DNA from: Chondrosia reniformis
Lineage: Eukaryota; Porifera; Demospongiae; Chondrillida; Chondrillidae
Assembly (NCBI GenBank): GCA_947172415.1
Contig: OX359189.1
Location: 518,501-582,500 of the forward strand
DNA length: 64,000 nt
Direction: 5' to 3'
Shown piece after piece: positions 1 to 64,000 of this stretch; within the stretch, counting starts at the first letter, position 1, and each line of letters begins with the position of its first letter. The translations under genes were made by a program, and so were the position numbers. The notes below the pieces were generated by a model that did no database searches, had not been told where the DNA came from, and saw only the letters and a program-made list of their open reading frames with translations.

Positions 1-2963
<2,963 letters not shown>

Positions 2964-3190
2964 GATGCTGCCGCTCAGTTGCCATAGTAACAAAGCTATT
3001 GTAGTAGTTTCTGTTATATACGTTTGTTATTAATAATGTAAAATTAATGTAAATGTGTTGTGTATTTATTAAATTGTACAAAAACGCGTCTTTTTTACGA
3101 TAACGTGATAATCGCTACAGTTTAATGACTAAATTTAAATTTAACAATCGATTGAGTCGTCCGTACGAAGTTATTAGAAAGCGGTGAGGC
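2964..3190. other. Katanin 3' UTR and spacer to TMEM267
   Basis: A 227-bp AT-rich spacer between the katanin stop and the next start codon on the same strand. It must contain the katanin 3' end and the start of the TMEM267 transcript. No further gene is visible. Confidence 0.6.
2978..2991. promoter_or_regulatory. X-box-like palindrome in katanin 3' UTR
   Basis: GTTGCCATAGTAAC fits the RFX/X-box consensus GTNRCC-N2-RGYAAC. It lies 15 bp after the katanin stop codon. The same 14-mer type recurs dozens of times in this window, also inside coding sequence, so a regulatory role here is uncertain. Confidence 0.35.
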
Positions 3191-4117
3191 ATGCACGATA
3201 TGTTGAAGCCTGTATTGATAAAGTACTGCTTGCCTGCCGGCGGTATTACACTGATCTTGCTGACTGCTGATTGGCTGGTGTATCGCAATGGGGCCACCCA
3301 GAAGTACCACTTGTTCAGAGTGATGACAGATAACCTCACTCATGGTCTGGTCGGTGGCTGGTGCTGGGCGGTAGCTTGTCTGTTAGCAGGGTGGAGTGGA
3401 AGGTGTAATGTAGTTGAGACTTTCCTGTGTTTTGCAATGGCCTCAGCTGTTGATGTGGACCACTTCATAGCTGCAAGATCAATCTTTTTAAAAGTTTGTT
3501 CACAGCCATTTAGCGAATATTTGGAGCGCCCTCCTAGGTGCATACATTTTTAATAAATGTAATTTTTAAATAGATATTTGACATAATCTAAACATATATA
3601 CATGTAATAAATATGACCTAGGGAATAAACATCCTTACCATATTTGGAAATATGCATGGTCTAATTAGTGACTTTCTCTCCTGTCAATGACCTTTCTCTC
3701 CTGTCAATGACCTTTCTCTCCTGTCAATGACCTTTCTCTTCTGTTTAGGATGCTACCTCGTTATCTCAGAGACCATTTGGCCACATGACAACATTGATAC
3801 CACTTGGAACAGCCATTTTGTATGGTCTAGTACACCTGACTGGAGCTAGTAGCTATTTCTCCTGTCTCTCTGCCGTTCCAACCATATTTGCAGTTGCTGT
3901 TTTCTCCCACCATGTTCGAGATGCAAGTAGAAGAGGACTTTGGCTCTGGCCCTTTGGATCAACACCTCCTCTGCCTTATGTATTTTATATTGTTACTACA
4001 CTTAGTATACCAATACTAGTTTTATATTTTGAAAAGATCAAGACTTTCATATCATCCTTACTATCTTCACCTACTTCAAAGACTATGCTGAATGAAATTG
4101 TTGTACAAAATGTTTGA
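3191..4117 (+). CDS. TMEM267: TMEM267 family multi-pass membrane protein
   Basis: Exons 3191-3493 and 3749-4117 join in phase 0 at ...SIFLK|DATSLSQRPFGH to give 223 residues; human TMEM267 (C5orf28) is about 215. Features shared with the family as I know it are a first helix followed by DWL, SDN-H-like TDNLTHG, GxWxWAV as GGWCWAV, the DVDHF motif (acidic/His, next to the splice junction), RRPFxH as QRPFGH, SHHxRDxxRxGLWxxPFG as SHHVRDASRRGLWLWPFG, and a C-terminal helix. The conserved His/Asp residues recall metal-dependent membrane hydrolases, but no activity is established. A second ATG three codons downstream (3200) could also be the start. The 3' end converges on the lefftyrin-like gene 276 bp away. 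Confidence 0.9.
3671..3748 (+). repeat. 20-bp repeat of an intronic pyrimidine tract, ~4 copies
   Basis: CTTTCTCTCCTGTCAATGAC starts at 3671, 3691 and 3711. A fourth, altered copy (3731) runs into CTTCTGTTTAG, the real acceptor of TMEM267 exon 2. The repeat multiplies the polypyrimidine tract of this intron. Confidence 0.85.
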
Positions 4118-4393
4118 CTATATCCCAACATATACAATCAAATATATTGTAATTTAGTATTATATGGCGTATGCAGCTGTTTATTTTTATGGCACATTTT
4201 CAATTCATTTCAAATCTCTTATGTTATAATTGTTGTACATTACATTACATTACACCCATTAATTATAATGTAGATATAATATATATCTTGAATTGCAGGA
4301 AGCTGTGAATGTATTTAACATGTGTAATAACTATATGTAAATGAAATTCACTGTTGTACTAAATAAGTTTCAAAGTGAGTTGTGTGATATGTG
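4118..4393. other. Convergent 3' UTR spacer
   Basis: A 276-bp AT-rich spacer between the stop of TMEM267 (+) and the stop of the receptor gene (-). It contains a short TACAT run near 4240. No additional gene is visible. Confidence 0.6.
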
Positions 4394-6010
4394 TTATTTT
4401 TGAGTGCCAAATGCGGCAAATTTGCTGATGTCCAATTTGCCGGGTTTATTTGTGACTAGACCAGTATCAGATACTGGCTTCAAGTTTGGATCCTGTGATT
4501 TGGGAAGTGCATCTTTATCAAAAGTACTCACATCAACATTGGCCACTATTTTGGGTTTGGAAACAATTGGCTCTTCCTTTTTCTTCAACTTCTCTTCTTT
4601 TGTTTTCTTTAGCTGTTCTAACCATGCAGGCTTTGGTTGATAAGATGTTGTCACCTTAGCAACATCTCTTCTCTTGGAAGGCAATAACGTAGGCAGTACT
4701 GGAGCAATGGGAAGCTTAGCTGCGGAAACTGATGGTGCAGTTGTAGGTGTAGTCATAGGTGTAGTCGATGGTGCAGTTGTGATAGTTGTAGAAGTGTTAG
4801 AGGAAATTGGACTAACTTCTGATGGTTGCACGTTAGAGGGTTCTTTCCTTGAGGCTGACTTGGTTGTTGTAAGAGCTGCTTCCTGTTCAAACAGTTTGAA
4901 TCTTGACAAGCTGAGCTTTCTTGGATTTTTCCTTTTCAATTCAAATGTATCCTCTGGTTCTTCAGGTTGACTCTCCTTTGGCTGTGGAACATCAGGTATT
5001 ATTGGTATAGGAGAGGACGATCTTTGTGGACTCCTAGGTCTCACTTCAGGAGGAGGCGGCTGTTCTTCAAGTATAGGTGGCTGTTCTTCAAGTATAGGTG
5101 GCTGTTCTTCAAGTATAGATGGCTGTTCTTCAAGTATAGATGGCTGTTCTTCAAGTATAGGTGGCTGTTCTTCAGGAGCAGGAGGACCTTTTTCAGTCAA
5201 GGTTTTCTTTGCTTCTAATTTTGGGGATTGCTCTAATGGTTTCTCTTCTTCCTTAGGAACTTGCTTCTTTGAAGCTGATAATGCAGTGACTTTTGGTTCC
5301 TTCTTCTTAGCTTCCTTTGATTTGGGTTTGCTAGCTGCTGATCCACTGAGGTCAAACTTCAGATTAAAGGTTTTGGAACCAGATGTCTTTCTCTTGAATT
5401 GTGGTTCAGGATCTTTTGGTTTAACAATTTTAGGGAAATCTTCATTCTGTGGGAAGTCTAAGGTTTTATCAGCTTCGCTGGGGCTCTCAAGGGTGTCCTC
5501 TGGTGGATAATTCACTTCTAAAATAGTTATTGAGGTTTCCTCTTCTACTGTCTGGCCCTGCTTTATCAATGGTTTCCTATTGGTCTGTTCATCCTCTTTT
5601 TTCTCTTCTGAGAGCTGTTCTAAAGAGACCTTCTTGGTAACTGTAGGAGAGCTATCTGCAGAAGATGACTCCTTTGGTGAAGGAGAGGCCATGCTTGGCT
5701 TGGCAATGCTATCAAAAGAGGATCCAGAAGATATAGAAGCCAAAAGTTTGGCTTTCAAAGGCGTAGACTCATCTAGAGGGGAATCTGTGAAAGCTGGTGG
5801 AGGCGTGGAGTTTGGAGGAAGGGTGTGGCTCTTGGGTGGGTGTGATGGTGGTGGAGGCAACATGTTTTGTAGGTAGAGCCTACGTTGAGTGTTGGGAGTC
5901 AAGGAATCAGAATCTATCGGTGCTGAGAAGGGGCGGACAGTAGTCTTCAAGTGTTTGGGAAGAGCAGATGGTCTTTCCTGCGTTTGCTCCTTGTTAGGAG
6001 GGCCTCCTGC
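4394..6010 (-). other. Disordered cytoplasmic tail with EEQPPIL repeats
   Basis: After the PTP domain the last exon encodes about 540 residues rich in Pro, Ser, Thr, Lys and Glu, without a recognisable fold. Residues encoded at about 5,055-5,180 form six to seven copies of the heptad (S/P)ILEEQP, reflecting a 21-bp DNA repeat. The protein ends KFAAFGTQK. Basic and proline-rich segments could dock SH3 or cytoskeletal partners; that is inference from composition only. Confidence 0.85.
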
Positions 6011-9000
6011 TTCTTGTTTGGGAGAGAGGTAGTCAGCGATAGCTCTGCAGACAAACTGATACTGCTCCTTGTTCTGTACGACCATTCCTCGCTGTCTTCT
6101 CAGGTCATTTAGGATCTCAGATAGGTTTATATTTCCATCTATTTCAAATTTCCTAAGTGCCAGGTGTGTTGCCATGACAATGCCAGTCTTGCCCAATCCA
6201 TTAGAACAGTGTATAAGTATGGGGGACGGTGAATGAGTGGCTGTAGCAGTGTTGAGGTGATGAATGACGTCAACAAGAGAGCTTGTGTCAGATGGTAGAC
6301 TGTGTTCAGGCCACTCAAGGAACTGGAAGTGTTTTATAGTCCTCTTTTCAGGGCTCTGACCATGTCTGACTTCAAATTTACATTCAATAAATCCAGAGTG
6401 TGTCCTAAGTAAAAATAAGAACAGCTATCTAAAACATCAATAAATTGCATTAATCTTGTAGCATTATACTGGCTTATGAAGCTAAAAAGCTATATACTGT
6501 ACATAAGTTAAAATGATGATACCAGAGAGGGATAAATATACTTTATGAATTACAAATGTTCAATAGCTCTTTTGGTAATAAGAAGGACAATTTTAAATAT
6601 TACAATATAATTTGTGTTAACTTATTTCACATACCTTTCTTCTGTACAAGTAATGAATGTCCTCCCATATCGAGCAGACTGTCCTTCTTCAGGCCAATAC
6701 CTGTGACAAGACAGTTGAAGGAAGTTGGCTAACTTGTTAATGATTGCAGTTTGGAAGGATCAACTCACTTCTCAACCGTCTTATTTCCTCCGGGGACCAC
6801 TTTGCTGGCCATCACAATCTCTCTAACGTCTTGCTCCCAAATCATCTGCCAAAATTCTGGTACAGTGTTCCTCATGGGACTCTGTAACCATGGAAACATA
6901 AGCCAATGGTGCTACCGACCTATTCATTAGTATGTAAACTAAAGTGGAGAATTCTGCATAATTTACAACAAATTTGTGGAGTTTAAACATCTTTCATTTC
7001 AAAAAAGATTTAAGAATGTTCCAAATGTAATATTTGAACACTAGAAAACAGTTGTGGTTTATGGTTATCACTAAGTGATGGTGCATATACCTGAGCTGCT
7101 ATGTACTGCCGTGGCATTTCAGGACCATTGATAAAGGTAGCATTGATGTAGTCAGCACCAGCTTTGTCTACCTGAACATCGTGAAGACACACGCGAGTGT
7201 TGTCTGGTGGTAGGGCATTGCGGAAACGATTCTTGGAAAGATTCTCTGGCAACCTGGACACAAAAACATAATGAAAATGACAAGAGGAAGATACTGGTCA
7301 CAACCTTAGACTTACGTTGCAAAAAGAGTATTATAAGATGGAGGATTCATTGAGGCTCTTGCAAACTCCCTGTCAGCTACTCTTGATTCAACTTTATTCC
7401 TTAACTCTACTGCAACATTTTCTTTCTCCATGTCTGTTGGCTTTGTGTTATACTGAGATCTGAGGGTTTCCATTTGTATGCTTTCTCCCAAGTCTTCTTC
7501 CTCTTCTAGAAGTGGTTCTTTATCATTTTGTCTGCCTACCTTTGATCTTCTCTTGAAGAAGCTGCTACTCTTCTTCATCCCTGCTCCTTTACTGCCTATT
7601 TGGTCTTCCTTCCTCTTTGACAAGATGGATCCCTTTCTGCTCTTCCCTTGATCAATCCAAAATTCACTGACGTCTGACTCGGACCCTTCTGAAGGAGGAT
7701 TGTAGTAGAAATTGGTATCTTCAAAGTAGTTACCCTTTTCTATTCCTCCCTCAGTAACTTCCTCATCATCATAGTCGTCTGATTCATAGATAAAGGGAGA
7801 CATTTCCTGTTGATATGAACAATGGAAAAATAAGTAAACAATAATTCCTTGCAACTAAATACTGCCTAGCAACATTACATCATTCACATGGAACCCATTC
7901 CAAATTACATTTAACAACTACATGTACGTATATAGAACATTTAGCTAATTTGTCTACTCACTATTGTTATTTCATCTCTAAGCCAAAATTTATGTGGATC
8001 ACCCATTGCAAATTTGCTCTCAAATTCTTTTTCTCTCTGTAAATTTCTTGGGAGTAAACCAAATGGTCCCTCGTTGATGGACGGCTTCAATTCCTGTATA
8101 ATTCATATATACATACCTGAATATAATAGAGGCTTAGATATATAGTGTGTACACGCATATAGAAGTATATTGTATGTACATGTATGTATAATATAGGCAT
8201 ACAGATATATATTATGTATGTATAATATATTAGGTATATAAATGTATAGAGATTCCAAACTTACTGCTTCTGTGTGTTCTGGTATAAAATCATGTGAAAT
8301 TAAATTAAGCTTGATCCTCTTACGTCTAACTGCAGAATGCCACCTTCTCAAAGTAAACAACAGGAGGAGAATGGCAATTATTCCTAAGACAACTGAGACT
8401 ATTACCATGGCAACCGTTATTTCATTCACCACATATGGTACTACCAAAAGGGGTTCAAAAACCACTCGCTCCGTAGTGCCATTCTGACTTCTAGTGCAGC
8501 CCACAGCTGTACAGGCCACCAGATAGAACCAGTGGCTCTCATAGATGAAGACAGCTGCAGTAGCAGTCCTTCCAGTTCCATTATAAATGAGGCTCCCATC
8601 AAGATAGAGCTGGTAGAGCTCAATGATGCCATTGGGGTACAGAGGAGGTTGCCAAGTGAAATTAACAACACCATTTGTTGACCTGCTGTACTCAGGCAGG
8701 GAGACATTCTCAGGAACTAATAAACAACAACAACAAAACTTGATAAACCAAAAAATATTTAGGTATAAAACAACACAAGAAAAAGTTTAAATGTGTTTAT
8801 ATTTGAAAAGACAATTTTCACATTCAACTAACCATCTTCTGGGGATGTCACCACCAAAAAGTCACTTCCTGAAAGAGGAGTCCTAATTTGAACCTGGTAG
8901 TCATGGAAAGGTCTGGTCTGAAGAAGACTGTGTTGGAGAAAAGCAGCAGATTCATTGCCAGTGGTGCATCCTTGTGGAGTCACTTGTAGGTCCCCTTCTG

Positions 9001-12000
9001 CATCATTAGTCCCAACTGGACATTCTCTGTAATAAATGGTGATGGATTGGGGAGAATGGACATCAGGATTGATGTTTTCAATGACCCAACTGATATTGGC
9101 TAGACGAGAACTGAGAAACTCCAAGCTGATTAATGGGGAGATCACAAAGCTGGTACATTCCTGTGTGGTAAGGGTGTTGCTGGTAACTGTCAAAGGTTGA
9201 TAACCCATCGTTTCTATGACTACCACATTGTCATCTAATGTCAACATCAGAGGTGATGGATATAGAGGATTGGGACTTTCCCTTCCAAATAATTGGGCTA
9301 TTCTTGAAGGAGGGGATTTCCCCTCAGAGTCCCTTGTTAGTACAATAAAAGATACTCCAATGACCCCAGACCCTCGCATGTCAAATGATATTGAATAGGT
9401 TCCACTAGTCCCTTCATTTAATGACAACACGGCACCAAATGGGTTTGTGGTTTTTTCAGCCGCGACTACAATTCCACTTGCATTCAATCCTTGCAACAAA
9501 GCTGCTGCATTTTCCAGGCTAGCTACTCCTATGTCAGCCAACACTACTGCTCCAGTTGCTTGAGCATCAGAAGCTGTCCTGAGATTAATACTGATTCCAA
9601 ATTTACACTGAGAGTTGGGACTTTGAACTGGAAGTATAGACACATCTGATAAAAATGGCAATAATCCCAAACTAACTTTCAGCAGATAAATTACATCATT
9701 CAAGTCTGTCAGGTTGTTTCTATTGACATCTAATAGGGATGATGATGATGTAATCTTATTCAAAATGGCAGCTCCGGTTTCTGTAGAATGGTCTAGCACA
9801 CCCTCTGAGATGTACATCAAAGCACAGGACACATCCAAAAGGTCAAAAGTACAATCACCATTAAAATCCACAGCTGCACAGGCTCCAGTGTCTCTAGTCT
9901 GTCTGGTGGCTGTAGAGTGAACAGACCTTTTAGCTGGACTATTACCATGGAAACGTACTGGAAAAGTTCCTGATATTGAAATTCTTGGTGTTGGTTGGCC
10001 TATTGAGTTGCCATGGATACCAAATTCAGTTATTCTATTGATGGTGACTGTAAAGTTTTCCTCTGAAACACCCTCAGACATCATAGCAGTACCCAAAACC
10101 TCAAAAAGATGAAGTAGAGGACTTGAAACATTAGCTGCAAAAATAATTCCTCCAATACGTATACTTCCTTCTAGATTGTCAATCACTGTGTCATAGACAC
10201 CATTTGTCCAGTCCACTCCAGGAGCTGCATTTGTAACTCTGAAGTTACCTAGGTAACAAACATGAAAGGCATTTAAATATTAGCTACACAAAGAGGTCTC
10301 ACACTACATGGCTTACCAGCTGGGTAATTGATAGTAAGGTCAAGGGTACCAAGGGAAAATCCCTCAGAGTTAGCTCTTATTGCCACAGAGTAATTCTGTC
10401 CATCCTGGAGATTTCGTTCAACTGCTCCATTTAGGATGACATTGACATCTACATCCCCAACACTTGGCAGCAGTTCAACATGATATCTTTCACTGGCCAC
10501 AGTTGATCCATCTGACAGTAAGTGCAATTCTACCTCAATTGGATCCAAAGTGTTTCGCAAAGGAATCAAGCTTCCATTTGATGTGAGGTTGACGAAATGG
10601 TTATTATCATTGGTGACCAGCTCAAAGAGTCCAGGGTACCTGGTCACGCCCACATTGGTATAGAGACCTCCACCTAGAACTGTAAAGTTGATGGTTACCT
10701 GGAAACCATCTTTTTGAGCTATTCCAATAATTGTATTGTCTGGTGGTCTGTTGAGTGCTACATGGCTGAGTGTAGCTGTGTTGGAAAAGGATATGATGGA
10801 CACTTGATTACCAAGAGGCGCTCCTCCATTCACGTCAGAGCACAAACTTGAAAAACTACCAAAACTAGCTGCAATGCCTGTAGTGCTTAATTCTGATGTC
10901 ACAGTTACAATGGCTGGCCCAACTGGTTGCTTGGTAACTGTTAATCTGTTTACACTGCTGTGAATAAATGTTGCATTTTGATGGTTAGAAATGGACACAT
11001 TTCCTGTTGTCATAGCAACACTAAGGTAGAGTGCTGCCTGTTCAAATACAGGTGGCTCCACCGTGAGATAGTCTAGTATAATAGTTTGGCTAAGTGGCAC
11101 ATCAGGGTTGGGAGGGTAAGTCCCTGCAATTAGATTCAAACACATAACTCTAGTCACCATAAGCTGTAGAGTGCTATTTAAACCATATGCCATCACAACT
11201 ACTTCTCCCATGCCTTCACTCATAGCTTTCACTCGGTTGGCATTCAACAAAAGATTTGTGTCTGCTTGAAATTGGGCTAAAGAAGTAATATCAACTGTGT
11301 CGCCATTTTCAAATTGAGCAATGACTTGAATTTCTATTGATGTGGGTATGTCTAGGAGAGCAGCTGGGTCACCTTCTATGGTCATCTCCAAGGCAACCAA
11401 AGATGGCGGGATGGTATAGATATGTATTGGCTGTCTTAGCATGACTGAAATATCAACCTCTTGTACTAGTGTTCTCCTGCAGCCAGCCCCTCCAGGAGAC
11501 CATGTGACCTCTAGGAGACGACCAGAACCATCTGACTTTGGAGTAATAGTGTTGTTTTGATTAATTGAGATTATGGAATTGTTCAAACTCTTTAGAGAGA
11601 TTTCATTTGCCGGTAAAAGCTGAATGTTGCCATCACTCATTTGGGCCACTACTACTACTGATGCAGGTTTCTGTTCTGACATCAAAACTGATGAAATTAA
11701 AACCAAAGCTTGCTCTTCAATCTGGATAAGATAGATATCAGATGCTACTATGCCAATATCAGCAACCACAAGTGTTTCCAAACTTATGACCTCCACTGAT
11801 ACATTAGTGACAATAAAATTTAATGGTTCAAGACTTCCTGTGACAAGCAAAAAATGAGGTTGGTCTATATTACCCTGATCTAGTACTTCCAACGTGCCAT
11901 TAACTGCAATTGCATCTGAGGCTAAAACATTCACCATTACATAATCGGTTATATCAACATTATCAACTCTTAAACTTCCTGATATGAATGTTGTACTTAT

Positions 12001-15000
12001 TGTGTACTTGCTCTTTTGGTAACCTAGGCTACAGTTTCCAAGGGTAACCATGGATAGCACATTATCAGCAAGATGTAACTGTGTTGCTGTTGTCATTGGA
12101 TCCCACACTCTAATGTTTATTGAAGCATGGATATTACCAGCTAAGGTAAGATCTACTTGAACTGTTCCATCTCCGCCTAGCAGTCCTCCAGTAAGGTCCA
12201 ATCTGGTGCAGTTGACATTGACAGCTGGAGACAGGCTATCACAAAATAGAGTGCTTGCTAGAGATGGCTCAATTGCTATGGGGGAAACCCTGCCTGATGA
12301 GAAAGCTACCTGTGTATGAATATCTGTCCCCACCTCTTGCTGGTTGTTTATAGCAACTGTGTTAACTAACTGAGGCACATCAACCCAAGCAAACAAGCCA
12401 ACGGGTGTTTCTGTAATTATGTCAACAAATCCGGCTCCTTCATCAAACCTCTCGGTTGGTTTGAAGAACCTGGCACTTCCTGAAATGTCTTCTTCGTGAC
12501 TCAAGACTACCCTTCCTTCTACAACATTACTGAGTGAGTTAACTTGACATCTAACAGAAGCTGACCCCTGTGAAGCGTTTGCATCCACAATTATGGTTGC
12601 CCGTAGCAACTCATATGAGTAAGGAGTGCTCTCTATTCTTATAGCATTGATGGCCATTAACTGGTTGGTTGCCTTGGTAACAGAAGCCGCCCACTGTGGG
12701 TGAACTAGGAGGTCACTGATGGTTAAATCAGTTGATGACACATTTAAAGTGACACTAAATGAGGAAATATCAAATGTTGAGTTGCCTAGGAGATTGATAT
12801 GAAAGCTCTCCCCAGGATAGAATGCACGAGTTGGCAGCTGTACCAATACCTGGTTCATGAAGGATGGTGTTTCATGAAAGGGTCTGAGAAGAATTCTGTC
12901 TGGAAGCAATGGCTGAGGAGAGTTCTGAATGAACATGAAAGTGACTTGAGCGCTCTGTACTGACTCTCCAAACCAATTAAGTGGTATTGCCAGCTCTCCT
13001 GTGCACATTCCAATGTCATTGGTTGTGCAAGATACCACCTCAATCATGTTGTCAAGGGATACTGAGATATTAACCAATGTAGTCTGTACACTGACACTGC
13101 CATCTTCATCTCTCAACTGAATGGCAAACCTGATTAAATTGGCATCAACTGTAAACTCTGGACTAACTGGACCAACTTCATTTAACATGTGTCCAACACC
13201 AGTAGCAGCCATTTTTCTTTGTACATTAAAATTTTCCTCCACATAAACATCACCAAGCCGAGCCACCACTGTGTTGCTAAGTGTAACTGGCAGTCCAAAG
13301 GTCCTCCGTAGCTCAAGGGAATTGTTAGATGCCACATCTCCTACAAAGAATGCTCCTCGAATGCTTATTTCAGGTTGTATGGGTGGAAATTCAATAACTG
13401 GGGGAGGACTAGGACTAGGACTAGGACTAGGGCTGGCTGATGCAGCGGATGTGGAATTGACCAGGATGGAAGTGGGCATGATTCTCACTGGTGTGGGTGT
13501 GGTCATCACTGCTGTGGGTGTGGTCATCACTGCTGTGGGTGTGGTCATCACTGCTGTGGGTGTGTCTGACTGTAATAGAGGCATGCTACTTGACATTGAG
13601 GGAGAAGCCACAGATGGAGACTGGGGTATAGCACTTTGGTTGCTACTGAGAATATCTCTAGATGTTGGCATAGCAACAAAGGTTTGAATATCACTTGAAG
13701 TTTCAATACCACTGGTCTGAATACCACTGGAGGTCTGAGTAACATTGGATGTTTGAATATCACTGGAGGTCTGAATATCACTGGTCTGAATAACATTGGA
13801 GGTCTGAATATCACTGGTCTGAATACCACTGGATGTCTGAATAACATTGGATGTCTGAATAACATTGGATGTCTGAATAACATTGGATGTCTGAATATCA
13901 CTGGAGGTCTGAATATCACTGGAGGTCTGATTATCACTGGAGGTTTCAGTGGTGGCAAACATTACATCTGACACATTTGGTGATAATAAAGTATCTGATG
14001 AGGTACTGATAATGGAGTCTGATGAAAGCAAAACTGGCGAAGACATGGTAACGGATGATGACGGTTGACTGACAGATGAAGCACTTGGCAAAGAAGTGGC
14101 AAGAAGAGATGAACTATTTAGTAGTACTGATAAAGATTGGACAGTACTTGAAGAGAGTTGCATAACAATGGTAGATGATTGCACAATTAAAGTTGTTTCT
14201 GTAATATCAAAAGATGACAAGTCAGAAGTTGCAACTAGTGATGGTATGCTGTCTGATGCTGATTGCACAATGGTTGATGATGGTTGCATAATAATTGATG
14301 AGGGTTGCACACTTAGACATGAGCCATGTGTTAAATTATTGCTGAAGAAAATGAAAGGGTTATACCCCCTGCTAGCTTGTAGTTCTACTTCTGATCCGTT
14401 CACAGAAAGTTCAGCAAAGAGCGACTGTGGTATGAAGTAAGGAGGGTCTGGCTGCCCAAACATGGCCTGACCATAGGTGGGTGGGAGAGCACCTGGCACT
14501 ACTTGAGGTACAACCTGAATGACAGTCAGACCAATGTCAGTATTAGTCAAATTGGTTGCCATAGTGACCCGAAACCTTCCATTACCAATGTCAACAGCTT
14601 CAATTATTCCTCCAAGTAGAGATCTTCCTTTAGCATTTGGCACCAGCTGACCCTCAGTGATGGAGCTGGACTGAAACAGCTGCTCTGCCTCCGAGCTCTC
14701 TCCAGTTGCTATGGAAACATCAAAGTATAGAAAAATGTCATTGGCTGAGGGTCCATTTCTGTTACTACTCTGTAAATCAGCTGTAAACTGAGTCAAACAG
14801 CTGCTGGCTGGTGATGTGGTCTCCACGGTGACTGTGGTTACAAAATAGGCAAATCCTAGGCTAGCTCTTAGCAGAAAAAATGCATCATTGACATCCAGGA
14901 CACCATTGCTATCAACATCATAACTCCCTAAAGTGACATTACCAGGCAAAGGAGAATCAATGTATACACTATCGAGGAGAATGGCCAATAGTGCAGACGA

Positions 15001-18000
15001 GTCTTCATTTGTTAACACACAGTCACCATCAACATCTCCCAGTTCACAGGCAGTCTGTCTCCTGCTCCTAGTCACATGACTATCATGTGATTGTGAATAT
15101 ACTTGGCGTCTCTTACGAGAAGACATGATATCAACTTGAACATTTCCAGCAACAAAATCATAGGGAGGAGTTGCCTTGATTAGATTTCCATTTTGAGATC
15201 TCAGACTCAAAACTCTGCCATTAATGAATGCAAGTCCTTCAGAAAGAGTCCTGAACTGAAGAGTTGCCACGGCAACTATGCCGGGCACATTAGAGTTGAC
15301 ACTGCTTGACTCAATGATAATTCTGCCATCACTAACTATTGAACTAAACACAATGTTGTTAAGTCCAACTGAGTCATCTAGACTTTCAAACTGCAACTTA
15401 TTGTTATCATAAAACACTTCAAATTCAAATGAACCAATCATATCACTTCCTGTGTTAACACGGATTGGGACTGCAACACTGTTACCAATGCTGATAGGAG
15501 GCAAGGGTATTCCCCTCTCCTGTCCCAGATCCACATCTCCGATATCTGGTTGGAGATTGGCTGCAAACAAGAGATCATATTGTGCACTTGAAAGGGCTGA
15601 TCTAGTTGTTATGGTAACCAAATCAAAGAAATTATCTCTCAGCAATATTGAACCAGCTGATCCATCCACTAGAACTCTGTCTTCCTGGGAGGAAGTAAAG
15701 GTGAATAACCCACCATAGAAAGAAGGGTTTTCATTTGTGAACTTGCTGCCGTCATTAAATTCCACAGACACCAAAAGTTGTCCTGTCCCATCATCCCTAA
15801 CACCAAGAAGAGTGTCACTGCCAAATGTCACATTGTCAATACGCTCTACAGTTACAATGTCACTGGTGACCTCAAGCATTACCTCTGTGGAACGTAGTCC
15901 AAAGCTTCCTTGTATGGTGACATTACCAGCTAGGATGGGTGTGATAACAGAGCCTAGAAGAGACACAGTGCCAGCTCCACCAATCTTCCTTATACTAGTA
16001 AAGTCATTCTCTGTGACATCAACTTGTACACTATCTGACAGGACAACAACCAGTCCTAACACTCCACTCTGGAACACGTTCGTCCCTCCTATTTTGTGAA
16101 GGGTCTGAACGGCCACATCCATAGAGCCTGGATACTGAGGATAGGGGTGAACCTCCAGCCTTAAGGATTCAAATATCACTATGGAAACATTGAACCTTGT
16201 AACTAATGGTGAATCACCGTAAGTGAATATAACTTGTGATGGACCAGGACGGGACAGGGAGGTTGTCTGTAAAAGTAAACCATTATCTACTATTTCAATC
16301 ACTAGGTCAGTTGTAAGGTCAAAGTTCAGCTCGGGGTCAAAGGTCACATCTCTAGCGTGGCCATCGGGAAAGAATAAATCAACTGTAATGACAACAGAAT
16401 CCTCCAAACCAGCAAACACAGAGTCATCTCCCTCAACTGCCAGCTGCAATGGAGCTCCATTCACAACCAGTGAAACTGGTAGTGGAAGTGTGCTAGTGAC
16501 AGAGGACACCATGCTGGCAACCAATGCACAACCATTCATCCAATCAACCTGGACCAAAGACCTTCCTGTTCCCTTGACAAACAGTTCATTTCCTTCTCCC
16601 ATTAACAGAACAGTCTGGTCGAGGGAGGTGACATTGAGCCCTAATTCATCAGTCACGAGCAACCTAGTTCCATCACTGAAAAGAGCAGTAGCAATCACAT
16701 GACCAACTTCGAAATCATCATCCAATATCATATCCAAAAGTGCATCAGCTCTTGGGCTGCTTAGTAATGGGGTGGCTTCAGAGGGTGTAATAATGCTTAA
16801 ACTGGTTGCTATGGTTACATTGAAACTGACCACAGACACATATGAAGGCGATACTTTAACAGTTAAAGGAGAGATGGCATTTCCAGCTGTTACTTGTGCT
16901 GTCCCAGGAGATAAACCAATTAATGTGTCTCCCTCTAGTTCTACTACTGACTGATTGGAAAGTGAAATGAGATCCCTAATGAGATGCAAAATGGAAGCCT
17001 GAAAGACTGGTGAGGTTGGAGAACCATCAGTGAAGTTGGCAAAACTGTACAGTTTAGTTCTTTGGTACTGCTGTGTGCATCTGCCATCCTTCATAGCATA
17101 CCATCCCTCTACAGCAGAAAGGGGAGGGGCTGAGGAGGCCACACCCAACTGGGCCGACATAGGGAACCAGACTCTGAAGGAGATGGTCTCTTCAAATTCA
17201 CCAAACTGAACTGTTACTGTCACTGATGGTGACCCTTCTGGTTCATCACCAGAAAGGTACACCGCAGTGCAAGTGTCGTCAAGTTTGAGTGCTGATGAAG
17301 ATGCTTGACAGGTAAGGTTTGATCTGATCAGTGATACTACACCAGAGGAATACACTGCGTATGTCATCAGTGGAATGGTGACAGTGTCACCAGTGAACAC
17401 TGCTGTGTTGACAAGGTGTGACTGGATGGATGACAATTGTATGCCAACCAGGACTGGATGTCCTATCTCCACAAAGCCGACTTGAGATAATGGAGAATAT
17501 ACATTCCCATCAATACTTGCAGCTGCTGGGGTATTCAAGCTTCTGACAGTCAATTTCTCATGGAAAACATTACTTATATAAAATACTGTGCAACTGATGT
17601 TGCCATAGAAACCATCTGGGGCTGATGCAGATACATGAACTAGGAAGCTAAAGAGCTCTTCTCCTGCTTTGTTTGGTAGTGAAGTTGCCGAGGATGGATT
17701 TCTGAGAATGGCTGCAATTCTAAAAGAATTATCTTCATCTTGTCTCATTTGGTGAAGCCACTTTGAGTCATCAACGAGCAGTTGTGAAGTGCTGAGAGTA
17801 AGAAATGCACCAACAGAACATCCAATGCTAAAGGTAGCCATTTCTTGATTGTAATAGGCTGACAATGATACTGGAAAACTGTTGCCTGGTAACAGTATGT
17901 GGGTGGGTAGAGATACCACCACATCATCAGTATAGTCTTCTTCAAGATGGTGAACAAGAGTGGTTGAACCAAAATTAGGAGACACTATAAAGTGGCCGAC

Positions 18001-21000
18001 AACTGTTGCACTAAATGTGACCCTTTCATCTTGTGTCAGTAGAGAAGATACAAACCACTCGATTGGAAGTGAAAATGTTGCTTCACATTGCCCAGTCTCC
18101 TCGCCAGCTGGGATGGTACATACTACTGCATTATCCACTATGGACTGGGTTGGTATTCTAGTCAGGGCTGCACTGGGTGCCATGGTAACCTCAACAGTGA
18201 CATTATCTGTGTCTGTACCCCCATCCACATCAACAACTTTGATAAGAACTCTCACTTCTGGTCTACTTCGATGAACCTCTGAATCTATCACAATGCCACG
18301 TACTTCCCCAGGAGATACAAAACTTGACTGAACTGCCATGCTGGAGTTGAGTGGACCCAGTCTTGCACTTAGTGTTGCCATGGTTACAGGGGGTTGATCA
18401 GCAAAGAAGCCATATCTCTGCTGCAGTCCTAAGGAAGAACCCAAAAGATATCCACTACCAGATATCTCAAAATCAACATTAGCAATACGAGATACTGCTA
18501 TGATAACAGTTGTCATGGTAACCATAGCAGGTTGTCCTTGGTCAGAAGCTAGTACAGTAAGTGTTATGGCTGTCAAACTATTAACACTTGCTGTTGTAGT
18601 AAGGACACCAGTGGAAGAAGAAATGGTAAAGAAGTCACTTGTTTGAGACAGGGAGTAAGTTATAACTGCATTTGATCCAAAATCTATATCACTAGCCTTC
18701 ACCTGAATGACTGAATATCCGACTAGCACTGTATCAGATATTGTCTCCAAGTAGCCATCTTGTTCAAAGATAGGTGCATTGTCGTTGATATCTGTAACTG
18801 TAACATTCAGTGCAGCTGTAGTGCTCATTGGAATAGAGGTAAAGGGATTTGTTGCTTCAACTTGTATCTCATGAGAGGTTTCTGTCTCTCTGTCCAGTCC
18901 TCCTGACAGGAACAGCTCACCAGTGGCCAAGCTGATAGTGAAGAGCTCACTGTTACCGGACACAATCTGGTACTGCACAACACCAGCTGTTCCAGCATCT
19001 CCATCTTCAGCTGTGAACTGATAAAATGGAACAGAGAGGTCAACAGGCTGATCCTCAGGGAGCTCTATTGCTGTAATCTGATTGGTGAACATTGGTTCAA
19101 ATTCGTTAATGTCTGTTACCATGACAACCACTTCCAGGGGCTGAGATGTGAGAGGAGGAGTGCCAAGGTCTCTAGCAAAGACATAGAAAGACATGGTATC
19201 GTTATCCACTTCAAAATCAAATACTCTAGCTGTTGTCAATGTGCCATTTATTTCATCAATTGCAAAATTGCTACTCTCAATTGTGAATCTAATTTCAGCA
19301 TTAAGACCAGCATCTTCATCAGTTGCAAATAGTCTAGTTAACTCATATCCAGTGGGTGTGTTCTCATTAAGAGACAGATTGACACGCCCACCAGGTGATA
19401 CACCCACAAACATTGGGGCGTGGTTATTAATGTCAGCAACGTTCAACCTCACATTGACTGAGTTGGTCATGGGAGGAGTTCCCATATCAGTTACCATGAC
19501 AACAAACTCATAAGTATGTCTTCTGGAATATTCCAAAGTGTTGACAATCATAATACTGCCGTCAGTGAGAACCTCAAAATCAGGTCCTGCATTAGAAGAG
19601 GAGTACACCAAATCACCATTTGGTCCAATATCTTCATCTGTGGCTGTAACAGCTGCTACTATACTACCCACTGTGGCGCTCTCTGAAACATTAAAGTGAT
19701 AGAGAAAGAAAGGAAACAACGGTCGGTTGTCATTGACATCTTCTACTGTGATGTTTACCACAGCACGGGCTAGGGTGATGTTCAATAGAGCCGATGGGTT
19801 GTAAACACCAATAAACAGCTGATAGCTATCAGTAATTTCCCGATCAAGTGATGAAACGAGTATGACGCTAGCACTGTTTTCTGATGTTTCAACAGTAAAA
19901 GGAACATTCTCATTTTCAATTCTAAATGCAACAGCAGCATTGGAACCGGAATCATCATCAAAGGCTTGCAAGATGGCCACTTCAGTCCCAATTGTGGCAT
20001 TCTCTATCACGGTTTCATTTAATTGGTCTTCTATAAAGTAAGGCAGATTATCATCAATATCAATGATGGAAACTGTCAGTATCAAAGTAGCATTGAAGGA
20101 TGGTATTCCGTCGTCTGCTACTAACATTTCCAAACTGTATTCATTCGGTTGTACCTCGTAATCAAACAATGATATTGTGAATACTCTGCCATTTGTGCTG
20201 TTGACAGTAAACAAGCCTGTATCACTGATTAGTGTAAACATTAGAGTATTATTGTCACCATCTGTAGCTGTAGGCGTGTAGATATTGGAATTAATGGGTG
20301 TGTCTTCAGGAATGGATATCTGTATTACCTCAGAGGGTAGGAACTGAGGGGCGTGGTCATTTCCATCAAGAACATACACCTCAACATAAGCAGTACCTGT
20401 TCTTCTGACTGACACACCACCATCCCTGGCTATTATTGTGAGATTATAAAATGGTGTTGTTTCATAGTCCAGTGAGGCCACTGTTGCTAGGTTACCATTC
20501 AGTGACATCACAAAATCCCCATCCTCATTTCCAGACTGAATTTCATATGTAACAAAGGCGTTAGCAGCTTCATCTACATCGTTAGCTGACACAGTTAAGA
20601 GATACTCATTTGGCATTCCATTTTCAAAGAGTTCAGTTCGATAGACATCTTCCTCAAACACTGGTGTATTGTCATTGACATCTTCAACAGAAATTGTCAA
20701 GGATAAAGAATCTGTAAAACTTCCATCACTCACCAGAAATGTGCATACATGGGAGTCTGATGTTTCCCGATCAAGCTGGTTGCCAAGGGTAACCACACCT
20801 GATGAGGAATTGATGGACAGTATTCCAAGTGGATCATTTGTGCAAGCTGATACTGAGTACATCAGAACTGAGTCCACATCTTCATCCGTGGCAGAAATGG
20901 TTATTATTTCAAAGCCAAGCGGGAGATCTTCCGACAGATCCATCCTAGTGTCAGCAGTCCTAATGAACGTGGGCGGGTTATCATTCACTAAAGAAATTTC

Positions 21001-24000
21001 TATACTAATCTCGTAGCTCGAGCTATCCTGACCATCAGATGAGACTAAAGTCACAGTTCGTTGTTGGGCAGCATCTGGTTCATCTGCTGAGTTGCTGTAG
21101 GAGATATTCAAGAGAATGGCTTTAAAAGCTTCTTCATTTCCCAGGCTGACGGGCTGGAATGAAAACTGGATAATCTGTTGATTTGGTGTAACCACGGCTA
21201 CCAAGCCTGGCAATTCTCCACTAAAGTGCAACTGTTCACTAGTGCTGTCCAGGACTCCTCCCAGAATAACAGATAAAGAAGTAATTGTGGAGTTTTCTGG
21301 ATCAAAAATCCTAACTGCCTCATTGAAGAGCTTAATAGGGGCACTGCCTTCTTCATAATACACAGTTTCTGGTAGCCCCTCAATAACAGGGGCATCGTTC
21401 TGCAGCTGGAAAGTGATGTACACATTAACTGTTTCACTGGAGCTTATTCCATCACTCACAAATACTGTTACCCTTCTCTCCAAAACCTCAGGTTCAACTA
21501 CCATATTAAGGTACACAACACTGCGAAGTAGCCCTACATATTCACTAATCAAAGCTGCTCCTCTAATTAGCAGGGACCCACTCATTGATTCTACAGTTAA
21601 ACTTGTCTCTGTTCCACTTGATAGCTCCAGTATTTCTTGTTCAAAATCATAGACTGTTGCTATGGTAACATTTGCTAGGGTTAGCATAGCTGAATCTACA
21701 TCAGTGATGGTTACCATGGAAAGAATGTTAACTCCATTGCTATTCTCCTCGTAAGTTGTGTTGTAATCAAATCCCTGTTGAATACCATTGGCATCCAAAA
21801 TTGGAGCATTATTAACACCTTGAAATGTTACATAAGAAGTAGCCTCTGTTGCATCACCCTCTGCATCAGTAACAAGAAATTCAACACGTCTTGTTGTACC
21901 AGCTGCTTCTAGTTCCTCAAAACGACCTTCTTCAGCTAGAATATTAGTGTAGGTTACCATGGTAATGACACTGGTGTATTCCTGTACTGTTGCCATACCA
22001 GATAGTTGGATTGAACCAGACTGTTGAAAGATGGAGACAGAGCTGTTTGATGGAGATGATGAAACATTAAGATATTCAATTCCACTTTGAAAATTTACAA
22101 TGGAAATGACAGCAGCCACTAAGAAGTCACTGTCCATATCATTCAACACAAATCCATCGGTTGTCAAGGCAACAGATGGGGCCGATTCAACGTATAAGAC
22201 AGTAATGTCAACAGAATTGTTGCCAAGTAACAGAATAGGAGGATCATTAACAGAAACTAATGAAATAACAGCTCTGGCAGGTTGACTGACCATCACTCCA
22301 TCGGAGACCAGCAATGACACTTCTCTTGTGAGAAGTGATGGTTCGTCTGCCAGGTTGATGTAAGTGAGTGATTGTAGTACTGTTAAAAATGATTGGTGAC
22401 TCGCTGGTCCTGCTAGCATGAGGTTGTGGCTTGTTGACAAGGAGGAGAGAATAATCTCCATGGTAACAGAGAGGGAGATATTCAATTGCTCCAGTTCTCC
22501 ATCCACTGGGTTGTGCAGTGTGATATTTATATGGTCCACTTCTGATTCCAAATCTAAATCTCTCAGAATGGGATCTGATCCGACCAGCTGTACAGCTTCT
22601 CCTTCTTCTGTGAATGAAGTAAAGAAGTCTAGTCCTACACTAGAAGCACTGAGGTCAAGCTCGGGAGGATTATCATTCACCAATTCTACAAAAATATTGA
22701 TGTATATGACCTCACTAGTGTGGTTGCCGTCGGAAACAGATACTTCAACTATTCTGAGTCCCCTGGTTGGTTCATTTTGTGAGTTATCAAAAGCAAGGTT
22801 TCCTAATATGGTCGTATATTGTGAGGGTGTAGCTGACCCAGTGAGTTCTATTACTTGATTGGCATTCTGCACAACTGTTAGACCTGATACTGCCTGATTG
22901 AAAGTGAGGCGGTCCCCTTCATTAGGCTGGGAGGTGGAGTCAAGGTAAATTCTTACAAGAGCAGACATAATTGGGAAAGTATCTTCATCAGTAACAGTGA
23001 GCCCAGGACCAATATTAATAGGGTTTTCCCCTTCAAAATAGGTATAGTTCTCACCTGTGTGAGTTAGTATTGGAAAGTTATCATTTAGGTCTATGATGTC
23101 AACGGTGACTGTGACATTAGATGACAGTTGTGGTACACCTCTGTCACTAGCAGTAATGACAAAAACATACACATTTGTCATCTCTCTGTCAACAGGTTCA
23201 GTGAGTTGGATGACACCATCGATTGGGTTGATTTCAAAGGGCAGCTCTGTGTCATTCTCAATGGCATATCTTACAGCACCATTCAGTTCAATGTCGTCAT
23301 CCAAAGCTGTCACCTCGCCCACAGCCACGCCCAAGGCTGAATTCTCATTAATCATAAAAAGGTAAGACTCTTCTTCAAACACTGGAGTTTCATCATTTAC
23401 ATCACTCACTCTAAGAATGATGGTTGCCATGGCAAAGAAGTTGGCAGAGTGGGGATTGTAAGCTTGCACTGTCCCAATGTGGAGATCCAGTTCTTCTCTA
23501 TCCAAAGCAGTTAGTGTAGTCACATGACCAGATGTCGCATCTACTGAGAACACTTGCGAACTGTTGGCTGACAAACTATAACGCACTACTGCATTATTAC
23601 CAAAGTCACCATCTGTAGCCATCACCATGGTAACCAATGACCCTGGTTCAGAATCTTCAGGCAGTTCGGCAGTGTATTCATCTTGTGTGAACTCAGGACC
23701 CAAGTCATCAGCATCATTGATGATGATTGTGACAGTGGTGGTATCAAACATGGTGGGAGTGCCGCCATCTTGGGCTCTCACAGTGAGAGAAAAGAGAACA
23801 TCTCCTGCATCAAAGTCAAGACTCCTGTCCACAAAGATGTCACCTGTTGATACATTGACAGCAATCTTCCCTCCACTGGTGTCTCTTAGAGTCTGAAAGG
23901 AAACCATTCCATTGTTACCAATATCTCTGTCTTCTGCCTCCAAGGGAAGGATGACACTTCCTGGAGCAGTATCTTCAGGTATGGCGACAGTATCAGTACT

Positions 24001-27000
24001 TCCTGTGAAAATGGGCGGGTTGTCGTTAATGTCCAGTAGCTGAATTGTCAAGGCGACTGAAGCTGACAAGGGCGGACTTCCACTATCAGTTGCCCTGACA
24101 ACGAGATCATACACTTCCACAGTTTCCCTATCCAACACACCAACTACTCTCACAACACCCGTAGATGAGTCGATGGCAAAGGGAGAACCGAAAGGTCTCA
24201 GTGTATATGTTATCAGGCGTCCTTCTCCAGTGTCAGGATCCACTGCTTGTACCTGTGTCACCTGTGTGCCGAATGAGGCAGCTTCAGAGATTGTGTCAAA
24301 ATAGAATTCCTGAAGGAATACGGGAGGCTCGTTAGCGTCCGATACAGAGACCATCACTAAAGCTGTTGCAGAAAGAGGCGGAACTCCGCTATCTTGTGCC
24401 ACCACTTCAAACATGTAGCGCATTGAACCAGTGGCATTTAGCTCTTCAGTATTTCTTAAAATTCCACTTAATTCATCAACTTCAAAAGGAACTGCATCTG
24501 CTGCCACTAGAGTGTATCTAATGTCACTGTTGGATCCAACATCTCTGTCTGTTGCTGTAAGAGATGCCACCAACGTTCCCACTGGATCTGTGTCTGTTAC
24601 TATGGCAACCACATTGCTATCTACAAAAGCAGGTGCGTTATCATTTTCATCAAGCACAGTGATTATCAGCTGAGCTATACCAGTGTTTGGTGGAGAAGCA
24701 CTGTCTGCTGCTAAAAGAGTGAAGGAGTAATCAGGTACCACTTCACGATCCAATTCTCCAACTAAAGTCAGGCTTCCAGTTAGGAAATTTAGTCTCAGAA
24801 TGGAGCCAGATGGTTGCAGTGTGTATCCTAATATAAAGTCACTTAGATCTGGATCAGTGGCAGTCACAGTTCCCAGAAGAGTGTTAACTGGAGTGAATTC
24901 TGAAATATTGAACACATAGCTGTCATTACTAAACACTGGTGCTTCATCATTGACATCCAACACTTGTACTGTCACAGTAGCAGTGGCCATGTGGAATGGA
25001 CTGTTGCTAGCGGTTACCATAAAAGTGTATGAATCCTGAGTTTCTCTGTCCAATGGTCTGATGGTATACACATCCCCACTTTGACTTTCAATGTAAAATG
25101 GGATTGGGTTTGAGGATGGAACGAGGGTGTAGGTTATTAAAGCTGACTGAAATTCATCTTGGTCTGTTGCGATCACCGTGGTAACAAGGAAATTGGAATT
25201 TACATTTTCATACACGTTGGCAGAGAACATAGTTGGAACAAAGACTACATCAAAGTCATCAACATCACTAACATTTACCTCTAGCATTGCTGAAGTTGAC
25301 AAAGATTGATTCCCTAAATCTGAAGCTATAACTGTTGCTATGATAACATTGACACTTTCAAAGTCTAGAGATCTTATTAGAGTAATTTCTCCAGTTGAGC
25401 TGTTTATATTAAAATAGTCTCCAGTAGTGTTGATGGAATATGTTACCATTCCATTCTCACCACTATCTCTGTCTGTTGCAGTTACTATGGTAACCAAGCC
25501 TCCAATGGTAGTATTCTCTGGCAGAGATGCAGAATAGAAGGCTTGTGTGAACATTGGAGTGTTATCATTGACATCTGATACAAACACTTCCACTGTAGCT
25601 AGGCCTAAAAGGGGAGGGACCCCTAGGTCAGACACACCCACTGTAAAGTTATAATATTGTATAGCTTCATAATCCAGACTTCCATTTAATATAAATGTTC
25701 CACTAAATGGTGTCACTGTGAAAGGCTCAGATCCACCAGCAAGGAAATACTCCCCCAGGGTAGAGGAGGGGGGCTGGTCAGCATCAGACACTGTAAAGAC
25801 AGCTACTTCAGTCCCTCTCTGTGCATCCTCGGAGAGGAAGAAGAATAGAGGCTGGTTGAGGAAGAAGGGAGTGTTATCGTTCACATCAAGCACATGCACT
25901 GTCACCACAGCCGTGCCACTTAGCACTGCTCCATCATCTCCCACATTGGAGGCTACTACAGTAAACTCAAACAGAATGTTCATCTCAAAATCTATCACTC
26001 CTCTTGTAGAGATGGTACCATCAAGCTCATCTATAGTGAAGGGGACTACACCACTTCTGATGGAATACTCTATAATATTGCTACTGTTGCTGTCAGGATC
26101 GGTTGCCTGGACAACAAGGATTGCAGTACCATTGGTCGTGTTCTCAAATATGGACGTCTCATATGATGGCTGACCAAATGTAGGAGGCTCATCATCTATG
26201 TCTGTTACCATGACAACCAGTCTAGCTGTGGAGGATAATTGTGGGCTGCCTTGGTCTTCTACAATGACAGAGAGGTTGTGAAAGTCTGAAGTTTCAAAAT
26301 CAAGAGCTGTTGCCGTGGTGATTAGACCAGAGATGGGGTCAATGTTAAAGAGGGATGTCCCTTCAATTTTAAAGGAAATGTCTGCATTAGTACCTTGATC
26401 AACATCCTCTGCTACTAACACAACAACTTCTATACCAGAGATCTGATTTTCTCTGATCATGCCCACAAACTCCCTCTCTATGAACACGGGGTGATTATCA
26501 TTAATATCCCTTAAGGTAATATTGACAGTAGTTGTTGCCATCATTGGTGTTGATCCTCCGTCTGTTGCTGCCACATTAAAGGTATACTCTTCTATCATCT
26601 CTCTATCAAGACGATCTGACACTGTGATGGTTCCATCACTGCTGATGGAAAATGGGACAGGGTCATTGATGGTGTATGACTGTATGATAGCATTTTGCAT
26701 AATGTCTGTCTGGTCTGATGCAATCACCTGGCCAACTGGTGTTCCAGTGGCCACTTCTTCATCAACAGTGAAATGATAGTTCTCTGATGGAAACATCGGA
26801 GGGTGGTCATTGAAGTCAGCAATTGAAATCACTATCTGTGCAGTGCTCTGTAAGATCACACTTGTAGTATTGGTTGCCAGGACAACAAATTCATACAAAT
26901 CCTGTTCTTCCCTATCAAAGATGACTACAGCCCTAATGCGGCCATCTTGTGGGCCAATGATAAAAAGGGTTGAATTGGGTCCCCTTAGGTCAAAGGTGAT

Positions 27001-30000
27001 GCCCTCTGTCCCTCCGGTTGTGGGGTTGGCGGCTGATACTTGTACAATCACATCGCCTGGGGGCTGTTCCTCCAGAATGGTCCTCCGATACACAGCCTCG
27101 CTGAAGAGAGGGGAGGTATCCGTTATGGAGATGACGTCTACCTCCACAAAGGTGGTGCCAGTGAGGGGTGGGGCACCACCATCCACAGCTATCACTGTTA
27201 GGTTATAGAGTGACACAACTGAATGGTTTAACATGGCCGACAGCGTGATTAATCCATCTTGAGAATTAATTGCAAACACATTATCAATATTACCTTCACT
27301 AATCGAGTACTGTATTTCAGCGCTGCTTCCTTCATCACTGTCAGAGGCAGATACTTGAATCACAGACGAGCCGGTGTTGCTAGTCTCATGAATTCTAGCA
27401 AAGTACATGTCAAATTCAAACTGAGGAGTGACATCATTTATATCAGAAATAGTAACCATGACAACAGCAGTGGTTGCTAGGGAAGGCATTCCACCATCGG
27501 TTGCCACCACAACAAACTGGTAGGAGGTCCTTTCTTCACGATTGAAGACGACAGCTGGAGCTACTCTAATGTTTCCATTGGCATCAACAGTAAACAGTTC
27601 GTTGAGGCTTGTCAGAGTATACACCAAGTCACCATTTGGGGGACCATCAGGATCTGTTGCTGGAGTCTGGCCAACAGAAGAACCTGGATCAGCATCCTCT
27701 GAAATTGTGAATGAATACATTTGCATTGAAAAGGTTGGAGAATTATCATTCACATCCTCAACCAATATTACTATGGTAACCCTATCTGGGAAAATGGTTT
27801 GAGGGACTGTCTGACGAGCCAGACCTCCCTGAAGCTCATAGCTATTGTTAGCTTCAAAGTCCAGACTGGTTTCCAGTCTCAAATCGCCATTTGAACTCAA
27901 TCTGAAAACAGAGGTTTCTGTTAGGAGTATGTAATCAAATGGGTCTCCATCAATATCCGTGGCGTTCAATGTCAACAAGGTTGATCCAACTGAAGTGTTC
28001 TCTGACACATTTACCATTACTAGAGACGTAAGAAATGTCGGTGGGTTGTCATCCACCAGCTGAATTGACACTGTAGTGATGGCCAGGTCACTTGTCAACT
28101 CACTGTCATTAACCACTAATCTTACCTGTCTCCGTGGCAACCCAGCTGGCTCACTAGCATTGTTAAAATAGGCCAAGCTTCTTAGAAGTGATGTGTACAA
28201 GGTAGGTGTTCCCAAGGTGGAGGGGGTGGGGATGAAGCGGTATACTAGCTCTGTCATTTCCATGACAACAACATCAAAGGGAAGTGAGGAGTCATACAAG
28301 ATACTCTCCAAACCAACATCTTGAATGTAGAGCAGTGTCACTTCCATGTACACTAGAGTGTCGCTGTCCACATCAGTGACAGATGATGACAGAGTGTTGA
28401 CAATAGATGCTGGGCTCCCTTCTTCAGTAAAAGTGACAGAAATGTTTCTTCTTTGATTGGAGTCGAGGTAGATGAGTGGTGGATCATTAACGAGTTGAAT
28501 TGTCACACTCACCTCCACTGGAGAACTCTCTGTCACATTGTCACTCACTACCAATCTAATGACTCTATTAGCTGGGTCTGGTTCATCAGCTGAGTTCCTG
28601 TAATGTATCCCTTGCAAATAACTAGTATACTCACCTGGAGTACCTAATCCGCTGATTGTGATGGTACTAGTAAATGAGTCGTATGAACCTAGTAGTACAG
28701 TTTCTGCAATGTTAGTAGTCAAAATCCTTTCCATGCTACCATCAGGTCTGGTAACCAGGGTGATGGTTGCCATGGTGATATATTCTGAGTCAGAATCTGT
28801 AATTGTTATGTCTGAAGTGAAAACTGGGACATTCAGACCCTCTTCAACAAAGACGATGGAATGTGAGTTGCCGGGTTCAGCTCCATTAATGTCAACCAGT
28901 GGGGGATCGTTCTGAGGGACCACTTGTACCAAAGTAAAGGCTTCTGAGGTGAGACCTGCATCATCAGATACTAAAAATCTGATTGGACGTTCACCTAAGG
29001 TGGGCTCTGTGGCATTATTGGTGTATAATATATCACGTAGCACAGAAGTGTAAGCTATGGGGGATCCTGACCCAGTAACAACTAGCTGACCATTAGAAGG
29101 CTGAGTCAAAGAAATCCCACTTGGTAAGCTCGACTGTGGTAGAACAAGATACTCGTAATTGACATCTTGGATGTTCATTAAAGAGGCTGTAAGTGATGTT
29201 AGGGTCAGTGAATCAGGGTCCGATATCACACCAGAGGCTGCTGACACCATTATAGGTTGGTCTCCTTCAAAAAAGCTGGTGGAATGGTTTCCCAAGGAAG
29301 AGGTTGCTACAGTAGGAGGGTCATTGATGGAAGAGAGACTGATAATACTATAAACTGGTACACTTGACAATTGGCCATCAAATGCTACCACTTCTATCAG
29401 TCTCTGAAGAGGTTCACTAAAATTATCAGCGTCGTTGCTATAGGTAACACTGTTCAAAATCCCCTCAAAGTCTGTAAAACCACTTGGTCCATTCAAGTTC
29501 AATTCTGTGCCTCCTTGGAGGGTTATAACCTGGATTGATGAGTTGGAGGAGAAGGCAGTGAGTCTTTCAAAGGCCCCATCTTCTGGCTCAACTATCCTCA
29601 CACTGACATGGTCTAGTGTCATTGACGCAAAATCATTGTCTATTACCCTCACCCCGTTTGGGTCGGCTATCAAAACTGGCAGTCCATCTTCAACAAACAT
29701 TGCCGAATAGTTTAGATTGGTTGTGCCGTCTGTGATGGAAAGATCAACCAGAGGAACTTGATCATTGATGGGAGTAATGTTGATGGTGAAGGTGATACTT
29801 GCATTACTGTTACCATCAGATACGGTTATGTCAATATTTCTAGCAAAGGTCAAAGGTTCATCAAGAGAGTTTACATATTCAAGGTTTCTTAGAGCATTGG
29901 TTGCCGATGGCAATGAAAAGGGGCCAATCAAATTGATTACTGTGCCTCCTCTGACACTTTCAACTGTTTCACCAAAAGTTAAAGTTTGTGCTGGAAAATC

Positions 30001-33000
30001 AAGCCTTTCTGCACATTCCACATCTCCACACAGCAACACGTCTAGAACAGCTGAAATGGTCTGGACAGCTGCACCAATGTCGTCATCTTGAATGGATACA
30101 AAAGTACTAGACAGGTTAACACGTTCATCTCCTTCTGTGAAACTGATTTGATTGAGAACTGCATCCACACTGATTGAATTATCATTAACATCAGCTACTT
30201 GGATATCAACACTGACTGAAGCTGATCGAGCGGGAGAACCAGAGTCTCTTGCAATCACTGTCAGGTCAAACTGATTTCTCACTTCAGCATCTAGTTCATT
30301 GACTAATGTCAAAACACCAGTAGATATGTTAACGACAAAATGGCCATCACCATTACCACTGCTAATGGTGTATAGTAAGGCACTATTCACACCATCATCT
30401 CTATCAGTTGCCATTACTATGGCAACAGAGCTGCCCACATTCAAATCTTCCCTTACTGACACCTGGTAAGGCAATCCACTAAAAGAGGGAGAATTGTCAT
30501 TCAAATCCAACACAGTTACCATGACAACAGCACTGTCACTCATCTGTGGCTGGCCTCTATCAGTTGCCACAACAGTGAAGCTGTAGAAGGAGACTTCTTC
30601 ACGATCAAGGGGCTCTACAGTGCTAAGTATTCCAGTGGTAGGATGGACACTGAATGGAATGTCTTCTTGTTGGATGGAGTAGGAGAGTGCACTATTATTA
30701 CCAATGTCATCATCGTTGGCTATGAGTTGCCCTAGCAACGTTGGTGGTTCATTCTCACTGATAGGAAACAGGTATGTACTCCTACTAAATACAGGAGGAT
30801 TGTCATTAGAGTCTGTTATTGCTATGGCAACCATTGCAGTTGCAGTTAGGGAGGGGTTTCCCCCATCCACTGCCCACACTTCAAGTTGGTAGCCATCTTG
30901 TGTTTCTCTGTCCAGTGAAGCACTCAATAGTAGAAGTGCAGTTGAACCATTCTGCTCCAGACTGAAGACCTCCTGAACATCACCAGCTGCCTGCAGTGCG
31001 TATGTTAAATTGCTATTGGTTCCACTGTCCTCGTCCTCTGCTTGCAGCGCCAGTACGACCACACCAGAAGGGGAGCCTTCACTAACACTGACCTCATAGT
31101 CCGCTGGTACAAACACTGGTGGGTTGTCGTTAACATCTAGAACTGTGACAATGACAGTGGTATTGGCCATGAGGGGAAGACTACCGTTATCTTGTACGGA
31201 CACTGTGAACTGGTACTCCTCCCCGGCCTCTCTGTCCAGGATTGCTGTGGTCGTGATGTCACCTGATTGGCTGTTAATGGCAAAAGGGACTTCCCCTGAG
31301 AGAATTGCATAACTCAATTTACCATTCTCTCCACTGTCTTCATCTGTAGCTTCTACAGTGGTGACATATATAGGAGGGGTCTGGCCCTCCAGGATAGAGC
31401 CAGTAAATGTGTCCAGGAGAAAAAATGGAGTATTGTCATTTACATCCGTCAGCGTTATGATTACAGTTGCTGTGTTTGACAGTGACATTGGTGAACCACT
31501 GTCTTCTGCTACCACAGAAAATGTGAAAGATGAATTAGTTTCAAAATCCAAAGACCCAGTTCTAAATATGATTCCAGAATCAGAATCTACTCCAAATGGT
31601 ATACTGGTATCAGGGATATGGTAGGAGATTTGACTGTTAATCCCAAGATCAGCATCAGTGGCAGATACACTTGCTACGGAGAGAGACAGTGCCACATTTT
31701 CTGGGGCAGTTCCATGAAAGGCACTTCTTGTGAACATTGGTGCATTATCATTAATATCTTCCAAATAAACAACAGCAGTTGTTGTACCAGTGAGCGGGGG
31801 AGAACCCTGGTCATTAGCAGTGATAATAAGCATATAAACAGATGTGGTTTCTCTGTCAAGACTTCCGTTGCCAACAGCAAGCATGCCAGTACTAGAGTCA
31901 ATGCTAAAGGCTCCGCCCGTGTCACCTCTCAATAAGGAATACCTAATATTAGCATTTTGGGGTGCATCTACATCAGTTGCTGTTACCATGCCAACCAGTG
32001 TTGCAGGGAGGCTTTCTTCTGTTATAGTAAAGTTGTAGCTGTCAGATGAAAACTGAGGAACGTTGTCATTTGTGTCAGTTGTGGTGATAGTGACAGTAGC
32101 AGTAGGAGCAGTGAGGCCATCAACAAGTGGCAATGGGTTGGTAGCTGTCACCAACAAAACAGAATTGTAGTCACTCAAAGGCTCTTCTCTGTCAAGAGCT
32201 CTCTCCACTGTTAGTTCTCCAGAGATGGAATCCAAACTGAAGTAGCCTCCGTCATTTCCACTCACAATCATAAACCTCACCTGTCCATGGCCCGCGTAGG
32301 CCCCAGTCATTGTATCTCCGTCTGTAGCTCTTAGCTCTCCCACTATGTTGCCTACAGTGTTCTCTGGTGCATTGAAAGGCAGGGAGCTCTCCACAAACAC
32401 AGGTGCGTTATCGTTTATCAAGATGACTTGGATTGCTGCATTCAGAGTATTACTAGTTGCGACTCCGTCATTGAGTACAATTTCAATGTTTCTCAGTCCT
32501 GATGACGGTTCAGAATGTGTATTACTATATGTGATGGTACCAAGGAAGATGGCAAAGTTCAAAAGTGTCCCACTGTTCAATGGGGAAAAGGAGAAGGTGT
32601 AGCTATGAACAGAAATGGATTGCTGATCCATCTCTACCATAAGTCCTCCCCCACTGGTGTCTCGGAAGCCTAGCACCTCGCTCTCACCATCCTGAATATC
32701 CCTCAACACTACTGTCAAGGTAGAGAGTGTCTCGTTATCTCTGTCTGTGATAGTCACAGAGGATGAGTCTACAATGTCCACAGCACCTCCTCCTTCAGTA
32801 AAGAAGGCAAAATGACCACTCTCTGGCTGCAGCTGAGGGGGATCATTGACCAATCGGATGGCAACAGTGGCAGTACTGGGGCCACTCTCTACCTCTCCAT
32901 CATTAACAGTCAAGATTATCATTCTTGTCTCTGAACTAGGCTCATCCTGCCTGTTGTAGTATTCTATGCGAGTGAGAACTTGGTTGTATGTTGCTAGGGA

Positions 33001-36000
33001 ACCTCCACCTGTTACTTGAAGAGTACCTGTTCCTGGTACATAACTAGACTGAATCCCTGATATATTTGTCCGGAGAGCTAGACCCTCCTGACTGCCATCT
33101 TGTGCATTTTGGAGTGTTGCTGTCAAGGAGATGATTTCAGGACTGTCAACATCAGAGACAGTAGCAGCCATACCAGCAATGGTCACTCCAGTAGATTCTT
33201 CAGCAAATGAGGTTTCATAATCTAAGCCATTAACTGCTGGTCCATTTAGATCAAGCACCGGAGGATCATTGACTACCGAAAAGCTAACTAGTGCTGTTGC
33301 TAAGGAACTGTTCAACTGTCCGTCACTAACTATAAACTGGACTTGTCTTCTTGTGGAGTTTGGGGCTGGAGAGAGATTATTGTAAGTGATTGACAAAAGG
33401 ACAGTTCTGTAGTCACTTATGTCAGCTGTTCCAGAGAGTCTAATAACACTATTGGTCACCTGGGCAACAGTGACCTGATTGGATTGCACAGCTCCTAACA
33501 TTTCACTGTCCCCATCAGGTGAGTTCAGTAGAGTAATGGCTGCCCCCTCAAGTGTAGTGCCGTCAGGGTCTGATAACACTAATTGGTTGGAGGATAGCAG
33601 GTTCACTGAACCCCCACCCTCCTGAAATAGAACCTCTGTGTCAATATTGCCACCGAGATTGAGATACGGAGGATCATTGGTTAGAATCACGTTAATAAGA
33701 CACGTCACAGCAACACTTTCCAATTCTCCATCCTGCACCACAAAGGTGACATTTCTAGCAGATGGCTGTGGTTCGTCTTTTGTGTTGAAGTACCTCAGGG
33801 CCTCCAGAACAGTGATGTAATCTGCAAAGGGGGCGGGGCCAACTAGAGTGAGTTGGTGTGGAGGGTCAGTAAACACAGCCTGAAGGCCCGAAGGCATAAC
33901 AATGTTAATCACCAGTCCTTCATCACTGCCATCTTGGGCGTTGGCAAGGGTGATCCGAAGACTATCCACCGACTGAGCTCCTCTGTCAGAGTCTGATAGG
34001 CTGACAGTACCAGTGATTTGGACTGCAGGGCCTTCTTCCATAAACACTGTCTCATAGTCCAAAGTCCCACTTCCATCTACAACATTCAGATCCAGAATGG
34101 GTCTGTTGTCATTCACCAGGGTAACTAGGATGCTAATCTGAGGACTGTTACTGTTAAAGATGCCATCTGACACAACAACTGATATTCTTCTCTCTTCACC
34201 AAATGGCTCCTCTTCACCGTTTGTGAAGGTGAGAGAGCTAAGAATGGAACTTGCAATAGAAGTGTTGAAGGATCCCGAAACTTGTAAAACTCTCCCTCCA
34301 TTTTGCAACAGCACACTGATACCTGGTGTGTTGCTAGGCAGCGTGACAGAGAGGCTGTCTGGGTGAGTAGTGAGAGTCATATCAGCATTCAGAATGCGAG
34401 CAGTAATCATGACAAGATTGAAGGTGTCGGCATCTTCAACACTTCCCAATGGTAGCACAAACACTGAGTCAGTTCCTTCAGTGAACGTAACAGATGAAGG
34501 CGCTCCTGAAATCTGGGGAGGATTATCATTGACATCACTAATTAAAATGTCTACTGTAGCGGTCGAGGAGAGGGAAGGGGAACCATTGTCTGTCACCATG
34601 ACAACCAAAGATTCCATTTCAAGGCTTTCCCTATCAAACACTTGTAATGTTGTAATTTGTCCATCCTCAGGATTGATACTAAATAAGCTTGTGTTCCCAG
34701 ATGAAATTGAAAAAGTAAATATGGAATTGGGATTTGAACCATCTCTATCACTAGCTCCCAAAGTAGGGCTGACCATTACCATAGTACCCATTGGGCTGTT
34801 TTCAGTTACTATGGCAGCATAACTCTCAGAAGTAAACAGTGGTGCATTGTCATTCACATCAACAACAATGACGTGCACAGTTGTAGTTGCCGAGAAAGAA
34901 GGCACTCCACCATCCCTTGCTGTTACTGTGAGCATGTATTCTGACACATCTTCGTGATCCAGAGATTCAGTCGTGACTATCACATTGTTATCCATTAATC
35001 TGAATCTCCCAAGGGAATTTCCCTGAGTAATGGAAAGTGTGATGTCGCCACTGACGCCTCCATCTTGGTCACTGACAGCTAGTTGTAGTACAGAGGAACT
35101 GGCGGCAACATTCTCCATTATGCTCGCTTCATACTCAATTTGACTGAACATTGGAGGAAATTCATTGGACTCCACTACAGTAATCTGAACTGTTGCCGTG
35201 GAAACAAGGGAAGGTGTGGCCAATGAGTTTGTAGCTGTTAAGGTGAGAGAATACATTTCTTGAGATTCAAAATCCAGCCGACCAATCAGAATGAGTGTTC
35301 CATTTTCAGAGTCCAGTTCAAACAGTCCATTGTCGTTACCAGATACAATAGCATATGACACAACAGCATTTTCCCCAGTGTCAGCATCACTAGCTAGCAC
35401 TTCATCGATAACAAGAGGAGGGAGGGAGGTCTCGGATAAGACATAAGCCAATACATCCTGAGCAAAAAGGGGCGGGTTATCGTTGAAATCTTCCACACCC
35501 ACATTCACTTGGAAGGTGGCTGTCATAACTGGATCCCCGGCATCATGTACGCTGATAGTTACAATGTGTTCTTGGTCAGTCTCATAATCTAGTGACCCTG
35601 TAAGCCGTAGAGCTCCAGATCCAGAACCAACATCAAACACTGTAGCACCAGTTGAAACATTAGATATGGCGTATGACAAAACTGCATTGGGCCCCTCATC
35701 AGGATCAGTTGCCATGACAACTGTGATCACCGAGGGTACTGGTGCATTTTCAGAAAGCTGTAGCGAGAGAGATGGTTGGGCAAATGAAGGAGGATTGTCA
35801 TTCTCGTCAATGATTGTGATGTTCACAAGCGAAGTGGAACTGAGACTCGGAGTTCCACCATCTTCAGCCAAAATTGTGAACATATAGCTCTCTACACTTT
35901 CTCTATCAATTGCCATGGAAACATTGATCTGTCCATCATTACTGATGGAGAATGGTATGGTATGGTTGGATAGTATGCTCAGCATAATGGCTGCATTCTC

Positions 36001-39000
36001 GTCCGAGTCCTGATCACTGACAGTTACAAGTAGTACTGGAGTACCGGGAGGTGAATTCTCTAGAACACTGCTCTCGTAAGATAAATCAGAAAATTGTGGT
36101 TCATTGTCATTAGCATCTAACACTGTCACTTCTACTCGTGCAGTTCCTCCATCCTCTGAGGAGCCATCAGTTGCTATGACACTGAAGGCGTAGAAAGACG
36201 TGGCTTCATGATCTAGGAATCCAACCAGAAGTAGATCACCCTCTACCGGATCAAGGAAGAATGTATCATTGATAGCCTGCGGATCAGCAAACTGATACCT
36301 GACCACTCTAAAAGATGGAGATAAATCTCTATCCACTGCAGACACTCTTAACACTGAAGTACCAACTGATACTGATTCTGATACTGGCTCCTGATATAAA
36401 TTGGAAGTGAAAATTGGTCTCTCATCGTTGACATCTTGTATGGTAACCATAACAACCGTAGAGGAATTAAGAGAAGGTATTCCTCTGTCAGTGCCCTGCA
36501 GTATAAGAGTATAGGACTGTACTGTTTCAAAGTCAAGGCTAGGCTGACCTGAAGGCTTAAGTATACCAGTGATGGGGTCAATAGTAAAGACCCCCTCAGA
36601 ATCCCCAGACAGTATGGTATACCTTATATCGGCATTAATACCCACATCAGCATCTGTCGCTGTAACTTGGATTATCTCCATATTAGGCAGAGCATCTTCT
36701 GTAACCATGGCAACATAGGTATTCCGATCAAAAGTAGGTGGGGAGTCATTGGCATCGATGAGTGTGATGACTAATTGTGCAGTGGCTGATTGGGTGGAGG
36801 TGGGGGAAGTCCCAACATCCACAGCTAGCACTGTGAGAGTGTACATCTCTCTGGCCTCTCTATCTAGCTGTGTTGCTATGGTAACCTCTCCAGTAGTAGA
36901 GTTAATAGTAAAGTGTTGTCTGTCTGTACCTAATATGATTGAAAACTCAACTGGTCGAGAGAGCAATCTTCGATCAGTAACAGTTACCATAGCAACAAAC
37001 TCTCCAATCAGAGCATCCTCTTGAATGCTTGCAGTATAAAGACTCTCAACAAATTGGAGGCAAGTAGAATTACAATGCTGACATCTCTTCAAAGTATCGG
37101 GATACGTTTCCACAGAACAAGCAGAGACGCATGTGATCCCGTCCACATCCAACACATTCCTACAGGACTGCAAGGGAGAAGAAGAAAACAGTTTCAATTA
37201 TTAATACTACATTTTATACATTCACCTACGTATATAATAGGTGAATTTAACAGTTGCAGCAAAAGAAATTCAATGCTTAGCGATTAAGACTTTCTCCAAT
37301 ACACATGTGATGTGTTACAGGGTTGAGCAATATTACACAACTCACATCACAATCAGTAGCATCTGCCCCTCCACAGCTCCCAGTAGCATCACACTCCTCA
37401 CTACAAGGCTGGCACCCAGAAGGGTTTCCCAGATCAAAATACCCTCCTTCACAGTTGCCACAGGTCCGTCCTATCACGTGGTGGAGACAGTCACACTGTC
37501 CCTCATCCTGACTGCAAGCCACACTGTTACCAACTGTACCATTTGTGTTACATTGACACGAAGTACAGCCATCCGGGTTGGAATTCTGAAGGTTGTAGAA
37601 ACCTGAGACACAAGATTCACATCTCCTACCAGTCACAAAAGACTTGCATGAACACTGCCCGCTGCCTCCAGTCTGATTGCACAATCCATCATCAGTTATC
37701 CCACTGTTCAAACAGTTGCATGGCTGACATGCATCAGGTGAATCTTGGGCCACACCCACTGGGTTATAATAATAGGGTCTGCATCCTTCACATTGAACAC
37801 CCTCGGTATTGTCGGTGCAGTCATTGCACCTTCCCATTCCAATTTCAGAATCATAGGTGCAACTTGAAGCATGTCCATAGCACTGGCACATTTCACATTC
37901 ATTAGCAGATGTAAGATTACCTGCCAACCAAGGACGGTTGTTATACAGAGGTAGACACTCCTGACATGTGACACCCATGGTGTTATGCTGACAGACACAA
38001 TTCTGCCCATCACACTGTGAGGCGTGTCCACTACATACGCACACCTCCCCAGAAATAAATAAGTCATTGATAGCAAAATATCTGCTTCCTGGATCTCGCT
38101 GTCTGTTTTGAAAGGTGTGCCATCCTAACAATTGAATCCTAACCATTCTGGCAAGTGCGAAATCTCTCAGTTCTGTATTCTCGTGATACTGGTCTGCACC
38201 TGGTCGGTTGTTCTCTCCAAATATCCTCAGTTCTATAAATCTGTCATAGAGTGGCAGGTTGTAGGCATTGATACAGTTCACATCAGTGGAGGAGAGGAGT
38301 GCCCCATTGTCCTCCATATTGAAGAGGGAGGGGCAATCAAAAGCAAAGTATTGTCGCGGACTAAATGTACTCCCATCCTGAGAATAATATATTGCCATAC
38401 CATAGGGGGTAAGGGACCGAAAGTGGGTGGAGACATAGAGCACCTCCCTGGAGTCTCCAAAGTCAACAGTAACATTAACTTCCTGAATGCCATTAGCTGA
38501 TTGCCACCATGAAGCAGTAGTGTCACCGTCATTGGCTAATGTGATTGGATGGCCAAGTGGATTTGTGCGGGTCACCTGTGAGGTCTGATTGTGACTTTCG
38601 CACAATGACTCATCCAGGCTATCAACAGTTGGGTGTGTTACCGGACAGAAGCAGCTGGGGTACACCCTCACAGAACTGGCCACACCCACTTGAACTCTAA
38701 CCTGCTCGTCTACAAGAGCACTTGGGAAGTACAGAAACCTGTGGAGGTCTCCTACAGCCAATAGAGTTGGACAAAACAGCATCATTTCATTCTCTATTTG
38801 TCATAATATTTGATGTAAAGAGACATGGACAAATGCACACATGTTTTTCGTGCCATCCCTACTTATAGAGTACTGCCATACTCTCTGATATACGTAATAT
38901 TTACAGTAATGATTTCTAACTGCCACTTGTATGTAAGATTGAGATTACCTTGAAACCTTGAATTATCATCCAGTTTCTGTCCAAGAATCAGTTCACTGTC

Positions 39001-39993
39001 TGTATCATCCTGGATCCTATCCTCCAGCTGCTCCCGGGTGATTAGTTCTCCATCAAGAAAAACTGTCAAGTAGTCCCTATACACAACCAGCAACACGTAC
39101 TGGGGGCGTGGCCCAGCTAGATTCACACCTCTTAGTAGCACTGTCCGAAACCCACTTTCCAAACCAACTGGTTGATACTCAAACAGCATCTCATGTCTGG
39201 TGTTGTCCACATATAGTGCATAGTGTACAACACTTCCGTTTATAGGTGCCTTTGCAAACAAGTAGCTACGTATTTTAAGAAATGTACAAATAAACACCAA
39301 GTATAACACACTACCTCCACCATGGTAACTAATGAGCAATGAATAATTGTAATTATAGTCTATATGCAGTGTGTGGAAGAGCAGATGAACTCACCCTCGA
39401 TTTCCAGCTGCCTGGGAGACCTGCATTAAAAGTGTGATTTGAGCACTCTCCGAAACTACCACCTCTTCTGTTGCCATGGCATAAGATGAACCACTTCCAT
39501 CAAAAGACAAGATCCTATTGCCATCGGCCGACAGGGAGGAAGACTGCAAAAAGAGGAGGAGACGAGAGAGAAACAGTGCCAGTTTTTACCACATAAATAC
39601 AAGTGGTATTCCTTCTACATAACTTCAGTACGGAAGAGATTAAACTTAGAGTTTAGACTAGTCGGTATGCCAAATTAGCTTCATAATACTTACCACTCCA
39701 CCACTTAGACTGGTTGTCGCTAAAACATCGACACTATCAATACTGGGAGGACTTTGAGGACAGGACTGATCGCAATTCTGAACGAGACATCCAGCCCCAT
39801 CCAAGAAACTCTCCGGACCGCAGAACTCGTTTGGAGAGCCGTCACCGCAAGTTGAAGTAGCACTGATCGCTTGATTTCTAGCAAAATTTGACCCAAGTGG
39901 TACTGGCGGAAAAAGTCCTTGTCCGTTGGAAGCATTAAAAAGCTGATTTACCGTTAGTAGAAATAAATATAAGAATAACATGGGCGGGGACAT
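4394..39993 (-). CDS. Giant lefftyrin-like cadherin receptor with tyrosine-phosphatase domain
   Basis: I assembled 13 exons with matching phases: 39993-39694, 39543-39395, 39265-38949, 38751-37346, 37167-10317, 10248-8833, 8716-8265, 8093-7962, 7806-7316, 7253-7091, 6881-6769, 6700-6635 and 6404-4394. The sum is 33,867 nt, an exact multiple of three: 11,288 residues. Order: signal peptide (LFLYLFLLTV), TSPN/LamG-like (~100-290), laminin N-terminal (~290-495), laminin EGF (~496-705), furin-like Cys cluster, 39 cadherin and 15 cadherin-like repeats (~770-6,950), two TMEM132-like/cohesin/dockerin modules, two FN3-like domains, a TM helix (~10,245-10,270), PTP (~10,500-10,730) and a Pro/Ser-rich tail. 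LamN + EGF + furin + cadherin + FN3 + PTP is the lefftyrin set; cohesin is the hallmark of the separate coherin family. It is inferred to be a surface adhesion receptor. Exact residue limits of domains are my estimates. Confidence 0.9.
6180..7253 (-). other. Protein tyrosine phosphatase domain, predicted inactive or weakened
   Basis: Encoded by exons 7253-7091, 6881-6769, 6700-6635 and the start of the last exon. Family motifs are intact in order: SKNRFRN (KNRY), ADYINATFING, PRQYIAAQ, EFWQMIWEQ, YWPEEG, and a Q-loop just downstream (QRGMVVQNKEQYQFV). Two catalytic elements are changed. The WPD loop reads WPE (residue ~10,652) and the P-loop HCSAGxGRTG reads HCSNGLGKTG: Cys ~10,685 is kept but the invariant Arg is Lys (~10,691). 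D2-type pseudophosphatase domains show similar changes. No second PTP domain follows. Confidence 0.9.
8265..9140 (-). other. Two FN3-like domains and transmembrane helix
   Basis: A beta-rich segment (ANISWVIENINPD...ITIYYRECP) and a clearer fibronectin III domain (VNFTWQPPLYPNGIIELYQLYLDG...YLVACTAVGC) span the 8833/8716 intron. The PPLYPNGIIxxYxLY pattern is typical of usherin and receptor-PTP FN3 domains. About 25 hydrophobic residues follow (ITVAMVIVSVVLGIIAILLL), then a stop-transfer run RRWHSAVRRKRIKL. This fixes the orientation: everything encoded upstream is extracellular. Confidence 0.88.
9140..13385 (-). other. Module 2: second TMEM132-like/cohesin/dockerin module
   Basis: A second copy of the module in the same order and of nearly the same length (4.25 kb): VLVQLPTRAFYPGESFHINL; a Cys pair segment; INIRVWDP with LGNCSLGYQKSKY; Ig-like strands; a cohesin-like domain (GDVDVN...YSVAIRANSEGFSLGTLDL) interrupted by the exon 5/6 intron; basic residues PAKR and TRQTR; dockerin loops VDFNGDCTFDLLDVSCALMY and LLDVNRNNLTDLNDVIYLLK; and an X domain ending MGYQPL, matching RGYNPF of copy 1. 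Clear but distant similarity between copies indicates an old internal duplication. Confidence 0.75.
13385..14310 (-). other. Ser/Thr/Pro-rich linker with short peptide repeats
   Basis: About 300 residues rich in Ser, Thr, Val, Gln and Pro join the two modules. They include a tract of (S/N)(D/V)IQTS-type repeats (about 13,690-13,950), a TPTAVMT tandem (13,490-13,560) and a (SP)n run near 13,410. The composition suggests a mucin-like, heavily O-glycosylated stalk. In other frames it produces repetitive open frames that are not genes. Confidence 0.85.
14310..18490 (-). other. Module 1: TMEM132-like region, cohesin, dibasic sites, dockerin, X domain
   Basis: A ~4.18-kb coding module. The first part resembles TMEM132 family ectodomains: LPTHILLPGNSFPVSLSAYY, a CQASSS...CTAVYLSGDE segment, an RVWFP strand followed by AVEGWYAMKDGRCTQQYQ (compare VWVP...GWRVP...CTLQYQ in TMEM132), and bacterial-Ig-like strands. 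A cohesin-like domain follows (~15,560-15,150; SVAVPIRVNTGSDMIGSFEF, YDNNKLQF, VATLQFRTL). Next come basic sites SSRKRRQ and RSRRQ, then a dockerin-like pair of Ca2+ loops (DVDGDCVLTNEDSSALLAIL and YDVDSNGVLDVNDAFFLLRA). An unnamed domain ends near RGYNPF. Cohesin and Ig-like domains are known components of TMEM132 proteins; dockerin next to cohesin recalls bacterial cellulosomes. Confidence 0.75.
18490..20960 (-). other. Cadherin block 4 (8 repeats)
   Basis: The last eight classical cadherin repeats (linkers DVNDNTP, DGNDHAP, DIDDNLP, DVNDNRP, DINNHAP, DINEFEP, DINDNAP, then a final unit without a linker). The final unit runs into the TMEM132-like region. Confidence 0.87.
20960..23065 (-). 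other. Cadherin-like block A3 (5 repeats)
   Basis: The third run of five ~140-residue units (linkers NDNPPELDLS, NDPPILLLG, NNAPILDAN, NDAPVIEG, NDNPPTFI). Unit 1 (DEDTF) matches unit 1 of block A1 (DADTF). Unit 4 (FDYNTTYEENSNGVNI) matches unit 4 of block A1 (LDYETSFAEESTGVTI). This supports copying of the five-unit block as a whole. Confidence 0.8.
23065..28040 (-). other. Cadherin block 3 (16 repeats)
   Basis: Sixteen classical cadherin repeats of about 104 residues, twice the size of blocks 1 and 4. Several linkers are degenerate and may bind less calcium: ISITDTSP, DVDDFDV, DADDLGP and DANEPP. These places are possible hinges in an otherwise rigid rod. Confidence 0.88.
28040..30165 (-). 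other. Cadherin-like block A2 (5 repeats)
   Basis: The second run of five ~140-residue units, with linkers NDQVPLVDLS, NDPPTVATS, NDPPLVDIN, NDPPLIYLD and DDNPPTFL. Its length (about 2.13 kb) is the same as the first block. The units correspond in order to those of blocks 1 and 3, for instance TLDHVSVRI in unit 2 against SVDSLRITL in block 1. Confidence 0.8.
30165..32400 (-). other. Cadherin block 2 (7 repeats)
   Basis: Seven classical cadherin repeats with LDRE/LDFE and DxNDN linkers (DTNDNVP, DINDNAP, DVNDNTP, DVNDNPP, DSNDNPP, DLNDNSP). The last linker, DVNDNSI, leads directly into the second block of cadherin-like units. Confidence 0.88.
32400..34510 (-). other. Cadherin-like block A1 (5 repeats of another class)
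   Basis: Five units of about 140 residues. Each starts with an EEG/EGG element after a beta strand, contains an acidic D-x-D segment, and ends in a V-N-D-(P/N)-P linker followed by LDLN-like residues (NDNRPILDLN, NDPPYLNLG, NDPPVLDLN, NDPPQLQPE, then NDNAPVFV back to ordinary cadherins). They lack the LDRE motif of true cadherin repeats. They resemble the cadherin-like Ca2+-dependent beta-sandwich repeats seen in very large adhesion proteins; I cannot assign a named family. Confidence 0.8.
34510..37060 (-). other. Cadherin block 1 (8 repeats)
   Basis: Eight extracellular cadherin repeats of about 106 residues, each with the Ca2+-binding motifs xEN/xED, LDxE/LDRE, DxD and a DxNDxxP linker (for example DANDSPP, DVNDERP, DANDNEP, DENDNPP). 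One linker is degenerate (ESNEFPP). Calcium-rigidified rods are the established role of such arrays. Confidence 0.9.
36701..36996. repeat. Cluster of three X-box-like 14-bp palindromes in coding sequence
   Basis: GTAACCATGGCAAC (36701-36714), GTTGCTATGGTAAC (36872-36885) and GTTACCATAGCAAC (36983-36996) all fit GTNRCC-N2-RGYAAC. On the gene strand they encode the V-x-M-V-T-type beta strand of cadherin repeats. They are the tightest group of a motif found dozens of times along the giant exon. Confidence 0.6.
37346..38751 (-). other. Exon 4: laminin N-terminal domain and laminin-type EGF repeats
   Basis: The exon first completes the TSPN/LamG-like domain (FQG|DLHRFLYFPSALVDEQ). A laminin N-terminal domain follows, with the typical ASWWQS, AIYYSQDGSTF and RYFAINDLFISGEV signatures. 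Laminin EGF repeats then start at CVCSGHASQCDG (CHCNGHAxxC-like), CQCYGHASSC and CNCLNSG, with a further repeat at CQCNTNG. A signal peptide, LamG-like, LamN, LE order at the N-terminus is also that of usherin. The exon ends in phase 0 inside a Cys-rich stretch (GADATDCD|SCRN) that continues into the giant exon as a furin-like repeat. Confidence 0.88.
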
Positions 39994-40243
39994 GGTTGAA
40001 CGCCTTCTTCCTCTCCTAATCAGTGGAGAACTACAGAGAAATTCATAACCGAGGTTATTTAATTCAGTATGATGATATCTTGGAAATTCTCCCCCGTTGC
40101 AAATTAATACTTGGACTTAGCCAGTTGCCACCCCTTTTTATCGAATCTTCCGTAAACTATTGTGATGTGGTAATTTGTTATTATAAAATCATGAATAATA
40201 CAAATTGTCAACAACACATGTAGATTTAAAAAATAAGATGAAT
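39994..40243 (-). promoter_or_regulatory. Receptor gene 5' region and RPF2 3' flank
   Basis: Only 250 bp separate the receptor start codon from the stop of RPF2, which is on the same strand upstream. The receptor promoter and 5' UTR must lie here or within RPF2 unless the two genes are co-transcribed. I see no TATA box at a convincing distance. Confidence 0.45.
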
Positions 40244-42094
40244 TTAATCTTTCTTTTTCTTGGAAACAGGTGGAACTCCTGTGTCGTTGGAAACTTTTTT
40301 GAGTGCCTTTCTCTTTCTAGTTTGTAGCTTAGCAAAGTCTTGTCTTTCCATGTGAATATTTCCAAGCTTTGTACCAAAATTATCATAAGATATATTTTTC
40401 TTCTTAGTAGACTGAGGAGAGAATTGGCCAACTGATTCATAAGGTATCCAGCACCTATCATTACTACAGCTGTGTATGTGTATCTTACATAATATGCATA
40501 CTATTATAAAGTATAAAGTAAACATAACATTCTGCTATGACTGTATATGAAATATCATGAACACAGAGCTAAGAACTGTGAGTCAGTTTGTGATACCTGC
40601 ACGGAGAAGACAAACCTTTAGAGCCTTTGGTGTTCTGCATGCAGTCTTGTAGAGGGCAGGTGGTGCAGTTTGGTGCCTTCTAAGAACTAGGTCAAAAGAG
40701 GGCCCCATTTCCTCCAGCTCAATGCGAGGAGTCTTCACTCCGGACTTCTTTAATAAAATTCTATACAAGGGACATGAAAATAAGTCACTAAAACCGATAC
40801 AATCCATTGCTGACAAACTTGAAGCTTCTAAAATGCAGTTTTCCATCATCAGTTGCTGTTAGTGATATAACGTGATCCAAGCCACTTAAACGAACTCCTT
40901 CCACTTCAGGACCTCTGAAAAAATCTACAAAAAGTACAGCACACTCTTATAGATATTGTTAGGATGGAACTGTTATCCATATTAACACTCTTATTTATAC
41001 ATAATAATATGACAAATACTGACCAATGAATGTACTCTTAAGTCTAGCATATGTGTCTTCAGTCTCAAAGGTGGCACCATTAAAAACCAAACATGGCTTT
41101 GACCCAGCAATACATTTCTGGTTCTAAAAGAATTAAACATAGAGCAGCAAAACATATAAATTAATATAATTGTGCAATGCAGTATAGAGAGGGCACAGTT
41201 TCTGGTTAATAAAGCCTTTGCAGTATAAGTGTGCTAGATGCAATATCTCTGAACACGCTAACCTTAAAGAAGGAGAGAGGTTTGAAGTTTTGTATTCCTA
41301 ACTCAAACATGTCCAGTACTCTGTGATTGTAGGTCCTACCTGTTTGAGTGAAATGTTTGTGAGTAAATTGGAGCAGAACAGAGAGAGCAGTTAATTGGAG
41401 CAGAACAGAGAGAGCAGTTAATTGGAGCAGAACAGAGAGAGAAGTAAATTGGAGCAGAACAGAGAGAGAAGTAAAAGTTAATTGACACTTACCAAAGACG
41501 ACATTGTGGGGTCGCTTCTTTGAGTGTGAACCAAGCAAGAAGAGTGAAGCATCTGCCTTGTGACTGAAGTACTCCTAAAATAGATACAGGTAACTTAATA
41601 AAGAAAGTGTCTACTTGTAAATTTCAACTTACAAGGGTCCCTGCATCTTCAAAGGGCCTCTGTGGATTCTTCCTGAAGAACAAGGAGGTATCAGACATGC
41701 TGGCTATAAGTTGACACAAACATTCGTTACCAACCTCTGATACATAACAGCATCTGGTTTCTTGAGGCTAAACTAGAGGAGCATGTCACATGATCATCAC
41801 ATGACCAAATAATCCATGTGGTATATACTACACCTAAAGTTATTCATATTTATTAACAAAGATTGCTTACTAACCAAATCCTTCATAAACTGTTTCACCA
41901 CATCACTTGTGTTTCCCCCTCTCACAAATATTGTAGTTTTGGTGTTTTCTATTACCTTCGCCTCTCTCTCTTCCAGGAACCTCTTGCCTTTGTGTGACTT
42001 GGGTTTTCTGCGGATAATACCAAATTTTGAAGGCTAAACTGTGGTAGGGGACGAGTACGCTAACTCACAATACTCCACCAATTGCTGCGCACAT
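40244..42094 (-). CDS. RPF2: Ribosome production factor 2 (Brix domain)
   Basis: Exons traced with matching phases: ~42034-41875, 41772-41735, 41672-41633, 41574-41493, 41339-41263, 41123-41024, 40924-40819, 40760-40616 and 40411-40244. The product matches RPF2, which with RRS1 brings 5S RNP into pre-60S ribosomes in the nucleolus. Diagnostic stretches: KGKRFLEEREAKVIEN, PQRPFEDAGTLEYFSHKADA, GSHSKKRPHNVVFGRTYNHR, DMFELGIQNFKPL, RGPEVEGVRLSGLDHV, KKSGVKTPRIELEEMGPSFD, KKKNISYDNFGTKLG and the Lys-rich end. Two donors are GTTTGT. The first exon is unsure: an ATG at 42094 (MCAAIGGV) is the nearest candidate, with a weak donor GTATTG. The gene is head to head with GPN2. Confidence 0.92.
41364..41475 (-). 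repeat. 27-bp intronic tandem repeat, 4 copies
   Basis: Units of AATTGGAGCAGAACAGAGAG plus AG(C/A)AGT(T/A) recur every 27 bp in the RPF2 intron between 41493 and 41339. Read on the gene strand each copy is a pyrimidine-rich tract (CTCTCTCTGTTCTGCTCC), but without an AG acceptor. Confidence 0.85.
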
Positions 42095-42171
42095 GCTCTT
42101 TTCGGCTTTGACTACGCTGTTTACGGTTATAGCTAACCAGCGTTAATTGTGCGTTAAATTGTTTACAGGCA
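42095..42171. promoter_or_regulatory. Bidirectional RPF2/GPN2 promoter region
   Basis: Putative RPF2 and certain GPN2 start codons are separated by about 77 bp. Both encode assembly factors for the gene expression machinery (60S subunits; RNA polymerase II). A shared, divergent promoter is the simplest reading. No TATA element is visible. The RPF2 start is tentative, so the exact width is uncertain. Confidence 0.5.
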
Positions 42172-43776
42172 ATGTCCAAGAGAAAGGTAACATTTGCTCA
42201 GCTGGTCATAGGGCCCCCGGGGTCGGGCAAGTCGACGTACTGCGCCGGAATGAAGCAGTTTTTAACAACCCTCGGGAGAGAGACGGCAGTAGTGAATCTG
42301 GACCCCGCTAACGATTCTTTACCATACGACTGCGATGTCAATATTGCAGATTTGATCACTCTCGAGGACGTCATGAACACTCTCAAATTAGGACCAAATG
42401 GAGGTCTTGTATACTGCTTGGAATTTTTAGAGAAAAATTTGGAATGGTTAAAGGCCAAGTTAAATCCATTTGAAGGAAAGTATATATTGATAGATTGTCC
42501 GGGTCAGGTTGAACTGTATACGCACCATAAAGCAGTCAGAAATATAACACTGGAGCTTCAAAAGTGGAACTACAGGGTACGGAGAAACAAAGTCAAATTA
42601 TTGGACCTCTTTAAATTGATTTACCTAGGTGAAAACCCTGGAGCATTTAATTGGTTATGAGGTTAATATAGTTTTGTATAGTTAGGATTATTAATGCATT
42701 TGATTTTTAAGCCATGTGTATCCACTTCTTTGTGTTTCTCTCAGCAGCTGGTAGCCATTCACTTAGTTGACTCTCACTACTGCAGTGATGCTGGAAAGTT
42801 TGTGTCAGTTCTTTTAACCTCTTTGAACACAATGCTTCAAATAGAACTACCTCACATTAATATCCTCTCAAAGATAGACTTGATTGAATCCTACGGCAAA
42901 TTAGGTAACTAACAGCTACATAATCGATTAAGAATTTTTGCATGAATTATATTGAAATGTAGTATTTTTAAGTCAGTCATTTGGTAGCATAGATAGAGTG
43001 TCATGGTTTTGTCACTTTGTTTGAGTTCAACCTCAAATTTTGTAGATAATTCTACCACATATAGGCTGTATTGATTTGTAATAAAATTACTGGTAAATAC
43101 CAATTGTATGATTAATGTACTGATTCAATGAATGTGGGTCTTCTGTATAGCATTCAACTTGGATTTCTATACGGAAGTGCTTGATCTTACCTTTTTACTG
43201 GACCACCTCAATGATAATCCTATATTCAGCAAATACAAAGAATTGAATGCAGCTCTTGTGGGAATAGTGGAAGATTACGGTTTGGTACATTTTACAACTC
43301 TCAACATTCAGGTATATATGTCATGAGATTATAATCAAGCTGATTCCATTTATTTCCAACCTTAATTAGAATTGTTTCAAAGGACACATGCAGCATATAT
43401 ATTTAAGTGATCCTTTATAGATCAAATAATTACATCTCATATTTTTTAATAAAGGCACAGGAATTTTGAAATTACTCTTAAAATGTCAAACATTTAGTAT
43501 CACATATTAGCTATGATATCCTAGTTTAGTTAATATATAACATTCAGGTGGTGTGTTCTTCAAATATGTTTATAGGATAAGCAAAGTGTCCATGGTGTGT
43601 TGAAGGAGGCAGACAAAGCAAATGGATATGTGTTTGGAGATAAAGAGAGAGACACTTTGGAGTCACTAATGAGCACGGCCATGGGAGCAGACTTCCAATA
43701 CATGAAGTATCCTTCCTTCAATTTTACGACACATGTAGATGTTTCTTTTAGATTGGTCATCCTTTTGAACTTCTAG
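42172..43776 (+). CDS. GPN2: GPN-loop GTPase 2
   Basis: Exons 42172-42576, 42748-42904, 43151-43311 and 43576-43776 join in frame to about 307 residues (human GPN2 is 310). Motifs: P-loop GPPGSGKST, the GPN loop [13 protein letters not shown] (G3), [12 protein letters not shown] (SKxD, G4), the [20 protein letters not shown] block and [25 protein letters not shown] GTPases help assemble and import RNA polymerase II. Exon 1 ends at [14 protein letters not shown]. After [10 protein letters not shown] the last ~22 residues (ending VILLNF) do not resemble other GPN2 proteins. Either the C-terminus has diverged or a further intron starts near GTATCC at about 43,708. Confidence 0.93.
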
Positions 43777-44230
43777 AAATGCATGCAGTTTTCCCACCCA
43801 ACATTCTATAGGGACATGGAGAACATGTAGAAGAAATGTGTGTTTTTTCCATAACTCTTGTGTTGTATTGCATAGCTTTTGAATCATTCAATTTAGTGAA
43901 TCCTTAACTAGCAATTTAGAAATGCAGCCACGTCAGAGAACTTGCTTTCTTAGCTATTTCTTAATAAAGATATTTTTTTATTTCTACTGTAGCAGTTCAT
44001 CTTGTCTACTAATGCACACACAGATTATACAGTATAAATCACTATGAAACTAAACCCCATATATACTGCATGAGTCCCACAGTCACTATATATACATATA
44101 CATGCAGTCTACTATAGGTGTAGACTTGAAAAGCGATATATATAGTCTAGCCTTTGATCTGTGAGCTATTGCTATGCATAAATGTGATGATCTCTGTGTC
44201 TCAATGTCTGCAAGCTTGTAGTACGAACAT
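43777..44230. other. GPN2 3' flank, AT-rich
   Basis: About 450 bp of AT-rich sequence with TATATA runs near 44,060-44,150. It should contain the GPN2 3' UTR and ends where the satellite region begins. No gene is visible. Confidence 0.6.
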
Positions 44231-45480
44231 TAACTTTGAAAACCAGAATTAAATGTACATTGAGGGCTGTAACTCTATCAAAAGGAAAGATATGAAGCTA
44301 GCACTTTGTGTCAGCATTCACAGACATCTAATAAAACTGGCCTATTTGAAATATCGATCATAGATATTAATATCGTACAGGCGATAAATATCGGACCTCT
44401 AAATATATCTAGTTTTCTGTATCATGAAAAGTCACTCTCCTCCCTCCACCAAGACACATACAGGCTTTTATCCATTTGCCACAGTTTTGAGATGTATTGG
44501 AAATACTGCGTATGTGTGTAAAATTGCTTGGAACGATTCACTGGTCTGGAATTAAAGTGGAATAAATTGACGATTTCTCGGAAATAATTGGGATCAGAAA
44601 AGTCGTTCTCCTCGGCCCATCAAGACACTTACAGGATTTTTTTCGCTTTTTCCAGTTTTCAGGTGAACCACTAATACTGCCTATGTCTTTAAACTTGCTT
44701 GAAACAATTCACTGCTCTGGAAATAACGAGAAATATATTAAAAAGGGTCCCAACCACAACCGTTTTCTTTGGACAAAACTTCATATAAATAGAAGCGAAA
44801 AACCTTATATAGTAGGCCTACCTGGACACATCTCTATGGTGGTTGCGGTTCCCATAGAGGTTGGTAGCGCTTAGACTCTGAAGCTGTCTCCTAATCGGTT
44901 GGTGCCATAGAGACGTGCTCACCAATAATCCGGATTTCGGGGGGGTTCCACGTAATGTGGGATTGGCATCTGATATCTTAGGATTCATATGAGTCGGCCA
45001 TATCGAGAAGAACTGGTTCTTCTCACGCAAGTGACACCCAAAGCTCAACTCGGCAGAGCGTTACCACCGATCCCGGCCTATGAGCGTCGTGGATGGTAGC
45101 GTTCGGTATGGTCCAACTTTTTTTCTTTGGAGTTTCGTTGGCTGTCGATTGACGAAATGTCACTTTAACGAGATCCTTATAAAATATATGGATAGATAGT
45201 ACTTAAATAACAATCGAGTACTACACAGTGCATATCCCTATGTATAAAAAATTGGAAAGTATTCTAGATTTTCAGATATAGTTAGAGTATATAGTAGAGA
45301 TGTAGTTTTATTGTAATAATATACCTTCTAACGGTCGGCCATATATAGTATTACGCAATTTTCTCTAACAAAACAGTACATTAACTGTAGTTCTGTAACT
45401 CTATCAAATGGCGAAATATAAAGCTAAGTCTTTGTGTCAGCATTGAGAGACATCTATAGAGCATGTCCAATGAGTTTTTG
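44231..45480. repeat. 1.25-kb flanking repeat, left copy
   Basis: This segment recurs at 53,772-55,022 at a constant offset of 9,542 bp (checked at three landmarks), with only scattered substitutions and no net indels. Both ends consist of satellite monomer sequence. The middle (about 44,325-45,370) is a unique insert that splits a monomer and holds a GC-richer, structured segment. It is therefore part of the satellite's large-scale organisation rather than an LTR; I see no terminal TG...CA or coding capacity. Confidence 0.85.
44812..45124 (+). ncRNA. Candidate Pol III small RNA, copy 1
   Basis: A TATAAAT box (44784-44790) is followed after about 25 bp by a GC-rich ~310-bp segment ending in seven Ts (45118-45124), the layout of a type 3 Pol III gene. 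Internal hairpins: CTCTATGG with CCATAGAG near 44,833-44,860, and an almost perfect palindrome GAGAAGAACTGGTTCTTCTC near 45,005-45,025. A tRNA-like D-arm/A-box segment AGCTCAACTCGGCAGAGCG is at about 45,043-45,061. TGGAC near the 5' end can pair with GTCCA before the T-run. I could not match it to U1-U6, SRP, RNase P/MRP, 7SK or 5S RNA from memory. Confidence 0.4.
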
Positions 45481-48400
45481 AAATTTTGTTGGAGTTCAAA
45501 ATTTGCCCTATCTCTCACCATACATTAATGTTGTATACCAGACTTTAATGTACATTGAGGGCTGTAACTGTATCTAAAGTAAAGATATGAAGCTAAAACA
45601 TTGTGTCAGCATTCACAGACATCTATAGAGCATGCCCAAAGAGTTTTTGAAATTTTGATGAAATTTAAAATTTGCCCTATCTCTCACAATACATTAATGT
45701 TACCAGAATTTAATGTACACTGAGGGCTGTAACTCTATCCAAAGTAAAGATATGAAGCTAATACTTTGTGTCAGCATTCACAGACATCTATAGAGCATGC
45801 CCAAAGAGTTTTTGAAATTTTGATGAAATTTAAAATTTGCCCTATCTCTCACCATACATTAATGTTGTATACCAGACTTTACTGCACATTGAGGACTGTA
45901 ACTCTATCAAATGGAGAGATATGGAACTAATACTTTGTGTCAGCATTGAGAGACATATATAGAACATGTCCAATGAGATTTTGAAATTTTGTTGGAGTTC
46001 AAAATTTGCCCTATCTCTCACCATACATTAATGTTGTATACCAGACTTTAATGTACACTGAGGGCTGTAACTCTATCCAAAGTAAAGATATGAAGCTAAT
46101 ACTTTGTGTCAGCATTCACAGACATCTATAGAGCATGCCCAAAGAGTTTTTGAATTTTTGATGAAATTTAAAATTTGCCCTATCTCTCACCATACATTAA
46201 TGTTACCAGAATTTAATGTACACTGAGGGCTGTAACTCTATCCAAAGTAAAGATATGAAGCTAATACTTTGTGTCAGCATTCACAGACATCTATAGAGCA
46301 TGTCCAAAGAGTTTTTGAATTTTTGATGAAATTTAAAATTTGCCCTATCTCTCACCATACATTAATGTTGTATACCAGACTTTACTGCACATTGAGGACT
46401 GTAACTCTATCAAATGGAGAGATATGAAGCTAATACTTTGTGTCAGCATACACAGACATCTATAGAGCATGTCCAAAGAGTTTTTGAATTTTTGATGAAA
46501 TTTAAAATTTGCCCTATCTCTCACCATACATTAATGTTGTATACCAGACTTTACTGCACATTGAGGACTGTAACTCTATCAAATGGAGAGATATGGAACT
46601 AATACTTTGTGTCAGCATTGAGAGACATATATAGAACATGTCCAATGAGATTTTGAAATTTTGTTGGAGTTCAAAATTTGCCCTATCTCTCACCATACGT
46701 ACATTAATGTTGTATACCAGACTTTAATGTACATTGAGGGCTGTAACTGTATCTAAAGTAAAGATATGAAGCTTAAACATTGTGTCAGCATTCACAGACA
46801 TCTATAGAGCATGCCCAAAGAGTTTTTGAAATTTTGATGAAATTTAAAATTTGCCCTATCTCTCACAATACATTAATGTTACCAGAATTTAATGTACACT
46901 GAGGGCTGTAACTCTATCCAAAGTAAAGATATGAAGCTAATACTTTGTGTCAGCATTCACAGACATCTATAGAGCATGCCCAAAGAGTTTTTGAAATTTT
47001 GATGAAATTTAAAATTTGCCCTATCTCTCACAATACATTAATGTTGTATACCAGACTTTACTGCACATTGAGGACTGTAACTCTATCAAATGGAGAGATA
47101 TGGAACTAATACTTTGTGTCAGCATTGAGAGACATATATAGAACATGTCCAATGAGATTTTGAAATTTTGTTGGAGTTCAAAATTTGCCCTATCTCTCAC
47201 CATACATTAATGTTGTATACCAGACTTTACTGCACATTGAGGGCTGTAACTCTATCAAATGGAGAGATATGGAACTAATACTTTGTGTCAGCATTGAGAG
47301 ACATATATAGAACATGTCCAATGAGATTTTGAAATTTTGTTGGAGTTCAAAATTTGCCCTATCTCTCACCATACATTAATGTTGTATACCAGACTTTAAT
47401 GTACACTGAGGGCTGTAACTGTATCTAAAGTAAAGATATGAAGCTAATACTTTGTGTCAGCATTCACAGACATCTATAGAGCATGCCCAAAGAGTTTTTG
47501 AATTTTTGATGAAATTTAAAATTTGCCCTATCTCTCACCATACATTAATGTTACCAGAATTTAATGTACACTGAGGGCTGTAACTCTATCCAAAGTAAAG
47601 ATATGAAGCTAATACTTTGTGTCAGCATTCACAGACATCTATAGAGCATGTCCAAAGAGTTTTTGAATTTTTGATGAAATTTAAAATTTGCCCTATCTCT
47701 CACCATACATTAATGTTGTATACCAGACTTTACTGCACATTGAGGACTGTAACTCTATCAAATGGAGAGATATGAAGCTAATACTTTGTGTCAGCATACA
47801 CAGACATCTATAGAGCATGTCCAAAGAGTTTTTGAATTTTTGATGAAATTTAAAATTTGCCCTATCTCTCACCATACATTAATGTTGTATACCAGACTTT
47901 ACTGCACATTGAGGACTGTAACTCTATCAAATGGAGAGATATGGAACTAATACTTTGTGTCAGCATTGAGAGACATATATAGAACATGTCCAATGAGATT
48001 TTGAAATTTTGTTGGAGCTCAAAATTTGCCCTATCTCTCACCATACATTAATGTTGTATACCAGACTTTAATGTACATTGAGGGCTGTAACTGTATCTAA
48101 AGTAAAGATATGAAGCTAAAACATTGTGTCAGCATTCACAGACATCTATAGAGCATGCCCAAAGAGTTTTTGAATTTTTGATGAAATTTAAAATTTGCCC
48201 TATCTCTCACCATACATTAATGTTACCAGAATTTAATGTACACTGAGGGCTGTAACTCTATCCAAAGTAAAGATATGAAGCTAATACTTTGTGTCAGCAT
48301 TCACAGACATCTATAGAGCATGTCCAAAGAGTTTTTGAATTTTTGATGAAATTTAAAATTTGCCCTATCTCTCACCATACATTAATGTTGTATACCAGAC

Positions 48401-51400
48401 TTTACTGCACATTGAGGACTGTAACTCTATCAAATGGAGAGATATGAAGCTAATACTTTGTGTCAGCATACACAGACATCTATAGAGCATGTCCAAAGAG
48501 TTTTTGAATTTTTGATGAAATTTAAAATTTGCCCTATCTCTCACCATACATTAATGTTGTATACCAGACTTGACTGCACATTGAGGACTGTAACTCTATC
48601 AAATGGAGAGATATGGAACTAATACTTTGTGTCAGCATTGAGAGACATATATAGAACATGTCCAATGAGATTTTGAAATTTTGTTGGAGTTCAAAATTTG
48701 CCCTATCTCTCACCATACATTAATGTTGTATACCAGACTTTAATGTACACTGAGGGCTGTAACTGTATCTAAAGTAAAGATATGAAGCTAATACTTTGTG
48801 TCAGCATTCACAGACATCTATAGAGCATGCCCAAAGAGTTTTTGAATTTTTGATGAAATTTAAAATTTGCCCTATCTCTCACCATACATTAATGTTACCA
48901 GAATTTAATGTACACTGAGGGCTGTAACTCTATCCAAAGTAAAGATATGAAGCTAATACTTTGTGTCAGCATTCACAGACATCTATAGAGCATGTCCAAA
49001 GAGTTTTTGAATTTTTGATGAAATTTAAAATTTGCCCTATCTCTCACCATACATTAATGTTGTATACCAGACTTTACTGCACATTGAGGACTGTAACTCT
49101 ATCAAATGGAGAGATATGAAGCTAATACTTTGTGTCAGCATACACAGACATCTATAGAGCATGTCCAAAGAGTTTTTGAATTTTTGATGAAATTTAAAAT
49201 TTGCCCTATCTCTCACCATACATTAATGTTGTATACCAGACTTTACTGCACATTGAGGACTGTAACTCTATCAAATGGAGAGATATGGAACTAATACTTT
49301 GTGTCAGCATTGAGAGACATATATAGAACATGTCCAATGAGATTTTGAAATTTTGTTGGAGCTCAAAATTTGCCCTATCTCTCACCATACATTAATGTTG
49401 TATACCAGACTTTAATGTACATTGAGGGCTGTAACTGTATCTAAAGTAAAGATATGAAGCTAAAACATTGTGTCAGCATTCACAGACATCTATAGAGCAT
49501 GCCCAAAGAGTTTTTGAATTTTTGATGAAATTTAAAATTTGCCCTATCTCTCACCATACATTAATGTTACCAGAATTTAATGTACACTGAGGGCTGTAAC
49601 TCTATCCAAAGTAAAGATATGAAGCTAATACTTTGTGTCAGCATTCACAGACATCTATAGAGCATGTCCAAAGAGTTTTTGAATTTTTGATGAAATTTAA
49701 AATTTGCCCTATCTCTCACCATACATTAATGTTGTATACCAGACTTTACTGCACATTGAGGACTGTAACTCTATCAAATGGAGAGATATGAAGCTAATAC
49801 TTTGTGTCAGCATACACAGACATCTATAGAGCATGTCCAAAGAGTTTTTGAATTTTTGATGAAATTTAAAATTTGCCCTATCTCTCACCATACATTAATG
49901 TTGTATACCAGACTTGACTGCACATTGAGGACTGTAACTCTATCAAATGGAGAGATATGGAACTAATACTTTGTGTCAGCATTGAGAGACATATATAGAA
50001 CATGTCCAATGAGATTTTGAAATTTTGTTGGAGTTCAAAATTTGCCCTATCTCTCACCATACATTAATGTTGTATACCAGACTTTAATGTACACTGAGGG
50101 CTGTAACTGTATCTAAAGTAAAGATATGAAGCTAATACTTTGTGTCAGCATTCACAGACATCTATAGAGCATGTCCAAAGAGTTTTTGAATTTTTGATGA
50201 AATTTAAAATTTGCCCTATCTCTCACCATACATTAATGTTGTATACCAGACTTTACTGCACATTGAGGACTGTAACTCTATCAAATGGAGAGATATGAAG
50301 CTAATACTTTGTGTCAGCATACACAGACATCTATAGAGCATGTCCAAAGAGTTTTTGAATTTTTGATGAAATTTAAAATTTGCCCTATCTCTCACCATAC
50401 ATTAATGTTGTATACCAGACTTTACTGCACATTGAGGACTGTAACTCTAGATCTATCAAATGGAGAGATATGGAACTAATACTTTGTGTCAGCATTGAGA
50501 GACATATATAGAACATGTCCAATGAGATTTTGAAATTTTGTTGGAGCTCAAAATTTGCCCTATCTCTCACCATACATTAATGTTGTATACCAGACTTTAA
50601 TGTACATTGAGGGCTGTAACTGTATCTAAAGTAAAGATATGAAGCTAAAACATTTTGTCAGCATTCACAGACATCTATAGAGCATGCCCAAAGAGTTTTT
50701 GAATTTTTGATGAAATTTAAAATTTGCCCTATCTCTCACCATACATTAATGTTGTATACCAGACTTGACTGCACATTGAGGACTGTAACTCTATCAAATG
50801 GAGAGATATGGAACTAATACTTTGTGTCAGCATTGAGAGACATATATAGAGCATGTCCAATGAGATTTTGAAATTTTGTTGGAGTTCAAAATTTGCCCTA
50901 TCTCTCACCATACATTAATGTTGTATACCAGACTTTAATGTACATTGAGGACTGTAACTGTATCTAAAGTAAAGATATGAAGCTAAAACATTGTGTCAGC
51001 ATTCACAGACATCCATAGAGCATGCCCAAAGAGTTTTTGAAATTTTGATGAAATTTAAAATTTGCCCTATCTCTCACAATACATTAATGTTACCAGAATT
51101 TAATGTACACTGAGGGCTGTAACTCTATCCAAAGTAAAGATATGAAGCTAATACTTTGTGTCAGCATTCACAGACATCTATAGAGCATGTCCAAAGAGTT
51201 TTTGAATTTTTGATGAAATTTAAAATTTGCCCTATCTCTCACCATACATTAATGTTGTATACCAGACTTTACTGCACATTGAGGACTGTAACTCTATCAA
51301 ATGGAGAGATATGAAGCTAATACTTTGTGTCAGCATACACAGACATCTATAGAGCATGTCCAAAGAGTTTTTGAATTTTTGATGAAATTTAAAATTTGCC

Positions 51401-53771
51401 CTATCTCTCACCATACATTAATGTTGTATACCAGACTTGACTGCACATTGAGGACTGTAACTCTATCAAATGGAGAGATATGGAACTAATACTTTGTGTC
51501 AGCATTGAGAGACATATATAGAGCATGTCCAATGAGATTTTGAAATTTTGTTGGAGTTCAAAATTTGCCCTATCTCTCACCATACATTAATGTTGTATAC
51601 CAGACTTTAATGTACATTGAGGACTGTAACTGTATCTAAAGTAAAGATATGAAGCTAAAACATTGTGTCAGCATTCACAGACATCCATAGAGCATGCCCA
51701 AAGAGTTTTTGAAATTTTGATGAAATTTAAAATTTGCCCTATCTCTCACAATACATTAATGTTACCAGAATTTAATGTACACTGAGGGCTGTAACTCTAT
51801 CCAAAGTAAAGATATGAAGCTAATACTTTGTGTCAGCATTCACAGACATCTATAGAGCATGTCCAAAGAGTTTTTGAATTTTTGATGAAATTTAAAATTT
51901 GCCCTATCTCTCACCATACATTAATGTTGTATACCAGACTTTACTGCACATTGAGGACTGTAACTCTATCAAATGGAGAGATATGGAACTAATACTTTGT
52001 GTCAGCATTGAGAGACATATATAGAACATGTCCAATGAGATTTTGAAATTTTGTTGGAGTTCAAAATTTGCCCTATCTCTCACCATACATTAATGTTGTA
52101 TACCAGACTTTAATGTACATTGAGGGCTGTAACTGTATCTAAAGTAAAGATATGAAGCTAAAACATTGTGTCAGCATTCACAGACATCTATAGAGCATGT
52201 CCAAAGAGTTTTTGAAATTTTGATGAAATTTAAAATTTGCCCTATCTCTCACCATACATTAATGTTGTATACCAGACTTTACTGCACATTGAGGACTGTA
52301 ACTCTATCAAATGGAGAGATATGGAACTAATACTTTGTGTCAGCATTGAGAGACATATATAGAACATGTCCAATGAGATTTTGAAATTTTGTTGGAGTTC
52401 AAAATTTGCCCTATCTCTCACCATACATTAATGTTGTATACCAGACTTTAATGTACATTGAGGGCTGTAACTGTATCTAAAGTAAAGATATGAAGCTAAA
52501 ACATTGTGTCAGCATTCACAGACATCTATAGAGCATGCCCAAAGAGGTTTTGAAATTTTGATGAAATTTAAAATTTGCCCTATCTCTCACAATACATTAA
52601 TGTTACCAGAATTTAATGTACACTGAGGGCTGTAACTCTATCCAAAGTAAAGATATGAAGCTAATACTTTGTGTCAGCATTCACAGACATCTATAGAGCA
52701 TGCCCAAAGAGTTTTTGAATTTTTGATGAAATTTAAAATTTGCCCTATCTCTCACCATACATTAATGTTGTATACCAGACTTTACTGCACATTGAGGACT
52801 GTAACTCTATCAAATGGAGAGATATGGAACTAATACTTTGTGTCAGCATTGAGAGACATATATAGAACATGTCCAATGAGATTTTGAAATTTTGTTGGAG
52901 TTCAAAATTTGCCCTATCTCTCACCATACATTAATGTTGTATACCAGACTTTAATGTACATTGAGGGCTGTAACTGTATCTAAAGTAAAGATATGAAGCT
53001 AAAACATTGTGTCAGCATTCACAGACATCTATAGAGCATGCCCAAAGAGTTTTTGAAATTTTGATGAAATTTAAAATTTGCCCTATCTCTCACCATACAT
53101 TAATGTTGTATACCAGACTTTACTGCACATTGAGGACTGTAACTCTATCAAATGGAGAGATATGGAACTAATACTTTGTGTCAGCATTGAGAGACATATA
53201 TAGAACATGTCCAATGAGATTTTGAAATTTTGTTGGAGTTCAAAATTTGCCCTATCTCTCACCATACATTAATGTTGTATACCAGACTTTAATGTACATT
53301 GAGGGCTGTAACTGTATCTAAAGTAAAGATATGAAGCTAAAACATTGTGTCAGCATTTACAGACATCTATAGAGCATGCCCAAAGAGTTTTTGAAATTTT
53401 GATGAAATTTAAAATTTGCCCTATCTCTCACAATACATTAATGTTACCAGAATTTAATGTACACTGAGGGCTGTAACTCTATCCAAAGTAAAGATATGAA
53501 GCTAATACTTTGTGTCAGCATTCACAGACATCTATAGAGCATGTCCAAAGAGTTTTTGAATTTTTGATGAAATTTAAAATTTGCCCTATCTCTCACCATA
53601 CATTAATGTTGTATACCAGACTTTACTGCACATTGAGGACTGTAACTCTATCAAATGGAGAGATATGGAACTAATACTTTGTGTCAGCATTGAGAGACAT
53701 ATATAGAACATGTCCAATGAGATTTTGAAATTTTGTTGGAGCTCAAAATTTGCCCTATCTCTCACCATACA
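45481..53771. repeat. Satellite array of ~168-bp monomers with higher-order structure
   Basis: About 49 tandem AT-rich monomers, each holding GGGCTGTAACT or GGACTGTAACTCTATC, TTTGTGTCAGCAT, AGACAT(C/A)TATAGA and TTTGCCCTATCTCTCAC. Monomer types differ in length (with GTTGTATACCAG or the shorter GTTACCAG) and in diagnostic bases. From 47,690 to 50,060 four-monomer units repeat every 672 bp; alternating variants make a true period of 1,344 bp. From 51,904 to 53,770 the period is 841 bp (five monomers). The many ~60-residue open frames here are by-products of the repeat. Monomer size and higher-order structure resemble centromeric satellites; function unknown. Confidence 0.95.
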
Positions 53772-55022
53772 TTAACTTTGTATACCAGAATTAAATGTAC
53801 ATTGAGGGCTGTAACTGTATCAAAAGGAGAGATATGAAGCTAGCACTTTGTGTCAGCATTCACAGACATTTAATAAAACTGGCCTATTTGAAATATCGAT
53901 CATAGATATTAATATCGTGCAGGCGATAAATATCGGACCTCTAAATATATCTAGTTTTCTGTATCATGAAAAGTCGCTCTCCTACCTCCACTAAGACACA
54001 CACAGGCTTTTATATATTTGCCACAGTTTTGAGATGTATTGGAAATACTGCGTATGCGTGTAAAATTGCTTGGAACGATTCACTGGTCTGGAATTAAAGT
54101 GGAATAAATTGACGATTTCTCGGAAATAATTGGGATCAGAAAAGTCGTTCTCCTCGGCCCATCAAGACACTTACAGGATTTTTTTCGCTTTTCCCAGTTT
54201 TCAGGTGAACCACTAATACTGCCTATGTCTTTAAACTTGCTTGAAACAATTCACTGCTCTGGAAATAACGAGAAATATATTAAAAAGGGTCCCAACCACA
54301 ACCGTTTTCTTTGGACAAAACTTCATATAAATAGAAGCGAAAAACCTTATATAGTAGGCCTACCTGGACACATCTCTATGGTGGTTGCGGTTCCCATAGA
54401 GGTTGGTAGCGCTTAGACTCTGAAGCTGTCTCCTAATCGGTTGGTGCCATAGAGACGTGCTCACCAATAATCCGGATTTCGGGGGGGTTCCACGTAATGT
54501 GGGATTGGCATCTGATATCTTAGGATTCATATGAGTCGGCCATATCGAGAAGAACTGGTTCTTCTCACGCAAGTGACACCCAAAGCTCAACTCGGCAGAG
54601 CGTTACCACCGATCCCGGCCTATGAGCGTCGTGGATGGTAGCGTTCGGTATGGTCCAACTTTTTTTCTTTGGAGTTTCGTTGGCTGTCGATTGACGAAAT
54701 GTCACTTTAACGAGATCCTTATAAAATATATGGATAGATAGTACTTAAATAACAATCGAGTACTACACAGTGCATATCCCTATGTATAAAAAATTGGAAA
54801 GTATTCTAGATTTTCAGATATAGTTAGAGTATATAGTAGAGATGTAGTTTTATTGTAATATTATACCTTCTAACGGTCGGCCATATATAGTATTACGCAA
54901 TTTTCTCTAACAAAACAGTACATTAACTGTAGTTCTGTAACTCTATCAAATGGCGAAATATAAAGCTAAGTCTTTGTGTCAGCATTGAGAGACATCTATA
55001 GAGCATGTCCAATGAGTTTTTG
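53772..55022. repeat. 1.25-kb flanking repeat, right copy
   Basis: The direct copy of 44,231-45,480, near-identical and in the same orientation. Similarity to the left copy ends inside a satellite monomer at about 55,022, where a different monomer type takes over. A last degenerate monomer continues to about 55,140. Confidence 0.85.
54354..54666 (+). ncRNA. Candidate Pol III small RNA, copy 2
   Basis: A copy of the candidate at 44,812-45,124, with the TATAAAT box, the hairpins, the tRNA-like arm and the T7 run all retained. Differences between the two 1.25-kb repeats fall mainly outside this segment as far as I could compare by eye, which would fit selection but also very recent duplication. 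Confidence 0.4.
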
Positions 55023-55588
55023 AATTTTTGATGAAACTTAAAATTTGCCCTATCTCTCACCATACATACATTAACTTTGTATACCAGAATTTAATATTCG
55101 TTAGGGGTTTTAACCCATCAAATGGAGAGGTATGAAGCTAACTCTTTATCATACATGTCAGTGTCCTACAATGCGTTGCCGCAGTCTAAAGGATGGGCCG
55201 GCCTTTGGATCTTGTTATGCAATAATTTACAAGAGTATACTAAATGTTTCCATAGATGTATGCATTTGAATTCATTATCATCATCATCATCATCGACCAA
55301 ATTGCGATTGTACATAACCACTGCACTCTGAAATATACATGTATTTGGTTTTAAATTAAAAAATGTTCAAACAATGTAGTTCTTAAATACGTTCGTCATG
55401 GTTGTAAACAGAACATGGTGGTTCTTCTTCTTTTGAGTGTTACTAGAGAATCAGATAAAACAATATAGCTACTTTAAATGAAGTCTATAATATTTCTTTT
55501 TCTTTTAAGATTAGTATTTAATTATTTGTTTATGACACTCCTCAGGATCTGTGATTCAATACATTAGTTATGTTAGTATCCTAATTTA
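55023..55588. other. Spacer between satellite and MITE
   Basis: A last degenerate satellite monomer is followed by AT-rich sequence with a short CAT microsatellite (55,277-55,295). A 45-bp stretch at 55,514-55,558 recurs, slightly shortened, at 55,838-55,877, showing local duplication around the neighbouring element. No gene is visible. Confidence 0.6.
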
Positions 55589-55645
55589 TTGAGACTCAGC
55601 AACAATTGTATTTAAACAAAAAAGATTTTTTTTATAAATATTATG

Positions 55646-55670
55646 CTGATGAAGACCTCCGTGTCGAAAC
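55646..55670 (+). ncRNA. Hammerhead-ribozyme-like core, copy 1
   Basis: CTGATGA, a GAC-CTCCGT-GTC stem-loop, then GAAAC reproduces the core order of a type I hammerhead (conserved box, stem II, GAAA). GTTT 10 to 12 bases later could supply the GUH cleavage triplet, and TATTATG upstream can pair with TAAATA downstream with one bulge. There is one A too many between CTGATGA and stem II, and stem III would be only 2 to 3 bp. Activity is uncertain. Confidence 0.4.
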
Positions 55671-55882
55671 GTTCATTTTTGTTTAAATACAATTAAATAC
55701 TAATGGGGAAATTTAGTGCATGCTTTTAACGATATACTTAAGAGTCCAAGATTAGGACTATAGGAGTAGTTAGCTATAAGCCTAATAATACACATACGGC
55801 CAAGTAATTCGGTGTGGGGATGGCAGTCCCACGAGTTAGCATTTAATTATTTGTTTATGACACTCTGTGATTCAATATTATG

Positions 55883-55907
55883 CTGATGAAGACCTCCGTG
55901 TCGAAAC
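55883..55907 (+). ncRNA. Hammerhead-ribozyme-like core, copy 2
   Basis: The core motif of copy 1 repeated 237 bp downstream, followed by a slightly longer loop (CATTCATTTTT). The downstream strand belongs to the right terminal inverted repeat. Two tandem cores are what a self-cleaving, monomer-releasing element would need, but the extra A in the core is shared by both. Confidence 0.4.
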
Positions 55908-55994
55908 GTTCATTCATTTTTGTTTAAATACAATTGTTGCTGAGTCTCAATAAACTAGCCCTTATCACTTCATTAGTTATGTAACCGTTGTACC

Positions 55995-56198
55995 ATGGCT
56001 CGCCGGCGACCGTGTGACGTCATCAAGAAAATATGGAGGCGAAATAGCGGTCTGGGCTACGCGATTAACCCGGGGGGTTTCACCCTTTATTATCGTGAAC
56101 GATCAGTGCGTGAGCGATTCCTCAGTGTCACTCTCTACCTGCCTGTCCCTCGGCCCCCACCCGTACCATTGTCACCGAAATGTCATCGTGGTCCATGA
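55995..56198 (+). other. Possible upstream ORF in the glycosyltransferase 5' leader
   Basis: A 67-codon open frame starts at an ATG in strong context (ACCATGG). It overlaps the glycosyltransferase start at 56,180 in another frame. Its Arg- and Pro-rich product resembles nothing I know. If it is in the mRNA it would reduce translation of the main frame; it may equally be untranscribed. Confidence 0.3.
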
Positions 56199-57820
56199 GA
56201 ACTCTTCTATTTGCCCTGTGTATTGGCCTTTGCCTGCTACTTCTCCTGAAAGTATCGTCTCAGCTGGAAAGAAATCCATTTGGAGGTGACGTGTCAACTC
56301 CTACCATTGACCTGAAAGAAACCGAATCGCCGACACCATATTCCGAGAATGTAAGAACGAAATATTGTGTATATATTTGTAGTATATAATTATATTACAT
56401 TATATTATATTATATTATATTATTTATATTAGATTACCTTAGTATATTGTAACTTGCACTGTATATACATCGTGTGAACAGTGCGAATGGAACTTATGTA
56501 CCTTTTATTTTCAGCCTTGCCAGGATTTAATGCTCCTTTTAATGCAACTTGTGACCTAGGCACAAACAACAGTTATGAATTTCTTTTACTTTTCATCTTG
56601 TATACAATTATTTTTTGGGTCGGTTGTCCAGACCGGACGGACGTTGTAATCGGTAAAAAGGTTATCGCTGGATGGTGAGGTCATTCTAGTGGGAAAAGTT
56701 TGTTCAAAGTCGCAAGTGCTAATTTATACTGATTGCAATGTCCTGTCTGGACAACCCAAAAATACTGTATACACTTCCTATGTACTCCAGCGATGATGCA
56801 ATATCCTTGTTCAGCTATTCTTCTCTCTTTCCCATCTTCTGTCACAGTAGTGAGCTTCAATAATTGATATCCCCCTTTCTTTAGATCAGACCATTTGAAG
56901 AATATTTTAGCGATGGCAATGGTGGTTGTGGTCAGTGGGTGGAGTCCTGCGAAACGCAGTGCATCAACAGTAAAGGAAGGACTCCGAGAATTGTACACTT
57001 TATCAAGGTTGATTCTGATTTCACATTTCTGAACTGGATATCAGTAATGTCTGTCAGAAAGCTACTCAAAGGCTACCACATAATGGTGCATACTCAGACC
57101 AAGCTGACTGGATGTTGGTGGAAACGCATAAAGCCATTTGTTCAGGAGGTAATTGTGCCAAAGCATCTTTGGACTGAATCCATCAACGGGAAGAAAATAC
57201 ATTACCTTGCTCACACCAGTGACTTCCTGCGGCCAATGCTTCTTTTTTTCTGGGGAGGAGTGTACATGGACCTTGATGTAATTGTGGCAAAACCATTTGA
57301 CCCTCTTCTGAACAAGCATCAAGTGGTTCTGAGTAGAGAGGCAGGCGGGGGTGTCATTAATGGTGTCATGGTTGCTAGGAGACAAAGTTGTTTTGTGTGC
57401 ATGTTTGCAAAAAGACAGTGTAGCAACTTTGATGGTCACTGGAGCACCCATTCAGTATTGACATTGCAATCTATGATTGCCAAGGAGAGTAACAATTTCA
57501 AGGATATTATAGTGTTAGAGCGGTCCAAAGGATTTTGTCCCTTTTCCGGTGTCAAAGCGGGTTTGAAAACAATTTTTAGGGGTAATTTAAGTGAAATTGT
57601 CCGATCTAATGGCAATATTTTGGATTTTTATTCCCTACACCTCTTCCACATGGTTGCAAAAGATGATGAATTGAAACTTTTAGATGATTATAAGTGGCTG
57701 TCTTTAAGCAACACTGTGGCTGCACATTTTATAAGGAAGGTTTTACCTAATGGCTTTAATGTAAAGCATCTAAACACAGAATCTTGCATTTTAATGCCAA
57801 ATGATATTCTTATGCACTAA
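56180..57820 (+). CDS. Type II membrane glycosyltransferase, A4GALT/A4GNT-like (GT32)
   Basis: Exons 56180-56350 and 56885-57820 join in phase 0 to give 368 residues; human A4GALT has 353. A short cytoplasmic start (MSSWSMR) is followed by a signal-anchor helix (TLLFALCIGLCLLLLL) and a stem, the topology of Golgi glycosyltransferases. The catalytic part begins RTPRIVHFIKVD and contains the DXD sugar-nucleotide motif in GGVYMDLDVIVAKPFD; SDFLRPMLLFFWGG precedes it, and NGVMVARR and HWSTHSVLTL follow. These match alpha-1,4-galactosyl/GlcNAc-transferases, which use UDP-sugars. Which sugar is transferred cannot be read from the sequence. The intron contains a short ATATT microsatellite (about 56,390-56,430). 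Confidence 0.85.
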
Positions 57821-58133
57821 ACTATTTATTTTTGTGTATAAATCATTGAATTTATTTTTGTATACAGGCTGTTAAAAACATTAATCTATGAGTGCATACT
57901 TGTTATTACAAGAAGGCTCTAAGGATAACCCTGTAATTACAGAGATAGAGGAGGAGCTAGCTAATCACAATATTGCTGACAAACTACACAATATTGCTGA
58001 CAAACTACACAATATTGCTTACAAACTGCAGATCACACGCAAAAACTTGAAAATACACGAATGCAATACTAGAGTTCATTTGGTATTTGACATGACAAAA
58101 ATATTTAAAAAATCCATTTTCCCTGAGACAATT
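57821..58133. other. Convergent 3' flank with a 21-bp repeat
   Basis: The spacer between the glycosyltransferase stop and the tomosyn stop. Three copies of CACAATATTGCTGACAAACT(A) lie at 57,966-58,028. An open frame from 57,888 runs through them but extends into the complement of the tomosyn last exon and shows no family resemblance, so I do not call it a gene. Confidence 0.65.
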
Positions 58134-61100
58134 CTATTTATACTTGTTTTTAAGTCTTTTAGCAAGTTCTTCAAATTCAGAAGCTTCAGTTTTCATTTGA
58201 ACAGTTGCCTCTTCAATTTTATTCAGCTTTTCCCCTCTTTCCTTAGCAGCCTGTAACCAGAAGTAAGATAAACCATGTACATTATACTGAAAGTAATGCC
58301 ATACCAACACAGCTTTGTCCACCGCAGTAAACCCAGAACCTCCAACTGCTTCAGATTTGGTTCTTAAAGGTTCTTGATTGCCGAGTTCTCTTTGGTGTGC
58401 TGCAAGAGGACTTGACAGTGTCTTGGCAACAAGTGGAGCATGACCTGATTGGCCAACTGCATAATAGCACAGTACAATTCTAATGAAGCAACTGTCTAGA
58501 AACTCTAGTGTAGCAACTAAAACTCATGAAAAAATTACAAGTCTACTGTATATATAAGTTAATCAAACTGTACATTTAAATAAGAAATGGTGTTTCAGAA
58601 AGTCACACTCACAAAGCTGTTCTTTATCCAAGGCAGATGGCTTTGAAAACATGCTGCTAATGAGGCCGCCAGTCACAGAGTTCTGGCCTTTCATTGCCGG
58701 GGCAACAGCTTCCTTAAACATGGAGGGCAGCTGCTTGGGATACCTCTCCCTACAGGAGATAATGATATTCATTAGGATTATTATAATATTCATGAGATGG
58801 ATACTTACCAGTCATGTTTATAAAGTGATACAACTTGCAATTCTCCATTGTTAGCAAAAAGAAAAATACGTCCAACCTCTGAAATATCATATAATGTACT
58901 GAAAACAGATTAAAAGTAAAAATAAAGTATGTATTCAAAGGATGGGCTTCATTTGGAAATGTCACAACTGCACTAAACTAACCTAAACTGCAACAGGTCA
59001 TGACTGTCAATCTCTTTGACAACGTGGAGTCCTTTCAAAGTGACTATGGATATCTTTCCAGACGTATCAAGGCAGATACAACATGGAGACTCTACGGAGC
59101 AGGAGACAAAGACAGAAACCTCACAAGCTGCAAAGCTAGATTATATTCGACAAACACACAGTCTAAACGGCTAGTTCAGATTATAGACTTTGAAAACACA
59201 TGCAGAAACTTGTTTACATTGTGGCATTCTCCATAGCAACAGTGAAAACGTAAAAGAAGAAAAGACATAGTGGATGGGAATATCAGTCTGTACTTATTCT
59301 GATTCATGGTTGAATAGTATTTTATTCAATCTACATGTGTACAAATGTCATGCTTGTAGATGAGATGGGCTCGATTACCTCTAATCCAGCAGAAGTGAGC
59401 CTTAATAATGACATCTGCAGCTCCATTGATCAGCTGAAGTTTGCATACTGACTTGCTCTTCTGTGCTTCGTACATCTATCATTTGGAACAACATCTACTG
59501 ACTTACAGTAAGACCACCTTGACAACAGTATAATGACCTTATATGGCAAGTCACATGGAATAATAAATGAATACAAAATAAGTAGCAATTCTACACTTTG
59601 TTATATTATTACTAACAAAATGATTTTCACAATAATTATACAACAATAACAGCATATTAAATCATACTAAACTACTACATTCAGAGCCCGTAAAATTATG
59701 TATACAATGTAATACTTTCTAAAACATATATTTATATTTGATCTAAATATACTTAATTGTACCTTTATTCTGGATTCGGACACTATGACAAGATAGCTCA
59801 CGGGACGGACATTTAATTTAATATCCTTTGGTGTTCTTGTCAGAGATCCTTGTCGGTAAGGAGTTGGTGAATGTTCTAGGAGAGGATGGAAGAGAGATCT
59901 GTGACAACACTATTCAGATGCAATGAGTCTCTGACAGCCAGCACAGCACATTGAGGTTTTAATCAAACCTTTGGCCATATATAGCAAGGAATACAAACAG
60001 AGTGCACCAGATTAGTGACAAAATGTTGTTTTGACTGAGCGATTGCTTCAAAGGTGTTACTCTCATTTTTAATATGTTGTAACAGTTTCACTTTAATTAA
60101 TAAGATGGCTGGTTAAACTATTAATGTGAATTTTGTCAAATGTTTATATTGTACATTTTGTGATAATCGAATACTCTGTTGACATGAAAAGATCAATAGG
60201 ACATTTCACTACAGCTAAACTTTCCACATCACAAAGAAAACTAAGAAACTACTTGGATTAGGTATATAGTTGTGGTTTTGTTATCAGTTGCGTTAAATAG
60301 TTGTAGTTCAGTTTTCAGTTGGATGCATACCTACCAGTTAGTTTATCCTGCTTCCAGTGCAGGCAGGGTGGAGGAATTTTGTGACCCTCTGAAGTAACAG
60401 TAAAGATGGCGACGATTCCTGCTTTCATGTCAAATACTGTACCAGTTGGAGTGAGGTCGACCTTTCTATTTGACATCTTTCCTGACAATTCAACAGCTAC
60501 TATGCCAAAAACCTTTCCACAAGATGTCCCCACCCATATAACGGGAAGGGGCTGGGAGTCTGAGGATAACAGGAAATTACATAATAATATGAATGTGATA
60601 TTTGAAATCAACTAAATTATTCTTACAATCCCAATTCTGATTGGATATTAGTCACCATTAATAATGTCAACTGAGTAATCCACAGGAGCAAGTATTGTGC
60701 AACAATTAAGTTATGCAATCATTTCCTTATCCCCGTAATATAGTGAAGATCATGTCTTTAATTAATTGTTCCATTGAAATTGCACAAGCATACGTAGTAA
60801 TGAATACATTTCTGGTTCTAAACTCACAACTCTTTTCTACTGCCATTTCAGACATCTTCACTGTGGTAACAAAATAACCTTCTGCGTTCCCTTGATCATG
60901 GGCGTGGCGCCGGGAAGACCTACTGTCAATTTCCACAACTGTCTGCTGCCTCTGAAAAGGTGCATCCTTCTGGCGGACATGTTTGGCAGACTGGTGGAGA
61001 AATGCTGCTGCTGAACCTCTTCTTGTCCTCCCTTGAGGCATTGACATACCTGCTCAAAAGAAAAGGATGGAGGAAGGAAGGAGAGCTTAGAGTTGCTATG

Positions 61101-64000
61101 AGATTCACAATCAATTCCAGTTATATACAATGCACAAATTACTTTCCAATTGATGTACTGATGTTATGGTCTTGATGACCATTCCCAACTTGACATCTAT
61201 TACAACCAGTCCCTTTGATGTTCCTACAAGTAATCTACAGGAAGTACACATACAGGAAGTAGGGTACACATATAGGAAGTAGGGTACAAAGTGGCATATG
61301 TTTGCTAACCACCTGTGCAGTTATGGGCAGTGGTCTCAAGTACTAAACATTTCCTAAAATGGTTCCTAACAACAAGCCTCGTCATGTTCCTTACATCTCC
61401 AAAGTCGAACTAAACTCCAAACAAGTGACAGAGAGAGGAAACTCTTGTTGTGATTCCTCAGCCAGATGTGTTGAGCAACAGAGAGTCATCTGGAAGCCAG
61501 CTGGAGCTATTTGATCACTCTGAATAAAGGTCCAGAGTGGTCTGCTCTCCTTTGGGCTGGGCGAAGAGGCTGAAATTGAGGGGAGCTCGTGATGGGGGGG
61601 CATGCCTGGGGAAGGTGTGCTAGGGCTTTGTGGAGTAGTACTGCTGACCTCCAGTTGTAGCTGTATAGGAACAAACTACAGAGAAAAGGAGAACAAACGG
61701 TTAGCAGCAAAAAGAGGAAGACGACTTGTGAGACTAACCTTGACATTTTCCTTTTCCTCTTCTGAGTTCAACTTAAAAAGCATTACATAAGAGCCACCAT
61801 TGGAGGCTGCAAGATATCCATCCTCAAAGCCCAACCACACCTTTTGAATGGAGAGGAAATCCTCCTGTTCTCTTTGCAGCTGCTGTTCAGACAGCTTGCG
61901 AAAGAGAGGGAGCGCCATGGCTCCGTCTGTGTCTGAAGTATGATTGTCTGAACTGTTGCTATCTTTAGAAGGACTACTAGCCTTCTCTCGTGAAACAGGT
62001 CTGCCCTCCTTGGACAGGGGTTTGTCTGCCTTACTGTTGGCGGTCTCGCTCTTTGGCATTTGCTTCTCTGCCTTGCTCCCTTCACTTGTAGGAGAGCTGA
62101 CCCGAGCTTCTCCTTCCTTCGGAGGGATCTCGTCATCCTCAATGATGCAGTACTCTGAAATGAGACGCCTTGTTAGTGGTGTCTGCTCCTCTTTGATATC
62201 GAGTCTTTTGAAGACATTTTCGCTCTTGATAGTGAGACCTGGTTGGAACATGGCTGGACCAATAGGAAAGGACTACTCTTACAGTATGGCTGGACCAATA
62301 GGAAAGGACTACTCTTACAGTATGGCTGGACCAATAGGAAAGGACTACTCTTACAGTATGGCTGGACCAATAGGAAAGGACTACTCTTACAGTATGGCTG
62401 GACCAATAGGAAAGGACTACTCTTACAGTATGGCTGGACCAATAGGAAAGGACTACTCTTACAGTATGGCTGGACCAATAGGAAAGGACTACTCTTACAG
62501 TATGGCTGGACCAATAGGAAAGGACTACAGTGAAACCTCTCAATAACGGACAAGTTGGTGCAAAGGGACTTGTCCACTATTCGGAGGTTGTCCTTTACTG
62601 GGAGGTTTTCATAATAAAAGCTTTATATATGTATACAATGCTATCTGAAACGGGTTCAGCCGTACGTACATTACTTCATTAGTACATTCAAGATTAGTCG
62701 ATAGGACGCTTTACTTCGTTAACAGCTCCATCAATACTCGGTGAGAGGCGTCCCTCGTTATGTACGGAAATCGTTCAGTTTTATCTGACTGCAACCGTAG
62801 CTAGATAAGGCCCTCTTTGTCCGTTAATAGAGTTTTTTTGTATTACAAAACGTCCTTGAGATCGGGCAGAGTGTCTGTTATCCGGAATTTGGAGGTTGTC
62901 CGCTATTTGGGAGTTGCTAATGTACTAATTGTATACAAAAATAAGTTGGTACATTGCATGCTGTCCGTAATACGGAGACTGTCCGCTATTGGGAGTGTCC
63001 GTTAATAGAGGTTTTACTGTACTCTTACACTGCAAGTCATAAGTTTATTTCCTAACAGTGTGAATGTAATAGTCATCACTAAAATAAATAGGATGCTAGG
63101 CAGTTTAATGTAAGTATGGTTTAGCAGATAAATAGTGTCTAAAATGATAAGACAAAAGAGAATAGAAATGACTATGAACCAAAGTGTTAAATGCAGTCAG
63201 TGATAAACAGTGGGATCCAAATGGAATACATTACAAACAAGATTTACCTCCAACAAGATTCCAAGTCCTTATGCTCCCATCTGAGTGGCTGCAACCACAT
63301 GTAAACAATATGCATAAACAAGATGAATAAACATCAACAAGATGAATAAATAAATAAGATGCATAAATACAGACAGGGGATGACAACACTGTCGTTACTT
63401 GTGTAAGGCAGGCAGGCAGGCTACCAACTCACCCTGTAACAACAATGTCAGCACCATAGCGCTTGTTACCATGTTCACCCCACTTCCCGCCATTCAACTT
63501 CAAAGGCTGCAACAAACAAGTAAACAATGTAGCAGACACACCCACATAGTACAGACACACCCATTTAGGGCAGACACACCCATTTAGGGCAGACACACCC
63601 ATTTAGGGCAGACACACCCATTTAGGGCAGACACACCCATTTAGGGCAGAGACAACTGATTAGCGTAAGTCATACCTCCTATGTTATATACACTGTTGGT
63701 GCTTAACACAAGTGTGCAAGGCTATAGGTCAAATTAAGTACCTGTTTATTAATCTTTTCCTTCACTTCCTGCTTAGACTTGAGTGATGTAATGGTAGATA
63801 AGATGTCATCAGACACATTACTAAAGACACTTATGGTAGTGATGTTGGTATAGTGGAAATCTAAAGTGTGAGCAATGGTCAGTTGGGAGTGCCTCTTGTC
63901 CGTCAAATCAAAAGCTAGCAGCTCCTTCTCGCACAGCACCACAAGAGCATGAGGGTCTTGAGGCTCTGAGGGACGAGATGGATTGACAACTTCAAAAAAG
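58134..64000 (-). CDS. STXBP5: Tomosyn / syntaxin-binding protein 5-like (3' part of gene)
   Basis: Tomosyn (Lgl superfamily) binds syntaxin/SNAP-25 through a VAMP-like helix and restrains vesicle fusion. Clear exons: >64000-63742 (PHALVVLCEKELLAFDLTD), 63506-63433, 63288-63248 (GHSDGSIRTWNL, a WD blade), ~62158-61740 (acidic loop then KVWLGFEDGYLAASNGG), ~61230-61150 (RLLVGTSKGLVVIDVKLG), ~60560-60335 (PVIWVGTSCGKVFGIV), ~59905-59762 (SYLVIVSESRIK), ~59471-59377, 58878-~58809, 58749-58613, 58456-58305 and 58250-58134. DKEQLFGQSG matches DREELFGESS of vertebrate tomosyn. The last exon is the R-SNARE-like helix (AKERGEKLNKIEEATVQMKTEASEFEELAKRL), with Arg where tomosyns have it. Middle exon limits are approximate; the N-terminal beta-propeller lies beyond the window. 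Confidence 0.88.
62250..62527. repeat. 36-bp minisatellite in a tomosyn intron, 8 copies
   Basis: ATGGCTGGACCAATAGGAAA plus GGACTACTCTTACAGT recurs every 36 bp from 62,250 to 62,502, almost without variation. On the gene strand each unit contains CTGTAAGAG, a donor-like sequence. The eighth unit is interrupted at its TA by a transposable element; its remainder continues at 63,020. Confidence 0.92.
62528..63019. mobile_element. 492-bp pogo-like MITE
   Basis: The ends read CAGTGAAACCTCTCAATAACGG and, inverted, CAGTAAAACCTCTATTAACG, the kind of terminus typical of pogo/Tigger-type Tc1/mariner elements. The flanking target duplication is TA (62,526-62,527 and 63,020-63,021). The interior repeats variants of GGAGGTTGTCC and TATTGGGAG and has no coding capacity, so the element is non-autonomous. 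Confidence 0.82.
63533..63652. repeat. 19-bp tandem repeat in a tomosyn intron, ~6 copies
   Basis: CAGACACACCCATTTAGGG is repeated head to tail, preceded by a diverged copy (CAGACACACCCACATAGTA). The array lies between the exons at 63742 and 63506. Confidence 0.9.

Follow-up and report, generated by a model that had tools for sequence, protein, structure and literature searches.

The window, that is, the whole stretch of 64,000 nucleotides from the demosponge Chondrosia reniformis that was analysed here, carries on its minus strand a very large gene (Table 1), whose splice model (GT-AG junctions by eye and by script, a single open frame) was predicted from the DNA alone. The predicted protein is a receptor with a long cadherin array, two TMEM132-like modules on the way to the membrane and a cytoplasmic domain of the protein tyrosine phosphatase (PTP) type, and each of the two modules ends in the same order, with a cohesin-like domain, a linker and a dockerin-like domain.

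Table 1. Features of the receptor gene, by window position (all on the minus strand)
Feature	Position	Strand	Basis or remarks
Whole gene model	4394..39993	-	11,288 aa in 13 exons; begins with a signal-peptide-like sequence and runs to a stop codon
Exon 4: laminin N-terminal domain and laminin-type EGF repeats	37346..38751	-	Pfam PF00055 E 1.7e-29, PF00053 E 1.5e-23
Exon 5	37167-10317	-	26,851 bases
Cadherin repeat array (limits approximate)	18490..37050	-	Pfam PF00028: 15, 22 and 2 stretches in three successive pieces
TMEM132-like module 1, Ig/BIG part (limits approximate)	15580..18490	-	Pfam; BLASTP to module 2
Cohesin-like domain 1, aa 7929-8072	15124..15555	-	Six-module profile; AlphaFold2 model 2
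Linker 1, aa 8073-8100	15040..15123	-	Most basic 28-aa window of the entire ectodomain starts here
Convertase site A (predicted), RKRR, with cleavage after aa 8078	15106..15117	-	Sequence
Convertase site B (predicted), RSRR, with cleavage after aa 8094	15058..15069	-	Sequence
Dockerin-like domain 1, calcium loops DVDGDCVLTNED and DVDSNGVLDVND	14845..15039	-	Six-module profile; PDB dockerins
Ser/Thr-rich repetitive stalk, module 1 to module 2 (limits approximate)	13407..14325	-	Translation
TMEM132-like module 2, Ig/BIG part	10486..13400	-	BLASTP to module 1, E 1e-27
Cohesin-like domain 2, split by intron 10249-10316	9950..10485	-	Six-module alignment; row of profile
Linker 2, with PAKR and RQTR, without RX[KR]R	9872..9949	-	Sequence
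Dockerin-like domain 2, loops DFNGDCTFDLLD and DVNRNNLTDLND	9662..9871	-	Six-module alignment
Membrane span, from aa 10244	8350..8426	-	Inspection of translation
Single PTP domain, four exons, HCSNGLGKTG signature and WPE	6008..7253	-	Pfam PF00102 E 4.8e-70

A lefftyrin-like receptor

In module 1, PF16070 matches at 17424-17161 (E 2.6e-20) and PF23486 at 17091-16870 (28.5 bits, cut-off 28), while PF23481 stays under its cut-off (E 0.013); the Ig/BIG part of module 2 has no Pfam match at E 1 and is recognized by its alignment with module 1. The best matches of the PTP domain are PTPRS and LAR, and among solved structures PTPRS is the best, the top-scoring stretch lying in the second PTP domain of PTPRS. 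An active PTP has a C-X5-R loop and a WPD loop; the window domain carries C-X5-K and WPE in these places.

The make-up of the gene (laminin-N, laminin-EGF, cadherins, TMEM132-like modules, membrane span and PTP) is that of what we take to be a lefftyrin. Lefftyrins are defined by a laminin-N domain, EGF repeats, a Cys-rich region, a cadherin array, FN3 domains, a membrane span and a cytoplasmic PTP. The window protein has in common with them the laminin-N and laminin EGF domains at the N-terminus, a Cys-rich region of the furin-like/growth-factor-receptor type (GF_recep_IV, PF14843, 30.5 bits, cut-off 29.5), the cadherin array, and the membrane span with the cytoplasmic PTP; the region before the membrane is FN3-like by eye, with no match to Pfam FN3 at E 1. 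According to excerpts of PMC6030884, which cites Nichols et al. (2012), lefftyrins, coherins and hedglings are cadherin families that sponges have in common with choanoflagellates, and TMEM132-type domains have already been published in all three. The association of a cadherin array with such domains is a feature that the window protein shares with these families.

Relatives of cohesin and dockerin

The sequence-only reading of this locus had proposed, in both modules, a cohesin followed by dockerin-like calcium loops, and the proposal is borne out by a profile of related modules and, for module 1, by the predicted fold, with the window sequences themselves remaining below the Pfam cut-offs. 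Two paralogous ORFs of the genome (here C1 and C14) bear four further cohesin-dockerin modules, 20-26% identical to module 1, and a profile made from all six sponge modules picks out cohesins and dockerins of cellulosomes among the PDB entries (best E for dockerins 1.7e-5). The window sequences alone reach neither Pfam cohesin nor Pfam dockerin, and a phmmer search of the PDB with module 1 by itself gave no cohesin; its matches to exosome RRP4 were rejected as chance. PF00963 is above cut-off in two of the six modules, both paralogous (C1b and C14), a second Pfam scan again giving C1b and not listing C14 at E 0.1, and PF00404 (dockerin) is reached by none of the six module dockerins. The calcium loops of the window dockerins are canonical by eye, five loop Asp columns are invariant in 6/6 modules (the second calcium loop of C1b looks degenerate) and in all six the cohesin and the dockerin are kept side by side. 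The cohesin-like and dockerin-like domains are real relatives of cohesin and dockerin.

For module 1, an AlphaFold2 model from a 3-row alignment (mean pLDDT 38.6, pTM 0.27) was set aside, and two alignments with more bacterial rows, visibly misaligned, were not used for modelling. Model 2, from a 6-row alignment (mean pLDDT 62.5, pTM 0.53), is adequate for the cohesin part only, and there its fold matches those of cohesins in the PDB, with Foldseek E values from 5.6e-9 and TM scores, by target, of up to 0.79, a match that is favoured by the bacterial cohesins present as rows in its input alignment; the predicted fold of cohesin 1 is thus that of a cohesin at moderate confidence. Residues 145-171 of this model (aa 8075-8101), which follow the ordered strands and correspond to linker 1, have pLDDT below 50, and in both models the linker and the dockerin are at low confidence, without an interface.

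The window modules have the cohesin fold and the dockerin calcium loops in common with cellulosomal cohesin-dockerin pairs. In cellulosomes the pair joins different chains, whereas the window protein has both domains on one chain, as do some bacterial chains (L064 and L078). These came from a scan with a dockerin DNA pattern, which gave at least 119 bacterial stretches; the 119 stretches covered here yielded 2,043 ORFs, five of which match both profiles, none with RX[KR]R. An earlier subset (80 stretches, 1,353 ORFs) had given four ORFs with cohesin and dockerin matches at E 10, and PF00963 matches were found in 8 of 14 bacterial genomes chosen from that subset. L057, L064 and L078 were inspected as two-domain ORFs (L148 was left out); frames equal in length to those of L064 and L078 were confirmed by Pfam cohesin, L057 not being confirmed singly. 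L093 (scores of about 1 bit) and L127 (low scores, reversed order) were dropped.

Candidate convertase sites between the two domains

Between the cohesin-like and the dockerin-like domain of module 1 lie SSRKRRQ and RSRRQ (15123-15055, minus strand), each with a candidate convertase site of the canonical form RX[KR]R. In the modelled ectodomain of 10,243 aa this pattern occurs only at these two sites, and the third RX[KR]R of the window protein is at aa 10277, just inside the membrane span. In linker 2, RQTR fits only the minimal RXXR, a pattern present at 12 places of the ectodomain. The claim of basic cleavage sites in both modules was therefore too strong: module 1 has two canonical sites, but neither PAKR nor RQTR of module 2 is RX[KR]R, and canonical convertase cleavage in module 2 is not supported.

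Across the three proteins, a canonical site in the cohesin-dockerin linker is found in one module of each (3/3 proteins), three of the six modules being without one; a convertase substrate would be marked by a conserved RX[KR]R within a linker outside the cell. Site A has its counterparts in SRKRRQ of the C14 paralogue and SRKKRE of C1 module c, site B in RHRRQ of the C14 paralogue, and the layout SSRKRRQ...RSRRQ of the window returns as ASRKRRQ...RHRRQ in C14, in stretches that are 23% identical. To judge from these sequences, the basic sites have stayed much better conserved than the remaining sequence. They are also concentrated: the ectodomain sequences of the three proteins (21,570 aa in all) contain RX[KR]R six times, and five of the six occurrences are within the six linkers (176 aa), where 0.05 would be expected. 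Widened by 30 aa on both sides (536 aa), the linkers still hold five sites against 0.15 expected, and when six windows were placed at random 200,000 times the observed three hits were never attained. The minus-strand ORFs of at least 60 aa that were scanned on either side of the contig 1 frame brought no further RX[KR]R. Since canonical sites are kept in the same linker of two paralogues, the predicted cleavage at the module 1 linker is well supported by the sequence comparison. A convertase-type gene, with S8 pieces and a P domain within 2 kb, is present in the genome (contig C4).

The sequence-only reading knew of no such arrangement in an animal protein. This needs narrowing, as the coherins, cadherins of sponges and choanoflagellates, have already been published as carrying cohesin domains (excerpts of PMC6030884); the portions of the literature searched gave no description, for lefftyrins, coherins and hedglings or elsewhere, of conserved cleavage sites that separate a cohesin from a dockerin. 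What is new is the conservation of these predicted sites between the two domains.

A proposed two-chain receptor and the alternatives

The window protein has two candidate cut sites, and two related proteins have retained candidate sites at the corresponding place, so a receptor of two chains is probable. The reading preferred here, tentatively and with a probability of about 0.38, is that of a lefftyrin-type giant cadherin/receptor phosphatase that is cut by a convertase at module 1 and would be held by a calcium-dependent clasp. The receptor would be synthesised as one chain, and a proprotein convertase would cut RKRR and/or RSRR of linker 1 in the secretory pathway. The outer chain, ending at 8078 or 8094, would carry laminin-N, EGF, the cadherins, TMEM132-like module 1 and cohesin 1, while the membrane chain, of about 3,200 aa, would start at or just before dockerin 1; the likeliest clasp between them would be cohesin 1 with dockerin 1, in cis and dependent on calcium. 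No efficient cut would be expected in the membrane-proximal module 2, and the domain pair does not itself need a cut, because half of the six modules lack a canonical site. Weighing against this reading are also the two models, which gave no interface, the bacterial chains that carry both domains but no RX[KR]R, the Acetivibrio cohesins with partners on other chains, the degenerate-looking second loop of C1b and the odd cysteine total of the outer chain (the last two described above and below).

LAR-type receptor phosphatases are furin-processed and their chains stay non-covalently joined (excerpts of PMC8711739); receptor PTP, furin site and two chains would thus be common to both, the two chains being demonstrated for LAR and presumed here. 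In LAR the PTP domains number two and the ectodomain carries the furin site at its C-terminal end (same excerpts), whereas the window protein has one PTP domain and its candidate cut about 2,150 aa N-terminal of the membrane span. The TMEM132 family (Pfam PF16070, PF23486, PF23039) shares its Ig domains with the window protein, and the C14 paralogue is a relative, single-module, membrane-anchored and Ser/Thr-rich, whose ORF has no Pfam cadherin; in the window modules cohesin and dockerin follow the Ig domains, whereas the TMEM132 study places the cohesin before them (excerpts of PMC6030884). The logic proposed for the window receptor is also that of Notch. S1 cleavage of Notch gives a furin-cut, calcium-dependent non-covalent heterodimer; its domains are unrelated to those of the window protein, in which there is no sign of later cuts.

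If the linker is cut, the freed domains might be used in trans, the dockerin or cohesin binding neighbouring receptors, the other module or the paralogues, and the outer chain may be shed. Partners would be many, with six cohesin-dockerin modules in three genes, to which each module may add a further TMEM132-type cohesin-like domain (PF23039 in one paralogous module, under cut-off; its hhalign probability of 41% with the dockerin-preceding cohesin is by itself a weak relation); the dockerin loops vary among modules, as would suit different specificities, and Acetivibrio scaffoldin cohesins bind dockerins of other chains (excerpts of PMC3413522). A neighbour tethered within about 28 aa would nevertheless enjoy a large concentration advantage, and a search of the genome, a weak one, brought up no stand-alone dockerin protein, which leaves use in trans unlikely. 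That search gave six weak PF00404 matches, from a model that misses the six module dockerins too; by eye, L003, L004, L006, L007 and L008 look like ordinary EF-hand proteins (L005 was left out). It is rather unlikely, too, that the cut chains are joined by the Ig/BIG domains, by strand exchange or by a disulphide, with cohesin and dockerin as structural remnants. Furin-processed receptors elsewhere use other domains (excerpts of PMC8711739) and the six pairs have diverged as far as the identities above indicate, but the canonical sites fall between cohesin and dockerin in each of the three proteins and five Asp columns of the calcium loops do not vary. Of the cysteines, 8 fall in module 1, with 0 in the 490 aa preceding the second cut, and 22 lie between that cut and the membrane; since the outer chain has an odd total (65), a disulphide between the chains is possible, and even cysteine counts were dropped as a case for a non-covalent joint.

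Alternatively, the receptor may stay uncut and its basic linkers be incidental or serve as sites for glycosaminoglycans or other acidic ligands, as would fit their holding the most basic 28-aa window in two of the three ectodomain sequences and the joint most basic one in the third. Composition, though, does not account for the order of the residues: shuffles that keep it give a mean of 0.55 sites against the 5 observed (5 sites in 1/20,000, three linkers hit in 104/20,000), and the SRKRRQ...RXRRQ layout recurs in a distant paralogue, so that an uncut receptor appears improbable. Very improbable is the excision of a short peptide as the product, in the manner of a prohormone. The paired sites do bracket a short segment, freed by a double cut at A and B, of 16 aa in the window and of 19 aa in C14 (13 aa in C1c, if the weaker second site KQRR is used), but these segments share neither length nor sequence, as a conserved peptide messenger would, and doubled sites can simply secure cleavage.

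It is conceivable, though doubtful, that in an ancient class of animal adhesion receptors a cohesin-dockerin pair of the bacterial kind serves as a joint that is cut and clasped, depends on calcium and is sensitive to force, the convertase opening one module per receptor; a strong pull on the giant cadherin arm could then detach the arm, exposing the membrane chain with its phosphatase-like domain. As the single-module TMEM132-like paralogue has the same double site, the comparison would point to a joint that is proper to the TMEM132 module and predates the fusion of that module to cadherins. In the TMEM132 study a strong interaction by its cohesin is left unclear, partly because a dockerin is undetectable in vertebrates (excerpts of PMC6030884). 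In the window receptor a dockerin adjoins the cohesin across a conserved candidate cut, which offers a direct and cheap test; if the reading is true, a clasp of the kind used in bacterial scaffolds would have come to join the two chains of a receptor at about the time when animals arose.

The window gene and its relatives

The searches covered 15 contigs totalling 117,379,552 bases. For the kidney sponge Chondrosia reniformis, the published assembly comprises 117.37 Mb in 14 chromosome scaffolds plus the mitochondrial genome, the longest scaffold measuring 10.41 Mb (PMC12181767). The window gene, predicted from the genomic sequence only by joining GT-AG introns, is read in a single frame that is preserved across all exon joins; a large part of it is one coding exon, the other parts containing introns. 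Pfam recognizes laminin-N and laminin EGF domains, a growth factor receptor domain IV, cadherins (15, 22 and 2 stretches across three consecutive pieces), the fourth and fifth TMEM132 domains in module 1 and a PTP domain (E 4.8e-70), with a laminin-G-like part under the Pfam cut-off. Modules 1 and 2 are TMEM132-like and each end in cohesin, linker and dockerin. Upstream of this end module 2 has no match in Pfam; aligned with module 1, the same part gives 23% identity over 1,099 columns (E 1e-27). This composition is that of a lefftyrin, a family reportedly defined by Nichols et al. (2012). One study describes the TMEM132 domains in identical order in lefftyrins, coherins and hedglings (PMC6030884).

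In the PTP domain, Lys replaces the catalytic-loop Arg (HCSNGLGKTG, i.e., C-X5-K) and WPE replaces WPD, which by the general rules for PTPs would suggest little or no catalysis. The best matches are PTPRS and LAR. Since the best solved match is PTPRS, with the top-scoring stretch in its second PTP domain, and both substitutions are present, the domain is probably a pseudophosphatase.

With module 1 as genome query, related modules were found in two further open frames, in addition to module 2. The contig 1 paralogue, which lies some 0.5 Mb away from the window gene, is a candidate coherin-like gene; an adjoining ORF looks glycoside hydrolase-like by eye on the basis of a motif. The contig 14 paralogue has long Ser/Thr-rich repeats and one TMEM132 module, then cohesin and dockerin with a double basic site between them, and finally another Ser-rich stalk and the membrane span; Pfam detects no cadherin in its ORF, and it may be the sponge TMEM132.

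Positions of the features discussed (window coordinates unless a locus or contig is named)
Feature	Position	Content
Predicted window gene	39993 to 4394, minus strand	13 exons, 11,288 aa
Large coding exon	10317-37167	26,851 bases, 8,950 aa
Window dockerins	9662-9871, 14845-15039	
Stretch with dockerin loop positions 10 and 11, module 1	14878-15039	
PTP domain	6008-7253	
Contig 1 paralogue (L016, L017, L018)	contig C1:1049947-1074894	8,316-aa open frame; cadherins and three TMEM132-cohesin-dockerin modules
Contig 14 paralogue	L020:5882-10000 and L021:1-5184	3,101-aa open frame, one module
ORF adjoining the contig 1 paralogue	L019:4841-6562, minus strand	573 aa

Identity of the cohesin and dockerin domains

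The window pieces alone reached neither the Pfam cohesin nor the Pfam dockerin family, and module 1 alone as query retrieved no PDB cohesin. In the genome search, Pfam cohesin was above cut-off in two paralogous modules; a protein scan again placed C1b, one of the three contig 1 modules (C1a, C1b, C1c), above the cut-off, and the contig 14 module (C14) was absent from its Pfam cohesin matches at E 0.1. A profile of all six sponge modules, built without bacterial sequence and run against the PDB, matched 29 distinct sequences with E < 0.01, of which 27 are cohesins, dockerins or dockerin-bearing enzymes by the depositors' names and the stretch matched (5nrk_A and 5nrm_A by entry titles); the other two are named serine protease and align in the dockerin stretch. 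The cohesin matches fall inside profile positions 15-137 and the dockerin matches inside 168-252, on either side of the basic linker; one row, 4u3s_B, spans positions 82-243, and the first plainly unrelated protein appeared at E 0.012.

The two domains are adjacent in 6/6 modules, with five invariant loop Asp columns. An AlphaFold2 model of module 1 (six rows) had a mean pLDDT of 62.5 and a pTM of 0.53, with ten-residue blocks at 58-86 in the cohesin and 30-61 in the dockerin. Foldseek of this model against the PDB returned cohesin entries, by title, at ranks 1 to 30 (one non-cellulosomal archaeal), a result towards which the bacterial cohesin rows in the model's alignment bias it.

In both window dockerins a C-x8-C pair flanks the point where the first calcium loop begins, and C14 and C1a have comparable pairs; this is perhaps a disulphide immediately downstream of the predicted cut. 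The recognition residues of dockerins are loop positions 10 and 11, and their variation among the modules would allow differing specificities.

Predicted cut sites in the linkers

The sequence-only reading had placed basic sites of possible cleavage between cohesin and dockerin in both modules. This holds for module 1, where the canonical SSRKRRQ and RSRRQ separate the two domains, and is loose for module 2, whose linker has the non-canonical PAKR and RQTR. Within the ectodomain of the window gene (10,243 aa) the convertase motif RX[KR]R occurs only at these two module 1 sites, a third lying just inside the membrane. Upstream of its dockerin C14 has ASRKRRQMNLLGERISFGEGTRHRRQDMC, the same two-site layout as in window module 1 (SSRKRRQVYSQSHDSHVTRSRRQTAC) despite 23% identity over the whole stretch, and C1c has SRKKRE, then KQRR; no canonical site was found in C1a, C1b or window module 2. 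Among the modules found, all three proteins thus carry a canonical site in exactly one module each. The cleaved receptor proposed earlier gains from these predicted paralogue sites as regards module 1, module 2 being without a canonical one.

Five of the six RX[KR]R in the three ectodomain sequences (21,570 aa, the paralogues represented by their two long open frames, with their other exons left out) fall in the linkers (176 aa), with 0.05 expected; three of the six linkers are hit, as in 0/200,000 random placements. The sixth lies within the cadherin region of the contig 1 frame, and no further RX[KR]R was found in minus-strand ORFs of at least 60 aa in the scanned flanks of that frame. The linkers were delimited by hand, and three of them start at the basic motif or shortly ahead of it; with 15 or 30 aa added at each end, the six still contain five sites (0.10 and 0.15 expected). 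Composition-keeping linker shuffles gave five sites in 1/20,000 and three linkers hit in 104/20,000, and the basic composition itself is therefore part of the site signal. The most basic 28-aa window lies in the linkers in the window ectodomain and C14, and is joint most basic in the contig 1 frame.

On contig 4, subtilase pieces lie no more than 2 kb from a P-domain match (71.5 bits), the pattern expected of a split gene, here for a putative convertase; further P-domain matches are on contigs 9 and 11.

Proposed cleavage and possible joining of the two chains

During export, a convertase would cut module 1 and so leave two chains, an outer one bearing the cadherin arm and a membrane chain that carries module 2 and the PTP domain. 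These would stay associated, most likely by calcium-dependent contact between cohesin 1 and dockerin 1. A disulphide could also join them. Of the 8 cysteines in module 1 the last is at 7604, 490 aa upstream of the predicted second cut (RSRR, after residue 8094), and 22 lie between this cut and the membrane, 4 of them before residue 8400; the modelled outer chain to residue 8094 has 65, an odd number and therefore an unpaired cysteine somewhere, so that a disulphide to the membrane chain is possible despite the even 8 and 22.

Bacterial chains with both domains are Pfam-backed in L064 and L078 and rest on weaker evidence in L057 and L148; at least five bacterial ORFs match both profiles, and RX[KR]R is present in 0/5 among the matches listed. 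Scaffoldins carrying both domains are known, and those of Acetivibrio use their cohesins to bind dockerins on separate chains (PMC3413522). LAR-type receptor phosphatases share the two-chain logic proposed here for the window protein, with other domains (PMC8711739).

Summed over the readings that require it, cleavage of module 1 is quite likely, and a clasp of cohesin 1 with dockerin 1 in cis, given cleavage, has a little under an even chance. The two together therefore have a probability of about 0.38, with the clasp as a good hypothesis. The domain families are already known; for a conserved cut between them, no description was found in the accessible parts of the openly licensed literature, and the conservation of this predicted cut between cohesin and dockerin is the main new result.
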